A DNA stretch of 64,000 bases from Magnolia sinica. Its lineage: Eukaryota; Streptophyta; Magnoliopsida; Magnoliales; Magnoliaceae. Below the pieces are notes generated by a model. The model was not told the origin of the DNA. It made no database searches and saw only the letters and a program-made list of their open reading frames with translations. The position numbers and the translations under genes were made by a program. The stretch's first letter is position 1, and every line of letters starts with the position of its first letter. The stretch lies in contig NC_080589.1 of NCBI RefSeq assembly GCF_029962835.1, forward strand, positions 19,427,586 through 19,491,585, read 5' to 3'. This document shows, piece after piece, positions 1-64,000 of this stretch.

Positions 1-435
1 GTGGATGTTTAATCGAACATTTTCTTATGGTGTGGTTCACTTAAGATTTGGATCCGCCTCATCTTTAGTTTATGTCCAAAAGTGAACCGAAAAATGGATA
101 GATGGCGTGTATAAAACACATACATCATGGTGGGGCCTACAGAGCTTTGACACTAGCTTACGGGTGTTGGGGTCACAAGCCAAATTGCGTCCGTTAGGCT
201 GGCACTTGCCAGGAAAAGACGCAAGTGCTCGCCGGGGGCGAATGTCTTAGCTGTTAAAAAAAAGGCTCTGTGGAGCCCACCGTGATCTCCATGTGATATC
301 CGTTCCGTCCACCTGTTAATCCGGATGATGTTAGAATTAAAACCTAAAAATCAGGTAGATCGAAATCTCATATGGACCACCGTGATGCTCATTAATTTAA
401 CCCGTTCATAAGGTGAGTCTCGGGAATAAATAAAT
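1..435. repeat. Two GGGCCCAC-family fragments
   Basis: The first 150 bases carry the right end of the dispersed family: a GTGTATAAAACACATACATC block followed by GGTGGGGCC. A second diverged copy starts near 268 (CTCTGTGGAGCCCACCGTGA) and runs to about 415. No open reading frame of interest is present. These fragments abut the RAD5-like pseudogene exon that begins near 446. Confidence 0.6.
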
Positions 436-445
436 ATCAATCAAG

Positions 446-1784
446 ATTTTGACAACAAGAAAACAAAGAATAGTCAGAAAGATCCTCAAACCAAAAGCCC
501 GCCCATAGTTAAAGGAGGAACTCTTGTTGTCTGTCCAATGGCATTGTTAGGCCAGTGGAAGGTAAGATTTGATTTCATTCCATAAAATGTTTACTTCTAA
601 TCCTGTAGTTAAAGTTGGCATTCTTTTAATGATGTAATTGAATGAAAATTTAAAATAGCGCATTATTGTCTGTCCAATGGCATTGTTAGGCCAGTGGAAG
701 GTAAGATTTCATTTTTTTTTTCCAATTGTTGAAATAATCATCACACTTCAGTCAATAGCGCATACAAACACAGCCTTGTTGCCTGATTTTTTATCATTTT
801 AGCTGGTGGGTCTTAAATAAATTACAATAGCCATTGAAATGCCTGTTTTGCAATGGTTACAGAATAATCTGGAAGACCTCTACAGCCTTTTGTGCTTCTT
901 ACACTGCGAACCATGGTACAACTGGGCCTGGTATGTGCATGAAACAACACTACCAACTTAAGAACATGTTTGAACTTCTCGCAAACCAAAACAACATAAA
1001 TGTAAAAGAAAAAGATTTAAGATAAATAAATAAATAAATAAATTGGCCATGTCTCTTTAATTGACTTAGTAGGCAATCTTTAACAAAATTTTTTGCTTTT
1101 TTTTTTTTCAATGAAAAAAGCCATTTCCATAGGAAACATTTGCTCCATTACTGATTTTCAGCATTTTCATTCTTTGCTTGTTGAAAAACAAAAACGTAGA
1201 TTTTTATTTCATTTTTAATTTGAATATCCATTGCGGCATTACCCAAAATGCCTCAACATTCCCAATAGATGAATTACCCACCTGATTTCCTGAGTAATCA
1301 TATGCTGAAAAGATTCTAGATTCTAAGCTAAATGATTGTGCTGAAATCAAAGCTTTCACCTAGGTTTAGTATGGATACATTTTTAACTCTTATGGAATCC
1401 GATGAGTGGTAATGATTCCTCAAATTTGGATTGTGAAATGCATACATATGCAATTTTATCAACTAGAAAACACAAACCAAATAGCCTAAGTTACTTTCAT
1501 GTGAAGTTCCCTCATATGATTAAGCATTGGTTACCAAGAGCGTAAGTTTTTCTAAATAAGAAATAGGCGCACCCACATGCTTGCATGTGGACCACCTCTC
1601 ATGTGAGAAGTGGTAACATGTATATGAAGATCAAACAATAGACACGTTTGATAATTCTCATTCATTGTCGTCTTTTATTCTGCTCCTTGCATTTTCTTTC
1701 TTTCAAGGTGGCAAAAATTGATTCAAAAGCCTTATGAGAGCGGCAATGAGAGAGGATTGAGATTGGTTAAGGTCATCCTAAGGA
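446..1784 (+). pseudogene. RAD5-like SNF2 helicase gene remnant
   Basis: Three collinear exon pieces encode parts of a RAD5/HLTF-type SNF2 ATPase, which in working form remodels DNA in post-replication repair. Exon A (446-561) ends in GGTLVVCPMALLGQWK, the helicase motif Ia region, followed by a GT donor at 562. Exon B (863-930) reads NNLEDLYSLLCFLHCEPWYN then WAW. Exon C (1708 to about 1784) reads WQKLIQKPYESGNERGL then RLVKVILR. The B-C junction is intact: TG at the end of B plus G at the start of C makes one Trp codon, with GT at 931 and AG at 1706-1707. Roughly 120 residues expected between A and B, including the DEAH region, are missing, as is everything after C. No start codon or downstream helicase half is visible. 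It is a broken gene or a fragment captured by a transposon. The family call is from motif recognition, not a search. Confidence 0.72.
666..709 (+). repeat. 44-bp direct repeat of exon A 3' end
   Basis: These 44 bases are identical to 527-570: the last 35 bases of exon A plus the first 9 bases of its intron, including the GT donor. The offset is 139 bp. The two copies therefore carry two identical coding ends (VCPMALLGQWK) and two identical donor sites. A local duplication inside the pseudogene is the simplest explanation. Confidence 0.9.
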
Positions 1785-2042
1785 ACAGTGGGACCTTGTG
1801 TTTTCTCTAGGAGTGGAGCACATCATGGAAGATTTTTTATTTATTTTTATTGTATTCATACAATTGTTGTAAATATATATAATTTTTATTATAAAGTTGC
1901 ACCATATTTGTTCAATATTAATTTTTAATTATATATAATATTCTTTGGTTTTTAAATATAAAAACAAATGTACAGCTTTTATTGGCCATTTGTAAATAAT
2001 GAAAAATGCCATTTCAAAAATGTGAAATTTGACCGTTGGCAA
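1785..2042. other. AT-rich spacer, nothing recognised
   Basis: AT-rich DNA separates RAD5-like exon C from the palindromic region. I see no coding, RNA or repeat signature that I can name. Confidence 0.5.
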
Positions 2043-2190
2043 CATTAAGAACGGCTTAAAACCGTTCCTAAAATTTTGTTCCTAAATTTTGAAACGGTAC
2101 CTGATACGGTATTGAACCGTTCCAGATTTTTTGTGACGCCTCTTTTACGATTTAGGAACGGTTTAAAACCGTTCCTAAACGACTTTTTTG
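2043..2190. mobile_element. CACTA-like subterminal palindromes
   Basis: The motif GGAACGGTT and its complement AACCGTTCC recur several times here. At 2151-2179 there is a perfect inverted repeat with 14-base arms (TTTAGGAACGGTTT) and a single central base; an imperfect one lies at 2046-2075. Clusters of such short palindromes are typical of the subterminal regions of plant En/Spm (CACTA) elements. The terminal CACTA bases and a 3-bp target duplication were not found, so the assignment rests on this motif alone. Confidence 0.4.
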
Positions 2191-3060
2191 GTCCCCTATA
2201 TATTAATTACAAATGAGAATTTTTCTTCATGGCCACCCTAATAGCAATATTAAATGGTATGAAATTACATTAATGAAATTAACACTATTATTACACAATG
2301 ATTACATGTCTGAAAATACCCATCCAATCCCACATTTGGGATCATATTCTTCCTCTGGGAAATATATTGCATTAAGTGAAGCCTGCATTTAGTGGACCAT
2401 AAAATTATTATCAATGGACCACATTTTATTACTAATGTTGGTCACTTGTATACATATGCAACTTGAAGATCATGTGTAAAGGGCGCATACGGATATGGAT
2501 GAAGATGAAAAGCATGAATAAAAAACATGCATCAACCCCGGGTCCACAGATATAATGAACTTTGAAATTCCTACAATATCCACCCTTGGCTCTGGAATAT
2601 ATGAGTATGTAGCCACCCTTTGGATTATAAGCTTTTATCAATTCTTAGGATGATTAGTACTTGGCCATAAATACCTAGCTATGTGATTTGAAAAGTTCTT
2701 ATCAGTACTTGGGATTATAGGTATATAGTCAAGTGGCAATCGTCCAATGGGCAGAAACACTTTAAAAAGCTCTTAGATCGCTCTGGATATATTAGAAAAC
2801 CTCCCCAGATACTCTAAAACCTTTTAGAGATCTATAGACTACTCTATATGGTTTTGCCATTATCTAGAATTCACTGCATGGTACTTATTATAAAGTCTTT
2901 ACACCATGTACATTGCTTCTAATGTATACTGCAGAAAGTTGGTTGTCTTTGACTCAGCCAACCGTACGTAAATATCATGTTTATGGCATGATATTTCCAT
3001 CCAGAAGAATTTATTATGTAATGAGAACCGTCGAGGCATTGTCCTGTCGTCCACTTGGGT
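2191..3060. other. Unassigned non-coding DNA
   Basis: No gene, RNA or recognisable element was seen. Short open frames here lack any familiar motif and have no splice context. Confidence 0.4.
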
Positions 3061-3069
3061 CGGCGATTA

Positions 3070-4240
3070 GTACCTTGAAAAAGGTAGGCCCCATCGTGAA
3101 GAACACAGCTATGGAGAGCAGTCTGTTTTATTGATCAGTGGGCTAAACCATTGGGAACGCAGATTTGGTATTATCCACACGGTCCATCCATTTTTCTATA
3201 TCATTTTAAAGTTAGGACAAAAAATGAGATATTTCCAAGGCTCAAGTGGACCACACAGTGGGGATTAAACACCTACTGTTGAAAACTTTTTGAAGGCCAT
3301 AGAGGTTTTGGATCAAGCTGATATTTTTGTTTTCCCTTCATCCAGGTCTATATGACCTTATAAAAAAGGTTGGATGGAAATTAGCCATAGGGAGGTTTCA
3401 ACATTAGGTGTCATTATCATTGCTACTTTCTGTGGTGTGGTCCACTTGAGGCTTAGATCTGCCTTATTTTTGGATTTGTATACTAAAATGAAATGAAAAA
3501 AATGGATGAACGGTATAGATATAACCCATCATCACGGTTGCCCCTTAGATCGTACCCATGTCCTACATAAGTGGCATGTAGAGTTGTTTTTGTTTCAATT
3601 ATCTATAAACCGTTGTTATGATGGTCTCCACCATCAGTGGCCCACCCAAGGTGGCTTGATCAGATGGTGCAGTGATCTATATAATGCTCGGAGCAGGTTA
3701 AGTTATGATAAGATAGGACACCAATCAATGCATGCAACGTGGCATCTTAAAAGTACATTTCACAAAAAAATAATAAAAATAAAAATAAAAATAAATAATG
3801 AAAATTAAGAAAAATAATTTTAGACAGCACTTGGCCTTTTTTGACTGGTGCTTTATCTTGTCATGGATGACCGGCTCTGATGTATCATTTCCTATTTTCT
3901 CTGTTTAATTGTGGTACAAAGATTTAGAATTTTGCAAATGGATGTGGGGCCTATAATATCAATGGCGTGGACAGCTAAACCCCATAATATTTTTGGATCA
4001 AGCTGATATTTGTGTTTTTCGTCCATCCATGTCTGTTGAGCTGGATAACAAATAAACATCACGTTGGCCATATGAAGGTCTCAAGTGTGGACATTATTAT
4101 TTTCACTGTTTCCTGTGGTGTGGGCCACTTGAGCTTTGGATATGCTTCAATTGTTAGATTAATGCCCTAAAATGATATGGAAAAACGGATGGACAGTGTG
4201 GATAACAGACATGCATGCAATCAGCTTCCAATCTACAAAA
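3070..4240. repeat. GGGCCCAC-family copies
   Basis: Two diverged copies lie roughly at 3070-3560 and 3930-4230. Each begins with a block like ATCCACACGGTCCATCCATT and ends in its approximate inverse (GGATGGACAGTGTGGATAA). The interior holds the family landmarks AGTGGACCACAC, TCAAGCTGATATTT and TGTGGTGTGGTCCACTTGAG. The long imperfect terminal inversion marks a foldback-type non-autonomous DNA transposon. The superfamily is undetermined because I could not fix target duplications. Confidence 0.55.
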
Positions 4241-4364
4241 ATTTCCGCCTGAGCTGTGTACGACAGGTTAGCCAGGAGTTCCTCTGGCCCAGAGGCTTTC
4301 CGAACCTGCTTCCCCCTTCCGGGAGCTGATTGCGTATTGAGCAGCGTAGTTGCATGTTGAGCAA

Positions 4365-5245
4365 ACTCTGTCGGCGCACCATAGATGTACGTGTCTTATC
4401 TATGCTGTCCATCCGTTTTTCTAAATCATTTTAGGGCATGATCCTAAAATTAAAGAATATCTAAGGGCGTGTTTGGACAGGCGGATTGGAAGGGATTGGA
4501 TTGTATTGGAAGGGATTGGAAGGAGCAATCCCGAAATTGGCCGGGCGTGCCAAACAGGCACGTTGAACTTCTGCCGGATATAGCAATCCCATGGGATTGC
4601 CAGCAATCCACTGACATCACCATCATTATCTTGAAATCCACCCAATCCCTCCTAATCCCATCTATTTTGCCTGGGACGTGTTTGGGATGGATTGGAAGGG
4701 ATTGGCTGGGCATAATCCCGGAATTGGCCAAGCATGCCAAACAGACTCGGTGGTGAAATCCCTGGGTATAGCAATCCCAGCAACCCACCAACGCAGCCAT
4801 CATTACCTTGAAATAGCTGCCATCCACCCTAATACAATCCAATCCCATGGAATGGGCCCATCCAAACACGCCCTAAAGCTCAAGTGAACCGCACCATAGG
4901 AAACAATGGGATAATGATGCCTGCCGTGGGCCCCACAGTGATGTTTATTTGTCATGTTACCTGTTTATGAGGTCACAAAGAAACTCGAATAAAGGGAAAA
5001 CACAAATATCAGCTTATCCAAAACTTCTGCAGCTCCCAAGGAGTCTTCAACCATAGTCTTTTAATTCACATTATTTCCTGTAATGTGGTACACTTGAGCG
5101 TTGGATATGCTTCAATTTTGAGATGATTTTAAAACGAACTGATAAATATATGGGCTCACAATTTTGAGCTCTTGCTCTAAAATGAGCAAACAAAATAGAT
5201 GAATAACATGGATAAGATACATCATGGTGGGCCTATAGAGTTAAT
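4365..5245. repeat. GGGCCCAC-family copy split by a MITE
   Basis: The left end (CTATGCTGTCCATCCGTTTT) and right end (ATAAGATACATCATGGTGGG) belong to one copy of the dispersed family. It is interrupted after TAA at 4462-4464 by the Tourist-like MITE 4465-4873 and resumes at AGCTCAAGTG. The dispersed copy is therefore older than the MITE insertion. Confidence 0.7.
4465..4873. mobile_element. Dimeric Tourist-like (PIF/Harbinger) MITE
   Basis: The element starts GGGCGTGTTTGG and ends in the exact inverse CCAAACACGCCC. It is flanked by a 3-bp direct repeat TAA (4462-4464 and 4874-4876), the TWA-type target duplication of PIF/Harbinger elements. The interior is a head-to-tail dimer: a second near-terminal sequence (GGGACGTGTTTGGGATGGAT) begins near 4673, and both halves contain GGATTGGAAGGGATTGG and diverged ATCCC-rich blocks. 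It encodes no transposase, so it would have to be moved in trans. Confidence 0.85.
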
Positions 5246-5307
5246 TCAGTAAGCTATAGCCTACTGCTGGGACGTGGATTGCATACTGACACTACTGGTT
5301 GCTACTG

Positions 5308-5690
5308 GATGGAGCTCCGTGAGCCCACCATGATTTATGTGTTTTATCCTGTGTCTAATCATTGTGTCACCTTATTTTAAGGTATAAACCAAATCTCAAG
5401 TGGACCACACCACAACAAAACAGTGGTGATCGAATGCCCACCGTTGAAAACTTTCTAAGGCCCACTATAATGTTTATTTACCATCCAACTTGTGGATTAA
5501 GTCACATCATGCATGAAAAGAAAACACAAATATCAGCTTGATCTAAAACTTTCGTGACACTAAGAAGTTTTTAATTGTGGGCATTCAATCACACTATTTC
5601 CCATGGTGTGGTCCACCTGAGATCTAAAATGAACTGGAAAAATGGATGAACGAGTGGATAAAAATCATACATCATTTTGGGGCCACCGAG
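5308..5690. repeat. GGGCCCAC-family copy
   Basis: A copy running from GAGCCCACCATGATTTATGT to GTGGATAAAAATCATACATC. The internal landmarks AAGTGGACCACACC and ATCAGCTTGATC are both present. Non-coding. Confidence 0.6.
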
Positions 5691-5829
5691 GGAGTGTTAG
5701 CATGCAATCCGCATTCCTTCCGCCCCACCATATATATGATGACTCTGGTGTTCATCTCAAATTCCTCACTTGAGATGGTCATGTGGAAAAATCCCACTCA
5801 TAAGAATATCGTAATCTATACAAAGTGAT

Positions 5830-6550
5830 TTTAGAAAGGCCGGTCCACAAAATCATTTTCCGACTCACCTTCACAAAAGAGGCTGCCTGGGACCTTGTAT
5901 TTGGAGGCATTTGAGAAAATTTGAGTGTATTCTAAATACAATTACCTGTTTTGGCATGATATATTTGGTAGTAAATGAAATCAAAGTTATTTTAAATACA
6001 CACTTTAAGTGTGTTAGGAAATCTCAGGATTTTACTGAGGTTCAAGTATATTTGAAGTGAAACACATTTTTTATTTACTATATATATATAGCGGACTAAT
6101 GATGCTCCAAAACAATCTAATAATTGATTGCAATATTAAAATCACATCAATAGAATGATACGAAATATCCAATATTGGCAATTTAAACCGATGTTTAAAA
6201 AAATATCAATGAGATGCTCATTTGTAATTTATACATTTATGTCCCATCCAAGGCTTGTTGTTTTTAAATTTTTACCCGAAGTATATATTTAATTGAGTTT
6301 GTTATAATCCTTCCGGCAAATATCACATATACATGCTAATTTAATATTTTAAAGCAGTCTAAGTTAAATGAATTTATAACCTATGAATATATTAAAAAAA
6401 TCCAAGTACATTTCAAATACAAGCTCCAAATAAGAAATTTGGATTCCATTGCATTTCAATTATAAGTTGCCAAACTCAGTTAGGATTTGAATTAGTTGAT
6501 TTGGGTGTTTATTTGAACGGTTGAATTCAATGTATTCCAAATAAGCCATA
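5830..6550. other. AT-rich DNA, nothing recognised
   Basis: Long AT-rich stretch with short TATATA runs (about 6080-6091). No coding or element signature was identified. Confidence 0.4.
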
Positions 6551-6554
6551 AGGG

Positions 6555-7025
6555 GGTGTTTGGCGCAGATTATTAGATTGGATTAGGTGGGATTGAATTG
6601 CATTTGGTCGCGCACAATTCCACCTGACATTTGGGGAGGATGTGATTGGTTGACATTAGGTGGAATGAAATTACATTTGATCACATGCATGAATTTCATG
6701 AATTTTGAAATCCAGTACACATGTGGGCCCCACATTGATGCATGTGTTTATCCATGCCGTCCATCCATATACACCCTTTATACATTATGATTATATATGT
6801 GATCAAGTGAACGACATCCATTGTGAATTTGGTCCGTTGATTACAATTCCACGGACCACAAGACATGATTTTGCTTAATCAAGTGTTTTCGTAACAAAAA
6901 TATTATCCCAAACATTGGATTGGATGGCTATAATACATATTATTTCCGGGCATGCAATCATTGTGCAATAATAATGTTAATCCCATCTAATACAATTTAA
7001 TACCATTCAATTCCACTGGCCAACG
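6555..7025. mobile_element. Degenerate Tourist-like MITE (tentative)
   Basis: After TAA at 6549-6551 the sequence GGGGGTGTTTGGCGCAG resembles the terminus of the dimeric MITEs, and TAGATTGGATTAGGTGGGAT follows. The other end is poor: CCATTCAATTCCACTGGCCA followed by ACGGTTA near 7025. A fragment of the GGGCCCAC family (GTGGGCCCCACATTGATG, 6723-6740) lies inside. The boundaries are approximate. Confidence 0.35.
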
Positions 7026-7764
7026 GTTAGGATCATCTATGATTGGTTAGATTCTTTCCATTTTGATGCTATAATATACAAGTTTTAGATCAACGGTTAG
7101 GATCATCACGTTGTAGGGCAGACGGGGCAAGCAAAAAGCCACGTCTCCACAGCAGGTGATGCTCTTGATGGTCCCACTTTTCCGCAGCCCGCATGTCCTG
7201 CGAATGGTAAGCCTACGATGGGACGGTTGCACGAATCATTCCTCACTTTAAAAGATTTAATACTCTGGCAGAGTGTGAATGTCAATACGTACGCATTTTA
7301 AAATTGCACACGTGGCACACATCGACTCAAATTGAACCATTCAAATGCGTGAACATGTAGACAGATAATCATTCAAGATTCAAATTGACAGAAAGATCCT
7401 AACCTTTGATTAGCCGACATTTTCCTTGTTCAATTTGGGTCGTCAAATGCTTTCCATCATAACCCTTCATTAAATGACCACCAGTCAGATAAACAGAAAA
7501 TCAAACAACAGTAATTTTCAGCTCACAAGACATACTATATTAATTCCCACTACTTGAACGGTTTAATTTAGTATCCATATGACAGGCGTGAAGTTTCTGA
7601 GTGCATGCGTATCAAGCATCACACAATGCCAGTGTATTAAAGCTTATTTCTTTAAATTGAATTCGAAGAAGCTAAGAATTATTAGCAGGAGATCGTGGCC
7701 GTACGTTGGAGCCACCACGCGGAGAGTGGCTGGACACTCCATCGGGTGTTTCTTCGCGTGACTA
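7026..7764. other. Unassigned non-coding DNA
   Basis: A phrase of the form TCAACGGTTAGGATCATC appears twice (about 7022 and 7091), suggesting a small local duplication. No gene or RNA was recognised. Confidence 0.35.
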
Positions 7765-9560
7765 GAAGTGGGCCCCACCATGTCGATTCCTGTTTTACCT
7801 AAAACGAGATCCGTCAACGAGGTTAATGGTTCTTGTTCCCCGCTTTCCCCAAATACCCTACAAAAATGGCATATTCTCTCTTCACGCAATCAAACGGGTC
7901 ATGACATGAACGGTGTCCCGATGGAGACTTTTTTTTTAGGTGATCAGGACCGTCAAAATGGTGGGAACCACTTTGGACGGTGGGTACATCTAAATTATTC
8001 GATACGTAATGATCTTAGTCATCCAATATATGACATTTTTTGGACTTGTATTATTTTTCTTGAATGTCTTCCGAGTTAGCTGATTTTTGCAGAATTCCAA
8101 TCCAGGTATCAGTTCAACGGCTTGGATTGCGTGTAGTTGGGAACTTTGTGGGGGCCACAGAGATTCCCGTGACAAATCCAATCCGTTCATCAGTTTTTTT
8201 AAGACAACAATAGTCAAAATTCTAAAATCAGGCCGATCCAGAACTTTTGTGGACCACACCACACTAAACAGAAGGGATTGAATGCCCACCATTAGAACCT
8301 TTATGGAGACCATGGAAGTTTTTAATCAGGATGATATAGGTGCCTACAGTTTATCTGAGTAGCAGTAACCCTATGAACGGTTTGGATAGCATATAAACAT
8401 CATGTTCCGCCCCAGGAAGGTTTCAACGGAGGATGTTTGTGGTTCCACCGATTCTTGTGGGGTGAGCTTTCAAAACTGATGTGCGGAGTGGTTTGGTGGG
8501 AAGCGGATTGGCCACTCCCCCGGCCACTAGCCTTGTGGCTGGTGGTTCGGGCTCTGTGGGCCCCAACATGATGTGTGTGTTTCATCCATGCCGTTTATCC
8601 ATTTTTACAAATCATTTTATAGTTTAATACAAAAAATTAGAGAGATATAAATCTTAGGTGGACCACACCACAGTAAAACAATGATGATTGAATATCCACC
8701 ATTAAAATCTTCCTTAGGCCCACTATACTGTTTATTTGACACCCAATATACTGATTAGGCCATAGAAACCTCGATGAAGGGAAAAAACAAAAATCAGCCT
8801 GATCGAAAACTTTTATGCCCCAAAAAGTTGGTAACGGTTGACATTCATTCAACACTGTTTCCTGTAACGTGGTCTACTTGAGATTAAGATATACATCATT
8901 TTTCTTCTTATACCCTAAAATGCTCTAGAAAAATAGATATATGGCATGAATGAAACATATACATCATTGTGGGGCCCACATAGCACCGACCACCAGTAAT
9001 TGGCCTGTGGCAGGGGGAGTAGCCAATCCGTTTCCGGATTTTTGAACGGAGTCTCCAGGGGACGCCCACAGCTTCCAACTACAGGGAAGCGGATTGGCTG
9101 ATGTGGGTATTCAAAGCAGATCAAATTTACATGGCCCCAAAATGATGTATTTATTATATCCACACCGTTCATCCATTTTGTGAGATCATTTTGGTCCATG
9201 ATACAAAAAATAATTAATATCCAAATCTTAAGTAGACCCCACCAGAAATAGCAGTGGGACAATGATTCTCACGGTTAAAACATTCATAGATCCCACCATA
9301 GCATTTATTTTCCATCAATCTACTCATAAGGTCACACAGACCTGGATGAAGAGCAAAAACAAATATAATATCGATCCAAAACTGCTGTGACCCGAGGAAG
9401 GTTTCAATGGCAGAAGTTCAATCCCATCTTTTTGCATTGTCGTACACTTGATCTCTGGATCAATCTTCTTTTTAGGTTAAAGCCTTAGGACGAGTTTTCT
9501 AGATGAAAGGACGGTTGAGATATAACACATACTTCGTGATGAGACCCACAAAACTTGGTG
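7765..9560. repeat. Cluster of GGGCCCAC-family copies
   Basis: Three or more copies are packed here: a partial copy about 8080-8430, a full one about 8535-8990 (GTGGGCCCCAACATGATG to CATCATTGTGGGGCCCACA) and another about 9110-9560. Between copies lie short segments with motifs such as AGCGGATTGGC. The full copy has long imperfect inverted ends that could fold into a hairpin. No coding region was found. Confidence 0.55.
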
Positions 9561-10164
9561 ACGTCAACGCATCAGCCAGTCCGCTTCCCAACTGCAGGAA
9601 CTTCCTGTGCCTGGGTTCCATCAGGACACGCTTGACGTTTGATGGATGAGTACCTCGTTCGTCAATTCCAAGGACAGAGGAAGACCGTTGCTTTTGACGT
9701 GGGCTTAAATATATAGGAAATTATAGATTTGTTTTGATACAACGCGAGAGCACTGAATTAGATACTCAGCTGTGAGAATTATGGAACGCACTACCGTCGG
9801 TTTGGAGCCCACTCCATAATGGGAAATATAATCTTCTATTGCCATGAGTAGATGCGAATCCATGCAAATGTAATGATGGGGAGCCTTTCTCAGTCCAAAT
9901 CCTAGCCGTACATCAAGTGGGCCACGCGGGTGCACTGAATTGAGACTATTCCCAAGTTTTCATTGTCAAGTGGGTTAGTGGTTTGTTGGCCAGTCGGTCA
10001 TTATGGTGGGTCCTACCTACTGCGCTACTCGGATACCCCACACGTGTGCAAGGTTGGCACACGTGGCTACATGTAAAGGCGCATGCGGGGAGGTGGTAAC
10101 GATTCCAACAAACCTTTTTACGTGGATTGCGTCCTGCCACCGCTGGATAGAAATTGGTACATGC
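9561..10164. other. Unassigned non-coding DNA
   Basis: Mixed-composition sequence with no recognised gene, RNA or element ends. Confidence 0.35.
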
Positions 10165-10605
10165 ACGGGCTCTGTGTGTCCCACTGTGATATATGAACTT
10201 TATCCACACCGTTCATCCATTTTTCCATATCATTTTACTCCATCAACCAGAAAATTAGACAGACCCAATTCTTAATAAGATCACACCAGAGAAGAAATAC
10301 TAACAATGACATTCACCTTTGAAATCTTCCTTGGGCCCGCCATGATTCTTTTTTTCAATATAACCTTTTCATAAGGTTACATGTTCCTGGATGAAGGGAA
10401 AACACAAATTTCATCTTGATTCAAAACTTCTGTGGCTCCCACTGAGTTTTTAACGGTGATAGTTCAATTCTCACTGTGTGGTTCACTTGAGGTTTGAATA
10501 TGCCTTATTTTCAGGTTAATATCTTAAAGTGATCTGAAAAAATGAATGAACGGCGTGGATAAATCCTGTATATCACGATGGGACAAACGGTACCCCTGCA
10601 TGAAC
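10165..10605. repeat. GGGCCCAC-family copy
   Basis: Runs from CTCTGTGTGTCCCACTGTGA to ATATCACGATGGGACAAACG with matching inverted inner ends (CCACACCGTTCATCC and GAATGAACGGCGTGG). Non-coding. Confidence 0.6.
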
Positions 10606-11872
10606 CGATTCTGTCCATAGAAAAAGAAGTCCCGAAAGCAAAAGACAAGAGGCTAGGCGCAGACCCGACAAGCTCCACAACCAGCCAACTCAAGCCGTAC
10701 GATTGTCGACACAGATACAAACGTCCACAGACAAGCAACAACACAAATTTAAAATATATACATACATCATATAAAACAAGCAAGATCTTTGTAAAGTGTC
10801 ATTCTGGAATCCTACCAGCTTAGGTTTTTGGTCCACCATTTTGGAACCTACTTAAATAGGGTCTAGTCTAAGTTTGAGAGGAGACGAGAATTCTGGGAAC
10901 ACATGAACCGTATCGCTAACCTAATTACTAAAGTTTGGGTAGAAAATGAGATCTTTTTTCTAAAGATAGTTAATTTTGGAACTATTATATGCCTGAGTTT
11001 CAATTTGTAATCATTTAACAGATTTTTCTTTGCTCGTGTTAACAAACAATTCCAAATACCTCGATGTTCTTAGAACAAGTCAAATTTAAATAGAAATGAT
11101 TCAAAGCACTTCTCTCTACACTAGTTTGAAAATGCAAGGACCGGATTATATGAATACATGAAATATAAGTTTTTCAATCTTAAAGTGAGTAAACATAATT
11201 TCATACTCAATCTTATAGATTTTTTTAGTTACACACTCACACCTCTCACATACTCACGCACTCACACCACAATGGGTACTTGATCTCTTAAATACATGTA
11301 TAATTATGTGAAAACTCGTATTCAATGAAAGTTGTATGTACGACTCGGAGGGATTCTAACTAGCTTCACAAAATTCAACCTTTTCAAAGGTTAAATTTGA
11401 ATTCAAAGCACAATTTTTAAAAAACTAATTTTAGTAAGCAAATATTTAAGAATTTAAGTCCCTCAGTGGCCCAAAGTCTTCAATTTAGTCATATGAGAAA
11501 TTTTTTTATAAGTGTAGATAGGATTAAATGTCTTTTACTATTTTAGCAAGCATTCTTTTTAACATTAAGTGTAAAGTAATTTATTTTGAGTTTGTTGGTA
11601 GGGAATCCGGCCACATGGTATACGTTTAAGATTTGCAGGCATACTAGAACTGATTGGGTTCGATTCAAACCGAAACAATCAACCCCTGTCATTAATAAGA
11701 TAAAGTGGTCGAATGGTCGGGAGACCAACCATCTATTCAACTAACTGTTAAATGCTCTCCTTTCTGTTTAAATGTTTATATATTTGTTTCAGTGTGTAGC
11801 CCTTAGTTTTATGCAATAACTTCTTTCTATAGTCTTTCACATCGGAGGAAACTTTGTGATAATAGCCCCGAC
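10606..11872. other. Unassigned DNA left of the copia fragment
   Basis: No recognisable gene. The right edge at about 11,873 is where similarity to a copia Gag protein stops on the minus strand, so this edge is a truncation breakpoint. Confidence 0.35.
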
Positions 11873-12364
11873 TTAGAATGATTTAGGAAGATCAATCTTA
11901 ATGACTTTAATTTTGTTTACTATTAGCCGCAATTCTTGGATTTGACCTAGCAACCATTTGTTATCTACCATATTATAGTCGAAGTACTTGGCTATCAGGA
12001 ACTTGTTGGTACCTTCTTTTTTAGCTTTGTATTTGAACTCAAGGGTGGTCCAAATTTCTTTTGCAGACGATGTTTGTGTGTACAGATCGTACAGTCGATC
12101 GAAGAGCGCATTCAGAATTTGTCCACAGCACAGGAGTTCGTCTTCAACACATTTGTTGCGGGCAACGATATGTTCAGGTGTGTCTTTGTCGGTTGCTTCT
12201 GGCAACGGCTGCATATTTAGATCTAAGATATAAAAGATCTTCAATACCGTTAAAAGGAACTTGATCTTATCTTGCCACCTAGTGAAATTGGTTCCATCGA
12301 ACTGATCAAGGCGAATCAAGTCCTGATTCATCAGTTTGATGGATGATACGCTTTCAGTTTCCAT
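11873..12364 (-). pseudogene. Ty1/copia Gag, N-terminal part only
   Basis: A 163-residue frame starts at ATG 12364 and ends at TAA 11873. It contains RLDQFDGTNFTRWQDKIKFL near residues 18-37 and later the DLYTQTSSAKEIWTTLEFKY region with LIAKYFDYNMVDN. This is the UBN2/DUF4219-type Gag pattern of plant Ty1/copia retrotransposons (virus-like particle coat). Copia Gag is normally followed by a CCHC zinc knuckle and then protease, integrase and RT; none is present, so the element is cut off just after the Gag N-terminus. Its leader and probable LTR lie to the right and are split by a solo LTR. Confidence 0.8.
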
Positions 12365-12572
12365 CTAAAATAACACTTTAAGATTGTTGAGAAATTATAC
12401 AAAAATAATATTTTTTGTAAAATATGAAAATCAAAATAATGTGAAATCAGGATAGGCTGAAGCACGTATGAGAACGATGTCCTTAAAGCGTTATTTGCCC
12501 CTACTCAAGTAAATTGAGTATGCTGAAAGGTTACAAGCAAATTGCTCCTATGATATGACGAGCCTGGTGTGG
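12365..12572 (-). other. copia 5' leader, proximal part
   Basis: This is the untranslated leader directly upstream of the minus-strand Gag ATG. It is interrupted at 12,573 by the solo LTR and continues at 15,674. I could not find a primer-binding site complementary to tRNA-iMet, so the LTR/leader boundary is unknown. Confidence 0.5.
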
Positions 12573-12577
12573 ATCCG

Positions 12578-15500
12578 TGTAACGCCCTGAAATTCGGGGG
12601 TCGAGCATAACTCAGCTCCCGAGTTTCACAACATCACTTATGCAACATAATTAATGATGAATGAATGTTGACTGTATTAGTGCATAAAACATGGAATAGA
12701 TTAAGCCAAAACACAGATATGATTCAGGGATAAGTGAATAAAGCAAGCGGAAGACTTATAGTAAAATGTGTACAAGTGTAAATCCCTGAATTACATATAC
12801 AATCCAGATCATGTGAAAGTGTTATTTATCAAAATTTAAGTATCAAGTTACATCATTTCAGTTCCCAAAATATATCCCAGAAATCCCGCGCATCAGACCG
12901 AGGCTCGCTAGAACCCGTCTGAAAACTGCATATAGGAGAAGGCAGCCTCGTCGTCATCCAGCTCCCGCTCTGCCTCAGACGTCGCATCCACATCTGCAAC
13001 ATCAGAGCCTAAGACAGAGTCTGGTGGGTGTGTAACACCGCCCCAGAAACGTGGGAGTGAGTGATCAACTCAGTGGAACAATAAGGCACTGGTTAACATG
13101 TTATCAGTTCAATCAAACAGTAATGATAAAGCAGGATAAGTAATTAAATCCTAAGTACTCTTGTTAATGCAAGTATGAATGCAATATGATGCGTGCCTTC
13201 ACGCGTACACCCTCAGCGTCTTCATCTTACGTTACGCATGACATCGCCTCAAAGTGCGCCACATCTACAAAGCACATGCAAATGCGGTGCATGGATATGA
13301 TTACCAAGTTGTTATTAGTCCATTTCACACAACAGGATTGGGAAGCTAAGATACCTTCCTCATATCACCATCCAAACAGTGATCCATACTAGGGTCGTCA
13401 ATCCTAGATATCTCATACGATCATATAGTTGAGGTCGTAGCAAAGGGCTCGTCACCAATCAATGCACGCCTTTCATGCCCTTACTACCACAGATCGGCTC
13501 GTCACCTCCTTGCGGTATCCAGGTATGCTCGAGGTCACTACAAAGGGCTTGTCACCAATCAATGTAGGCCGACAGCACGAATATAGTGTCCCATACCACC
13601 ATAATCGGCTCACGAGTTTAGTTGCTCACTGGTCACTACGGGGAGGCTCGTCACCCCAGCGTAGGCCGACAGCTCGACCACGGTTTCCCATACCACCATG
13701 TCCGGCTCATGAGTCTTAGCGGATCAGGTACCATGGTTATTAGGATTTCACTGGTAAGTTCGGTACCCTAGATTCAAGCAGTAGCGTCCATACATGGTTA
13801 ACATACATCGGACAATCGGGTTACTTGACGAACTCGACTAGCACGAGCGCACGTTGAATTGAGCGACATAGAGTGCGCAAACACTCCGCGTGGCCAAACC
13901 ACTGCCGACAACTCTAATACGACTTGGATTCGTCTAATACGTCTTACGTGGCGAAAGCAATCTCAACCACGATTCAAAGGGTCAATTACCGATTTCCTGG
14001 ACTAAGGCATAGTCCCAAACACTTTACACTACTACAGATATTCATATGGAATGTAAAACAGTAATGGATCATCAGCTCTTATCATGGTACATACGTATCT
14101 GAAGAATATCAACTTAACATAAATGTAAGCATAGGAGATGCTTGAATTTAAATAACTTGGAATGTAACTGCATAAAGGAAAACATGCGCATCCATAGGAG
14201 TATTGAGAATCACTTCTCAACGCCCGCAACAAGTGTAATAAGTTACACTTAGATCATTCATGCATTTCTACAAACACTTAGCATACATGGAACAACATAC
14301 ATGACGCATGTTGAAATACATGCACTTAGACAATTCCTTTTACCAAGGAGTCATCATACATGCATCTAGCATACATACATGACAAATAATCATGGCAAAC
14401 ACAAGTGCGTATTTTATACGTATACGGTACTTTATAAATACACTTAGAATACACAAATCTCAATATAGCACATGCATATCAGGAAAGCAATGTAAACATA
14501 ACATTTGACATGTGAAATCTCATCCATAGCAAGAATAAATCACTAACTGGGATTGAAAGCCTTGAAAACCATAACCTATACACTTAAAGTCCGCACCTTA
14601 AGCAAAGAAAGAACCGCCGAGCTGATTTGGACGAGTTGTCTTCGTCAACGGCGCTAGAATACCCTAAAATAAGGATAGAAATGAGATACAACAACACCAA
14701 GTCTAATCTAAGCTCTAACACAGGTTAGGGTTAGGTTAACTTACCCCAAAGGAACTCAGAATCGTCAGAAGAACGATTCAAAGTGAAGGTTCGAAGATGA
14801 AGAAGAACAAGGAAGAATCAAGATGATTCACCAACTTATCTCTCTCACTTTCTCTCTCTTTTCCACTCTCTTTCCAAGCTAGGGTTAGAGAAAATTCGTA
14901 TGGAAATGAGAGCTAGGGTTTAAGGACTATATATAGGCCTTAAAATGATGGAAATAACCCCAGGGTCAAGGTATACTTAGGTTATAACCAAAGTAAGCCT
15001 TTCTCGATCCAACGAAGCACTTCTGGTGGGCCTATAACCACGAAAGGTCGGACTTAAGCTCATTGACCATGGATCTAGGTCAAGCTGAGATTTCATACCG
15101 ACCGGCTCTTCAGATCAGCCGTGGCGGACCACACTCAATTCAACGGTCACGGAAACTCGATCAGGTCCACAAGAACTAGGATATGCCTGGGCCAACCATC
15201 CTTATCAGAGGGTGAAATTGGGTCAGAATCCAACGGTCAGAATGCTTAAAATCGTCGCACAAGCGACATGACTCAGATTTCAATAAAAGCTTAATAAATT
15301 CCAACCGTTCTCACACTCTTCACTCCGAACTCAAGCAAATCGACCCAGAACATCGGATCGACTTAATTTTCGAGGTGAAGATCAAGCACAACTCGGTGAC
15401 CGCAACAGCCTAAGATCATCGCCATCGGACTTTCGACGCGCGGTCCAGGTCCGATCCAGATCTTCCAAAAATTCTCCAGAACAACTGGATTTAGCGATGG

Positions 15501-15668
15501 ATCCCAGATTTCAGAGTAACGTAGCGCTCACTAATCTACACGTTTTGAGCCATGCAGATACAATTTAAAGTGATTGATGCGGATTTCACAAGCAATCGAG
15601 TAAAGCGCTAATTACCCCAAAACAACTACTTAAGGAAAGATTAGCACAGAAATTCCAAGGTCGTTACA
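12578..15668 (-). mobile_element. Solo LTR (3.09 kb), Ty3/gypsy type
   Basis: The element begins TGTAACGCCC and ends GTCGTTACA, giving TG...CA ends with short inverted TGTAACG/CGTTACA termini. A perfect 5-bp direct repeat ATCCG flanks it (12573-12577 and 15669-15673), proving insertion and loss of everything but one LTR. It has no coding capacity. It belongs to the same family as 18001-21243 but lies in the opposite orientation; shared blocks include the GTGGGAGTGAGT region near one end. Length and TGTAACG termini fit Del/Tekay-type chromovirus LTRs, which is inference. It interrupts the copia leader and is therefore younger than it. Confidence 0.85.
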
Positions 15669-15673
15669 ATCCG

Positions 15674-16228
15674 TGTTTAGCAAACACGAAACCCACTAAT
15701 GGAACTCTTATTACACAATATCTAGTAAAAAACCAAAGGAAAAATCTCAGAAAAAATGAGAAGAAGAAATATGAGTTAGACCACTGCACTGGTCTGTTCT
15801 TCATCTAATGGTTTAAATGAAAGTTCTAGACCACACATTAGTCTGTTCCTCAGGCAATGGTTCAGATAGCCTTGCTTTCTTGCTGGAATTTCTGGTTTAT
15901 ATGAGAGGATATGGTTCATATCAGTCTGCTGGAGTGTGTTTGTGATGGATTGTAAACCCATACAGGCCTTATTTATATAGGCAATAGTGACTAGAAGTTT
16001 TGGTCCAAGGAATTTAATCCATATGACCGTTTTCTAGCTATTGTGAAAAACTAGCCGTTATTGGTAGTCTCCGACTGTTGTGCATGTGGTGTAATGGCTA
16101 CTGCATGCAACTTTTTTTAACCGTCATGAGACACTGGCTAGCCGTTTTTAGCTGTTGGGCTAGCCACATGCAACAGTTTCTGTATGGCCAGCTATCAATT
16201 GCATGAGGAGTTACAACTCTTTGCAACA
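15674..16228 (-). mobile_element. copia 5' LTR / distal leader
   Basis: This is the continuation, on the minus strand, of the copia leader beyond the solo LTR. Read on the minus strand it plausibly starts TGTTGCAAAGAG at 16228 and has a TATA-like TATATAAAT at 15979-15971, consistent with an LTR promoter. The exact LTR end was not determined, and no second LTR is in the window. Confidence 0.5.
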
Positions 16229-16299
16229 ACTCTTTTTCCAGCCTCTATATAAGCTATGGGACCTCATTCAATCCTCTAGATTTCCAGCCACCTGCCTTA

Positions 16300-16720
16300 G
16301 GGCCTGTTTGGTCGGGTGGATTGGAAGGGATTGAATGGTATTAGGGTGGATGGCATGGATTTCAAGGTAATGATGGTGTTGTTAGTAGATTGTCTTAAGA
16401 TCCATGGGATTGCTATATCCCGGGATTACTATATCGAGTCTGTTTGGCACGCCCGGCCAATCTTAGGATTAAACCTTCTCATCCCTTCTAATCCGTCAAA
16501 TCAAACACGTCCCAGGAAAATTTGAACGGATTAGGGTGGATTGGATGGGATTTAAAGGTAATGATGGTGTTGTCAGTGGATTGTCTTAAGATCCATGGGC
16601 TTGCTATATCCGGGATTAGATCACCCAGCTTGTTTGGTACGCCCGGCCAATCCCAGGATTTACCTTCCAATCCCTTCAATACCATCCAATCCCTTCCAAT
16701 CCGCCCGGCCAAACGAGCCC
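16300..16720. mobile_element. Second dimeric Tourist-like MITE
   Basis: The element starts GGGCCTGTTTGG and ends CCAAACGAGCCC, flanked by TTA direct repeats (16297-16299 and 16721-16723). As in 4465-4873, the centre carries a fused internal terminus (AAACACGTCCCAGGAAAATT, about 16504-16523). The two halves are tandem copies sharing GGTAATGATGGTGTTGT and TTGTCTTAAGATCCATGGG. No transposase is encoded. Confidence 0.85.
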
Positions 16721-16723
16721 TTA

Positions 16724-17020
16724 GCTCTCTGTCACACCGCGACTCGCACTCGCGACATGATGCGGACGTGCGAAATGCAAAGTGCTCCACTAGCGCCTCT
16801 ACAACCACACTGCCTCACATGCCCACACCCTCGCACCGTGACAGTGATCGAGACCGCGATTGCGAGTATGTGCGTGGGTGTTCTAGTGCGAGATACTCCT
16901 CAGACTAAGTGGGTAAACATTACAATACTCCACCATTCTCATATATACTCAAAAGACTTCTTCTCTTTTTCCAATGTGGGACTATTCCCAAAACACTTAA
17001 AAATGGGTTTTTGCAAACTA

Positions 17021-17025
<5 letters not shown>
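16724..17025. other. Unassigned spacer
   Basis: A GC-richer segment with several CGCGA/GCGAC motifs, then AT-rich DNA. Open frames here have no recognisable content. Confidence 0.35.

Positions 17026-17079
<54 letters not shown>
17026..17079. repeat. (TA)n microsatellite
   Basis: About 27 uninterrupted TA units. Confidence 0.95.
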
Positions 17080-17082
<3 letters not shown>

Positions 17083-17089
17083 AAATATA

Positions 17090-17420
17090 TTAAAATCAAT
17101 ATATTTCAACATCCTACAACACGAAAGATGGTGATTGAACACCCACCATTATAAATTTCTTAGGGGCCAATAAAAGTTTAAGATCATGTTAATATTTATG
17201 TTTTCCCTTTATCTAGGTCACTGTGAACTTATAAATAAGTTGGATGACAAATGAACATCATTGTGGGCCCTAGGAAGTTTTTAATGGTGTGTGTTCAATG
17301 ACCACTATTTGTGTGCTATGGTCCACCTAAGATATGGATTTACATCAATTTTTGGCTCATGCCCTCAAATGAGCTAGCAAAACCGGTGTACAGCGTGGAT
17401 ATAACACATAATTTTATTTA
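17090..17420. repeat. GGGCCCAC-family fragment
   Basis: Partial copy: landmarks AAGATGGTGATTGAACACCC and TATGGTCCACCTAAGATATG are present; the outer ends are missing. Confidence 0.5.
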
Positions 17421-18000
17421 CTTTACTTAGAGGGTAATGTTGTCATTTTTAAAATATACAGATTTTAGATAGTATAAAATACTAACACCATTAGACACCA
17501 AGCGTAAGGATGACTAATTATGCAAAGCATAACTTGTTAATTTAAATATTTTAAAATCAGGCGATTATAAGTCGATTGTGGTTATATGGAAAAACCTCGT
17601 TATATATTCATTTTCCCATGTAGAAATCCTTATGCATTTTGATTTTACTTATCAATATATTTGGATTCCTTATATATTGATAAATAAAAATTCATATATG
17701 TGGATAAATAAATTTAAGAATAAAGTAAATAACACAATATGTTTTTGTGCACCATATGTTGTGTTAACATCACAATAATTTTGTGATGAAATCACACAAA
17801 ATTGAAATTTGCCAAGATTTTGAAAATTCATAATATTAACAAGTTAATATCCTTTTTTTAATAATCGGTTAAAAAGTCACAAGATTTTGAACATCATAAC
17901 AATATTTACTACAATATCTAGAACTTCATAAATTGCAAATATTTCCTACAAAACAATATATATATATATATATATATCTTGAGAAGTTCTGGTTTGGTAT
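17421..18000. other. AT-rich DNA
   Basis: Very AT-rich with a short (TA)n at about 17958-17977. Nothing else recognised. Confidence 0.4.
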
Positions 18001-21000
18001 TGTAACGTCCTGGATTTTCACTGTTTTGGATTTTCAAAAATTCTTAATTTTTTAAAATGTAATTAACTTATATTATCAATTACTGACCATTAGCACTCAA
18101 TGTTAGTTTTACACGGGTGATACCAGTAAAGAACTGCACAAGTCCGATTAATCAACTGTACGAAGCCAACGAATCCACCCGATCACCTGAACATCAAGTT
18201 TAGCCCTATGATTTACTCACATAGGGCCCAAATCTAACCGACCCATCGCTAACTAATCAAGATAATCATAACTAAATTAAAGATCTAACCGAATTTGAGT
18301 CAGATAAGGCCCGAATCTTGACTAATAGACCAAATCAACCCCATTACTCTTTTAGCCTAAAACCGACGGTTTAGAGTAATCATGACCAAATCTCCACTTT
18401 CACTACTTATAAATAGGCCACACTATGAACATAATTAATCCAAACCCTAATCATTGCCCACGAGAAATCTCAATACCTAATTTATTCTAGAAATGCCTCG
18501 ATTTTTTGAACAAGCTCTAGACCGCTCGTTAGTAAGCCACTAGTTTCAAAACTATAGAATAATGTTCGTCTTACTAAGCTCGACTCCATCGCGGGAGTCG
18601 GACCTGGGTAGTGTTCAAAACTGCTCAACTTGAGCCGAAGGACGAGTACATGAGAAGTGCAAATACCCTAAAGGAAGAAACTGAAATTTAAGTGAATTAG
18701 GTCGTTCACTCTTATGCAAAGTTGATGATTTTGGACTGTCGGTTTACGGACAAACTTCACATGTGGAGTAAGGATATTTTCCTACTCATATTCATATAGC
18801 TGCGGCCCCGATCGATTATTGGTGACCGTTAAACAAACTTCTAATCATATCTGTCGATCAGCGCATCCAAATGGCGAGCCGAACATGTCCATACGTAGAT
18901 CATCATTAGGACTAACTATCATACGGTGTATATCAATATGTACACCCCGTAATGGGCCCTAGAGGATAGAAAAACCCTCCCATATGGCTAATATAGTAAA
19001 AACCCAACCATTAGAGCCATTTATACCAAATCTAGCATTATAAAAGGGCCTCATTTGGGCACCCCCTCTCCTCATACGAATTTGCCTTAAAAGAAATAAA
19101 GGGAGAAAGAGAGAGAGGGAGAGAGAGAGAGAGAAAGAGGAGAAAAGAGGAGAAAGAGAGAGGGAGATCTTGGAAGCATGAGGGTTTGTGCACCTTCACC
19201 CTTTCATCTCCTCTATAGTAACATCGTCCTTCATGGGTGTTAATTCGACGACGATTGAAGGTAAGTATAGAGTTATGTTTGTAGGTTTAGATCTTAGGTT
19301 AAATTCTTTCCAATTCTTACAAGCTTGTATGCTTATTTAGGCATTTCAACAATGATTTCCTAACACCATAACCCTACGGGTGCCGTGGATCGAGCGGTTC
19401 GTTACAAGGTGCGGACTATTATCCTTAGGTGGCCTAGCACCAATTTTACTATGATCTTAATGATTATGAATGTTAAGAAGAGGTGCTTGAGTAATCTAGA
19501 GAGACCCTAGCCAAGACCCTACATAATAGGTCCCCCTAAATTCCATGAAATGAATAAGTATTGTTTATTTATTCTTAAACATGATTGAGTTAATTTGGTG
19601 TGGCTTGTTCATCCCATATATGATTTTACTAAATTGCATGACATGATTGAGTGTTGTTTATTTGTTCTTCAACATGATTAAGCTTGATTTGGTATGGTAT
19701 GTTCATCTCGTATGCGATCCTAGTATAACCTTTCTTGTGGCATGCATGATTACATTAATCTTTGTTGTATGTTTGTCCTATGAATGATGTGTAGCTCTTG
19801 TTCTTTTCGTTAACCCCACATAACACATATGCACATTTATTTCATATTATTGTTAATAGTTGCAATTGTAGAAAAAACTGAATTTATATGTTTAATGTAC
19901 GAGTGCATGACATCACTTGTGTTAGATGATGAATTCTGATTCGTTAAAGTGTTATTGAATGTCATAAACCTTTAGGTTGGTCAGGGAACTGAAGTGGGAG
20001 AAGTTGGTCCCATTGGTAGGACCATCCTGCGGCTAAACCAGCGGGTTTGGGCGGATGTGAATGGGCGACAGTAGTTGGACTATATGGGTCGCTTGTACTC
20101 GATGTCACCCGTCACGTACTCGCCTAAACTCGCATGGTCTAGTCCACTTACTGACCAACCATGTTTGTTAACCCTGTCTGTTCACACCTGTACGGAACCT
20201 GGAACACCCTTCAACCACTGAAGCCTATTGATAACCATTTGAAACCGATCTACAGACTCGAGAGCTGGGAATGGTGGAATGGGACACTGTGTCCGAGCTG
20301 TCGGCCTATGCTGGGGTGACGAGCCTCCTCGTAGTGATCACGAGTGATCTCTCTTCCCAGCACTCCCCATGTGCTTGAAATCGGGGATGGGGAACCCGAT
20401 GGGATCAATGATCGCAGGGTCCTGGCCTCGCACGTTGAGGGGCCTTAGCCTCACAACCAGTTGAAGGCAATGATACGTGGGGTGTACCAGTTTTCCTAAT
20501 CTACTGGATGAACGAAATTAATTAAATACTCGGCTAACATTATTCATGCTCGCATTAGCTAGTATTTGGTGACTCGGTAGTTGAGGTCGTAATGAGGGAG
20601 TGTTGGTCATGCACGACCATGAGATGAAGTTGCTTGAGGGATGTTGTTGCGAGGTCATGCATTATATCATAATACATGCATATACATTAACAAGACTAGT
20701 TGAGATCTGTGAATGTATGTCTTTCATTAAATTCATCATATAATTGATGCTTGTTGTAACTTAAGGCTAATAGTATCCACTGAGTTAGCTACTCACTCCC
20801 ACTCTGGGACGGTGTTTTAAAACACCAACCAGACCCTTTACTAGATGTAGGTAAGGCGGAGCTCGACGAGCCGAGCAAGGTGAGCATGGATGAGGAAGAG
20901 GAGCTTCCTACTTCCAGCTTGTGGGCAGTTCACCGTACACTGTGCGGGTTGATTATGGGTTGTGGAGTTGTGGATCTAGCACACCATTTCTTTTGAACAT

Positions 21001-21243
21001 TATTTTATAAGAATTTTGTCGGGCGACACCTTATGCAACCCGTTTGATATCCTTATAGACTTGTATTTCTTAATCGTATTTGTTTCAGTAGATTAGTTGT
21101 GATTGTGGTTTATGTTCCAGCCGATTCCTTTATTGCTCATTTAAACTGATTTATGTACAAATTACCATAATTAGAATATAACCGACACTCAGGAATTCGG
21201 AGGCCGAGTTCATACCCGTCCCCTGAAAACCCGGGATGTTATA
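18001..21243 (+). mobile_element. Second long LTR, same family
   Basis: Starts TGTAACGTCCTGGATTTTC and ends CCCGGGATGTTATA, so the expected terminal CA appears as TA. A TATA box (TATAAAA, 19039-19045) lies about 1 kb in, followed by a GA-rich tract (about 19104-19165), consistent with a promoter-bearing LTR with a long 3' part. It has no coding capacity. Direct repeats are not seen: the left flank GGTAT does not match the right flank, which is a TG/G run. It is either a solo LTR with an eroded right junction or one end of an older element. Its orientation is opposite to 12578-15668. Confidence 0.7.
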
Positions 21244-21278
21244 TGTGTGTGTGTGTGGGGGGGGGGCGGGGGGGGGGG
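21244..21278 (+). repeat. TG repeat and G10-C-G11 run
   Basis: TGTGTG repeats pass into ten G (21257-21266), one C, then eleven G (21268-21278). The run could form a G-quadruplex. It abuts the degraded end of the LTR at 21243. Confidence 0.85.
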
Positions 21279-21443
21279 CAATGATATGTGTCGAACATCT
21301 AACTCATTAGCTAGATGCACCATTCCATGGTGGGCTACACCACATACGATAGTTGAGAGGGGTTACCCTCTCATTAAAATATTCATAATCATTTATTGGG
21401 CCCACTGAGATGTGGTTCACAAATCCAGCCCATCCATTGTGTG

Positions 21444-21914
21444 TCCCACTTGGATGAGGGGTTAGGCCATTTTTTAGCCATATCCAAAACTTAGGTGGGC
21501 CCCACCAAGTACTTTTATAAGTTTTAGCCATGTCTTCACGTGTTTTTAGATGATATGGCCCACCTGAATTCCATATTAGCTGATTTTTAGGATATCCCAT
21601 AACCTAAAGGGGACCCATCAAATGCACGGTGTTGATGTTCAGCACACATCATGGTGGGGTCCACACAGCTCAACCTCATAGTACCATTTCCATATGTGTG
21701 TGTGTGTGTGTGTCTGTGTGTGTGTGGAGAACATCAACACCATGCATTTGATGGTCCCCTTTAGGTTATGGAATATGCCAAAAATCAGCCGTATACAGAA
21801 CTCAGGTAGGCCATAACATATGAAGACATGCCTAAAACATATAAAAGGACTTGGTGGGGCCCACCTGAGTTTTGGATGTGGCTGAAACTTGGTGTGACCC
21901 CTCATCTAAGTGGA
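21444..21914. repeat. Long inverted repeat (hairpin)
   Basis: Arm 1 (21444-21640) and arm 2 (21729-21914) are imperfect reverse complements over about 190 bp, from the outer TCCACTTGGATGAGGGGT-like end to the inner GTTGATGTTC / GAACATCAAC. The loop of about 88 bp contains a (TG)n tract. It looks like a foldback MITE. A transcript would form long double-stranded RNA. Confidence 0.85.
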
Positions 21915-23367
21915 GCATTTTGTATCTTAAAGAAAAAAACTTAGTCTTATACCGAAATCAATTCACCTATAACCCATCAACAATTGAGCAGGCAAATCAA
22001 GCTTTAAAGACAATGTATCTGCACGTTATTCAACCTAGTATTAATTTAAACAATTTTATTCTTGATTTTCCAATATACTTTTTCTAACATAAATCAATAT
22101 GTTTTTGATAAAAATATTTAACTTTTGTTCAATTTTATTAATGGATGTCAACCACCCATATTTATTTCATAAATTGCTGTCAAATTTTTTTACATGCGTG
22201 GTCCATGTGCAAGTTTTTTCACCTTATGCTTAACCTTACAAAAAAAAAAAAAGACTTTTTTCGGGCCACTATAATGCATAAATAGCATCTAATCCATCCA
22301 TCATGTGATCCCCCTCCTGTTCTCCCTAGGGAGCCAAAAAAGGGACCGGTTCAAAAGTTAGGTGAGGAACATTCCAGACCATGTGTGAGGCCAACTTGTT
22401 CTGTATATGCCATCCAATCCATCTAGAAGATTTTCTTGACCAGGACGAATGGATAACCCAAAAGATTAGGCCATTCCAAAGATCAGATGGGCAACAAAAC
22501 ATGATCTTAGGCATGATTTTACATGGTGTGGCCACCTATTCTTATATGAGCCTAAGTTTCAGAAATCAAAAGGAATATGACAAGGTTCACACATGATCAA
22601 CGGATTGGATGTCATTTACACATCACGGTGGGCCCCACAAAGTTTTGTAGCCGATCCTGCCTCCTACGGCCGTTGATCGATGAATAATTACAAACATACA
22701 ATGGCCAACGGTCTAAATAAGATGGCCCACCAAACTCATCCTATAAGAACACTGGAGAAAGAGATGAAGTTATGGAGTTTAAATAAGATGGCCCACCAAA
22801 AAGTTCTGCGTTTGATTTCTCTCGGTATGATTGTGTTACATGGGCAATGATAAAAACGTCTCAATCAACGTGTGATAGAGCCACGCTCTTACTGTCCTCG
22901 TGGCAGAGACAGTGGATATCGATCATTCATTTAATGGACCCCACCATCGATTGATTATTTTTAGAAGTTACCCAAAACGACGTTTCTACTAATCATATTT
23001 GTGACCTTGGACTGGACCACAAAAAACAAATGGAATTTAAACGGTTGCAATCAGCTGGGAATTGTGAAAAAAAAAAAAAGAAGGGACGGCTAGGATTGTC
23101 CTGTCAATATGGTTCACTGCTTATATCTTTGTGGGGCTCATTGGATTGTGGTATTACAACCAACTAGTTTATTACGCCCACCATGATGACGGGCTTATAA
23201 AAAAAATAAAAATCAGACATATGTATTTATTCAGTGGGCCACACCACATGAAACAACGTTAAATTACCTAAAAACTCCAAATTCACATGGCAGCCAACAT
23301 GATTATTGAATAGGCTTGATTTTTGGGCTCTCACTTTCACAGCGGACCAACTCTTCTAGACTGTTTG
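21915..23367. other. Unassigned non-coding DNA
   Basis: No gene recognised. The phrase AAATAAGATGGCCCACCAAA occurs twice (about 22716 and 22781). Isolated GGGCCCAC-family words occur, but no complete copy. Confidence 0.4.
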
Positions 23368-23445
23368 GATGATGTATACATGCCAATGTGGGCCATGCAT
23401 GATGTAGATGATGTATACATGCCAATGTGGGCCATGCATGATGTA
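23368..23445. repeat. Perfect 39-bp tandem duplication
   Basis: Units 23368-23406 and 23407-23445 are identical, beginning GATGATGTATACATGCC. The perfect identity indicates a recent event. Confidence 0.95.
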
Positions 23446-24700
23446 AAGCAGATCGCAGACCTATTCTTGGCACAGATGGACTGAAAGAAGTCTGAACAGA
23501 AGCGTACTTAGTCCATCAGATCTAGGCACAGTTCTACGTGGGGCATGATATAACTAGGCCTAAGGATGCCAGGATCAAAGAAATGCATTTTGGACTTGGA
23601 AGTGCAAATCATAAATTGGTCGTAACTTTTTATTCAGTATAGTTAAGGAATACACAATCTCTGAACTGGATTTCATAGATGGCAAAACCCTTTTTATAAG
23701 TCCGGACCTATCCTCCGTTCCTAAAAGGTTTCTACTAATCCCTTTGGCATGGCCCACTTAAGTTTTTGATCAGAAACTTCAGCGGGACCCAGTAAGGCTC
23801 TAATGGTGAGTGTATCTATCTTAAGTATTCCCTTTGGCATGGCCCACTAAGTTTTTTATCGTTCTTACCTTTCGGCTGACGCGCCTAGTGAGCTGGCACA
23901 AAGGACGGACGTAGTGGTTGCAAGATATCTACGTGGGCCCATGGAGCATTTTATTCATTTATTGCACGCGCTCCAGGCTACAGGCATTGTTGGAAATTCG
24001 ATCCCGTCAGAAACGCAGGCCTTGGAAACTGAAAACGCGGGAAAAAAATAAAGAAGTTACGGATAATGACTGTCATATTGAGCAAACAATATTCAGAACG
24101 GAAACGGATTGCTACTCCCCTGCCAGTTGCCACCAGCCATGGTCTGGTGGTCGATCGGTGCTCCGTGGCCCCATCTTGATGAATATTTCATCCATTTTAT
24201 CTATTTATTTTTCTTACTTCACTATTGGTGGATGCAATTTCTCATATAGTGTATCAGATTTCACCATCGGATATTTTATATCAAGTTCACCTTTAATATT
24301 TACAGTTATACACAAGGACCACGGTCCTACGGAAGAACTTATCTATCGTACACTCTTGGAAAAAACTTTAGTTTATTTTTTATCGGTTAGCCAACAACAT
24401 CGATCATAGTCCAATAATCTACATTTACTCCCACTATAGACTTATATAAATACTAACACCTACACACCCGTGTCTTATAAATTTGGCCATACACAAAAAT
24501 CTTTACACAGTGACCTATAGAGTTTTGGTCACTAACTCTTATTACCAATCTTACACAATGAAACAGTATAAATTTACTAAGAGGCTGTTTGATTTTCTAA
24601 TTACAATGGTAATTCATGGTAAATAGATAATAATTATTTACCTTTGAATTTGCAACTGCATTTTCGTGGTGATGTTGACCGCCTTTATTTTCAAAACCTC
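23446..24700. other. Unassigned non-coding DNA
   Basis: A phrase CCCTTTGGCATGGCCCACT-like occurs twice (about 23740 and 23830). A 163-codon open frame at 23918-24409 has no recognisable motif and I do not call it. Confidence 0.4.
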
Positions 24701-24709
24701 ACGTCATCG

Positions 24710-27160
24710 AGGAAAAAATGTTATTATCCACACTGTTCATCCCTTTAGCTAGCTCATTTTAGGGCATGCGCAGGAAAAAGAGGTAGATCTAAAGCTCAAG
24801 TGGAACACATCATAAGAAATAATGGGAATTGAACTCCTACCATTGAAAGATTTTTTAGGGCCTTAAAAGTTTTTGGATTAAACTGATATTTTTGTGATAT
24901 TTTTGTTTTCCCTTTGTCTATGACTTCGTGACCTTATGAAAAGGTTGGATGATAAATAAACATCAATGTGGGTCTTAGTGAAAAAATAGCTTTCAACAGT
25001 TGTTATCTTTATAATCATTATTTCTTAAGGTGTGGCCCATTCTACTTTGGGATTTGCCTCATTTTTGGACTCATACCCTAAAATATGTTGTTAAAAAGGT
25101 TGGATGGTGTGGATAAGTCACATACATCACGATGGGGTCCACAAGTTTAAATCAATACAGGCATTGTTTTTTGGACTCATTTTCAAGATGTAATTCCTGC
25201 TGATTTAAGGCTGGTGGGAAACTTAAAAATCAAATAACCTCTAATTAACACCTATCCTAGAATTGAGTCTATATGATGAGCTATCTCGGGTTACTTGATC
25301 GATGATTCCCTATCGTTGATGCTGATGCTTTATCAATACTTTAGCTTCAAAATTAAATACCTTGCATGCAATACTCTATTGAAATGACGAGGTAATGTAA
25401 GGCTGGTAAAATATTTACAACTAATAAGGTAGTTGGAATTCTAGAAAATTTACCTAGAAGATTCAAATTTTCATTGCTAATTTGGATCGCTCACTTTTCA
25501 CTTTTAATCCTTCACTTGTAGCCATCAATTGATGATTCAAATTTATTTATCAATGTGATGTTATAAATGTATACAGTGCACAATGTGTTCCACAAATTTA
25601 ATGGTGTAGATAGCTTATGCATCTTGGCACATGAGGAGATGAGTCACTGCCTTTTTAAAATAATTCAAAACTTAACATAATAACCTATAAATCCTCAATT
25701 AAGGTAAAAGGCAAGCGGATTAGGGGAGACTCCAGCCTTACCGTGGGTTTACCATAGGGCCCACCTTGATGTATGTACTATGTATCCACACCATCCAACC
25801 ATTTTTCCAGATCATTTTATAAAGTTAGCCGAAAAATAAAACATATCCTATTATCAGGTGGACCATATGTGTTGATTGACCATCAATGGGATAAGAGAGT
25901 TTTGGATAAAGCTAATAATCTTTTTATCCCCTTCATCCAGGCTTATCTGAGCTTATCAACAGATTATATGGTAAATAAACACTGCGGAACCATTAAGATG
26001 CGCCCTAAAAAGTTTTTAATAGTACGGCAGTCAATCACCACTATGTCTTATGGTACGGTCGACTTGATAATTTGATCTGCTTCAAAAAGATGATGCTCTT
26101 GAATTATTTAAAAAGCAGATCGATGGCGTGGATACATTATAAATACGAAAAGATGAGCCCACGGGGGGACGCGGTTTGCATCCTACCCTGGGGTCCACCG
26201 TGATGTAATTATTTTATTCATGCCGTTGAATACTACTTTTCTCGGATCATTTTAAGTACGATCATAAAAATGAGGCAGGTCCACAGCTCCGGTGGACCAC
26301 ACTAAAGGAAGTACTGACAATGACACCCACCATTAAACCTTTCTAAAGGCCAACATGATTTTTTTACCATCCAACCTCATCATAAGGTCATGTAGGCGTG
26401 GATGAAGTGAAAACACAAATATCAGCTTCATCCAAAACTTCTCCCGCTCTCAAGAAGTTTTTAATGGTGGATGTTCAATTCCTACTTTGTGGTCCACTTA
26501 AGCACGAAACCTGCCTCATTTTTTTTAATTGTGTCTTAAAATGATCCTAGAAAAGCGTTGAATGGCGTAGATAAAATATTTACATCATGGTGTGCCCCAT
26601 AGAGCCCTGCCTGCGGTGGGGGTTGGATGCAAAATGCATCCGAGCCACGCAACCCCGTGGTAGGACGCGGATTGCGTCCTACCTGGGCAGGGCTCGGTAG
26701 GACTCATCGTGATATGAGTGTTTTATCCATGCTGTTAATCATTTTTCTCAGATTAGTATAAAATATCATTTAAAACATTAGGCAGAAATAAGGCTTAAGT
26801 TGGCTACAAATTAGGCATCACACTTTCACCATTAAAAACTTCTTGGTAGCTGGAGAAGTTTAGTATCAAGCTGATATTTATTTTTTCGCTTCATCCACGT
26901 CTAAATGACCTCATTAATAGGTTGGATGGTAAAAAAAATAAATCACGGTGGCCCTTAGAAAGGTTTCAACAGTGGGTGTCATTATCACTGCAGCTTCTTT
27001 TGGTGTGGTCTATTGGAGCTGTGGACTTACTTCATTTTTTATTTTATTTTTTCAGATTTAAAATCATTTAGGAGAAAATATAAATGGCGTGGATAAAACA
27101 CTTATATCACGATGGGCACCACATAGCCCTGCCCGGATGGATTACCGTCCGGGCAGGGGT
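24710..27160. repeat. GGGCCCAC-family cluster
   Basis: Four copies in tandem-like order: about 24710-25150, 25745-26165, 26195-26610 and 26690-27130. Each opens with a TTATCCA-C-CGTTCAWCC block and closes with its inverse plus CATCACGATGGGG-like ends. Short GC-rich linkers with GACGCGGATTGCGTCC separate the last copies. At 27127-27158 a perfect 11-bp hairpin (CCCTGCCCGGA and its complement, 10-base loop) is followed by GGACGC/GCGTCC arms at 27162-27178. The Tat retrotransposon inserted just to the right of this cluster. Confidence 0.6.
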
Positions 27161-27276
27161 AGGACGCAATCCGCGTCCCCCGCAGTAAGAGCCGCACTTG
27201 CGTGAGGAGGCCGGGGTCTCACCTGATCTGCAAAGTACGCCCCTGGTTACGTATGCACAGAAAATAGTGGACAGTG

Positions 27277-27281
27277 ACGTC
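27277..27281. repeat. Target-site duplication ACGTC (left)
   Basis: ACGTC precedes the 5' LTR and recurs at 36905-36909 after the 3' LTR. Confidence 0.95.
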
Positions 27282-27823
27282 TGTTGGGGACAAAAGATAC
27301 GGAGTTCGGAGACTCGGACTCTATGCCTCGGGTCGCCAAAGGATGTGTCAGATCCGAGGCATGGTTTACTGAACCGAGACAGAAGATGAGTCGGTTCGGA
27401 CAACACATCAGCGATCCGGGCATGCATCGGGCCGATCTTCTTGCCGGATCAGCTAGCGCAAGATAAAGCCTCATCCCGGATATCTTGGAAGAAGATCCCC
27501 GACCCCGAAGCTCATGGGATCGAATGAAGGCTGGAGATGGGCACGATCCTATCTCCGTGATACCAGGAGAGAATCCCGCGCATGATATCAGGAGGAGAAT
27601 CCTCGCACGATTGAATGCTCCAGCAGCTATAAAAGAGGAACCTCCATCGTCTCGGAGGATAAGGCAAAAATTCTATCTCAAAACCCCTTAATACGCTTAG
27701 ACCCAGAATCCAGGCCTGACTTTGGCATCGGAGGGTCCCCTGCTTAAGCCAGGGTCTCCTTTGTCCTCTTTTTGTGCAGGTATACGAAGGTCTAAGAGGG
27801 CGAACCAGATATTCGCATCAACA
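27282..27823 (+). repeat. 5' LTR
   Basis: 542 bp from TGTTGGGGACAAAAG to CGCATCAACA. A TATA box (TATAAAA, 27628-27634) is followed about 30 bp on by the probable transcription start, giving a U3 of about 375 bp. Confidence 0.95.
27628..27634 (+). promoter_or_regulatory. LTR TATA box
   Basis: TATAAAA in CAGCTATAAAAGAGG. The same box in the 3' LTR is at 36709-36715. Confidence 0.8.
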
Positions 27824-27826
27824 GTT

Positions 27827-27835
27827 TGGCGCCGT
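27827..27835 (+). other. Primer-binding site (tRNA-Asp type)
   Basis: TGGCGCCGT lies three bases after the 5' LTR and matches the complement of the 3' end of plant tRNA-Asp. The match weakens after nine bases, as is common in this lineage. Confidence 0.7.
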
Positions 27836-27884
27836 CTGTGGGAACCGTACAAAAAAGCCATCTCATACTTCTATATTGAGTTCC

Positions 27885-30800
27885 ATGGTGATGACTAGAA
27901 GGACGGTCCCAGAAGAAGATTTGAATGAGATTGCGATTACAGGGCCAGCGGGTCCAGTCACGGTCCCCGCAGCCCAGAACCCACCTAATAACCGCCAACG
28001 AGGAGCGACCAGAACAAGCAACAATCAGCGGGGTCGCGACGATGGGCGGTTGGACAAGGAGGTTCAAGAAATCCGGTCTGATATGAATATGATGAAGCAG
28101 ATGCTGGAACGAATGTATCAGCAGCAAATGCAGCCACTCCCGCATCCTCAAGGGGAGACAGCGCACGTACCGACTGTGGCGGGTGATCCTCAACCTTCCG
28201 CGCCGCAATCTTTCCGGCCGAGCCAACCCCAAGGCGAATCAGAACCATCTCCAGCGCAGTCGGCCAACGCTTCCCTGCCCTCGACCGATCTTCGACACGA
28301 GATAGAGCGAAGAAGGCGCAACCCCCCTTCCATGGAAGGCACAACGGAGAGCAGTGAACCTTGGAAAGCCGATATTCAAAATTTTAAAAGAGAAGTGCGG
28401 GAAGAAATGGCGAAAGAGATGGCAGACATAAAGCATGGCCGGAATATGTACTCGGCCAGATCCGAAGCCAAGGCGTCCCCCTTTGTGGACTCGGTAATGA
28501 AGGCTCGGTTGCCCGAGAGGTTTCGCTTACCTCAGATCACTCCTTTCACCGGCAAGACCGACCCGACGGAGCACATCGAATGCTTCAGAACCTATATGGA
28601 GCTCCACGATGCCTCGGATGCAGTGATGTGTCGGGCCTTTTCTCTTACGTTGACCGATGTAGCTCGACTGTGGTTCAAACAGTTGAAACCAAAGTCCATC
28701 GGCTCATTCGTTGAGCTGAGCGACGCCTTCCTCACAAACTTCATCGGCGGAAAAAAGAAATTGAAGCCCCCTGCACATCTGAACAACATAGTTCAAAAGC
28801 AGGGAGAGCTATTGAAAGACTATATCAAGCGTTTCAATTTCGAATCCCTTCAGGTTCGAAAACATTCAGAAGAAACGGCTCTCAATGCGCTCATGCAAGG
28901 AGTTAGAGATAAGCCATTCCTGGCATCTCTAGACAAAACTCCGCCCGATACTCTGGCAGAATTTATGGCGCGGTCAGATAAGTATGCAAACGCCGAAGAA
29001 ACGCGAATTCTGCGTGAAACCAAAACTTTGGTCAAAGAGTCGGCCAAAAAGGAAGCCGACTCGGCCGGAGGAAGGAAACGCAAGGATGATCAAGCGCATG
29101 ATGAGCGAAGGTCAGGCAAACGGCCAGATCGAAGATTTTCCATATATACCCCCCTGAACAAGACTCAGGAACAGGTATTGATGGAAATAAAAAACGAAGG
29201 CTTTGTCAACTGGCCCAGTAAGCTCAGGAGTAATCCTAATCGGCGGGACAAGGATAAATACTGCCATTATCACCGTGATCACGGGCATAACACAAGTGAT
29301 TGCCGACACCTGAAGGAAGAGATCGAACGACTCATAAGGGACGGCCGACTCAAAGAGCATGTGGTTAAAGCTGGGGAAGCTGAGGGACGTCCGACCGAGA
29401 GTCAGCCCATGGAAGAAATCCGGACAATTATCGGCGGCCCACGAGGTGGAGGCGACTCAAACAATGCTCGAAGGAATCACGCGAGGAAGCTCAGTCAGTC
29501 TAAGTCCGAGCTTATGATTATAGATCGGCCACCAAAGGAGAAGAAAAGGGAAAGATATTGCATCTCGTTTACAGAGGAAGATGCCCGAGGTATCTATCAC
29601 CCCCACGATGACGCATTGATTGTCACCCTGACTATCGCTAACCGAAAAGTGTTCCGGATACTCGTCGATACGGGGTCATCTGCAGACGTGTTATTTACAC
29701 AGGCGTTCGACAAAATGGGGATCGAACGATCCATGCTACGCCCAGTTCGAACCCCGTTAATCGGTTTCTCCGGAGGACAGGTACTGCCTGAAGGGATTGT
29801 CTCGTTACCACTCACTGCTGGTAGTGCCCCACATCAGACGACGATGATGGTTGATTTCTTGGTCGTCGATCAACCCTCAGTATACAACGCAATACTTGGC
29901 CGACCTTCATTAAGTCTCCTCCAAGCCGTGGTATCTACATACCATCTTTCACTGAAATTCCCGACTGACTCGGGAGTAGGAATTGTCAAAGGAGACCAGC
30001 AAGATGCGAGGCGTTGTTACATGATAGCTGTAAAGGGAACCGCCGACAAAAGTCCGATCAACATATCAACGATCGAATCATTGGACCCTCGGGGCGAGAA
30101 TTATGAACGAGGGCAGCCGGTCGAAGATCTTATCTCAGTCCCGTTGGTCGAGACAGATGGATTCAAGACGGTACGAATTGGCTCGTCTTTACAGTCCCCC
30201 TTGAAAGAAAAGCTGATGGCCCTGCTCCGTAGGTACGCCGACGTATTTGCCTGGTGTCATGAAGATATGCCCGGAATCGACCCCTCTGTGATGACTCACC
30301 GACTCAACATCGATCCATCATATCGACCGATCCGACAGAAGCGACGACCGCTCGGCCCTGAACGATACGCCATCATTGAAGAAGAAGTCAACAAACTCCT
30401 CCAGGCTAATTTCATAGAAGAAATACACTATCCAGAATGGGTCGCGAATGTCGTGCTTGTAAAGAAATCCAGCGGGAAGTGGCGAGTCTGTATTGATTAT
30501 ACTGACTTAAATAAAGCCTGCCCGAAGGACAGCTTTCCGCTTCCGAGGATAGACCAGCTAGTAGATAGTACCGCCGGGCATGAGCTCCTTAGCTTCATGG
30601 ATGCATATTCAGGGTATAATCAAATTGTAATGCATCAAACAGACAAATCAAAAACTACATTTGTCACCGACAAAGGCCTTTATTATTACCGAGTGATGCC
30701 CTTTGGTCTGAAGAATGCCGGCGCAACTTATCAAAGATTAGTTAACAAAATCTTTGCTCGGCTTATAGGCCGAACCATGGAAGTATACATTGACGACATG

Positions 30801-33215
30801 CTCGTCAAAAGTATACACGCGGCAGATCATGTGGATGATTTGGAAGAAATGTTCCTCATCCTACGGAAGTTTCGGATGAAGTTGAACCCGAGTAAATGCG
30901 CTTTTGGGGTGGGCTCTGGAAAGTTCCTCGGTTTCTTGGTTAGTCAGCGAGGAATAGAAGCAAACCCTGAGAAGATAAAGGCTTTGATTGATATGGAATC
31001 CCCTAAAACCATTAAGGACATCCAAAGGTTGACTGGACGAATCGCAGCATTTAATCGGTTCCTGTCCAAAGCCACGGATAAGTGTCTCCTTTTCTTCAAA
31101 CAGTTGAAAGAAAGACAAACAATGGGTTGGACGGAAGAATGTGAAGCGGCATTCCAACAATTAAAATCATATCTCGGCTCTCCACCTCTCTTATCAAAAC
31201 CCGAACTAGGGGAGTCCCTGCTCCTTTACCTAGCAGTATCCGAGGCAGCGGTTAGCTCGGCTTTGATACGAGAATCCGAAGGAAAGCAACTGCCGGTTTA
31301 TTACGTCAGCAAAGCGTTATTGCCAGCAGAAACGAGATACCCAAGCTTGGAAAAAGTGGCCTTGGCTTTAATAACTTCCTCTCGCCGACTCAGGCCGTAT
31401 TTCCATGCCCATACCATCATCGTGGTGACCGATCTTCCGCTTCGCCAGGTATTGCAGAAACCAGAAGCGTCCGGCCGACTCACAAAGTGGGCTATCGAAC
31501 TGAGTGAGTTTGACATTCAATACAGACCGAAGGTAGCAATCAAAGGGCAAGCCGTAGCTGATTTTATTGCCGAGGGAACACCACCAACCGAACTCCCGGT
31601 CAACGATATGCCAAAGGATGTTGCAGTTCCAACAACAACCGCTCCCCCGACCCTACCCTGCCCTATTCCCTGGAAACTGTTTGTCGACGGTTCTTCCAAC
31701 TCGAAGGCAAGTGGGGCTGGGATTGTGCTGGAGACCCCCGATCATACCTATATACAGTATGCCTTACGACTTGGATTCCAAGCGTCGAACAATACGGCAG
31801 AATATGAAGCATTGTTACTCGGCCTCCGACTCGCCGCCAGCATGGAAGTCACGCACCTAAGTGTTTTCAGCGATTCTCAGTTGGTTGTTAATCAAGTTAC
31901 CGGTGTATACCAGACACGGAAAGAACAGTTAAGAGCATACATGAAGAAAGCGAAAGAACTTATCAATGGATTTCAACTCTGTCGTGTCACTCGGATCCCT
32001 CGAACAGAAAACGGCAAAGCCGATTTATTAGCAAAGCTCGCCTCCGCCGATGAAGATGATATACCCAGATCCGTCCCTGTCGAATACGTCGATAAGCCAA
32101 GTATAAACGAACCAATTAGCGGGGCCATCAATACGATCGACTCGGAACCTTCCTGGATCGATCCAATCCGCCAATATCTTGACGAGGGAAAGCTGCCTGA
32201 AGATCGTGCCGAGGCTCGACGAGTTAAGATCCGAGCCTCCCGTTACACCATACTCAACGGATCCCTCTATAAGAAAGGTTACTACGCTCCGTTGCTGCGG
32301 TGCCTCAAACCCAGTGAGGCGAACTATGTATTACGTGAAATCCATGAAGGAATCTATGGAAACCACTCTGGAGGGCGATCTCTCGCCCACAAGGTCCTAC
32401 GACAGGGATATTACTGGCCCACTATTCAACACGACGCTCGCAAGCTCGTCCAAAAATGCGACAAATGTCAACGGTTCGCGGCAATTCCGAGGCAAGCCCC
32501 CGAGGCACTGACGCCAATGACTGGTCCCTGGCCCTTCGCACAGTGGGGTGTCGACATCATAGGTCCACTCCCTATGGGAAAAGGTCAGACCAAGTTTGCT
32601 GTGGTAGCAGTGGATTATTTTACGAAATGGGCCGAGGCAGAGCCATTAGCTAAAATAACCGAGCAGAAGATCACCGAGTTTGTGTGGAAAAACATTATCT
32701 GCCGATTCGGAGTACCCCGCACCATTATTACAGACAATGGAAGGCAATTCGATAATAGAAGCTTTCGCGAGATGTGCGGCAACCTCGGAATCAGAAACGT
32801 CTATTCTTCGCCTCATCATCCTCAAACTAACGAACAAGTAGAAGTGGTTAACAAGATTATCAAGCAACATTTACGGACCAAGCTTGACCGGGCCAAAGGA
32901 GCATGGGCCGAAGAGCTCCCGAAAATTCTTTGGGCTTACCGAACTACAGCTCAAACCGCCACAGGAGAAACCCCCTTTTCGCTCGCGTACGGCTCGGAAG
33001 CCGTCACTCCCGTTGAAATCGGATTACCTTCGGCTCGAATCACTTCGTTCAATGCGGAAGAAAATGAAGAACTCCTTGCACTCGGGCTCGACCTTCTGGA
33101 CGAACAAAGGGAAGTAGCGCGGCTGCGCACGGAGGCACGGCAACGACAAGTGGCTCGGTTCTACAATACCCGAGTTAAGATCAGGAGGTTTCGAATGGGA
33201 GATATAGTTCTCTGA
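27885..33215 (+). pseudogene. Gag-Pol polyprotein, stop near C-terminus
   Basis: From ATG 27885 the frame gives 1,776 residues (an upstream extension only runs into the LTR). In order: Gag core about 205-330 (PERFRLPQITPFTGKTDPTE); a C-X2-H-X4-H-X4-C knuckle near 459; aspartic protease ILVDTGSSADVLF near 591; reverse transcriptase about 865-1040 with YIDDMLVKS near 967; the gypsy RNase H/connection; a second, archaeal-type RNase H from about 1264 (LFVDGSSNSKASGAG, NNTAEYEA, FSDSQLVV); integrase with an HHCC zinc region near 1485-1525 and DDE residues in WGVDIIGPL, ITDNGRQF and QVEVVNK. A TGA at 33213-33215 interrupts the integrase C-terminal region; the same frame stays open for 58 codons to TAG at 33387-33389. 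All catalytic motifs precede the stop. The integrase carries NEQ where NGQ is usual. No chromodomain is seen, as in Tat elements. Confidence 0.92.
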
Positions 33216-33389
33216 AAAGTATTTTCCAATACCAAGGAATTTGGATCGGGTACGTTGGGGCCCAATTGGGAAGGACCCTATATCGTCTCGGGCACCATCC
33301 GACCAGGAACGTATCGGCTAGAAGATCTAAACGGACAATCGTTGCCTCATCCTTGGAACGCTGAGCACCTCAAGATTTACTATCCTTAG

Positions 33390-33540
33390 TACTCAATGTT
33401 TAAAAACTCTGAACTAAGAAAGATTGAAGCCGAGTCAAATGAATAAAACTGAGCGTTTCCTTTCATTCATCAATCGCATGCGAGTACAACATGTGAGTAC
33501 ATCGAATTTAAAAAAAAAAAAAAAATACAAGGGGCCCTGG
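33390..33540. other. Convergent spacer between pol and antisense gene
   Basis: 150 bp between the end of the pol frame (plus) and the stop of the antisense gene (minus), with an A15 run at about 33511-33525. Transcripts from both sides would terminate here or overlap. Confidence 0.6.
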
Positions 33541-35880
33541 TTACTGTCCTCCGGTAGGAGCGGCACCCAAAGCGTTCTCGCATGTACCGGCCTCATCCCC
33601 AGCAGTGACTTCAGCAGCGGCGTCCGGATTCTCGGATTCTGAGGCTCCTCCTCCCTCGATTTCTGAGAGATCAAGGTCAGGAAAAGATTTCTTTATGTCT
33701 TTGACACATTCCAGATATCCGCTTTGGAACAAGCGATCCCTCTCATCCTCGAACTCCGCTGACTCAAGGAAAGCTTGGACGGCTTGGTCCCTAGCCTTCT
33801 CAGCCTCCCGAGTCTTCTCGTTGGCCTGCTGAATATGCTCCGCCGCCTCAAGCTTAGCCCGAGCCAAGTCATCTGCACAAGAAGCATGGGCTGCGAGAAC
33901 TCGTCGGTTCTCTTCTTCAGCTCTGGAAAGGAGAGCCGACACCCGAGCGACCTCGGCCTGCGCTTCATCAAGGGCTCTCTTGGAGAAAGCCGCCTCTGCT
34001 TTCGCGTCTTCGGCAGCTTTCCGGGCAAGGGCCGCCTCGCCTGTCAGAACGCCGACCCGAGTTTCGGCTTCCTCGCGTCGCCCTTCGGCCTCCGACAGAA
34101 GAGCCTGCAGCCGATGAGTCGAAGATAACTCTTTGCTGGCCTTAATCAAGCAGGGAGCGAGTTCAAAAAGCACCCTTGCTGCATGGCCGACGGTTTGCGA
34201 TGAAGGAGCGTTGTAGAGGCTGATGAACTCTTTTTCGCCCCCATGGGCTAAGGCCCAGGGAACCATCCCCGACACCACCTTCTGCAGGACGGACGGCCCT
34301 TCTTGGTTCGTTTCCTCCCCTCTGGAGGACGCAGTCCTCGTCTCTTCTTCCCCTCTGGAAGACGCAGCCCTAGCCTCTTCCTCCTGTCTCGGAACATCCG
34401 TCGCAACGTGTCCCGAGTCGGGTGCCGCCTGAGGTTCCGAGGCTGCGGCCACCGTCGCTTCCACCCTTTCTTCCGGGTCAGAAATTACGACGACAGAAGG
34501 GGCGGAAGAACTCGCAGGCTCCCTCTCCTTCCGCACCACTCTTTGCCTCTTCGGCGGCCGAGGCTCCGACAGAAGGACTGATCGCGGAGGAGCCTTTAAC
34601 TTCGTAACTGCCCTAAGAGGAGGACGAGCCCCAGTCATTTCCGAGGGAGCCGGTTCAGGAGCAATCCTAAGATTGGGTCGAGCTTCGGGCAAATCTAAAA
34701 ATAATAAAAAAAATGAAGTAAGTCAGGGAAAATTCAGAAGATGCATGAGGATACATTTTCAATTACCTGTGACGGCCGAGTCTAGACCTGCGAGATGAAG
34801 ACGCTCCGGCTGTAAAAGCACCTTCCAGGACCTATCTGCTGGATCCAACGCCCTCAACTCTTTGATCCGAGCTGAAGCACTGGAGCCGAGCTTTGGCCGC
34901 TTCTTCGGAATATCTGCCAGACACAAGAACGTCAGACTCAGAATATTATGAAAATAAAAAAAAAGGGGGCAAGGGAGAAGACCCAAGTCACCTGCTCTCT
35001 GGAACGCCCGAGGAACACGAGCCTCGCAGGGCTCGGACTCAGCCGTCTCCCAGCGACCACAGGCCCAAAACCAACGTTCTCTCCAATGTTTGTTGGAAGT
35101 GGGAGGGTCAGTTATTAGGGAGCCGCCTCCGCCCCGCCAAGCAGCGAAGACATAAAAGCCGGGGTAGTTCGGGTTCACGCGCACTTGGTACAAGTGGAGA
35201 AACTCGTCGACTGTTAGCAGTGGCTGTTCCATCTCAGCCCACAACACCGCACACCCGAATAAGTTCCTCCACCCGTTCGGAACTATTTGCCCCGGGGCAA
35301 TCTGAATACGAGATAAAACTCCCCGGACAATGGCCTGAAGGGGCAGACGCAAGCCGCATTGCATTGAGACTTGGTAGATCGCGACCGCCCCAGCAGGAGG
35401 ATGATCCGGCAAGTCATTTGGACGGGGGAGATAAGTGATAACCGATTCGGGGATATGATACCCGATTCGGATTCTGTCTAAATCCGCCTCAGTCAAAACT
35501 GAAGGAACCGGGCCGCTTAGATCATCCCCCGATCCTTCTCCTTCAGACTCGGCGTGTGCCGACTCATCAACAGGAACCGACCCAGAGGTTCCCTCGGCAA
35601 TCAACATTTCCTCTTCTTCCTCCTCTTCTTCCTCTATGCCCCTTGAAAAATTAGGCCTTCCCGGGCGGGTTAATAAAGACGACCCACCATGAGAAGGATC
35701 AACGGAAGTAGGGCGCTCCGCCGGAGCTTCAGTAACCCTCTCAGAAAGAAAAGCAGCGTTCGCATCAACTGCTATCTCTGTCAGTAAGGAAGGCGATTCC
35801 GCAACATTCCAAAAACGTTGCGCTTCGCCTTCATCTCCGGAAACTCCCTCCTGGGGACTTCGAGGGCCTCTAGCCGCCAT
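33541..35880 (-). CDS. Antisense three-exon gene of the Tat element
   Basis: On the minus strand: exon 1 35880-34992, exon 2 34913-34767, exon 3 34694-33541. Joined they give 2,190 bp, 729 residues. Introns: 34991-34914 (78 bp, GT...AG, in frame) and 34766-34695 (72 bp, GT...AG, ending in a T-rich tract), with correct phase at both joins. I chose ATG 35880 (MAARGPRSPQE); two codons upstream in the open frame are not ATG. Residues about 130-275 match the 'putative gypsy-type transposon' domain (Pfam Transposase_28): IPESVITYLPRPNDLPDHPP, QCGLRLPLQAIV, NYPGFYVFAAWRGG and NKHWRERWFWACG. The C-terminal exon is Pro/Glu-rich, has a basic PPKRQRVVRKEREP stretch (possible nuclear signal) and a long Ala/Glu-rich coiled coil. 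An acidic EEEEEEEEE run lies near residue 90. Function is unknown. Extra antisense genes are known in Tat elements. Confidence 0.85.
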
Positions 35881-36058
35881 TATCACTAAATAAAGAGGAA
35901 GGAGAGACTCACCGGAGGGAGAAAGGAAAACGGAAATGGCGAAAGGAGACGCTGGCAGTTAAGAGAGAGGAAAGGAAGAAGACGCAAGACCAAAAAAGCT
36001 CCGAAGGAAAAGCAAAGCGGGAATGGCAGTAGAAGTTCGAAATGCGGGACCCCCACCA

Positions 36059-36065
36059 TTTTATA
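36059..36065 (-). promoter_or_regulatory. TATA box of the antisense gene
   Basis: TATAAAA on the minus strand, in CTTATAAAATGG, 179 bp upstream of ATG 35880. A start about 30 bp downstream would give a leader of about 150 nt. This would be an internal promoter, independent of the LTR. Confidence 0.6.
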
Positions 36066-36340
36066 AGATTGCCATGTAGCGGAAGCAATTAATGGGGAAA
36101 TGATTCGACGCCTGCATCGACTCCCCCACTCGACACGTGGCGCACGTCTACTGACGACAATAATGCCCTTGCTACGTGTCCAACCCTCATTGGCGGGGTG
36201 AGCGATTTGACGGCTGACGGCGCATGCGATGTCAGAAACTGAACCGTCTCCCGTCAAAGGCGACACAGAATGCATTAAATGACTACTTATTGTCTCGGAC
36301 TTAATATCAAGACATTCAAAGTTTAAGCAAAGTACACCTT

Positions 36341-36355
36341 AAAAAACAATGGGGA
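36341..36355 (+). other. Candidate polypurine tract
   Basis: AAAAAACAATGGGGA, 7 bp before the 3' LTR, is the only purine-rich tract at the expected place for plus-strand priming. It contains pyrimidine interruptions. Confidence 0.5.
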
Positions 36356-36362
36356 TTGTACT

Positions 36363-36904
36363 TGTTGGGGACAAAAGATACGGAGTTCGGAGACTCGGAC
36401 TCTATGCCTCGGGTCGCCAAAGGATGTGTCAGATCCGAGGCATGGTTTACTGAACCGAGACAGAAGATGAGTCGGTTCGGACGACACATCAGCGATCCGG
36501 GCATGCATCGGGCCGATCTTCTTGCCGGATCAGCCAGCGCAAGATAAAGCCTCATCCCGGATATCTTGGGAGAAGATCCCCGACCCCGAAGCTCACGGGA
36601 TCGAATGAAGGCTGGAGATGGGCACGATCCTATCTCCGCGATACCAGGAGAGAATCCCGCGCATGATATCAGGAGGAGAATCCTCGCACGATTGAATGCT
36701 CCAGCAACTATAAAAGAGGAACCTCCATCGTCTCAGAGGGTAAGGCAAAAATTCTGTCTCAAAACCCCTCAATACGCTTAGACCCAGAATCCAGGCCTGA
36801 CTTTGGCATCGGAGGGTCCCCTGCTTAAGCCAGGGTCTCCTTTGTCCTCTTTTTGTGCAGGTACACGAAGGTCTAAGAGGGCGAACCAGATATTCGCATC
36901 AACA
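36363..36904 (+). repeat. 3' LTR
   Basis: 542 bp, same ends as the 5' LTR, TATAAAA at 36709-36715. It differs from the 5' LTR by 11 transitions and no indels. ACGTC follows at 36905-36909. Confidence 0.95.
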
Positions 36905-36909
36905 ACGTC

Positions 36910-37905
36910 CACCCTTAAAAACTTTCCTTAAAAACTTCTAAGGGCCCAGGAAGTTTTCGATCAAGCTAATATTTGTGTTTTCAAGTGATTTTAAACTTAT
37001 GAACATATTAGATATTAGATCTCGAGAAAACATCATGGCACACCTTATGAAGGTTTCAACGGTGAGCGTCACTCTCTTCCTGTTTTCTGTGGTGGGGTTC
37101 ACACCTGCTTTTGTATAATGCCATCAAATGATCTTCTCAAATGGATGGACGGTGTTCGATACAACACACACATCATTGTGAGCCTCACAGAACTTAGTGA
37201 CGTCACTTCACTAACGAGTCTCGATACTCAACCTGTCAGCAGCTAATCCGCGTGAGAAATTTACGACTGTGGACCCCACCTTTTATCCATTGGATATTCT
37301 TGAAACAATACAAACTTAGAATACGCAGTTGGACCTCCTCGTACGGACAACAAATTTCAGGACGAAAATACCCCTCCTTTTCACGGAAACCTCCTTTTCA
37401 CGGAAACGGATTGGGTACGCCTCCTGCCACCCGCCCAAGACGGATAGTCAGTGGTACGTGGGCCTCACCATGATGTTTGCTTTTCATCCATGCCGTCCAT
37501 ATATTTTTTGAGATCATTTTATGATATGAGACCAAAAATGAGGTATATCCAAGTCTCAAGTGTACCACATTACAGGAAACAGTGTTGAATGAGCGTCAAC
37601 CATTGGAAACTCAGGTGGAGCCCACTGTGATGTTTGTGAGAAATCCTCCCCATCTAAGTTCATTCATAGGGTCACAAAGACCTGGATGAAGAGGAAAAAC
37701 AAATTTCAGAATGATCAAAAACTTTTGTAACCCCTGAAAGGGTTTCAATGGTAGACGTTCAATTCCCCACTGCCTTTTACAGTGTGGTCCACTTGATAGC
37801 TAGATCTATTTTATTTTTCGTCTCAAGCCTTAATATGAGCTCGCCAAATAGATGAACGGTTTGGATATAACACAAACCTCATGATTGGACCCACACATGC
37901 AACAC
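36910..37905. repeat. GGGCCCAC-family copies right of the Tat element
   Basis: Partial copy about 36910-37205 (GGATGGACGGTGTTCG... then ACACACATCATTGTGAGCC) and a fuller one about 37445-37895 (GGCCTCACCATGATGTTTGC to CACAAACCTCATGATTGGAC). The first is part of the sequence interrupted by the retrotransposon. A tandem CTCCTTTTCACGGAAAC word occurs at 37374-37406. Confidence 0.55.
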
Positions 37906-37940
37906 ATTAAAAAAAAAAAAACCACTGACAGTCTGTGTGT

Positions 37941-37975
<35 letters not shown>

Positions 37976-38120
37976 GAGAACTTTTTCTCCCTTACATTTT
38001 TCTCTAATACATAATTATATAAATATGTATATATAAGTAAATAAAAATATTTTTTTATCTTTTAATTCATTTCTTTGTCCATGTATTCAACAAGCATATC
38101 TCCTAAATTAAAATGATTTG

Positions 38121-38238
38121 TTTTTTTTTTTACACACCCCCACACACTCACACTAGTGGAATTTTACCACCTATGGATACTCAAACGCTTGACCAGGTGT
38201 TGAAACTCCTAGGAGTCTACCACCTGAGGGAGAGTAAG
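38121..38238 (-). mobile_element. tRNA-derived SINE, minus copy
   Basis: Read on the minus strand: GGATCCTTACTCTCCCTC, an A-box-like CAGGTGGTAGACTC, a B-box-like GTTTGAGTATCC, then a GTGTGTGGGGGTGTGTA tail and an A11 tract (T-run at 38121 on plus). Flanks CTAAATTAAAATGAT (left) and CCAAACTAGAATGAT (right) look like decayed 15-bp target duplications. The family is the same as 49182-49323. Confidence 0.7.
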
Positions 38239-38582
38239 GATCCAAACTAGAATGATATGCTTAACGTACTATATATGATTTTGGGGTAGGAGAAGTTAAT
38301 TTAGCGGGGCAAGCATGAAATTCAGAGGGGCAAACATGAAATTCAGAGGGCAAGCCAATCCCTCAAACCAAACACGTCCCATGCAATTTTGAATGGATTA
38401 GGTTGGATTGGATGGGATTTAGAGGTAATGATGGTGTTGTCGGTGGATTGTCTTAAGATCCATGGGATTGGGATCAGATCACCGACTCTGTTTGGCACGC
38501 CAGGCCAATCCCAGGATTTGACTTTCAATCCCTTCCAATACCATCCAAGCCCTTCCAATCCGACCGGCCAAACGGGCCCTAA
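38213..38582 (+). repeat. 370-bp segment, partly repeated to the right
   Basis: GAGTCTACCACC...AGAGTAAGGATCC, the TTTTGGGGTAGGAGAAG block and the first minisatellite units recur at offset 370 from 38583. Nested inside is a partial Tourist-like MITE (about 38350-38579) consisting of the second half of the dimeric form. It starts internally at AAACCAAACACGTCCCATGC and ends GGCCAAACGGGCCC with TAA after it. Unequal exchange between the flanking repeats probably removed the MITE's left half. Confidence 0.65.
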
Positions 38583-38671
38583 GAGTCTACCACCCGAGGG
38601 AGAGTAAGGATCCAAACTAGAATGATATACTTAACGTACTATATATGATTTTGGGGTAGGAGAAGTTAATT

Positions 38672-39479
38672 AGCGGGGCAAGCATGAAATTCAGTGGGGC
38701 AAACATGAAATTCAACGGGGCAAACATGAAAATGAGAGGGCAAGCATGAAAATTAGCGAGGCAAACATGAAAATGAGAGGGCCAAACATGAAAATGAGCA
38801 AGGCAAGCATGAAAAAGAGCAGGGCAAACATGAAAAAGAGCGGGGTAAACTAGAAAATCAGTGGGGGAAACATGAAAAGCAGCGGGGCAAACTAGAAAAA
38901 CAGCGGGGCAAACTAAAATATGAGCGGGGCAAACTAGAAAATCAGCGGGGGAAACATGAAAATCAGCGGGGGAAACATGAAATGCAGCGGGGCAAACATG
39001 AAATGCAGCGGGGCAAATTAGAAAATCAGCGGGGGAAACATGAAAAGAAGCGGGGCAAACTAGAAAATCAGCGGGGGAAACATGAAAAGCAGCGGGGCAA
39101 ACTGAAACATGAGCGGGGCAAACTAGAAAAACAGCGGGGCAAACTAGAAAATCAGCGGGGGAAACATAAAAAGTAGCGGGGCAAACTAGAAAATCAGCGG
39201 GGGAAACATGAAAAGCAGCGGGAAAAACTGAAACATGAGCGGGGCAAACTAGAAAAACAGCGGGGGAAACATAAAAAGTAGCGGGGTAAACTAGAAAATC
39301 AGCGGGGGAAACATGAAAAGCAGCGGGGCAAACTAGAAAAACAGCGGGGCAAACTGAAATATGAGTGGGGCAAACTAGAAAATCAGCGGGGGAAACATGA
39401 AACGCAGCGGGGCAAACTGAAATATGAGCGGGGCAAACTAGAAAATTAGCGGAGGAAACATGAAAAGCAGCGGGGCAAA
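38672..39479 (+). repeat. 21-bp minisatellite array, 38 units
   Basis: Thirty-eight head-to-tail units, 37 of exactly 21 bp and one of 20, beginning AGCGGGG. Three main variants: AGCGGGG + CAAACTAGAAAAWC, AGCGGGG + GAAACATGAAAAGC, and AGCGGGG + CAAACTGAAAYATG. The AAACTAGAAAATC variant is usually followed by the GAAACATG variant, giving a 42-bp higher-order dimer. As 21 is a multiple of 3, frames stay open by chance and produce a 305-codon minus-strand ORF that I do not regard as a gene. Confidence 0.92.
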
Positions 39480-40204
39480 TAGATTGAGTGTGGATTGTTT
39501 GTGTAGAACGTACACTAGTGACGTTGGGTCTCATTTGTCCATGTCATTTTCAAGGACTCAAGCTAACAAGATATGTCGGATTTCTCTCTCCCAAATAGAT
39601 TACGTTCTATGCTACATGACTTTTTAAAGGGGTAGTCCTATATTTTAGCTTGGTTTTTTAAAGAAAAAAAATGAAGTTCTTTATGATGAATAATCACGTA
39701 TATAATTAATAAAATCATAGATACAAAAAATAAATCCTATATTGAAATATAATAAACTAATATAATAATGAAAATATTAGCATGCATACACCCGACCAAC
39801 CCAATCAACCCATCGAGCCCTCTTGTGTTGGGCTTGGGTTGAGAATTCCTAACCCAAGATTGGGTTGGGTTAGGTCAAGGTTTAGGTATAGGAACCTTGG
39901 GTTGGGTTAGGGTTGAGCACCAACCCAAACCAACCGGCCTGACTTTCAGCCCTAATTTCATGTTTGCCTTACTCAATTTCATATTTTACCCGCTAAATTT
40001 CTAGTTATCCCCACTCAATTTCATGTTTGCCTCACTTAATTTCATGTTTGCCCCGTTGAATTTTCAGTTTGACCACGAAGTAATTGAAATTGACCACAAA
40101 CTGAATGAAATGGATTTTTGACCATCGACCAGATGGAATCTTGGAAAATAACTAGGTTGGTTGGCTAAATTAGCTTCTCCTACTCCAAAATCATATGTGG
40201 TATG
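39480..40204 (-). repeat. Conserved interior block of the foldback family
   Basis: The reverse complement of this block recurs at about 42800-43470 and 44810-45500. It includes GATTGAGTGTGGATTGTTTG, a TCATTATAAAGAAC-type region, an AACCCAACCC/GGGTTGGG-rich core (39800-39950) and GGTCGAAAATC. A short inverted run of 21-bp units (GTTTGCC...CTC) lies at about 39957-40080. No coding capacity. Confidence 0.7.
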
Positions 40205-40322
40205 TTAAGTAAATCATTCTAGTTTAGGAGATATGCTTGTTAAATAAATAGACAAAGAAATGAATTGAAAGATAGAAAAATATTTTTATATACTTATATA
40301 TACATATTTACTTAATTATATA

Positions 40323-40640
40323 GCCCACTATGCAGTATGTGTGAAACCACCTCCATCTATTAGGTCAAAACACTTACTTTCACCATTAGCTATAGGGTCC
40401 CACTGACCCTAATTCACTAGCTTCTTTTTCTTTTTCTTTTTTCGTTATAATTCCTACGGCATTTTGTGGGTCCCATTATAAGGTACGTGTTATATCCAAA
40501 CCGTCCATCTATTTGACGAGCTCGTATTAAGGCTTGAGACGAAAAATAAGACAGATCTAGCTATCACCTAGATCCATAGCTCAACTGGCAGACTGAGTGA
40601 AAATACCTCGTTTCAACACTTGAGGTCTTGGTATCGATCC
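40323..40640 (+). other. GGGCCCAC-type fragment and tRNA-like sequence
   Basis: About 40460-40560 is a fragment of the dispersed family. At 40573-40584 TAGCTCAACTGG resembles a Pol III A box, and GGTATCGATCC at about 40630 resembles a B box, with CGTTTCAACACTTGAGG between. This is tRNA/SINE-like, but it does not fold as a clean tRNA by eye. It directly abuts the next minisatellite array. Confidence 0.4.
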
Positions 40641-40644
40641 TAAG

Positions 40645-41034
40645 AGCGGGGCAAGCATGAAAAAGAGTGGGGCAAACATAAAAATGAGCAAGGTAAGCAT
40701 GAAATATGAGCGGGGCAAACTAGAAAAACAGCGGAGCAAACTGAAGTATGAGCGGGGCAAACTAAAAAAACAGCGGGGCAAACTAGAAAAGCAGTGAGAG
40801 AAACATGAAAAACAGCGGGGCAAACTAGAAAAACAGCGGGGAAAACATGAAAAACAGTGGGGGAAACATGAAAAACAGTGAGGCAAAGTAGAAAAACAGC
40901 GGGGGAAACATGAAAAATAACGAGGGAAACATGAAAAACAGTGGGGGAAACATGAAAAACAGCGGGACAAACTAGAAAAACAGCGGGGGAAACATGAAAA
41001 ACAGCGGGAAAAACATGAAAAATAGCGGGGCATG
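40645..41034 (+). repeat. 21-bp minisatellite array (about 18 units)
   Basis: Same family as 38672-39479, dominated by CTAGAAAAAC and CATGAAAAAC variants. The array ends in a perfect hairpin: arms 40999-41022 and 41035-41058 (24 bp each, AAACAGCGGGAAAAACATGA start) around a 12-base loop, where the array flips orientation. Confidence 0.9.
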
Positions 41035-41143
41035 TTTTTCATGTTTTTCCCGCTGTTTACATGTGGAATGTAGATTTTTATGTTTCCCATTTTTTTCCTC
41101 TCTTAATCATATGATTTACTCAGAGGTTAAGGACTAGCTGCTT

Positions 41144-41270
41144 TTCATGTTTTTCCCACTGTTTTTCTAGTTTACCCCGCTCATACTTCAGTTTGCCCGC
41201 TATTTTTATGTTTGCCCCACTCATATTTCGGTTTGCCTCGCTATTTTTCTAGTTTGCTCCGCTATTTTTC
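41144..41270 (-). repeat. 21-bp minisatellite, inverted, about 6 units
   Basis: Reverse-complement units (TTTTCTAGTTTGCCCCGC type) with length slips. It ends at CACGGAAATACCCCTC, a junction word also found at 37376-37400. Confidence 0.8.
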
Positions 41271-41329
41271 ACGGAAATACCCCTCATTTTCACATAAACG
41301 GATTGGGTACTCCTCCGCCACCCGCCAAT

Positions 41330-42240
41330 GGTGGATCGTCCGTCTCATGGGCCCCATCATGATGTATGATTTTCATCCATGCCGTCCATATATTTTTCCA
41401 AATCATTTTATGGTATGATACCAAAAATGAGGTATATCCAAATCTCAACTATACCACATTACAGGAAACAGTGTTGAATGAGCGTCAACCATTAGAAACT
41501 CAGGTGGGGCCAACTGTGATGTTTGTGAGAAACCCGATAAAACTTAGGTTAGGCTTGGGTTGAGGTCTCAGGTTATCCGACCTAACCCGAACTCGATCAA
41601 TATATTAGTTACTTATAAATTATAATTGAGTGTGGATTGTTTGTGTAGAAGGTACACTAGTGATGTCGGGTCTCATTTGTCCACGTCATTTCCAAGGGAT
41701 CACACCATGGGAAATAATGGGCATAATGATTTCCACCGTTGAAACCATAATGGGCCCAATAGTGATGTTTGTTTGTTATCAAACATATTCATAAGATCAT
41801 ATAGACATGGATTAATAGAAAAAACAATTATAAGCTTGATCCAAAACTTCTATAGCCCCCAAGAAATGATCAACAATAGAAGTTCAATTAAAAATTTCAT
41901 TTCGTGTGGTCCATTTGAACATTGAATAAGTTTAGATTTATCGGCTTAAGCAATGAAAAAATCTGTTAAGTTCGCCATGCTGATTGTCTAGTTTGCCCCA
42001 TTGAATTTCATGCTTGCCCTGCTCAATTTCATGTTTGGATTTTCTCTTTCCAACTATCCTTATAAACTTCGTGTGTTGGATAGGTTCTGACGACCTTGAC
42101 CCAAACCCTAGGTTGAAGCATTTAATCGGGTTTTCTCTTTCCAAATATCCGTAAAAATGTTATACATATGTTATATTTGAGGATTATATAAATATGCAAA
42201 CCCACTGATGTGTATTGTGTTCGACGAAATACCTATGTGG
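41330..42240. repeat. GGGCCCAC copies and foldback-block fragments
   Basis: Partial dispersed-family copies at about 41340-41540 and 41700-41935, separated by a reverse fragment of the foldback interior (41540-41690, ending GAGTGTGGATTGTTTGTGTA then CACTAGTGATGTCGGGTC). Three inverted 21-bp units lie at about 41985-42035. Confidence 0.55.
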
Positions 42241-42381
42241 GCCTAATAATAACATTACTTGCTAAGTATGGTTGACAAAATGAGTTCAAACTTGGTTTTG
42301 CTAAGTGAGGTTGACAAAAAAGAAAAATGCCATCAGGATTATTGTGAAGGAAAAAAACTAAAAACACAACTATTGTAACCT

Positions 42382-42530
42382 GACCCGGTCGACCCCATCT
42401 GGCTGTAATGGCCATTGACCCGGTCGACCCCAACTCACTGTTTTGACCTGACCCGGTCGACCGGGTAGACCCGGTCGACCCCATCTGGCTGTAATGGCCA
42501 TTGACCCGGTCGACCGGGTCAGAGCTTGGC
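42382..42530. repeat. Duplicated segment with perfect palindromes
   Basis: The segment starting GACCCGGTCGACC and continuing CATCTGGCTGTAATGGCC occurs at 42382 and again at 42468 (offset 86). TGACCCGGTCGACCGGGTCA at 42502-42521 is a perfect 20-bp palindrome, and 42451-42466 holds its 16-bp core again. They sit immediately outside the left inverted end of the large foldback element. Confidence 0.9.
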
Positions 42531-42770
42531 CTATCGCTACGGATTATAACCGTAGCCATAACTATAGTGCTATGCACTTTTTTTTCTATTTTCTCTTTTT
42601 TTTTTTCTTTTTTTTTTTTTTACATGGAGAACATTTTCCCCCTTACATTTTTCTATAATACATAATTATGTAAATATGTATATATAAGTACATAAAAATA
42701 TTTTTCTATCTTTTAATTCATTTCTTTGTCTATTTATTTAACAAGCATATCTCCTAAACTAGAGTGATTT

Positions 42771-43480
42771 ACTTAACTTACCGCATAGGATTTTGGGGTA
42801 GGAGAAGCTAATTTAGCCAACCAACCTAGTTATTTTCCAAGATTCCATTGGGTTGATGGTCGAAAATCTATTTAATTCATTTCGTGGTCAATTTCAATCA
42901 CTTCGCGGTCGGGTTGGATCGAGTTGAAAGTCGAGTGGGTTGGTTCGGGTTAGTGCTCAACCCTAACCCAACCCAACCCAATCTTGGGTTGGAAATTCTC
43001 AACCCAAACCCAACCCAAGAGGGCTCGACAAGTTGATTGGGTTGGTCGGGTATATATGTGCTAATATTTTTGTTATTACATTAATTTATTATATTTCAAT
43101 ATAGGACTTATTTTTTGTATCTATGATTTTATTAATTATATACGTGATTATTCATCATAAAGAACTTCATTTTTTTCTTTTAAAAACTAAGCTAAAATAT
43201 AGGACTACTCCTTTAAAAAGTCATGTAGCATAGCACGCAATCTATTTGGGAGAGAGAAATCCGGCATATATTGTTAGTGTGAGTCCTTGGAAATGACTTG
43301 GACAAATGAGACCCGACATCACTAGCGTACCTTCTACACAAACAATCCACACTCAATTATAATTTATAAGTAACTAATATATTGATCGGGTTCGGGTTGG
43401 GTCGGGCAACCTGAGACCTCAACCCAAGCCCAACGTAAGTTTTATCGGGTTGGTGTTTGTATAGCCCTTCACGTAGGTAG
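42771..43480 (+). repeat. Conserved interior block, copy B
   Basis: Contains GGTAGGAGAAGCTAATTTAG, GTCGAAAATC, an AACCCAACCC-rich core, and CACACTCAATTATAATTTAT, in the same order as 44770-45510 and inverted relative to 39480-40204. Confidence 0.75.
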
Positions 43481-43550
43481 CCCTTCGCACATGTAGGTAG
43501 CCCTTCACATGTCATTAAGGGCCCTTTTTACTATGTAAAGCATCCAAATT

Positions 43551-43858
43551 GCGGGGCAAACTAGAAAAACAGCGGGCAAACTTAAGTATGAGCGGGGCAA
43601 ACTAGAAAAATAGTGGGGCAAACTTAAGTATAAGCGGATCAAACTAGAAAAACAGCGGGGCAAACTGAATTATGAGCGGGGCAAACTAGAAAAATAGCAA
43701 GGCAAACTAGAGAAACAGCGGAGCAAACTGAATTATGAGCGGGGCAAACTAGAAAAACAGCGGGGTAAACTGCATTATGAGCGGGGCAAACTAGAAAAAC
43801 AGCGGGGCAAACTGAATTATGAGCGGGGCAAACTACATTATGAGCGGGGCAAACTACT
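43551..43858 (+). repeat. 21-bp minisatellite array (about 14 units)
   Basis: Alternates CTAGAAAAAC and CTGAATTATG/CTTAAGTATG variants, giving a 42-bp pattern different from that in 38672-39479. Confidence 0.88.
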
Positions 43859-43861
43859 AGA

Positions 43862-44640
43862 CCCTGTCATTAAAGGATTCTGGTTAAAAAAATAACACAA
43901 ATATTTTTTATGAGACATCTATTTAGTGGGCTCTAGATAGAAGGCTATAAACAAAGACTGTGTAGACATTTGTCAGTAAGAAGGGAAAGTGATGGCTAGG
44001 ATTTTCGGATCCTCGTGATTTTTGAACCATGGACCATCCATGGAAGAGAGAGTGGACAGTCTCAATCCACTGTCTTCCCTCCCACGTGTACGGTGGAGGG
44101 TACTGTATTGTACTATGATAGAGCCGACTCTACCGGCAACTGAAAAAAGAAATGCTTGTGGCGATTCACGAGAGGAGAGAGAAGATATCAACGTCAGCAC
44201 GCTTGGCGGCATGGCACACGTGTGAGAGATCTGTTCCAACCGTCCATTTTCATCGTACATGCGTGGCCCACTTAGTAGACTGGGCCTAAGTAATGAGTCC
44301 GAAATTTTTTAGGTTTACCCATCTATTCATGGACGCCTATATCCTACACAAGAGTCGAGTTTCACGTGTGTTGTGATTCACGTTTTAAATCTTTTCACGC
44401 CTATATCCAACCCCCTCGCTACCTTGATGCATGTGTTGTATATTCACGCCATTCGTTTAAGGGCTGTTTAGATTTATGTATGAGATTGTTTTACATTGTC
44501 TTTTTATTAGGACAAGGTATTCATAAATACAGTTTTATACTATCTAGGCTGTAAATCTATATAGGTCCTTAACTTGCTGACTCATTTTAGCTCAAGAACT
44601 TAAAAATTAAAAACATCCAAACTCATTAAAAACTTTCAAA
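43862..44640. other. Unassigned DNA within element II
   Basis: Non-repetitive insert between minisatellite and the next interior block. I recognise no gene. TGGACCATCCATGG-type short palindromes occur near 44030. Confidence 0.35.
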
Positions 44641-44644
44641 GGCT

Positions 44645-45600
44645 CACTATGTTATATATTTTATATCTAAATATGTATATATAAGTATATAAAAATATTT
44701 TTCTATCTTTTAATTCATTTCTTTATCTATTTATTTAACAAGCATATCTCCTAAATTAGAATGATTTACTTAAGTTACCATATATAATTTTGGGTAGGAG
44801 ATGCTAATTTAGCCAACCAACCTAGTTATTTTCCAAGATTCCATCGGGTTGATGATCGAAAATCTTATTTCATTTAGTTCATGGTCAATTCCAATCACTT
44901 CGCGGTCGGGTTGGTTCGAGTTGAAAGTCGGGTGGGTTAGTTCGGGTTGGTGCTCAACCCTAACCCAACCCAAGTTTCCTATACCTAAACCTTGACCCAA
45001 CTCAACCCAATCTTGGGTTGGGAATTCTCAACCCAAGCCCAACCCAAGAGGGCTCGACGGGTTGATTGGGTTGGTCGGGTGTATACGTGCTAATATTTTC
45101 GTTATTACATTAGTTTATTATATTTCAATATAGGACTTATTTTTTGTATCTATACTTTTATTAATTATATACGTGATTATTCATCATAAAGAACTTCATT
45201 TTTTCCTTTTAAAAACCAAGCTAAAATATGGGACTACTCCTTTAAAAAGTCATGTAACATAGCACGCAATCTATTTTGGAGAGAGAACTCCGGCATTTCT
45301 TGTTAGCGCGAGTCCTTGGAAATGACGTGGATAAATGAGACCCGACATCACTAGTGTACCTTCTACATAAACAATCCACACTCAATTATAATTTATAAGT
45401 AACTAATATATTGATCGGGTTCGAGTTGGGTCGGGCAACCTGAGACCTCAACCCAAGCCCAGCCTAAGTTTTATCGGGTTGGTGTTTGTATAGCCCAAGC
45501 TTGAGATCGGACCCGATATATCCTGCCCGAGCCCAACCCAATGTCGGGTCGGTCACGGGTCGGTCGGGTTGAACCCGCCCAACTTTCAGCCGTACATGAA
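44645..45600 (+). repeat. Conserved interior block, copy C
   Basis: Begins with the AT-rich terminal-type sequence (ATATGTATATATAAGTATAT), then the block described for copy B, and extends further through TATAGCCCAAGCTTGAGATC and a GGGTCGGTCACGGGTCGGTC GC-rich tract. Confidence 0.75.
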
Positions 45601-45603
45601 CTT

Positions 45604-46579
45604 GAGCGGAGGAAATTAGAAAATCAGCGGGGCAACTAGAAAATCAGCGGGGCAAATTAGGAAATTAGCGGGGCAAACTAAAAAATTACCTGGACAAACT
45701 AGAAAATCAGCGGGGCAAACTAGAAAATCAGCGAGGCAAACTAGGAAATCAGCGAGGAAAACTAGAAAATCAACGGGGCAAACTATAAAATCAGCGAGGC
45801 AAACTAGAAAATCAGCGGGAGAAACTAGAAAATCAGTGGGGCAAACATGAATTTGAGCAGGGCAAACTAGAAAATCGATGGGGCAAACTAGAATATCAGC
45901 GGGGTAAACTAATAAATCAGCAAGGCAAACTAGAAAATTAGCTGGGCAAACTAGGAAATCGGCAGGGCAAACATGAAATTCAGCGGGGCAAACTAGACAA
46001 TTAGCGGGGCAAACTTAACAGATAATTTTATGGCTTGAGCCGATAAATCTAAACGTATCCAATCTTCAAATGGACCACACTCATTTTCATATTTGCCCCG
46101 CTCATTTTAATGTTTGCCCAGCTCTTTTTCATGCTTGCCCCGCTCTTTTTCATGTTTGCCCCGCACTTTTTCATGCTTGCCCCGCTCATAATTCAGTTTG
46201 TCCCGCTGTTTTTATAGTTTGCCCTGCTCATACTTAAGTTTACCCCACTGTTTTTCTAATTTGCCCCGCTCATAATTCAGTTTCCCCCGCTGTTTTTCTA
46301 GTTTGCCCCTCTCATAATTCAGTTTTCCCCGCTGTTTTTCTAATTTGCCCCACTCATAATTCAGTTTCCTCCGCTGTTTTTCTAGTTTGTCCCGCTGTTT
46401 TTCTAGTTTGCCCCGCTCATAATTCAGTTTGCCCTGCTCATACTTAAGTTTGCCCCACTATTTTTCTAGTTTGCCCCGCTCATATTTGATTTGCCCATTT
46501 GTTTTTAAGTTTGTCTCGCTCATATTTCAGTTTAATTACAGATTTAAAGAACCCATTGTTTTTCTAGTTTGCCCCGCTC
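45604..46579. repeat. Head-to-head 21-bp minisatellite arrays
   Basis: Plus-orientation units fill 45604-46018 and minus-orientation units fill about 46078-46579, separated by about 60 bp. The pair forms a near-kilobase foldback. Left units are mostly CTAGAAAATC type; right units are mostly the complements of CTAGAAAAAC and CTGAATTATG types, so the two arms expanded independently. Confidence 0.88.
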
Positions 46580-46880
46580 GGGTGGTAGACTCTTAGGAGT
46601 TTCAACACCCGGTCAAGTGTTCGAGTATCCGTAGGTGGTGAAATATGTATATATAAGTGTATAAAAATATTTTCCTATCTTTTAATTCATTTCTTTGTCT
46701 ATTTATTTAACAAGCATATCTCCTAAATTAGAATGATTTACTTAACTTACCACATAAGATTTTAGGGGTAGGAGTAGCTAATTTAGCCAACCAACCTAGT
46801 TATTTTCCAAGATTCCATCGGGTCGATGGTCGAAAATCCATTTCATTTAGTTTGTGGTCAATTTCAATCACTTCGCTGTT
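46580..46880 (+). repeat. SINE fragment joined to foldback terminal block
   Basis: About 46580-46643 is the SINE head and B-box part (CGGGTGGTAGACTCTTAGG ... GTTCGAGTATCCG), cut off and fused to ATATGTATATATAAGTGTAT and on to GGTCGATGGTCGAAAATCC. Confidence 0.65.
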
Positions 46881-47325
46881 AAACTAGAAATTTGGTGGGG
46901 CAAACATGAACTTGAGTGAGGCAAACATGAAATTGAGCGGGGCAAACTAGACATTCGACGGGGCAAACATGAAATTGAGCAAGGCAAACATGAAATTAGG
47001 GCTGAAAGTCGGGCGAGTTAGTTCGCGTTGGTGCTCAACCTTAACCCAACCCAAGGTTCCTATACCTAAACCTTGACCCAACCCAACCCAAGGTTCCCAT
47101 ACCTAAATCAGCGGGGCAAATTAGAATATTAGCGGGGGATACTAGAAAATCAGCGGGGGAAACATGAAAATCAGCGGGAGAAACTGGAAAATCAGCGGGG
47201 CAAACTAGAAAATCAGCGGGGCAAACTAGAAAATCAGCGGGGGATACTAGAAAATCAGCGGGGCAAACTACAAAATCAGCGGGGGAAATTGAAAAATCAT
47301 CGGGGCAAACTAGAAAATCAGTGAA
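46880..47325 (+). repeat. Two short 21-bp arrays
   Basis: About six units at 46885-47000 (ATGAAATTGAGC types) and about ten at 47107-47325 (AAAATCAGCGGGG types), separated by an AACCCAACCC-rich piece of the interior block. Confidence 0.82.
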
Positions 47326-47746
47326 ATAGGTAGTCCTTTCCTTATATATTAAATGTTGGTATACACGTGAAATAGGTAGTGTCCTTATCATGTGTATGAG
47401 TTGTACTGTAGTGAAAAGAGTACAAACTATAGTGTTTGACTATCCACTTTGTTGGTGTCCTTGTACAATGGTTTGATTACAGTGGTCCACATCTTTGTAC
47501 AGAATGCATAGTTTTTAATTTTCACAAGTGGGAGACATTTTTGGGTGATGCAGAACAATTCATTGGTCAGTTGACTTCCACTGAGGATGTATCAAGGCAC
47601 AAAGCGACATATATTCACTATAAAAGAATAAAATTACAGGAGATAGAGATTACCCGATTCGAACAAGTTTTGAATCACCTAAGCTATAAGCTTGAAACCC
47701 TACGAACGAATTAGAAAGCTCTTGATACCCCATATTCTTGATCACA
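47326..47746. other. Unassigned DNA
   Basis: No recognised gene. A 92-codon open frame at 47436-47714 has no in-frame ATG start near its beginning and no familiar motif. Confidence 0.3.
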
Positions 47747-47831
<85 letters not shown>

Positions 47832-47850
47832 TATACATACATATACATGG
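47747..47850. repeat. (AT)n-(AC)n microsatellite
   Basis: Long uninterrupted AT repeat to about 47819, then ACACACAC and ATACAT repeats. Confidence 0.95.
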
Positions 47851-48250
47851 CATCTAGGTGAATCACAATCGAAATAGGAAATAAATCCCGCACGATCGTT
47901 CGATGAAACATTCGATGACACTTCGATGGCATCGAACATCTTCGATGTTATCAAACTAACCAAAATGATCTAGCGACTAAACATGTATTTTTCAAATTTT
48001 CTCGATGAGACTTTGATGTCATCGACGGTTTGTCGATGGCATTGAACCTTTTTTAATAGCTTTGAGTAGGACACCAAAATTGTCCAGTAACAAATCGTGA
48101 GATTTTCATATTTTAGTTAGTATTGCACTAAAAAAGAAAAGAAAATGGGCTTTATTGTTACACACTGTCAGCATGGCGATTCATATGTAAGTGTAATAAT
48201 TATATATGACACAGGCAAATAGCAAAATTGTGTTTACAAAAATGACGATT
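47851..48250. other. DNA rich in TCGATG/CATCGA words
   Basis: Between 47890 and 48050 TCGATG, CATCGA and close variants recur many times (for example CTTCGATGGCATCGAACATC). No gene was recognised. The pattern may be a decayed local repeat. Confidence 0.4.
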
Positions 48251-48251
48251 C

Positions 48252-48676
48252 ATATGCTTGACCCGCTCATTTTCATGCTTGACCCACTCATTTTCATGCT
48301 TGCCCCGCTGATTTTCATGTTTGTCGCGCTGATTTTCTAGTTTGTCCCGCTCATATTTCAGTTTGCCCCGCTGATTTTCTAGTTTGCCCCGCTCATTTTC
48401 TTGCTTGCCCCACTCATTTTCATGTTTTCCCCACTGATTTTCTAGTTTCCCCCGCTCATTTTCATGTTTCCCCCGCTCATTTTCTTGTTTCCCCCGCTCA
48501 TTTTCATTTTTCACTGCTAATTTTCTAGTTTGCCCCGCTCATATTTCAGTTTGCCTCACTCATACTTCAGTTTGCCCCGTTGTTTTTCTAGTTTGTTCCG
48601 CTGTTTTTCTAGTTTGTCCCGCTTATATTTCAGTTTGCCCCGCTCATTTTCATGCTTGCCCCGTTAATTTTCATGG
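48252..48676 (-). repeat. 21-bp minisatellite array, inverted (about 20 units)
   Basis: Complement units (TTTTCTAGTTTGCCCCGCTC and variants). It includes the CTCATTTTCATG variant found mainly here. Confidence 0.88.
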
Positions 48677-49166
48677 GTAATTTCGTCATGTATAAACAAC
48701 ATAGTTTCCTTGTTTGGATGAAACTTTTGTTTTGGAGTTTTTGGGGTCTGAATCTTTCTTTCTGCTCCCAATTGAAATAGGGTTTGAGAACACAAAAAAT
48801 GACGTGTTCACAGCTTTTACTCGTAATCTTCATATGGTTAACTCTACGTGATAATCTCATAATCACTTTCATGACAAACTACATAAATAATTGTGTTCTT
48901 TAATTTTCTTCATTGCTTTCACATTTTTAATTAACCGTATGATTGTGAGTTCATAATGGTTTCCTACCTATTCAAATAAACATGAAAATCAAAGCCAACA
49001 GTAAAACTTGGAGAGGAATGATATGATCGTTGACAAGATAATATGAATAGTACTCTTGGGTCTTGAGTTTATTCAACTGTGATGCATAATTTGGTGATCC
49101 AGGCCAGTCGTCTAATGGGTCGTACCATGAATTAAATTTTTTCCAAAATTTTCCCTGTAAGTAAAT
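48677..49166. other. Unassigned DNA right of the last array
   Basis: AT-rich, no recognised gene or element until the SINE target-site repeat at 49167. Confidence 0.35.
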
Positions 49167-49181
49167 CATTCTAGTTTAGGA

Positions 49182-49323
49182 TTCTTACTCTTGCTCGGGT
49201 GGTAGACTCTTATGAGTTTCAACACCCAGTCAAGCATTTGAGTATCCATACGTGGTGAAATTCCTCAAGTGTGAGTGCATGGGGGTGTGTGTGCATGTGT
49301 AAAAAAAAAAAAGAAAAAAAAAA
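49182..49323 (+). mobile_element. tRNA-derived SINE with target duplication
   Basis: Starts TTCTTACTCTTGCTCGGGTG. Pol III A-box-like GCTCGGGTGGTAGACTC and B-box-like ATTTGAGTATCC are spaced as in tRNA-derived SINEs, followed by a GGGGGTGTGTGTGCATGTGT tail and an A-rich tract. A perfect 15-bp direct repeat CATTCTAGTTTAGGA flanks it (49167-49181 and 49324-49338). It carries no coding sequence and would depend on LINE machinery. Confidence 0.85.
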
Positions 49324-49599
49324 CATTCTAGTTTAGGAAATATGCTTGTTAAATAAATAGGCAAAGAAATGAATTAAAAGATAGAAAAATATTTTTATAT
49401 ACTTATATATACATATTTACATAATTATGTATTAGAGAAAAATGTAAGGGAGAAGAAGTTCTTCATGTAAAAAATAAAAATAAAATAAAAAATAAAATAA
49501 AAAAGAGAAAAAGGTGCATAGCATAACAGTTATGGCTACGGTTATAATCCGTAGCCATAGTCCGGGTCCCAACCCGATCGACCCAAACTCACTGGCTCC

Positions 49600-52500
49600 T
49601 TTTTTTTTCTTTCTTCCCCATTTTAATCCCCACCGATTTTTGTGGGTCCCATTATGAGGTATGTGTTATATCAAAACCGTCCATCTATTTGGAGAACTCG
49701 TATTAATACTTGAGATGAAAAATAAGACAAATCTAGCTGTCAAGTGGACCACACTGTAAATGGCAGTGGGTAATTGAACGTCTACCATTGAAACCCATTT
49801 AGGGGTTACAAAAGTTTTGGATCATTATGAAATTTGTTTTTCCAGTTCATCCAGGTCTTTGTGACCCTATGAATGAACTTAGATGGGGAGGATTTCTCAC
49901 AAACATCACAGTGGGCCCCACCTGAGTTCCCATCGCCCGGACTGTCGTCAGCGCTCGTCTCTGCACGCCAGCCAGGGGAAGACAGGGGTATTTTCGTCCT
50001 CAAAGTTGGTGGCCGTACGAGGAGGTCCAAGTGCGTATTCAAAGTTTGTATTGCTTCAAAAAAACCACTGGATAAAAGGTGGGGTCCACAGTCGTAAATT
50101 TCTCAATCCGCGTCCGTCGGATAGAGAACGGATTGGATTGGCTACTCCCCCTCCCACTGGCCAATGGCTAGTAGTCAGTGCTTTATGGGCCCCACCATGA
50201 TGTATGTGTTTCATCCATGCCGTCGATATATTTTTTTAAATCATTTTATGATATGATCCAAAAAATGAGATATATCCCAAACTCAAGTGGACCACATTAC
50301 AGGAAACAGTGTTGAATGAACGTAGACCATTAAGAACTTTTTGGGGCATAAAAGTTTTGAATCAAGCTGATATTTGTTTTTTCCCTTCATCTAGGTCTGT
50401 ATGACCTAATCAACAGATTGGATGTCAAATAAAAAGTACAGTGGGCCTTAGGAGTATTTTAATGGTGGATATCCAATCACTTTTGTTTCCCTGTGGTGGA
50501 TGTTGTACGCGTCGAGCACACTAATTTAAACTAAACCGACTTTGGAATCCACCGTATCTAAGTCCCATTCGTTAAATAAACCTTTCGCAGGAAGTTCCTG
50601 CGCTGGGATCATAGGTGGGGCCCACCGTGATGTTTGTCAGGAATCCACTCCGTTCATCCCTTTTTTGAGATCATTTCAGAACATAAGACCAAAAGTGAGC
50701 AGGATCCAAGGCTTAAGTGGGTCGTATTAAAGGAAAAGGTAGTTAGGTAAATTCCTACCGTTGAAACCTCTCTGAGTTTGACAGTGATGTTTACATGACA
50801 TCCATACCGTTAATAACGTCATTCCTGCTGGGATGAGGCCCCACGAATATTTCAACTGTAGAGCATTGGATACGGTTCATTTTTAGCCTCATGTCCTGAA
50901 ATGAACTTACAAAACGGATGGACGGGGAGGATTTCGTACAAACATCTCAATAGTTCCCACATGGGTTCCCAGCGCAGGAACTTCCTGCGAAAATCCGCGT
51001 CCCAAATCATATTCGTACCACTAAAATCTGTAAGTTATAGACTTACAGTCAACATAGTTGCATTGGGACGCTTAGACTCTCTAGTCCATTGATATAGACC
51101 GCTCGTTACGTCCAGCACACATTTAGTGGGTTACCGATCAAACACCACACTGATCGGACAAATATAACCGTTTGATCGATAGCTCCTAATATGGATGGTC
51201 AAGATCATTCACACAAAATAGATCCACTAACTAATTTGATCCGTCTATCTGTTGAGATTCATCATGGAGTAACTATGAGTCTAAAGAATCACTTAAGAAA
51301 TTGTAACCATCCAATCCATGGTTTGGAAAATGGATGGCTATAAAAATAAGGACAAATCAACTGTAGATCGGACAACCTGATCCGTGCGATCTATCGAGTT
51401 CTGGACTCAAGGGACAGTGATCTATCGAGTTACTGTCTAAGTGAACTAATGCCAGCTCTGTGAAGCCCACCTTGTTGTACACGTAAATCCACTCCGTCCA
51501 TCAGGTGAGAACCCTTATTTAAACGGTCATATAGAAGGCTTCGATAGTCTACACCAGTGGTAACAATGGATATGGCTGATTTTTTTTTTCTTCAGTACTT
51601 AGAAACGAGAATAAAATCTGATGGACGGAATGGATTTTACATATGCAAGTGATGGGCCCCACAGTATGGCACAGCCCTGGTAGAGTATTCAGTCCGTCTG
51701 GTTTTATTCTGTGTGGAGGTAACCATGGTGTGCATATTTCATCAAACCCGTTAAAAATATTTAAATCACTGCAATTAATCCAATACAGAAAATTCAGCCT
51801 GATCCAAAACTTAAGTGGGCCACGCAGCATGAACTTCATAGTTTTAGGTGTATTTTTACATTTTTTTGATAGGTGCCCTACAGGAACCTTTTTTCAGGCT
51901 AATACTTTGTTTGTACGGTTAAAATCGTTTTTTCCATCTGATGGACGGATTGGATTTACATATAAGCATGGTAGGCCCGTGAAAGAGTGGGTACTTAACG
52001 TGCGAGTCTCGCAGAGGATTTTAGACCCTTTTGGCAGGAACACTAGTTATCTCGAGTTTTTGTAACACAAAGTTATGTGGGGCCCATCGCGATGTCCGAG
52101 TGAAATCCACTCCGTCCATCAGTTTCCCCTGCTAATTTTAGTAAGACGGCCAAAAATGAGGATCCATTACTGCAGTGGGGCCCACCGCGGGAAACAAGGG
52201 ACGGAAACGCTCACCATTGAAACCTTTTTGGGCTTCCCACGTGATGTTTATATGCCATCTAATCCGTTGACGAGATGATTCACACCAGGACGAACGAAAA
52301 AAAACAAATATCAGCTTGATACAAATCTCATGTGGGCCCCAAGAAGGTTTAAATGGTGGGCGTTCAATCCCCAATGTTTCTTATACTGTGGCCCACTTGA
52401 GTCTTTGGATTCTCCTCACTTTTTGGATCTCATCCCAAAATAAGCTACCCAACCTAATGGACGAGTGGATTTCACGCGTTCATGAGGATGGCCCCACAGA

Positions 52501-52850
52501 ACTTTCGATTACAGGAACGGCTGGAAACTCGCTGCCCCGCGCTTGGGTAACTCGTACTATGTAACCTTCGCAAATAGAGAACCTAAGTAATTGGAACTTT
52601 CTTAAGATCCAAACCCTCCATCAGATACATTGCATCATTTTGACCATTGAAACAACAAATCATGACTTTACAAAAGTTAGGTAGGCCACACCATAGGAAT
52701 CCTTTGGGATGGAAACGTTCACCATTAGTTTTGTATAGGACCCACTGTAATTTTTTTATATCATCCAATCCATTCATGTGATGTGCCTCATCAAGATGAA
52801 AGTATATCCAAAAATTACATTATTCTAAAACTCAGGTGGGCAATTCCACG
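49600..52850. repeat. GGGCCCAC-family region
   Basis: Copies or parts at about 49620-49930, 50160-50500, 50605-50960, 51470-51660, 51650-51990 and 52070-52490. Landmarks GTGGGCCCCAC, TTTTGGATCAAG-CTGATATTTG and AGTGGACCACATTACAGGAA recur. Words such as CGCAGGAAGTTCCTGCG (50587-50603 and, in variant form, 50973-50990) are GGAAGTTCC-centred palindromes in linkers. No genes. Confidence 0.5.
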
Positions 52851-53101
52851 TGAATTTAGACTTTTTATGTAGAAAATGTTTCACGTGGCCTTCTTGAAGT
52901 TTAAATCATCTTGATTTTTGGAATCAAGACTAAAAAAAAGGAGCTCTACATGATGGACGGTCTGGATTTTATATACGTGAATTAATATCTACCACGTTAG
53001 TGCAAGGAACCCATGTACGTAACTAGCGCGAAGATTCAAGCATCCTCTATTGGAAACCTTTTGCTATTAAAATGAGAAGTGGGCCACCACCATATAAGGT
53101 C

Positions 53102-53109
53102 CCACGTGG
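53102..53109 (+). promoter_or_regulatory. G-box / ABRE-like site
   Basis: CCACGTGG, a perfect palindromic G-box with ACGT core, about 600 bp upstream of the NHX start codon. G-boxes/ABREs bind bZIP factors in abscisic-acid and salt responses, which would fit a vacuolar Na+/H+ antiporter. Function here is inferred. Confidence 0.5.
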
Positions 53110-53265
53110 CGCAGTCCTATGAAAACATGAAGACGTATCTAAATGCCCAACACAATCATAGCGTCTCCCACTCTCTTCTTCTCTTTACTCCCTGCCGTAC
53201 ACACACCCAACTCCAGTGTATTCTCTTTAACTTCCTTTCCGTTTCCAACTTCCCTCTCTCTCCAA

Positions 53266-53272
53266 TATATAA
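53266..53272 (+). promoter_or_regulatory. Candidate TATA box of the NHX gene
   Basis: TATATAA in CTCCAATATATAATGACC followed by a long CT-rich stretch, as in many plant leaders. An alternative is ATATAAGG at 53093-53100. The leader to 53704 may contain an unresolved intron. Confidence 0.4.
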
Positions 53273-53704
53273 TGACCTCCTTCCTTCTCTACAGACCTCT
53301 CTCTGTCGAACTCCAAAACCCTAATTATCTCTTCTCTCCCATTCTCTCTACTTCAACACCACTTACTTCCAATCCGATCTTCCAACATCTCATTTTACTC
53401 ATTTCTCTGATTCAATCGCATTCCCTCACCGAAAATCGCTGGAGAAACTGTCATTTCATGTTTAATTTTCGCCGTTTGAATACGGCGATCAGTAGTCGAG
53501 GGCGAGAATCTGGTCGCATTGTGGATTCTACTAACTTTTGGCGAATCGTGTTCAGTTTAGTGAAGTAATTGATCTTTGATCGTTATCCGTTGATTGGAGA
53601 AGATTGAGTTGGATTCATGTCTTGATTCGGATTATTTGGAGAATTTGAGCTCATAAAGAGAAATTAATTGAGAAATTGGTGATAAGTAGATTATCTTTGA
53701 AATC

Positions 53705-64000
<10,296 letters not shown>

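Follow-up and report, generated by a model that had tools for sequence, protein, structure and literature searches.

Termini, arms and inner arm copies

The 64-kb window (the whole stretch of DNA that was analysed) contained a probable Mutator-type foldback element of 12,851 bp at 37254–50104. The region ended in exact inverted termini of 36 bp, identical throughout, which continued into arms of ~1 kb, and a perfect direct repeat of exactly 9 bp, AATCCGCGT, lay directly outside these termini on both sides as a putative target-site duplication (37245–37253 and 50105–50113, both on the plus strand). An earlier note on this DNA had placed foldback elements at 37909–49560, an extent that the termini and the duplication show to be too narrow. 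The foldback part of that claim stood and was sharpened to Mutator-type by the 36-bp termini and the 9-bp repeat, whereas the plural was left unproven, since the terminal 22-mer (≤3 mismatches) had only two matches in the window, one per element end.

The left outer arm (37254–38302, plus strand) aligned to the right outer arm (49158–50104, minus strand) in three blocks with identities of 91.7, 91.4 and 89.0%. The left arm was broken by a fragment of a B-like repeat at 37376–37603 and by a SINE-like insert at ~38120–38246, the latter found at the equivalent site of the right arm. A tRNA gene was searched for and none was found, so that this insert is called SINE-like from its A/B-box patterns, together with a tail and flanking duplication judged by eye. 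The insert was absent from that site in four inner copies of arm segments (C2–C5, below), suggesting more recent common ancestry of the two outer arms. Recent homogenisation of the arms was unsupported, as identity between the outer arms (89.0–91.7%) did not exceed that among the inner core copies (91.3–93.9%). Beyond the inner end of the left arm lay an insert at 38355–38584, classed as MITE-like by eye and with related copies near 4460 and at 16331–16724, and it was followed by a duplicate of the arm end (38208–38301 and 38578–38671, 97%).

Five inner copies of arm segments were found in both orientations, all without terminal sequence. Two were on the minus strand, namely C2 (39483–40591), in which the core was followed by part of the outer arm, and C7, a partial core copy (41531–41697). 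The other three were on the plus strand: C3 (42508–43467), consisting of an outer-arm segment end (42508–42591) and core (42653–43467); C4 (44664–45496), a core copy whose global alignment with C3 gave 94% identity; and C5, also a core copy (46641–47091).

Arrays of a 21-bp repeat

Between 38303 and 48665, 163 units of a 21-bp repeat were arranged in both orientations in 12 clusters, ten of which had 5 to 39 units while two were pairs; this agrees with the earlier description of at least nine arrays of one 21-bp unit, and all ten larger arrays lay inside a single pair of inverted ends. The count came from a looser unit scan restricted to 38–49 kb, from which strays at 41073, 41503, 44304 and 46024 were dropped. 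The nearly constant part of the unit comprised ~12 bases, AGCGGGGCAAAC, with variants mainly at positions 8, 13–15 and 20–21, and not the seven fixed and 14 variable bases proposed before. Allowing ≤1 mismatch, AGCGGGGCAAAC had 110 matches, all within 38303–48644, compared with 0.34 expected from shuffles. A 21-mer scan covering the full window yielded 168 matches, the 163 in clusters plus five lone ones outside them (28743, 32118, 52113, 52144 and 53779), while three shuffled windows gave 3, 2 and 1. Neither the motif scan nor the 21-mer scan found 21-bp arrays elsewhere in the 64 kb.

Two units (38303–38344, plus strand) ended the left arm, which the repeat adjoined directly, and were followed by the largest array, of 39 units with the last one degenerate (38672–39489, plus). 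C2 contained a 5-unit array (39953–40057, minus), to which a 5-unit array in C5 corresponded in place (46894–46998, plus). An 18-unit array (40645–41023, plus) faced a broken 7-unit array (41034–41263, minus), with which it folded as a hairpin; further inward were two units (41982–42023, minus), a 15-unit array (43550–43863, plus), and a 20-unit array (45605–46023, plus) facing one of 21 units (46082–46578, minus). To the right of C5 lay arrays of 10 units (47110–47319, plus) and 19 units (48247–48665, minus). The 19-unit array was separated from the right arm by 492 bp that had no other match in the window. Overall, the ability to fold back was seen in the outer arms by alignment and in the facing inner arrays by folding, with z-scores of -24 for 45605–46578 folded as RNA and -17 for 40645–41271 folded as DNA (20 shuffles each).

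The arrays at 43550 (plus) and 46082 (minus) had a common order of unit variants (z 6.8, reached in 0 of 300 permutations), which indicates that these two were copied together. Separate expansion of every array, as had been suggested, therefore does not apply to this pair; the other 44 of the 45 array pairs tested gave no clear result, several pairs of short arrays being uninformative because permutations did not vary. For the outer arrays at 38672 and 48247, the order score was reached by 25 of 300 permutations, and pairing by mean unit mismatch yielded no clear array pairs.

Spacing within clusters was exactly 21 bp in 142 of 151 intervals, and the largest array contained a single 20-bp step, just as the earlier note had it. 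The nine off-length intervals occurred beside 252 private substitutions, and 11 comparisons of cores and arms each showed 10–49 substitutions and 0–3 gaps. A special rigidity of unit length was rejected, as no clear difference from the scarcity of indels in neighbouring copies appeared when counts were compared without a formal test. Constancy of unit length is thus in line with scarce indels nearby and needs no selection, and helical phasing of the GGGG block, raised previously, received no support. The same was true of a link to 21-nt small RNAs, since the length of a repeat unit does not determine the length of Dicer products. Of the private substitutions, counted against 19 hand-chosen variant forms with units of more than seven differences skipped, 147 of 252 were G>A or C>T, a predominance that would be as in methylated DNA.

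Alternative origins and coding potential

Independent foldback elements of the same family may have jumped into one another and lost their inner ends, which we consider possible but rather unlikely. Several arm copies in both orientations would fit such nesting, as would the divergence among core copies, which is similar to that between the outer arms. However, terminal sequence was present only at the two outer ends, so that no inner copy shows an end, and both the corresponding 5-unit arrays of C2 and C5 and the order common to 43550 and 46082 are also explained by internal copying. Nesting overlaps with the preferred explanation, a single transposon, which covers the outer element.

A similarly tentative proposal, compatible with the single-transposon explanation, is that selection preserved the 21-bp units as transposase-binding sites for as long as the element was active. 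The almost invariant AA at unit positions 9–10 speaks for such a role, whereas no transposase was seen in this copy, the binding sites are putative and, as noted, unit length can stay constant unselected.

We regard it as highly improbable that the locus is a minisatellite or a local inverted segmental duplication instead of a transposon, even though the window had arrays and inverted copies at this one place only. AATCCGCGT occurred five times in the window compared with 0.35 expected, and the flanks beyond it were related repeats (local alignment scored 48 in direct and 37 in inverted orientation, whereas none of 50 shuffles exceeded 27); a motif common to both ends is therefore less improbable than in random DNA. 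Against this stands the exactness and position of the 9-bp direct repeat, just outside 36-bp inverted ends, with two random 9-mers from the window being identical in only 16 of 400,000 draws.

Pfam searches of the element in six frames, with X at stops, found no transposase domain, which may be compatible with a non-autonomous copy. These searches matched PF21300 (two frames) and FBF1 (E 0.017), and every match from 10 stop-free segments fell below cut-off (best OST-HTH, E 0.0087); a captured gene or transposase was rejected on these matches. That the repeat originated as coding sequence, its 21 bp being seven codons of a heptad-repeat protein, can be dismissed almost outright: a minus-strand open frame of 305 aa spans the largest array and translated frames match PF21300 (E 1e-15 and 1.4e-4), but synonymous excess was seen in none of six frames, the spread of conservation across codon phases had p = 0.26, the plus frame RGKLENQ had 25 stop-making changes vs 17.1 expected, and PF21300 was not matched up to E 1 by the native 63-aa stretch of one array while two of nine order-permuted heptad controls matched it (E 0.14 and 0.0047), so that seven-residue periodicity is the likeliest cause of the match.

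A known structured RNA was likewise rejected, as the nine Rfam matches on the region, located on an AT repeat and a hairpin, were all to microRNA families below gathering scores. Searches with a 19-mer against prokaryote contigs and an 18-mer against viral contigs gave no match, as expected for plant DNA. Six papers contained GCGGGGCAAAC; judging by their titles, their subjects were bacteria, a cuttlefish, and a fungus and the viruses it carries.

A probable Mutator-type element and similar known systems

Members of the Mutator superfamily (MULEs) carry terminal inverted repeats, which in plants are mostly long, and their transposases make target duplications of 8–11 bp, typically 9 bp; a family is moved by the MULE-type transposase that its autonomous members encode. 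Foldback elements are characterised by long inverted arms that can pair and by tandem repeats in these arms that match between the two sides. A 9-bp direct repeat and long terminal inverted repeats were both present at this single locus, the interior of which was a patchwork of inward-facing 21-bp minisatellite arrays and inverted arm-segment copies. The region is probably one decaying, non-autonomous Mutator-superfamily transposon with foldback architecture. Its mobility would rest on a single putative target duplication, since one copy is known.

A transposase made elsewhere would have recognised its termini and integrated it as one piece. Arrays could then have grown and shrunk by slippage and by unequal or template-switching repair, while arm segments would have been copied in inverted form together with arrays, via repair or capture, leaving arrays at arm junctions; later methylation may have led to decay by C-to-T change. 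In a once-active element the arrays may have aided transposase binding. Because arm segments adjoin arrays of one shared unit, we also suggest, more speculatively, that the arrays acted as recombination hubs at which arms were repeatedly re-joined either way, giving multi-arm elements and maybe new minisatellite loci.

In this dissected, probably plant, example a minisatellite and inverted arm duplication accompany a Mutator-type element, and the common SINE-like insertion and the common unit order mark the order of events. Other copies, if they exist, would show whether tandem arrays drive the shuffling of arms or serve transposition. Elements of the Mutator/foldback kind are already known; tandem-repeat arms have been described in Tm1, Tetris and Galileo, and additional inner arms in plant MULEs.

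Galileo of Drosophila also has foldback-like long inverted ends that hold tandem repeats, but it has a P-element superfamily transposase with demonstrated binding sites, which here are putative only (PMC3688188); its authors describe as untested any binding to tandem repeats in Foldback and Phantom elements. Tetris of Drosophila virilis, likened here by description, is similar in its foldback form, internal tandem repeats, rearranged modules, lack of a transposase found and duplications of 8–10 bp, while its insect host and the seeding of satellite DNA by its internal repeats are particular to it (PMC4079207). FARE of Arabidopsis, Tnr8 of rice and other plant foldback elements are likened by description only, and FARE, according to a passage in PMC3169594, contains a MULE-domain transposase.

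Tm1 of root-knot nematodes is a Mutator/Foldback family, mostly non-autonomous and mostly with 9-bp target duplications; compared by description, it shares composite inverted arms and a short tandem motif of variable copy number, but differs in that its motif is ~14 bp long, its host is an animal and asymmetric terminal motifs of 7 bp lie beyond the inverted repeat (PMC3169594). MULEs with multiple terminal inverted repeats, described in tomato, Arabidopsis, rice and maize, likewise have extra arm copies within one element, a duplication only at the outer ends (in tomato) and a mostly non-autonomous nature (PMC3310237). Whereas in these the addition is mostly a single pair or a solo arm, the element described here has five inner segment copies, in both orientations and several of them adjoining minisatellite arrays.

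Ends and flanks of the element

The interval 37254–50104 (12,851 bp) is probably a well-bounded, non-autonomous foldback element of Mutator type whose interior holds minisatellite arrays together with additional arm segments. Inverted outer arms (37254–38302, plus; 49158–50104, minus) emerged when the left flank was aligned with the reverse-complemented right flank, and they were 91.7, 91.4 and 89.0% identical in three blocks. The first 36 bp read inward from 37254 and 50104 were identical, and the terminal 22-mer matched the window only at these two outer ends. The spacer between arm and array measured 492 bp on the right. Immediately outside the 36-bp inverted ends we observed a direct repeat of exactly 9 bp, AATCCGCGT; two 9-mers drawn at random from the window were identical in 16 of 400,000 draws. 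In both its architecture and its 9-bp duplication the element fits the Mutator superfamily. Six-frame translation revealed no transposase domain in this copy.

Reading AATCCGCGT as a target duplication calls for caution, as it occurred five times in the window (26665, 27168, 37245, 50105 and 50992; 0.35 expected); such recurrence may mean that the motif tends to mark the ends of repeats and also served as an insertion target. CC follows it on its own strand at four of the five positions, 50105 among them. Caution also applies because the flanks beyond AATCCGCGT are alike (local alignment scored 48 in direct and 37 in inverted orientation; 50 shuffles reached at most 27), a similarity due to related dispersed repeats in both flanks; the element probably inserted into such a repeat. 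An LTR retrotransposon adjoins the element at 27282–36904 (LTRs 27282–27823 and 36363–36904, 98% identical), with a gag-pol frame of 1813 aa containing gag, reverse transcriptase, RNase H and integrase domains, and with minus-strand ORFs, one of which matched Pfam PF04195 (putative gypsy type transposon). Short palindromic, foldback-like repeats lie at 8499–9035, 21446–21913 and 26266–27039. The first has related sequence dispersed across the window, with a resemblance of about 64–67% to the inner portion of the outer arms.

Units and ancestry of the 21-bp arrays

Allowing at most one mismatch, AGCGGGGCAAAC matched 110 times (0.34 expected), always within 38303–48644. A whole-window 21-mer scan gave 168 matches, five of them lone and outside clusters (1 to 3 in three shuffles). 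A looser scan restricted to 38–49 kb yielded 163 units after removal of four strays, in clusters of 39, 21, 20, 19, 18, 15, 10, 7, 5, 5, 2 and 2, with 128 distinct sequences. Spacing within clusters was exactly 21 in 142 of 151 intervals, the others being 19, 20 (three times), 22, 40, 41, 58 and 106. The earlier note described the repeat correctly, except that the constant part of the unit is larger than it stated: AA at positions 9–10 is almost invariant, and variation falls chiefly at positions 8, 13–15 and 20–21. A tandem duplication around GACCCGGTCGACC (42378–42519; TRF periods 35 and 51) is local and unrelated to this repeat.

Shared ancestry was assessed by aligning unit order against permuted orders in 45 pairs. 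The sole clear case was 43550 (plus) with 46082 (minus), which scored 23 versus 9.3 (0 of 300 permutations). The same TAGAAAAAC and TGAATTATG variants alternate in both, so they probably share a single ancestral array that was duplicated as an inverted copy, and the earlier proposal that each array expanded separately does not hold for them. The outer pair, 38672 with 48247, did not demonstrably share order (score reached by 25 of 300 permutations). No clear signal came from the other pairs, several of which were too short to be informative, and this allows separate growth or fast turnover.

Coding by the repeat is very unlikely. The largest array contains a minus-strand frame without a stop for 305 aa; no synonymous excess was found in any of six frames, and in the plus frame RGKLENQ stop-making changes numbered 25 versus 17.1 expected. 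Two translated frames matched the Pfam grass antifreeze repeat, most likely because of seven-residue periodicity, as matches were obtained with 2 of 9 permuted controls and not with a native 63-aa stretch.

In the arrays we counted 252 private substitutions along with 9 intervals of unusual length; the 11 core/arm comparisons each had between 10 and 49 substitutions and from 0 to 3 gaps. Given so few gaps there, no special constraint on unit length is necessary, and the suggestion that 21 bp reflects two helical turns therefore remains arithmetic. G>A and C>T made up 147 of the 252 substitutions, and 36 of the 163 units had TG or CA in place of the CpG, a bias that would be expected for methylated, silenced DNA; transitions also predominated in most core comparisons. 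Facing arrays folded strongly (45605–46578 as RNA, z −24; 40645–41271 as DNA, z −17; 20 shuffles each), and a read-through transcript would likely form a hairpin and supply siRNAs. Small-RNA length is not set by a 21-bp repeat unit, and the link once drawn to 21-nt small RNAs found no support here.

Inner arm segments and known foldback systems

With arrays masked, the core segment recurred at 39483–40322 (C2, minus), 42653–43467 (C3), 44664–45496 (C4), 46641–47091 (C5) and, partially, 41531–41697 (C7, minus); two further parts, C1 and C6, belong to the outer arms. The two outer arms share a SINE-like insert at an identical position, where C2–C5 lack it. A fragment of this insert abuts the array ending at 46578. 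C2 and C5 each contain a 5-unit array, located at equivalent positions in the two copies. After a MITE-like insert at 38355–38584, the arm end that lies before the insert appears a second time. A short segment at 40567–40644, directly joined to an array and unlike the SINE-like insert, appears tRNA-like by what we take to be A- and B-box resemblance; ARAGORN found no tRNA in it.

None of the inner copies showed the element's terminal sequence. The interior resembles tomato multiple-TIR MULEs, whose internal arms are reported to lack recognisable target duplications (PMC3310237). A literature search largely confined to non-subscription papers found no published description of the 21-bp unit. 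Tm1 has tandem-repeat arms and 9-bp duplications and was named Mutator/Foldback (PMC3169594), Tetris, likewise a foldback, contains internal tandem repeats and was placed in Mutator on account of 8–10-bp duplications (PMC4079207), Medicago MuTAnT elements are MULEs with foldback structure (PMC4486113), and Galileo has transposase-binding sites inside the tandem repeats of its long arms (PMC3688188). On these accounts, Mutator-type foldbacks with tandem repeats are therefore an already known kind, to which the Magnolia sinica element probably belongs.
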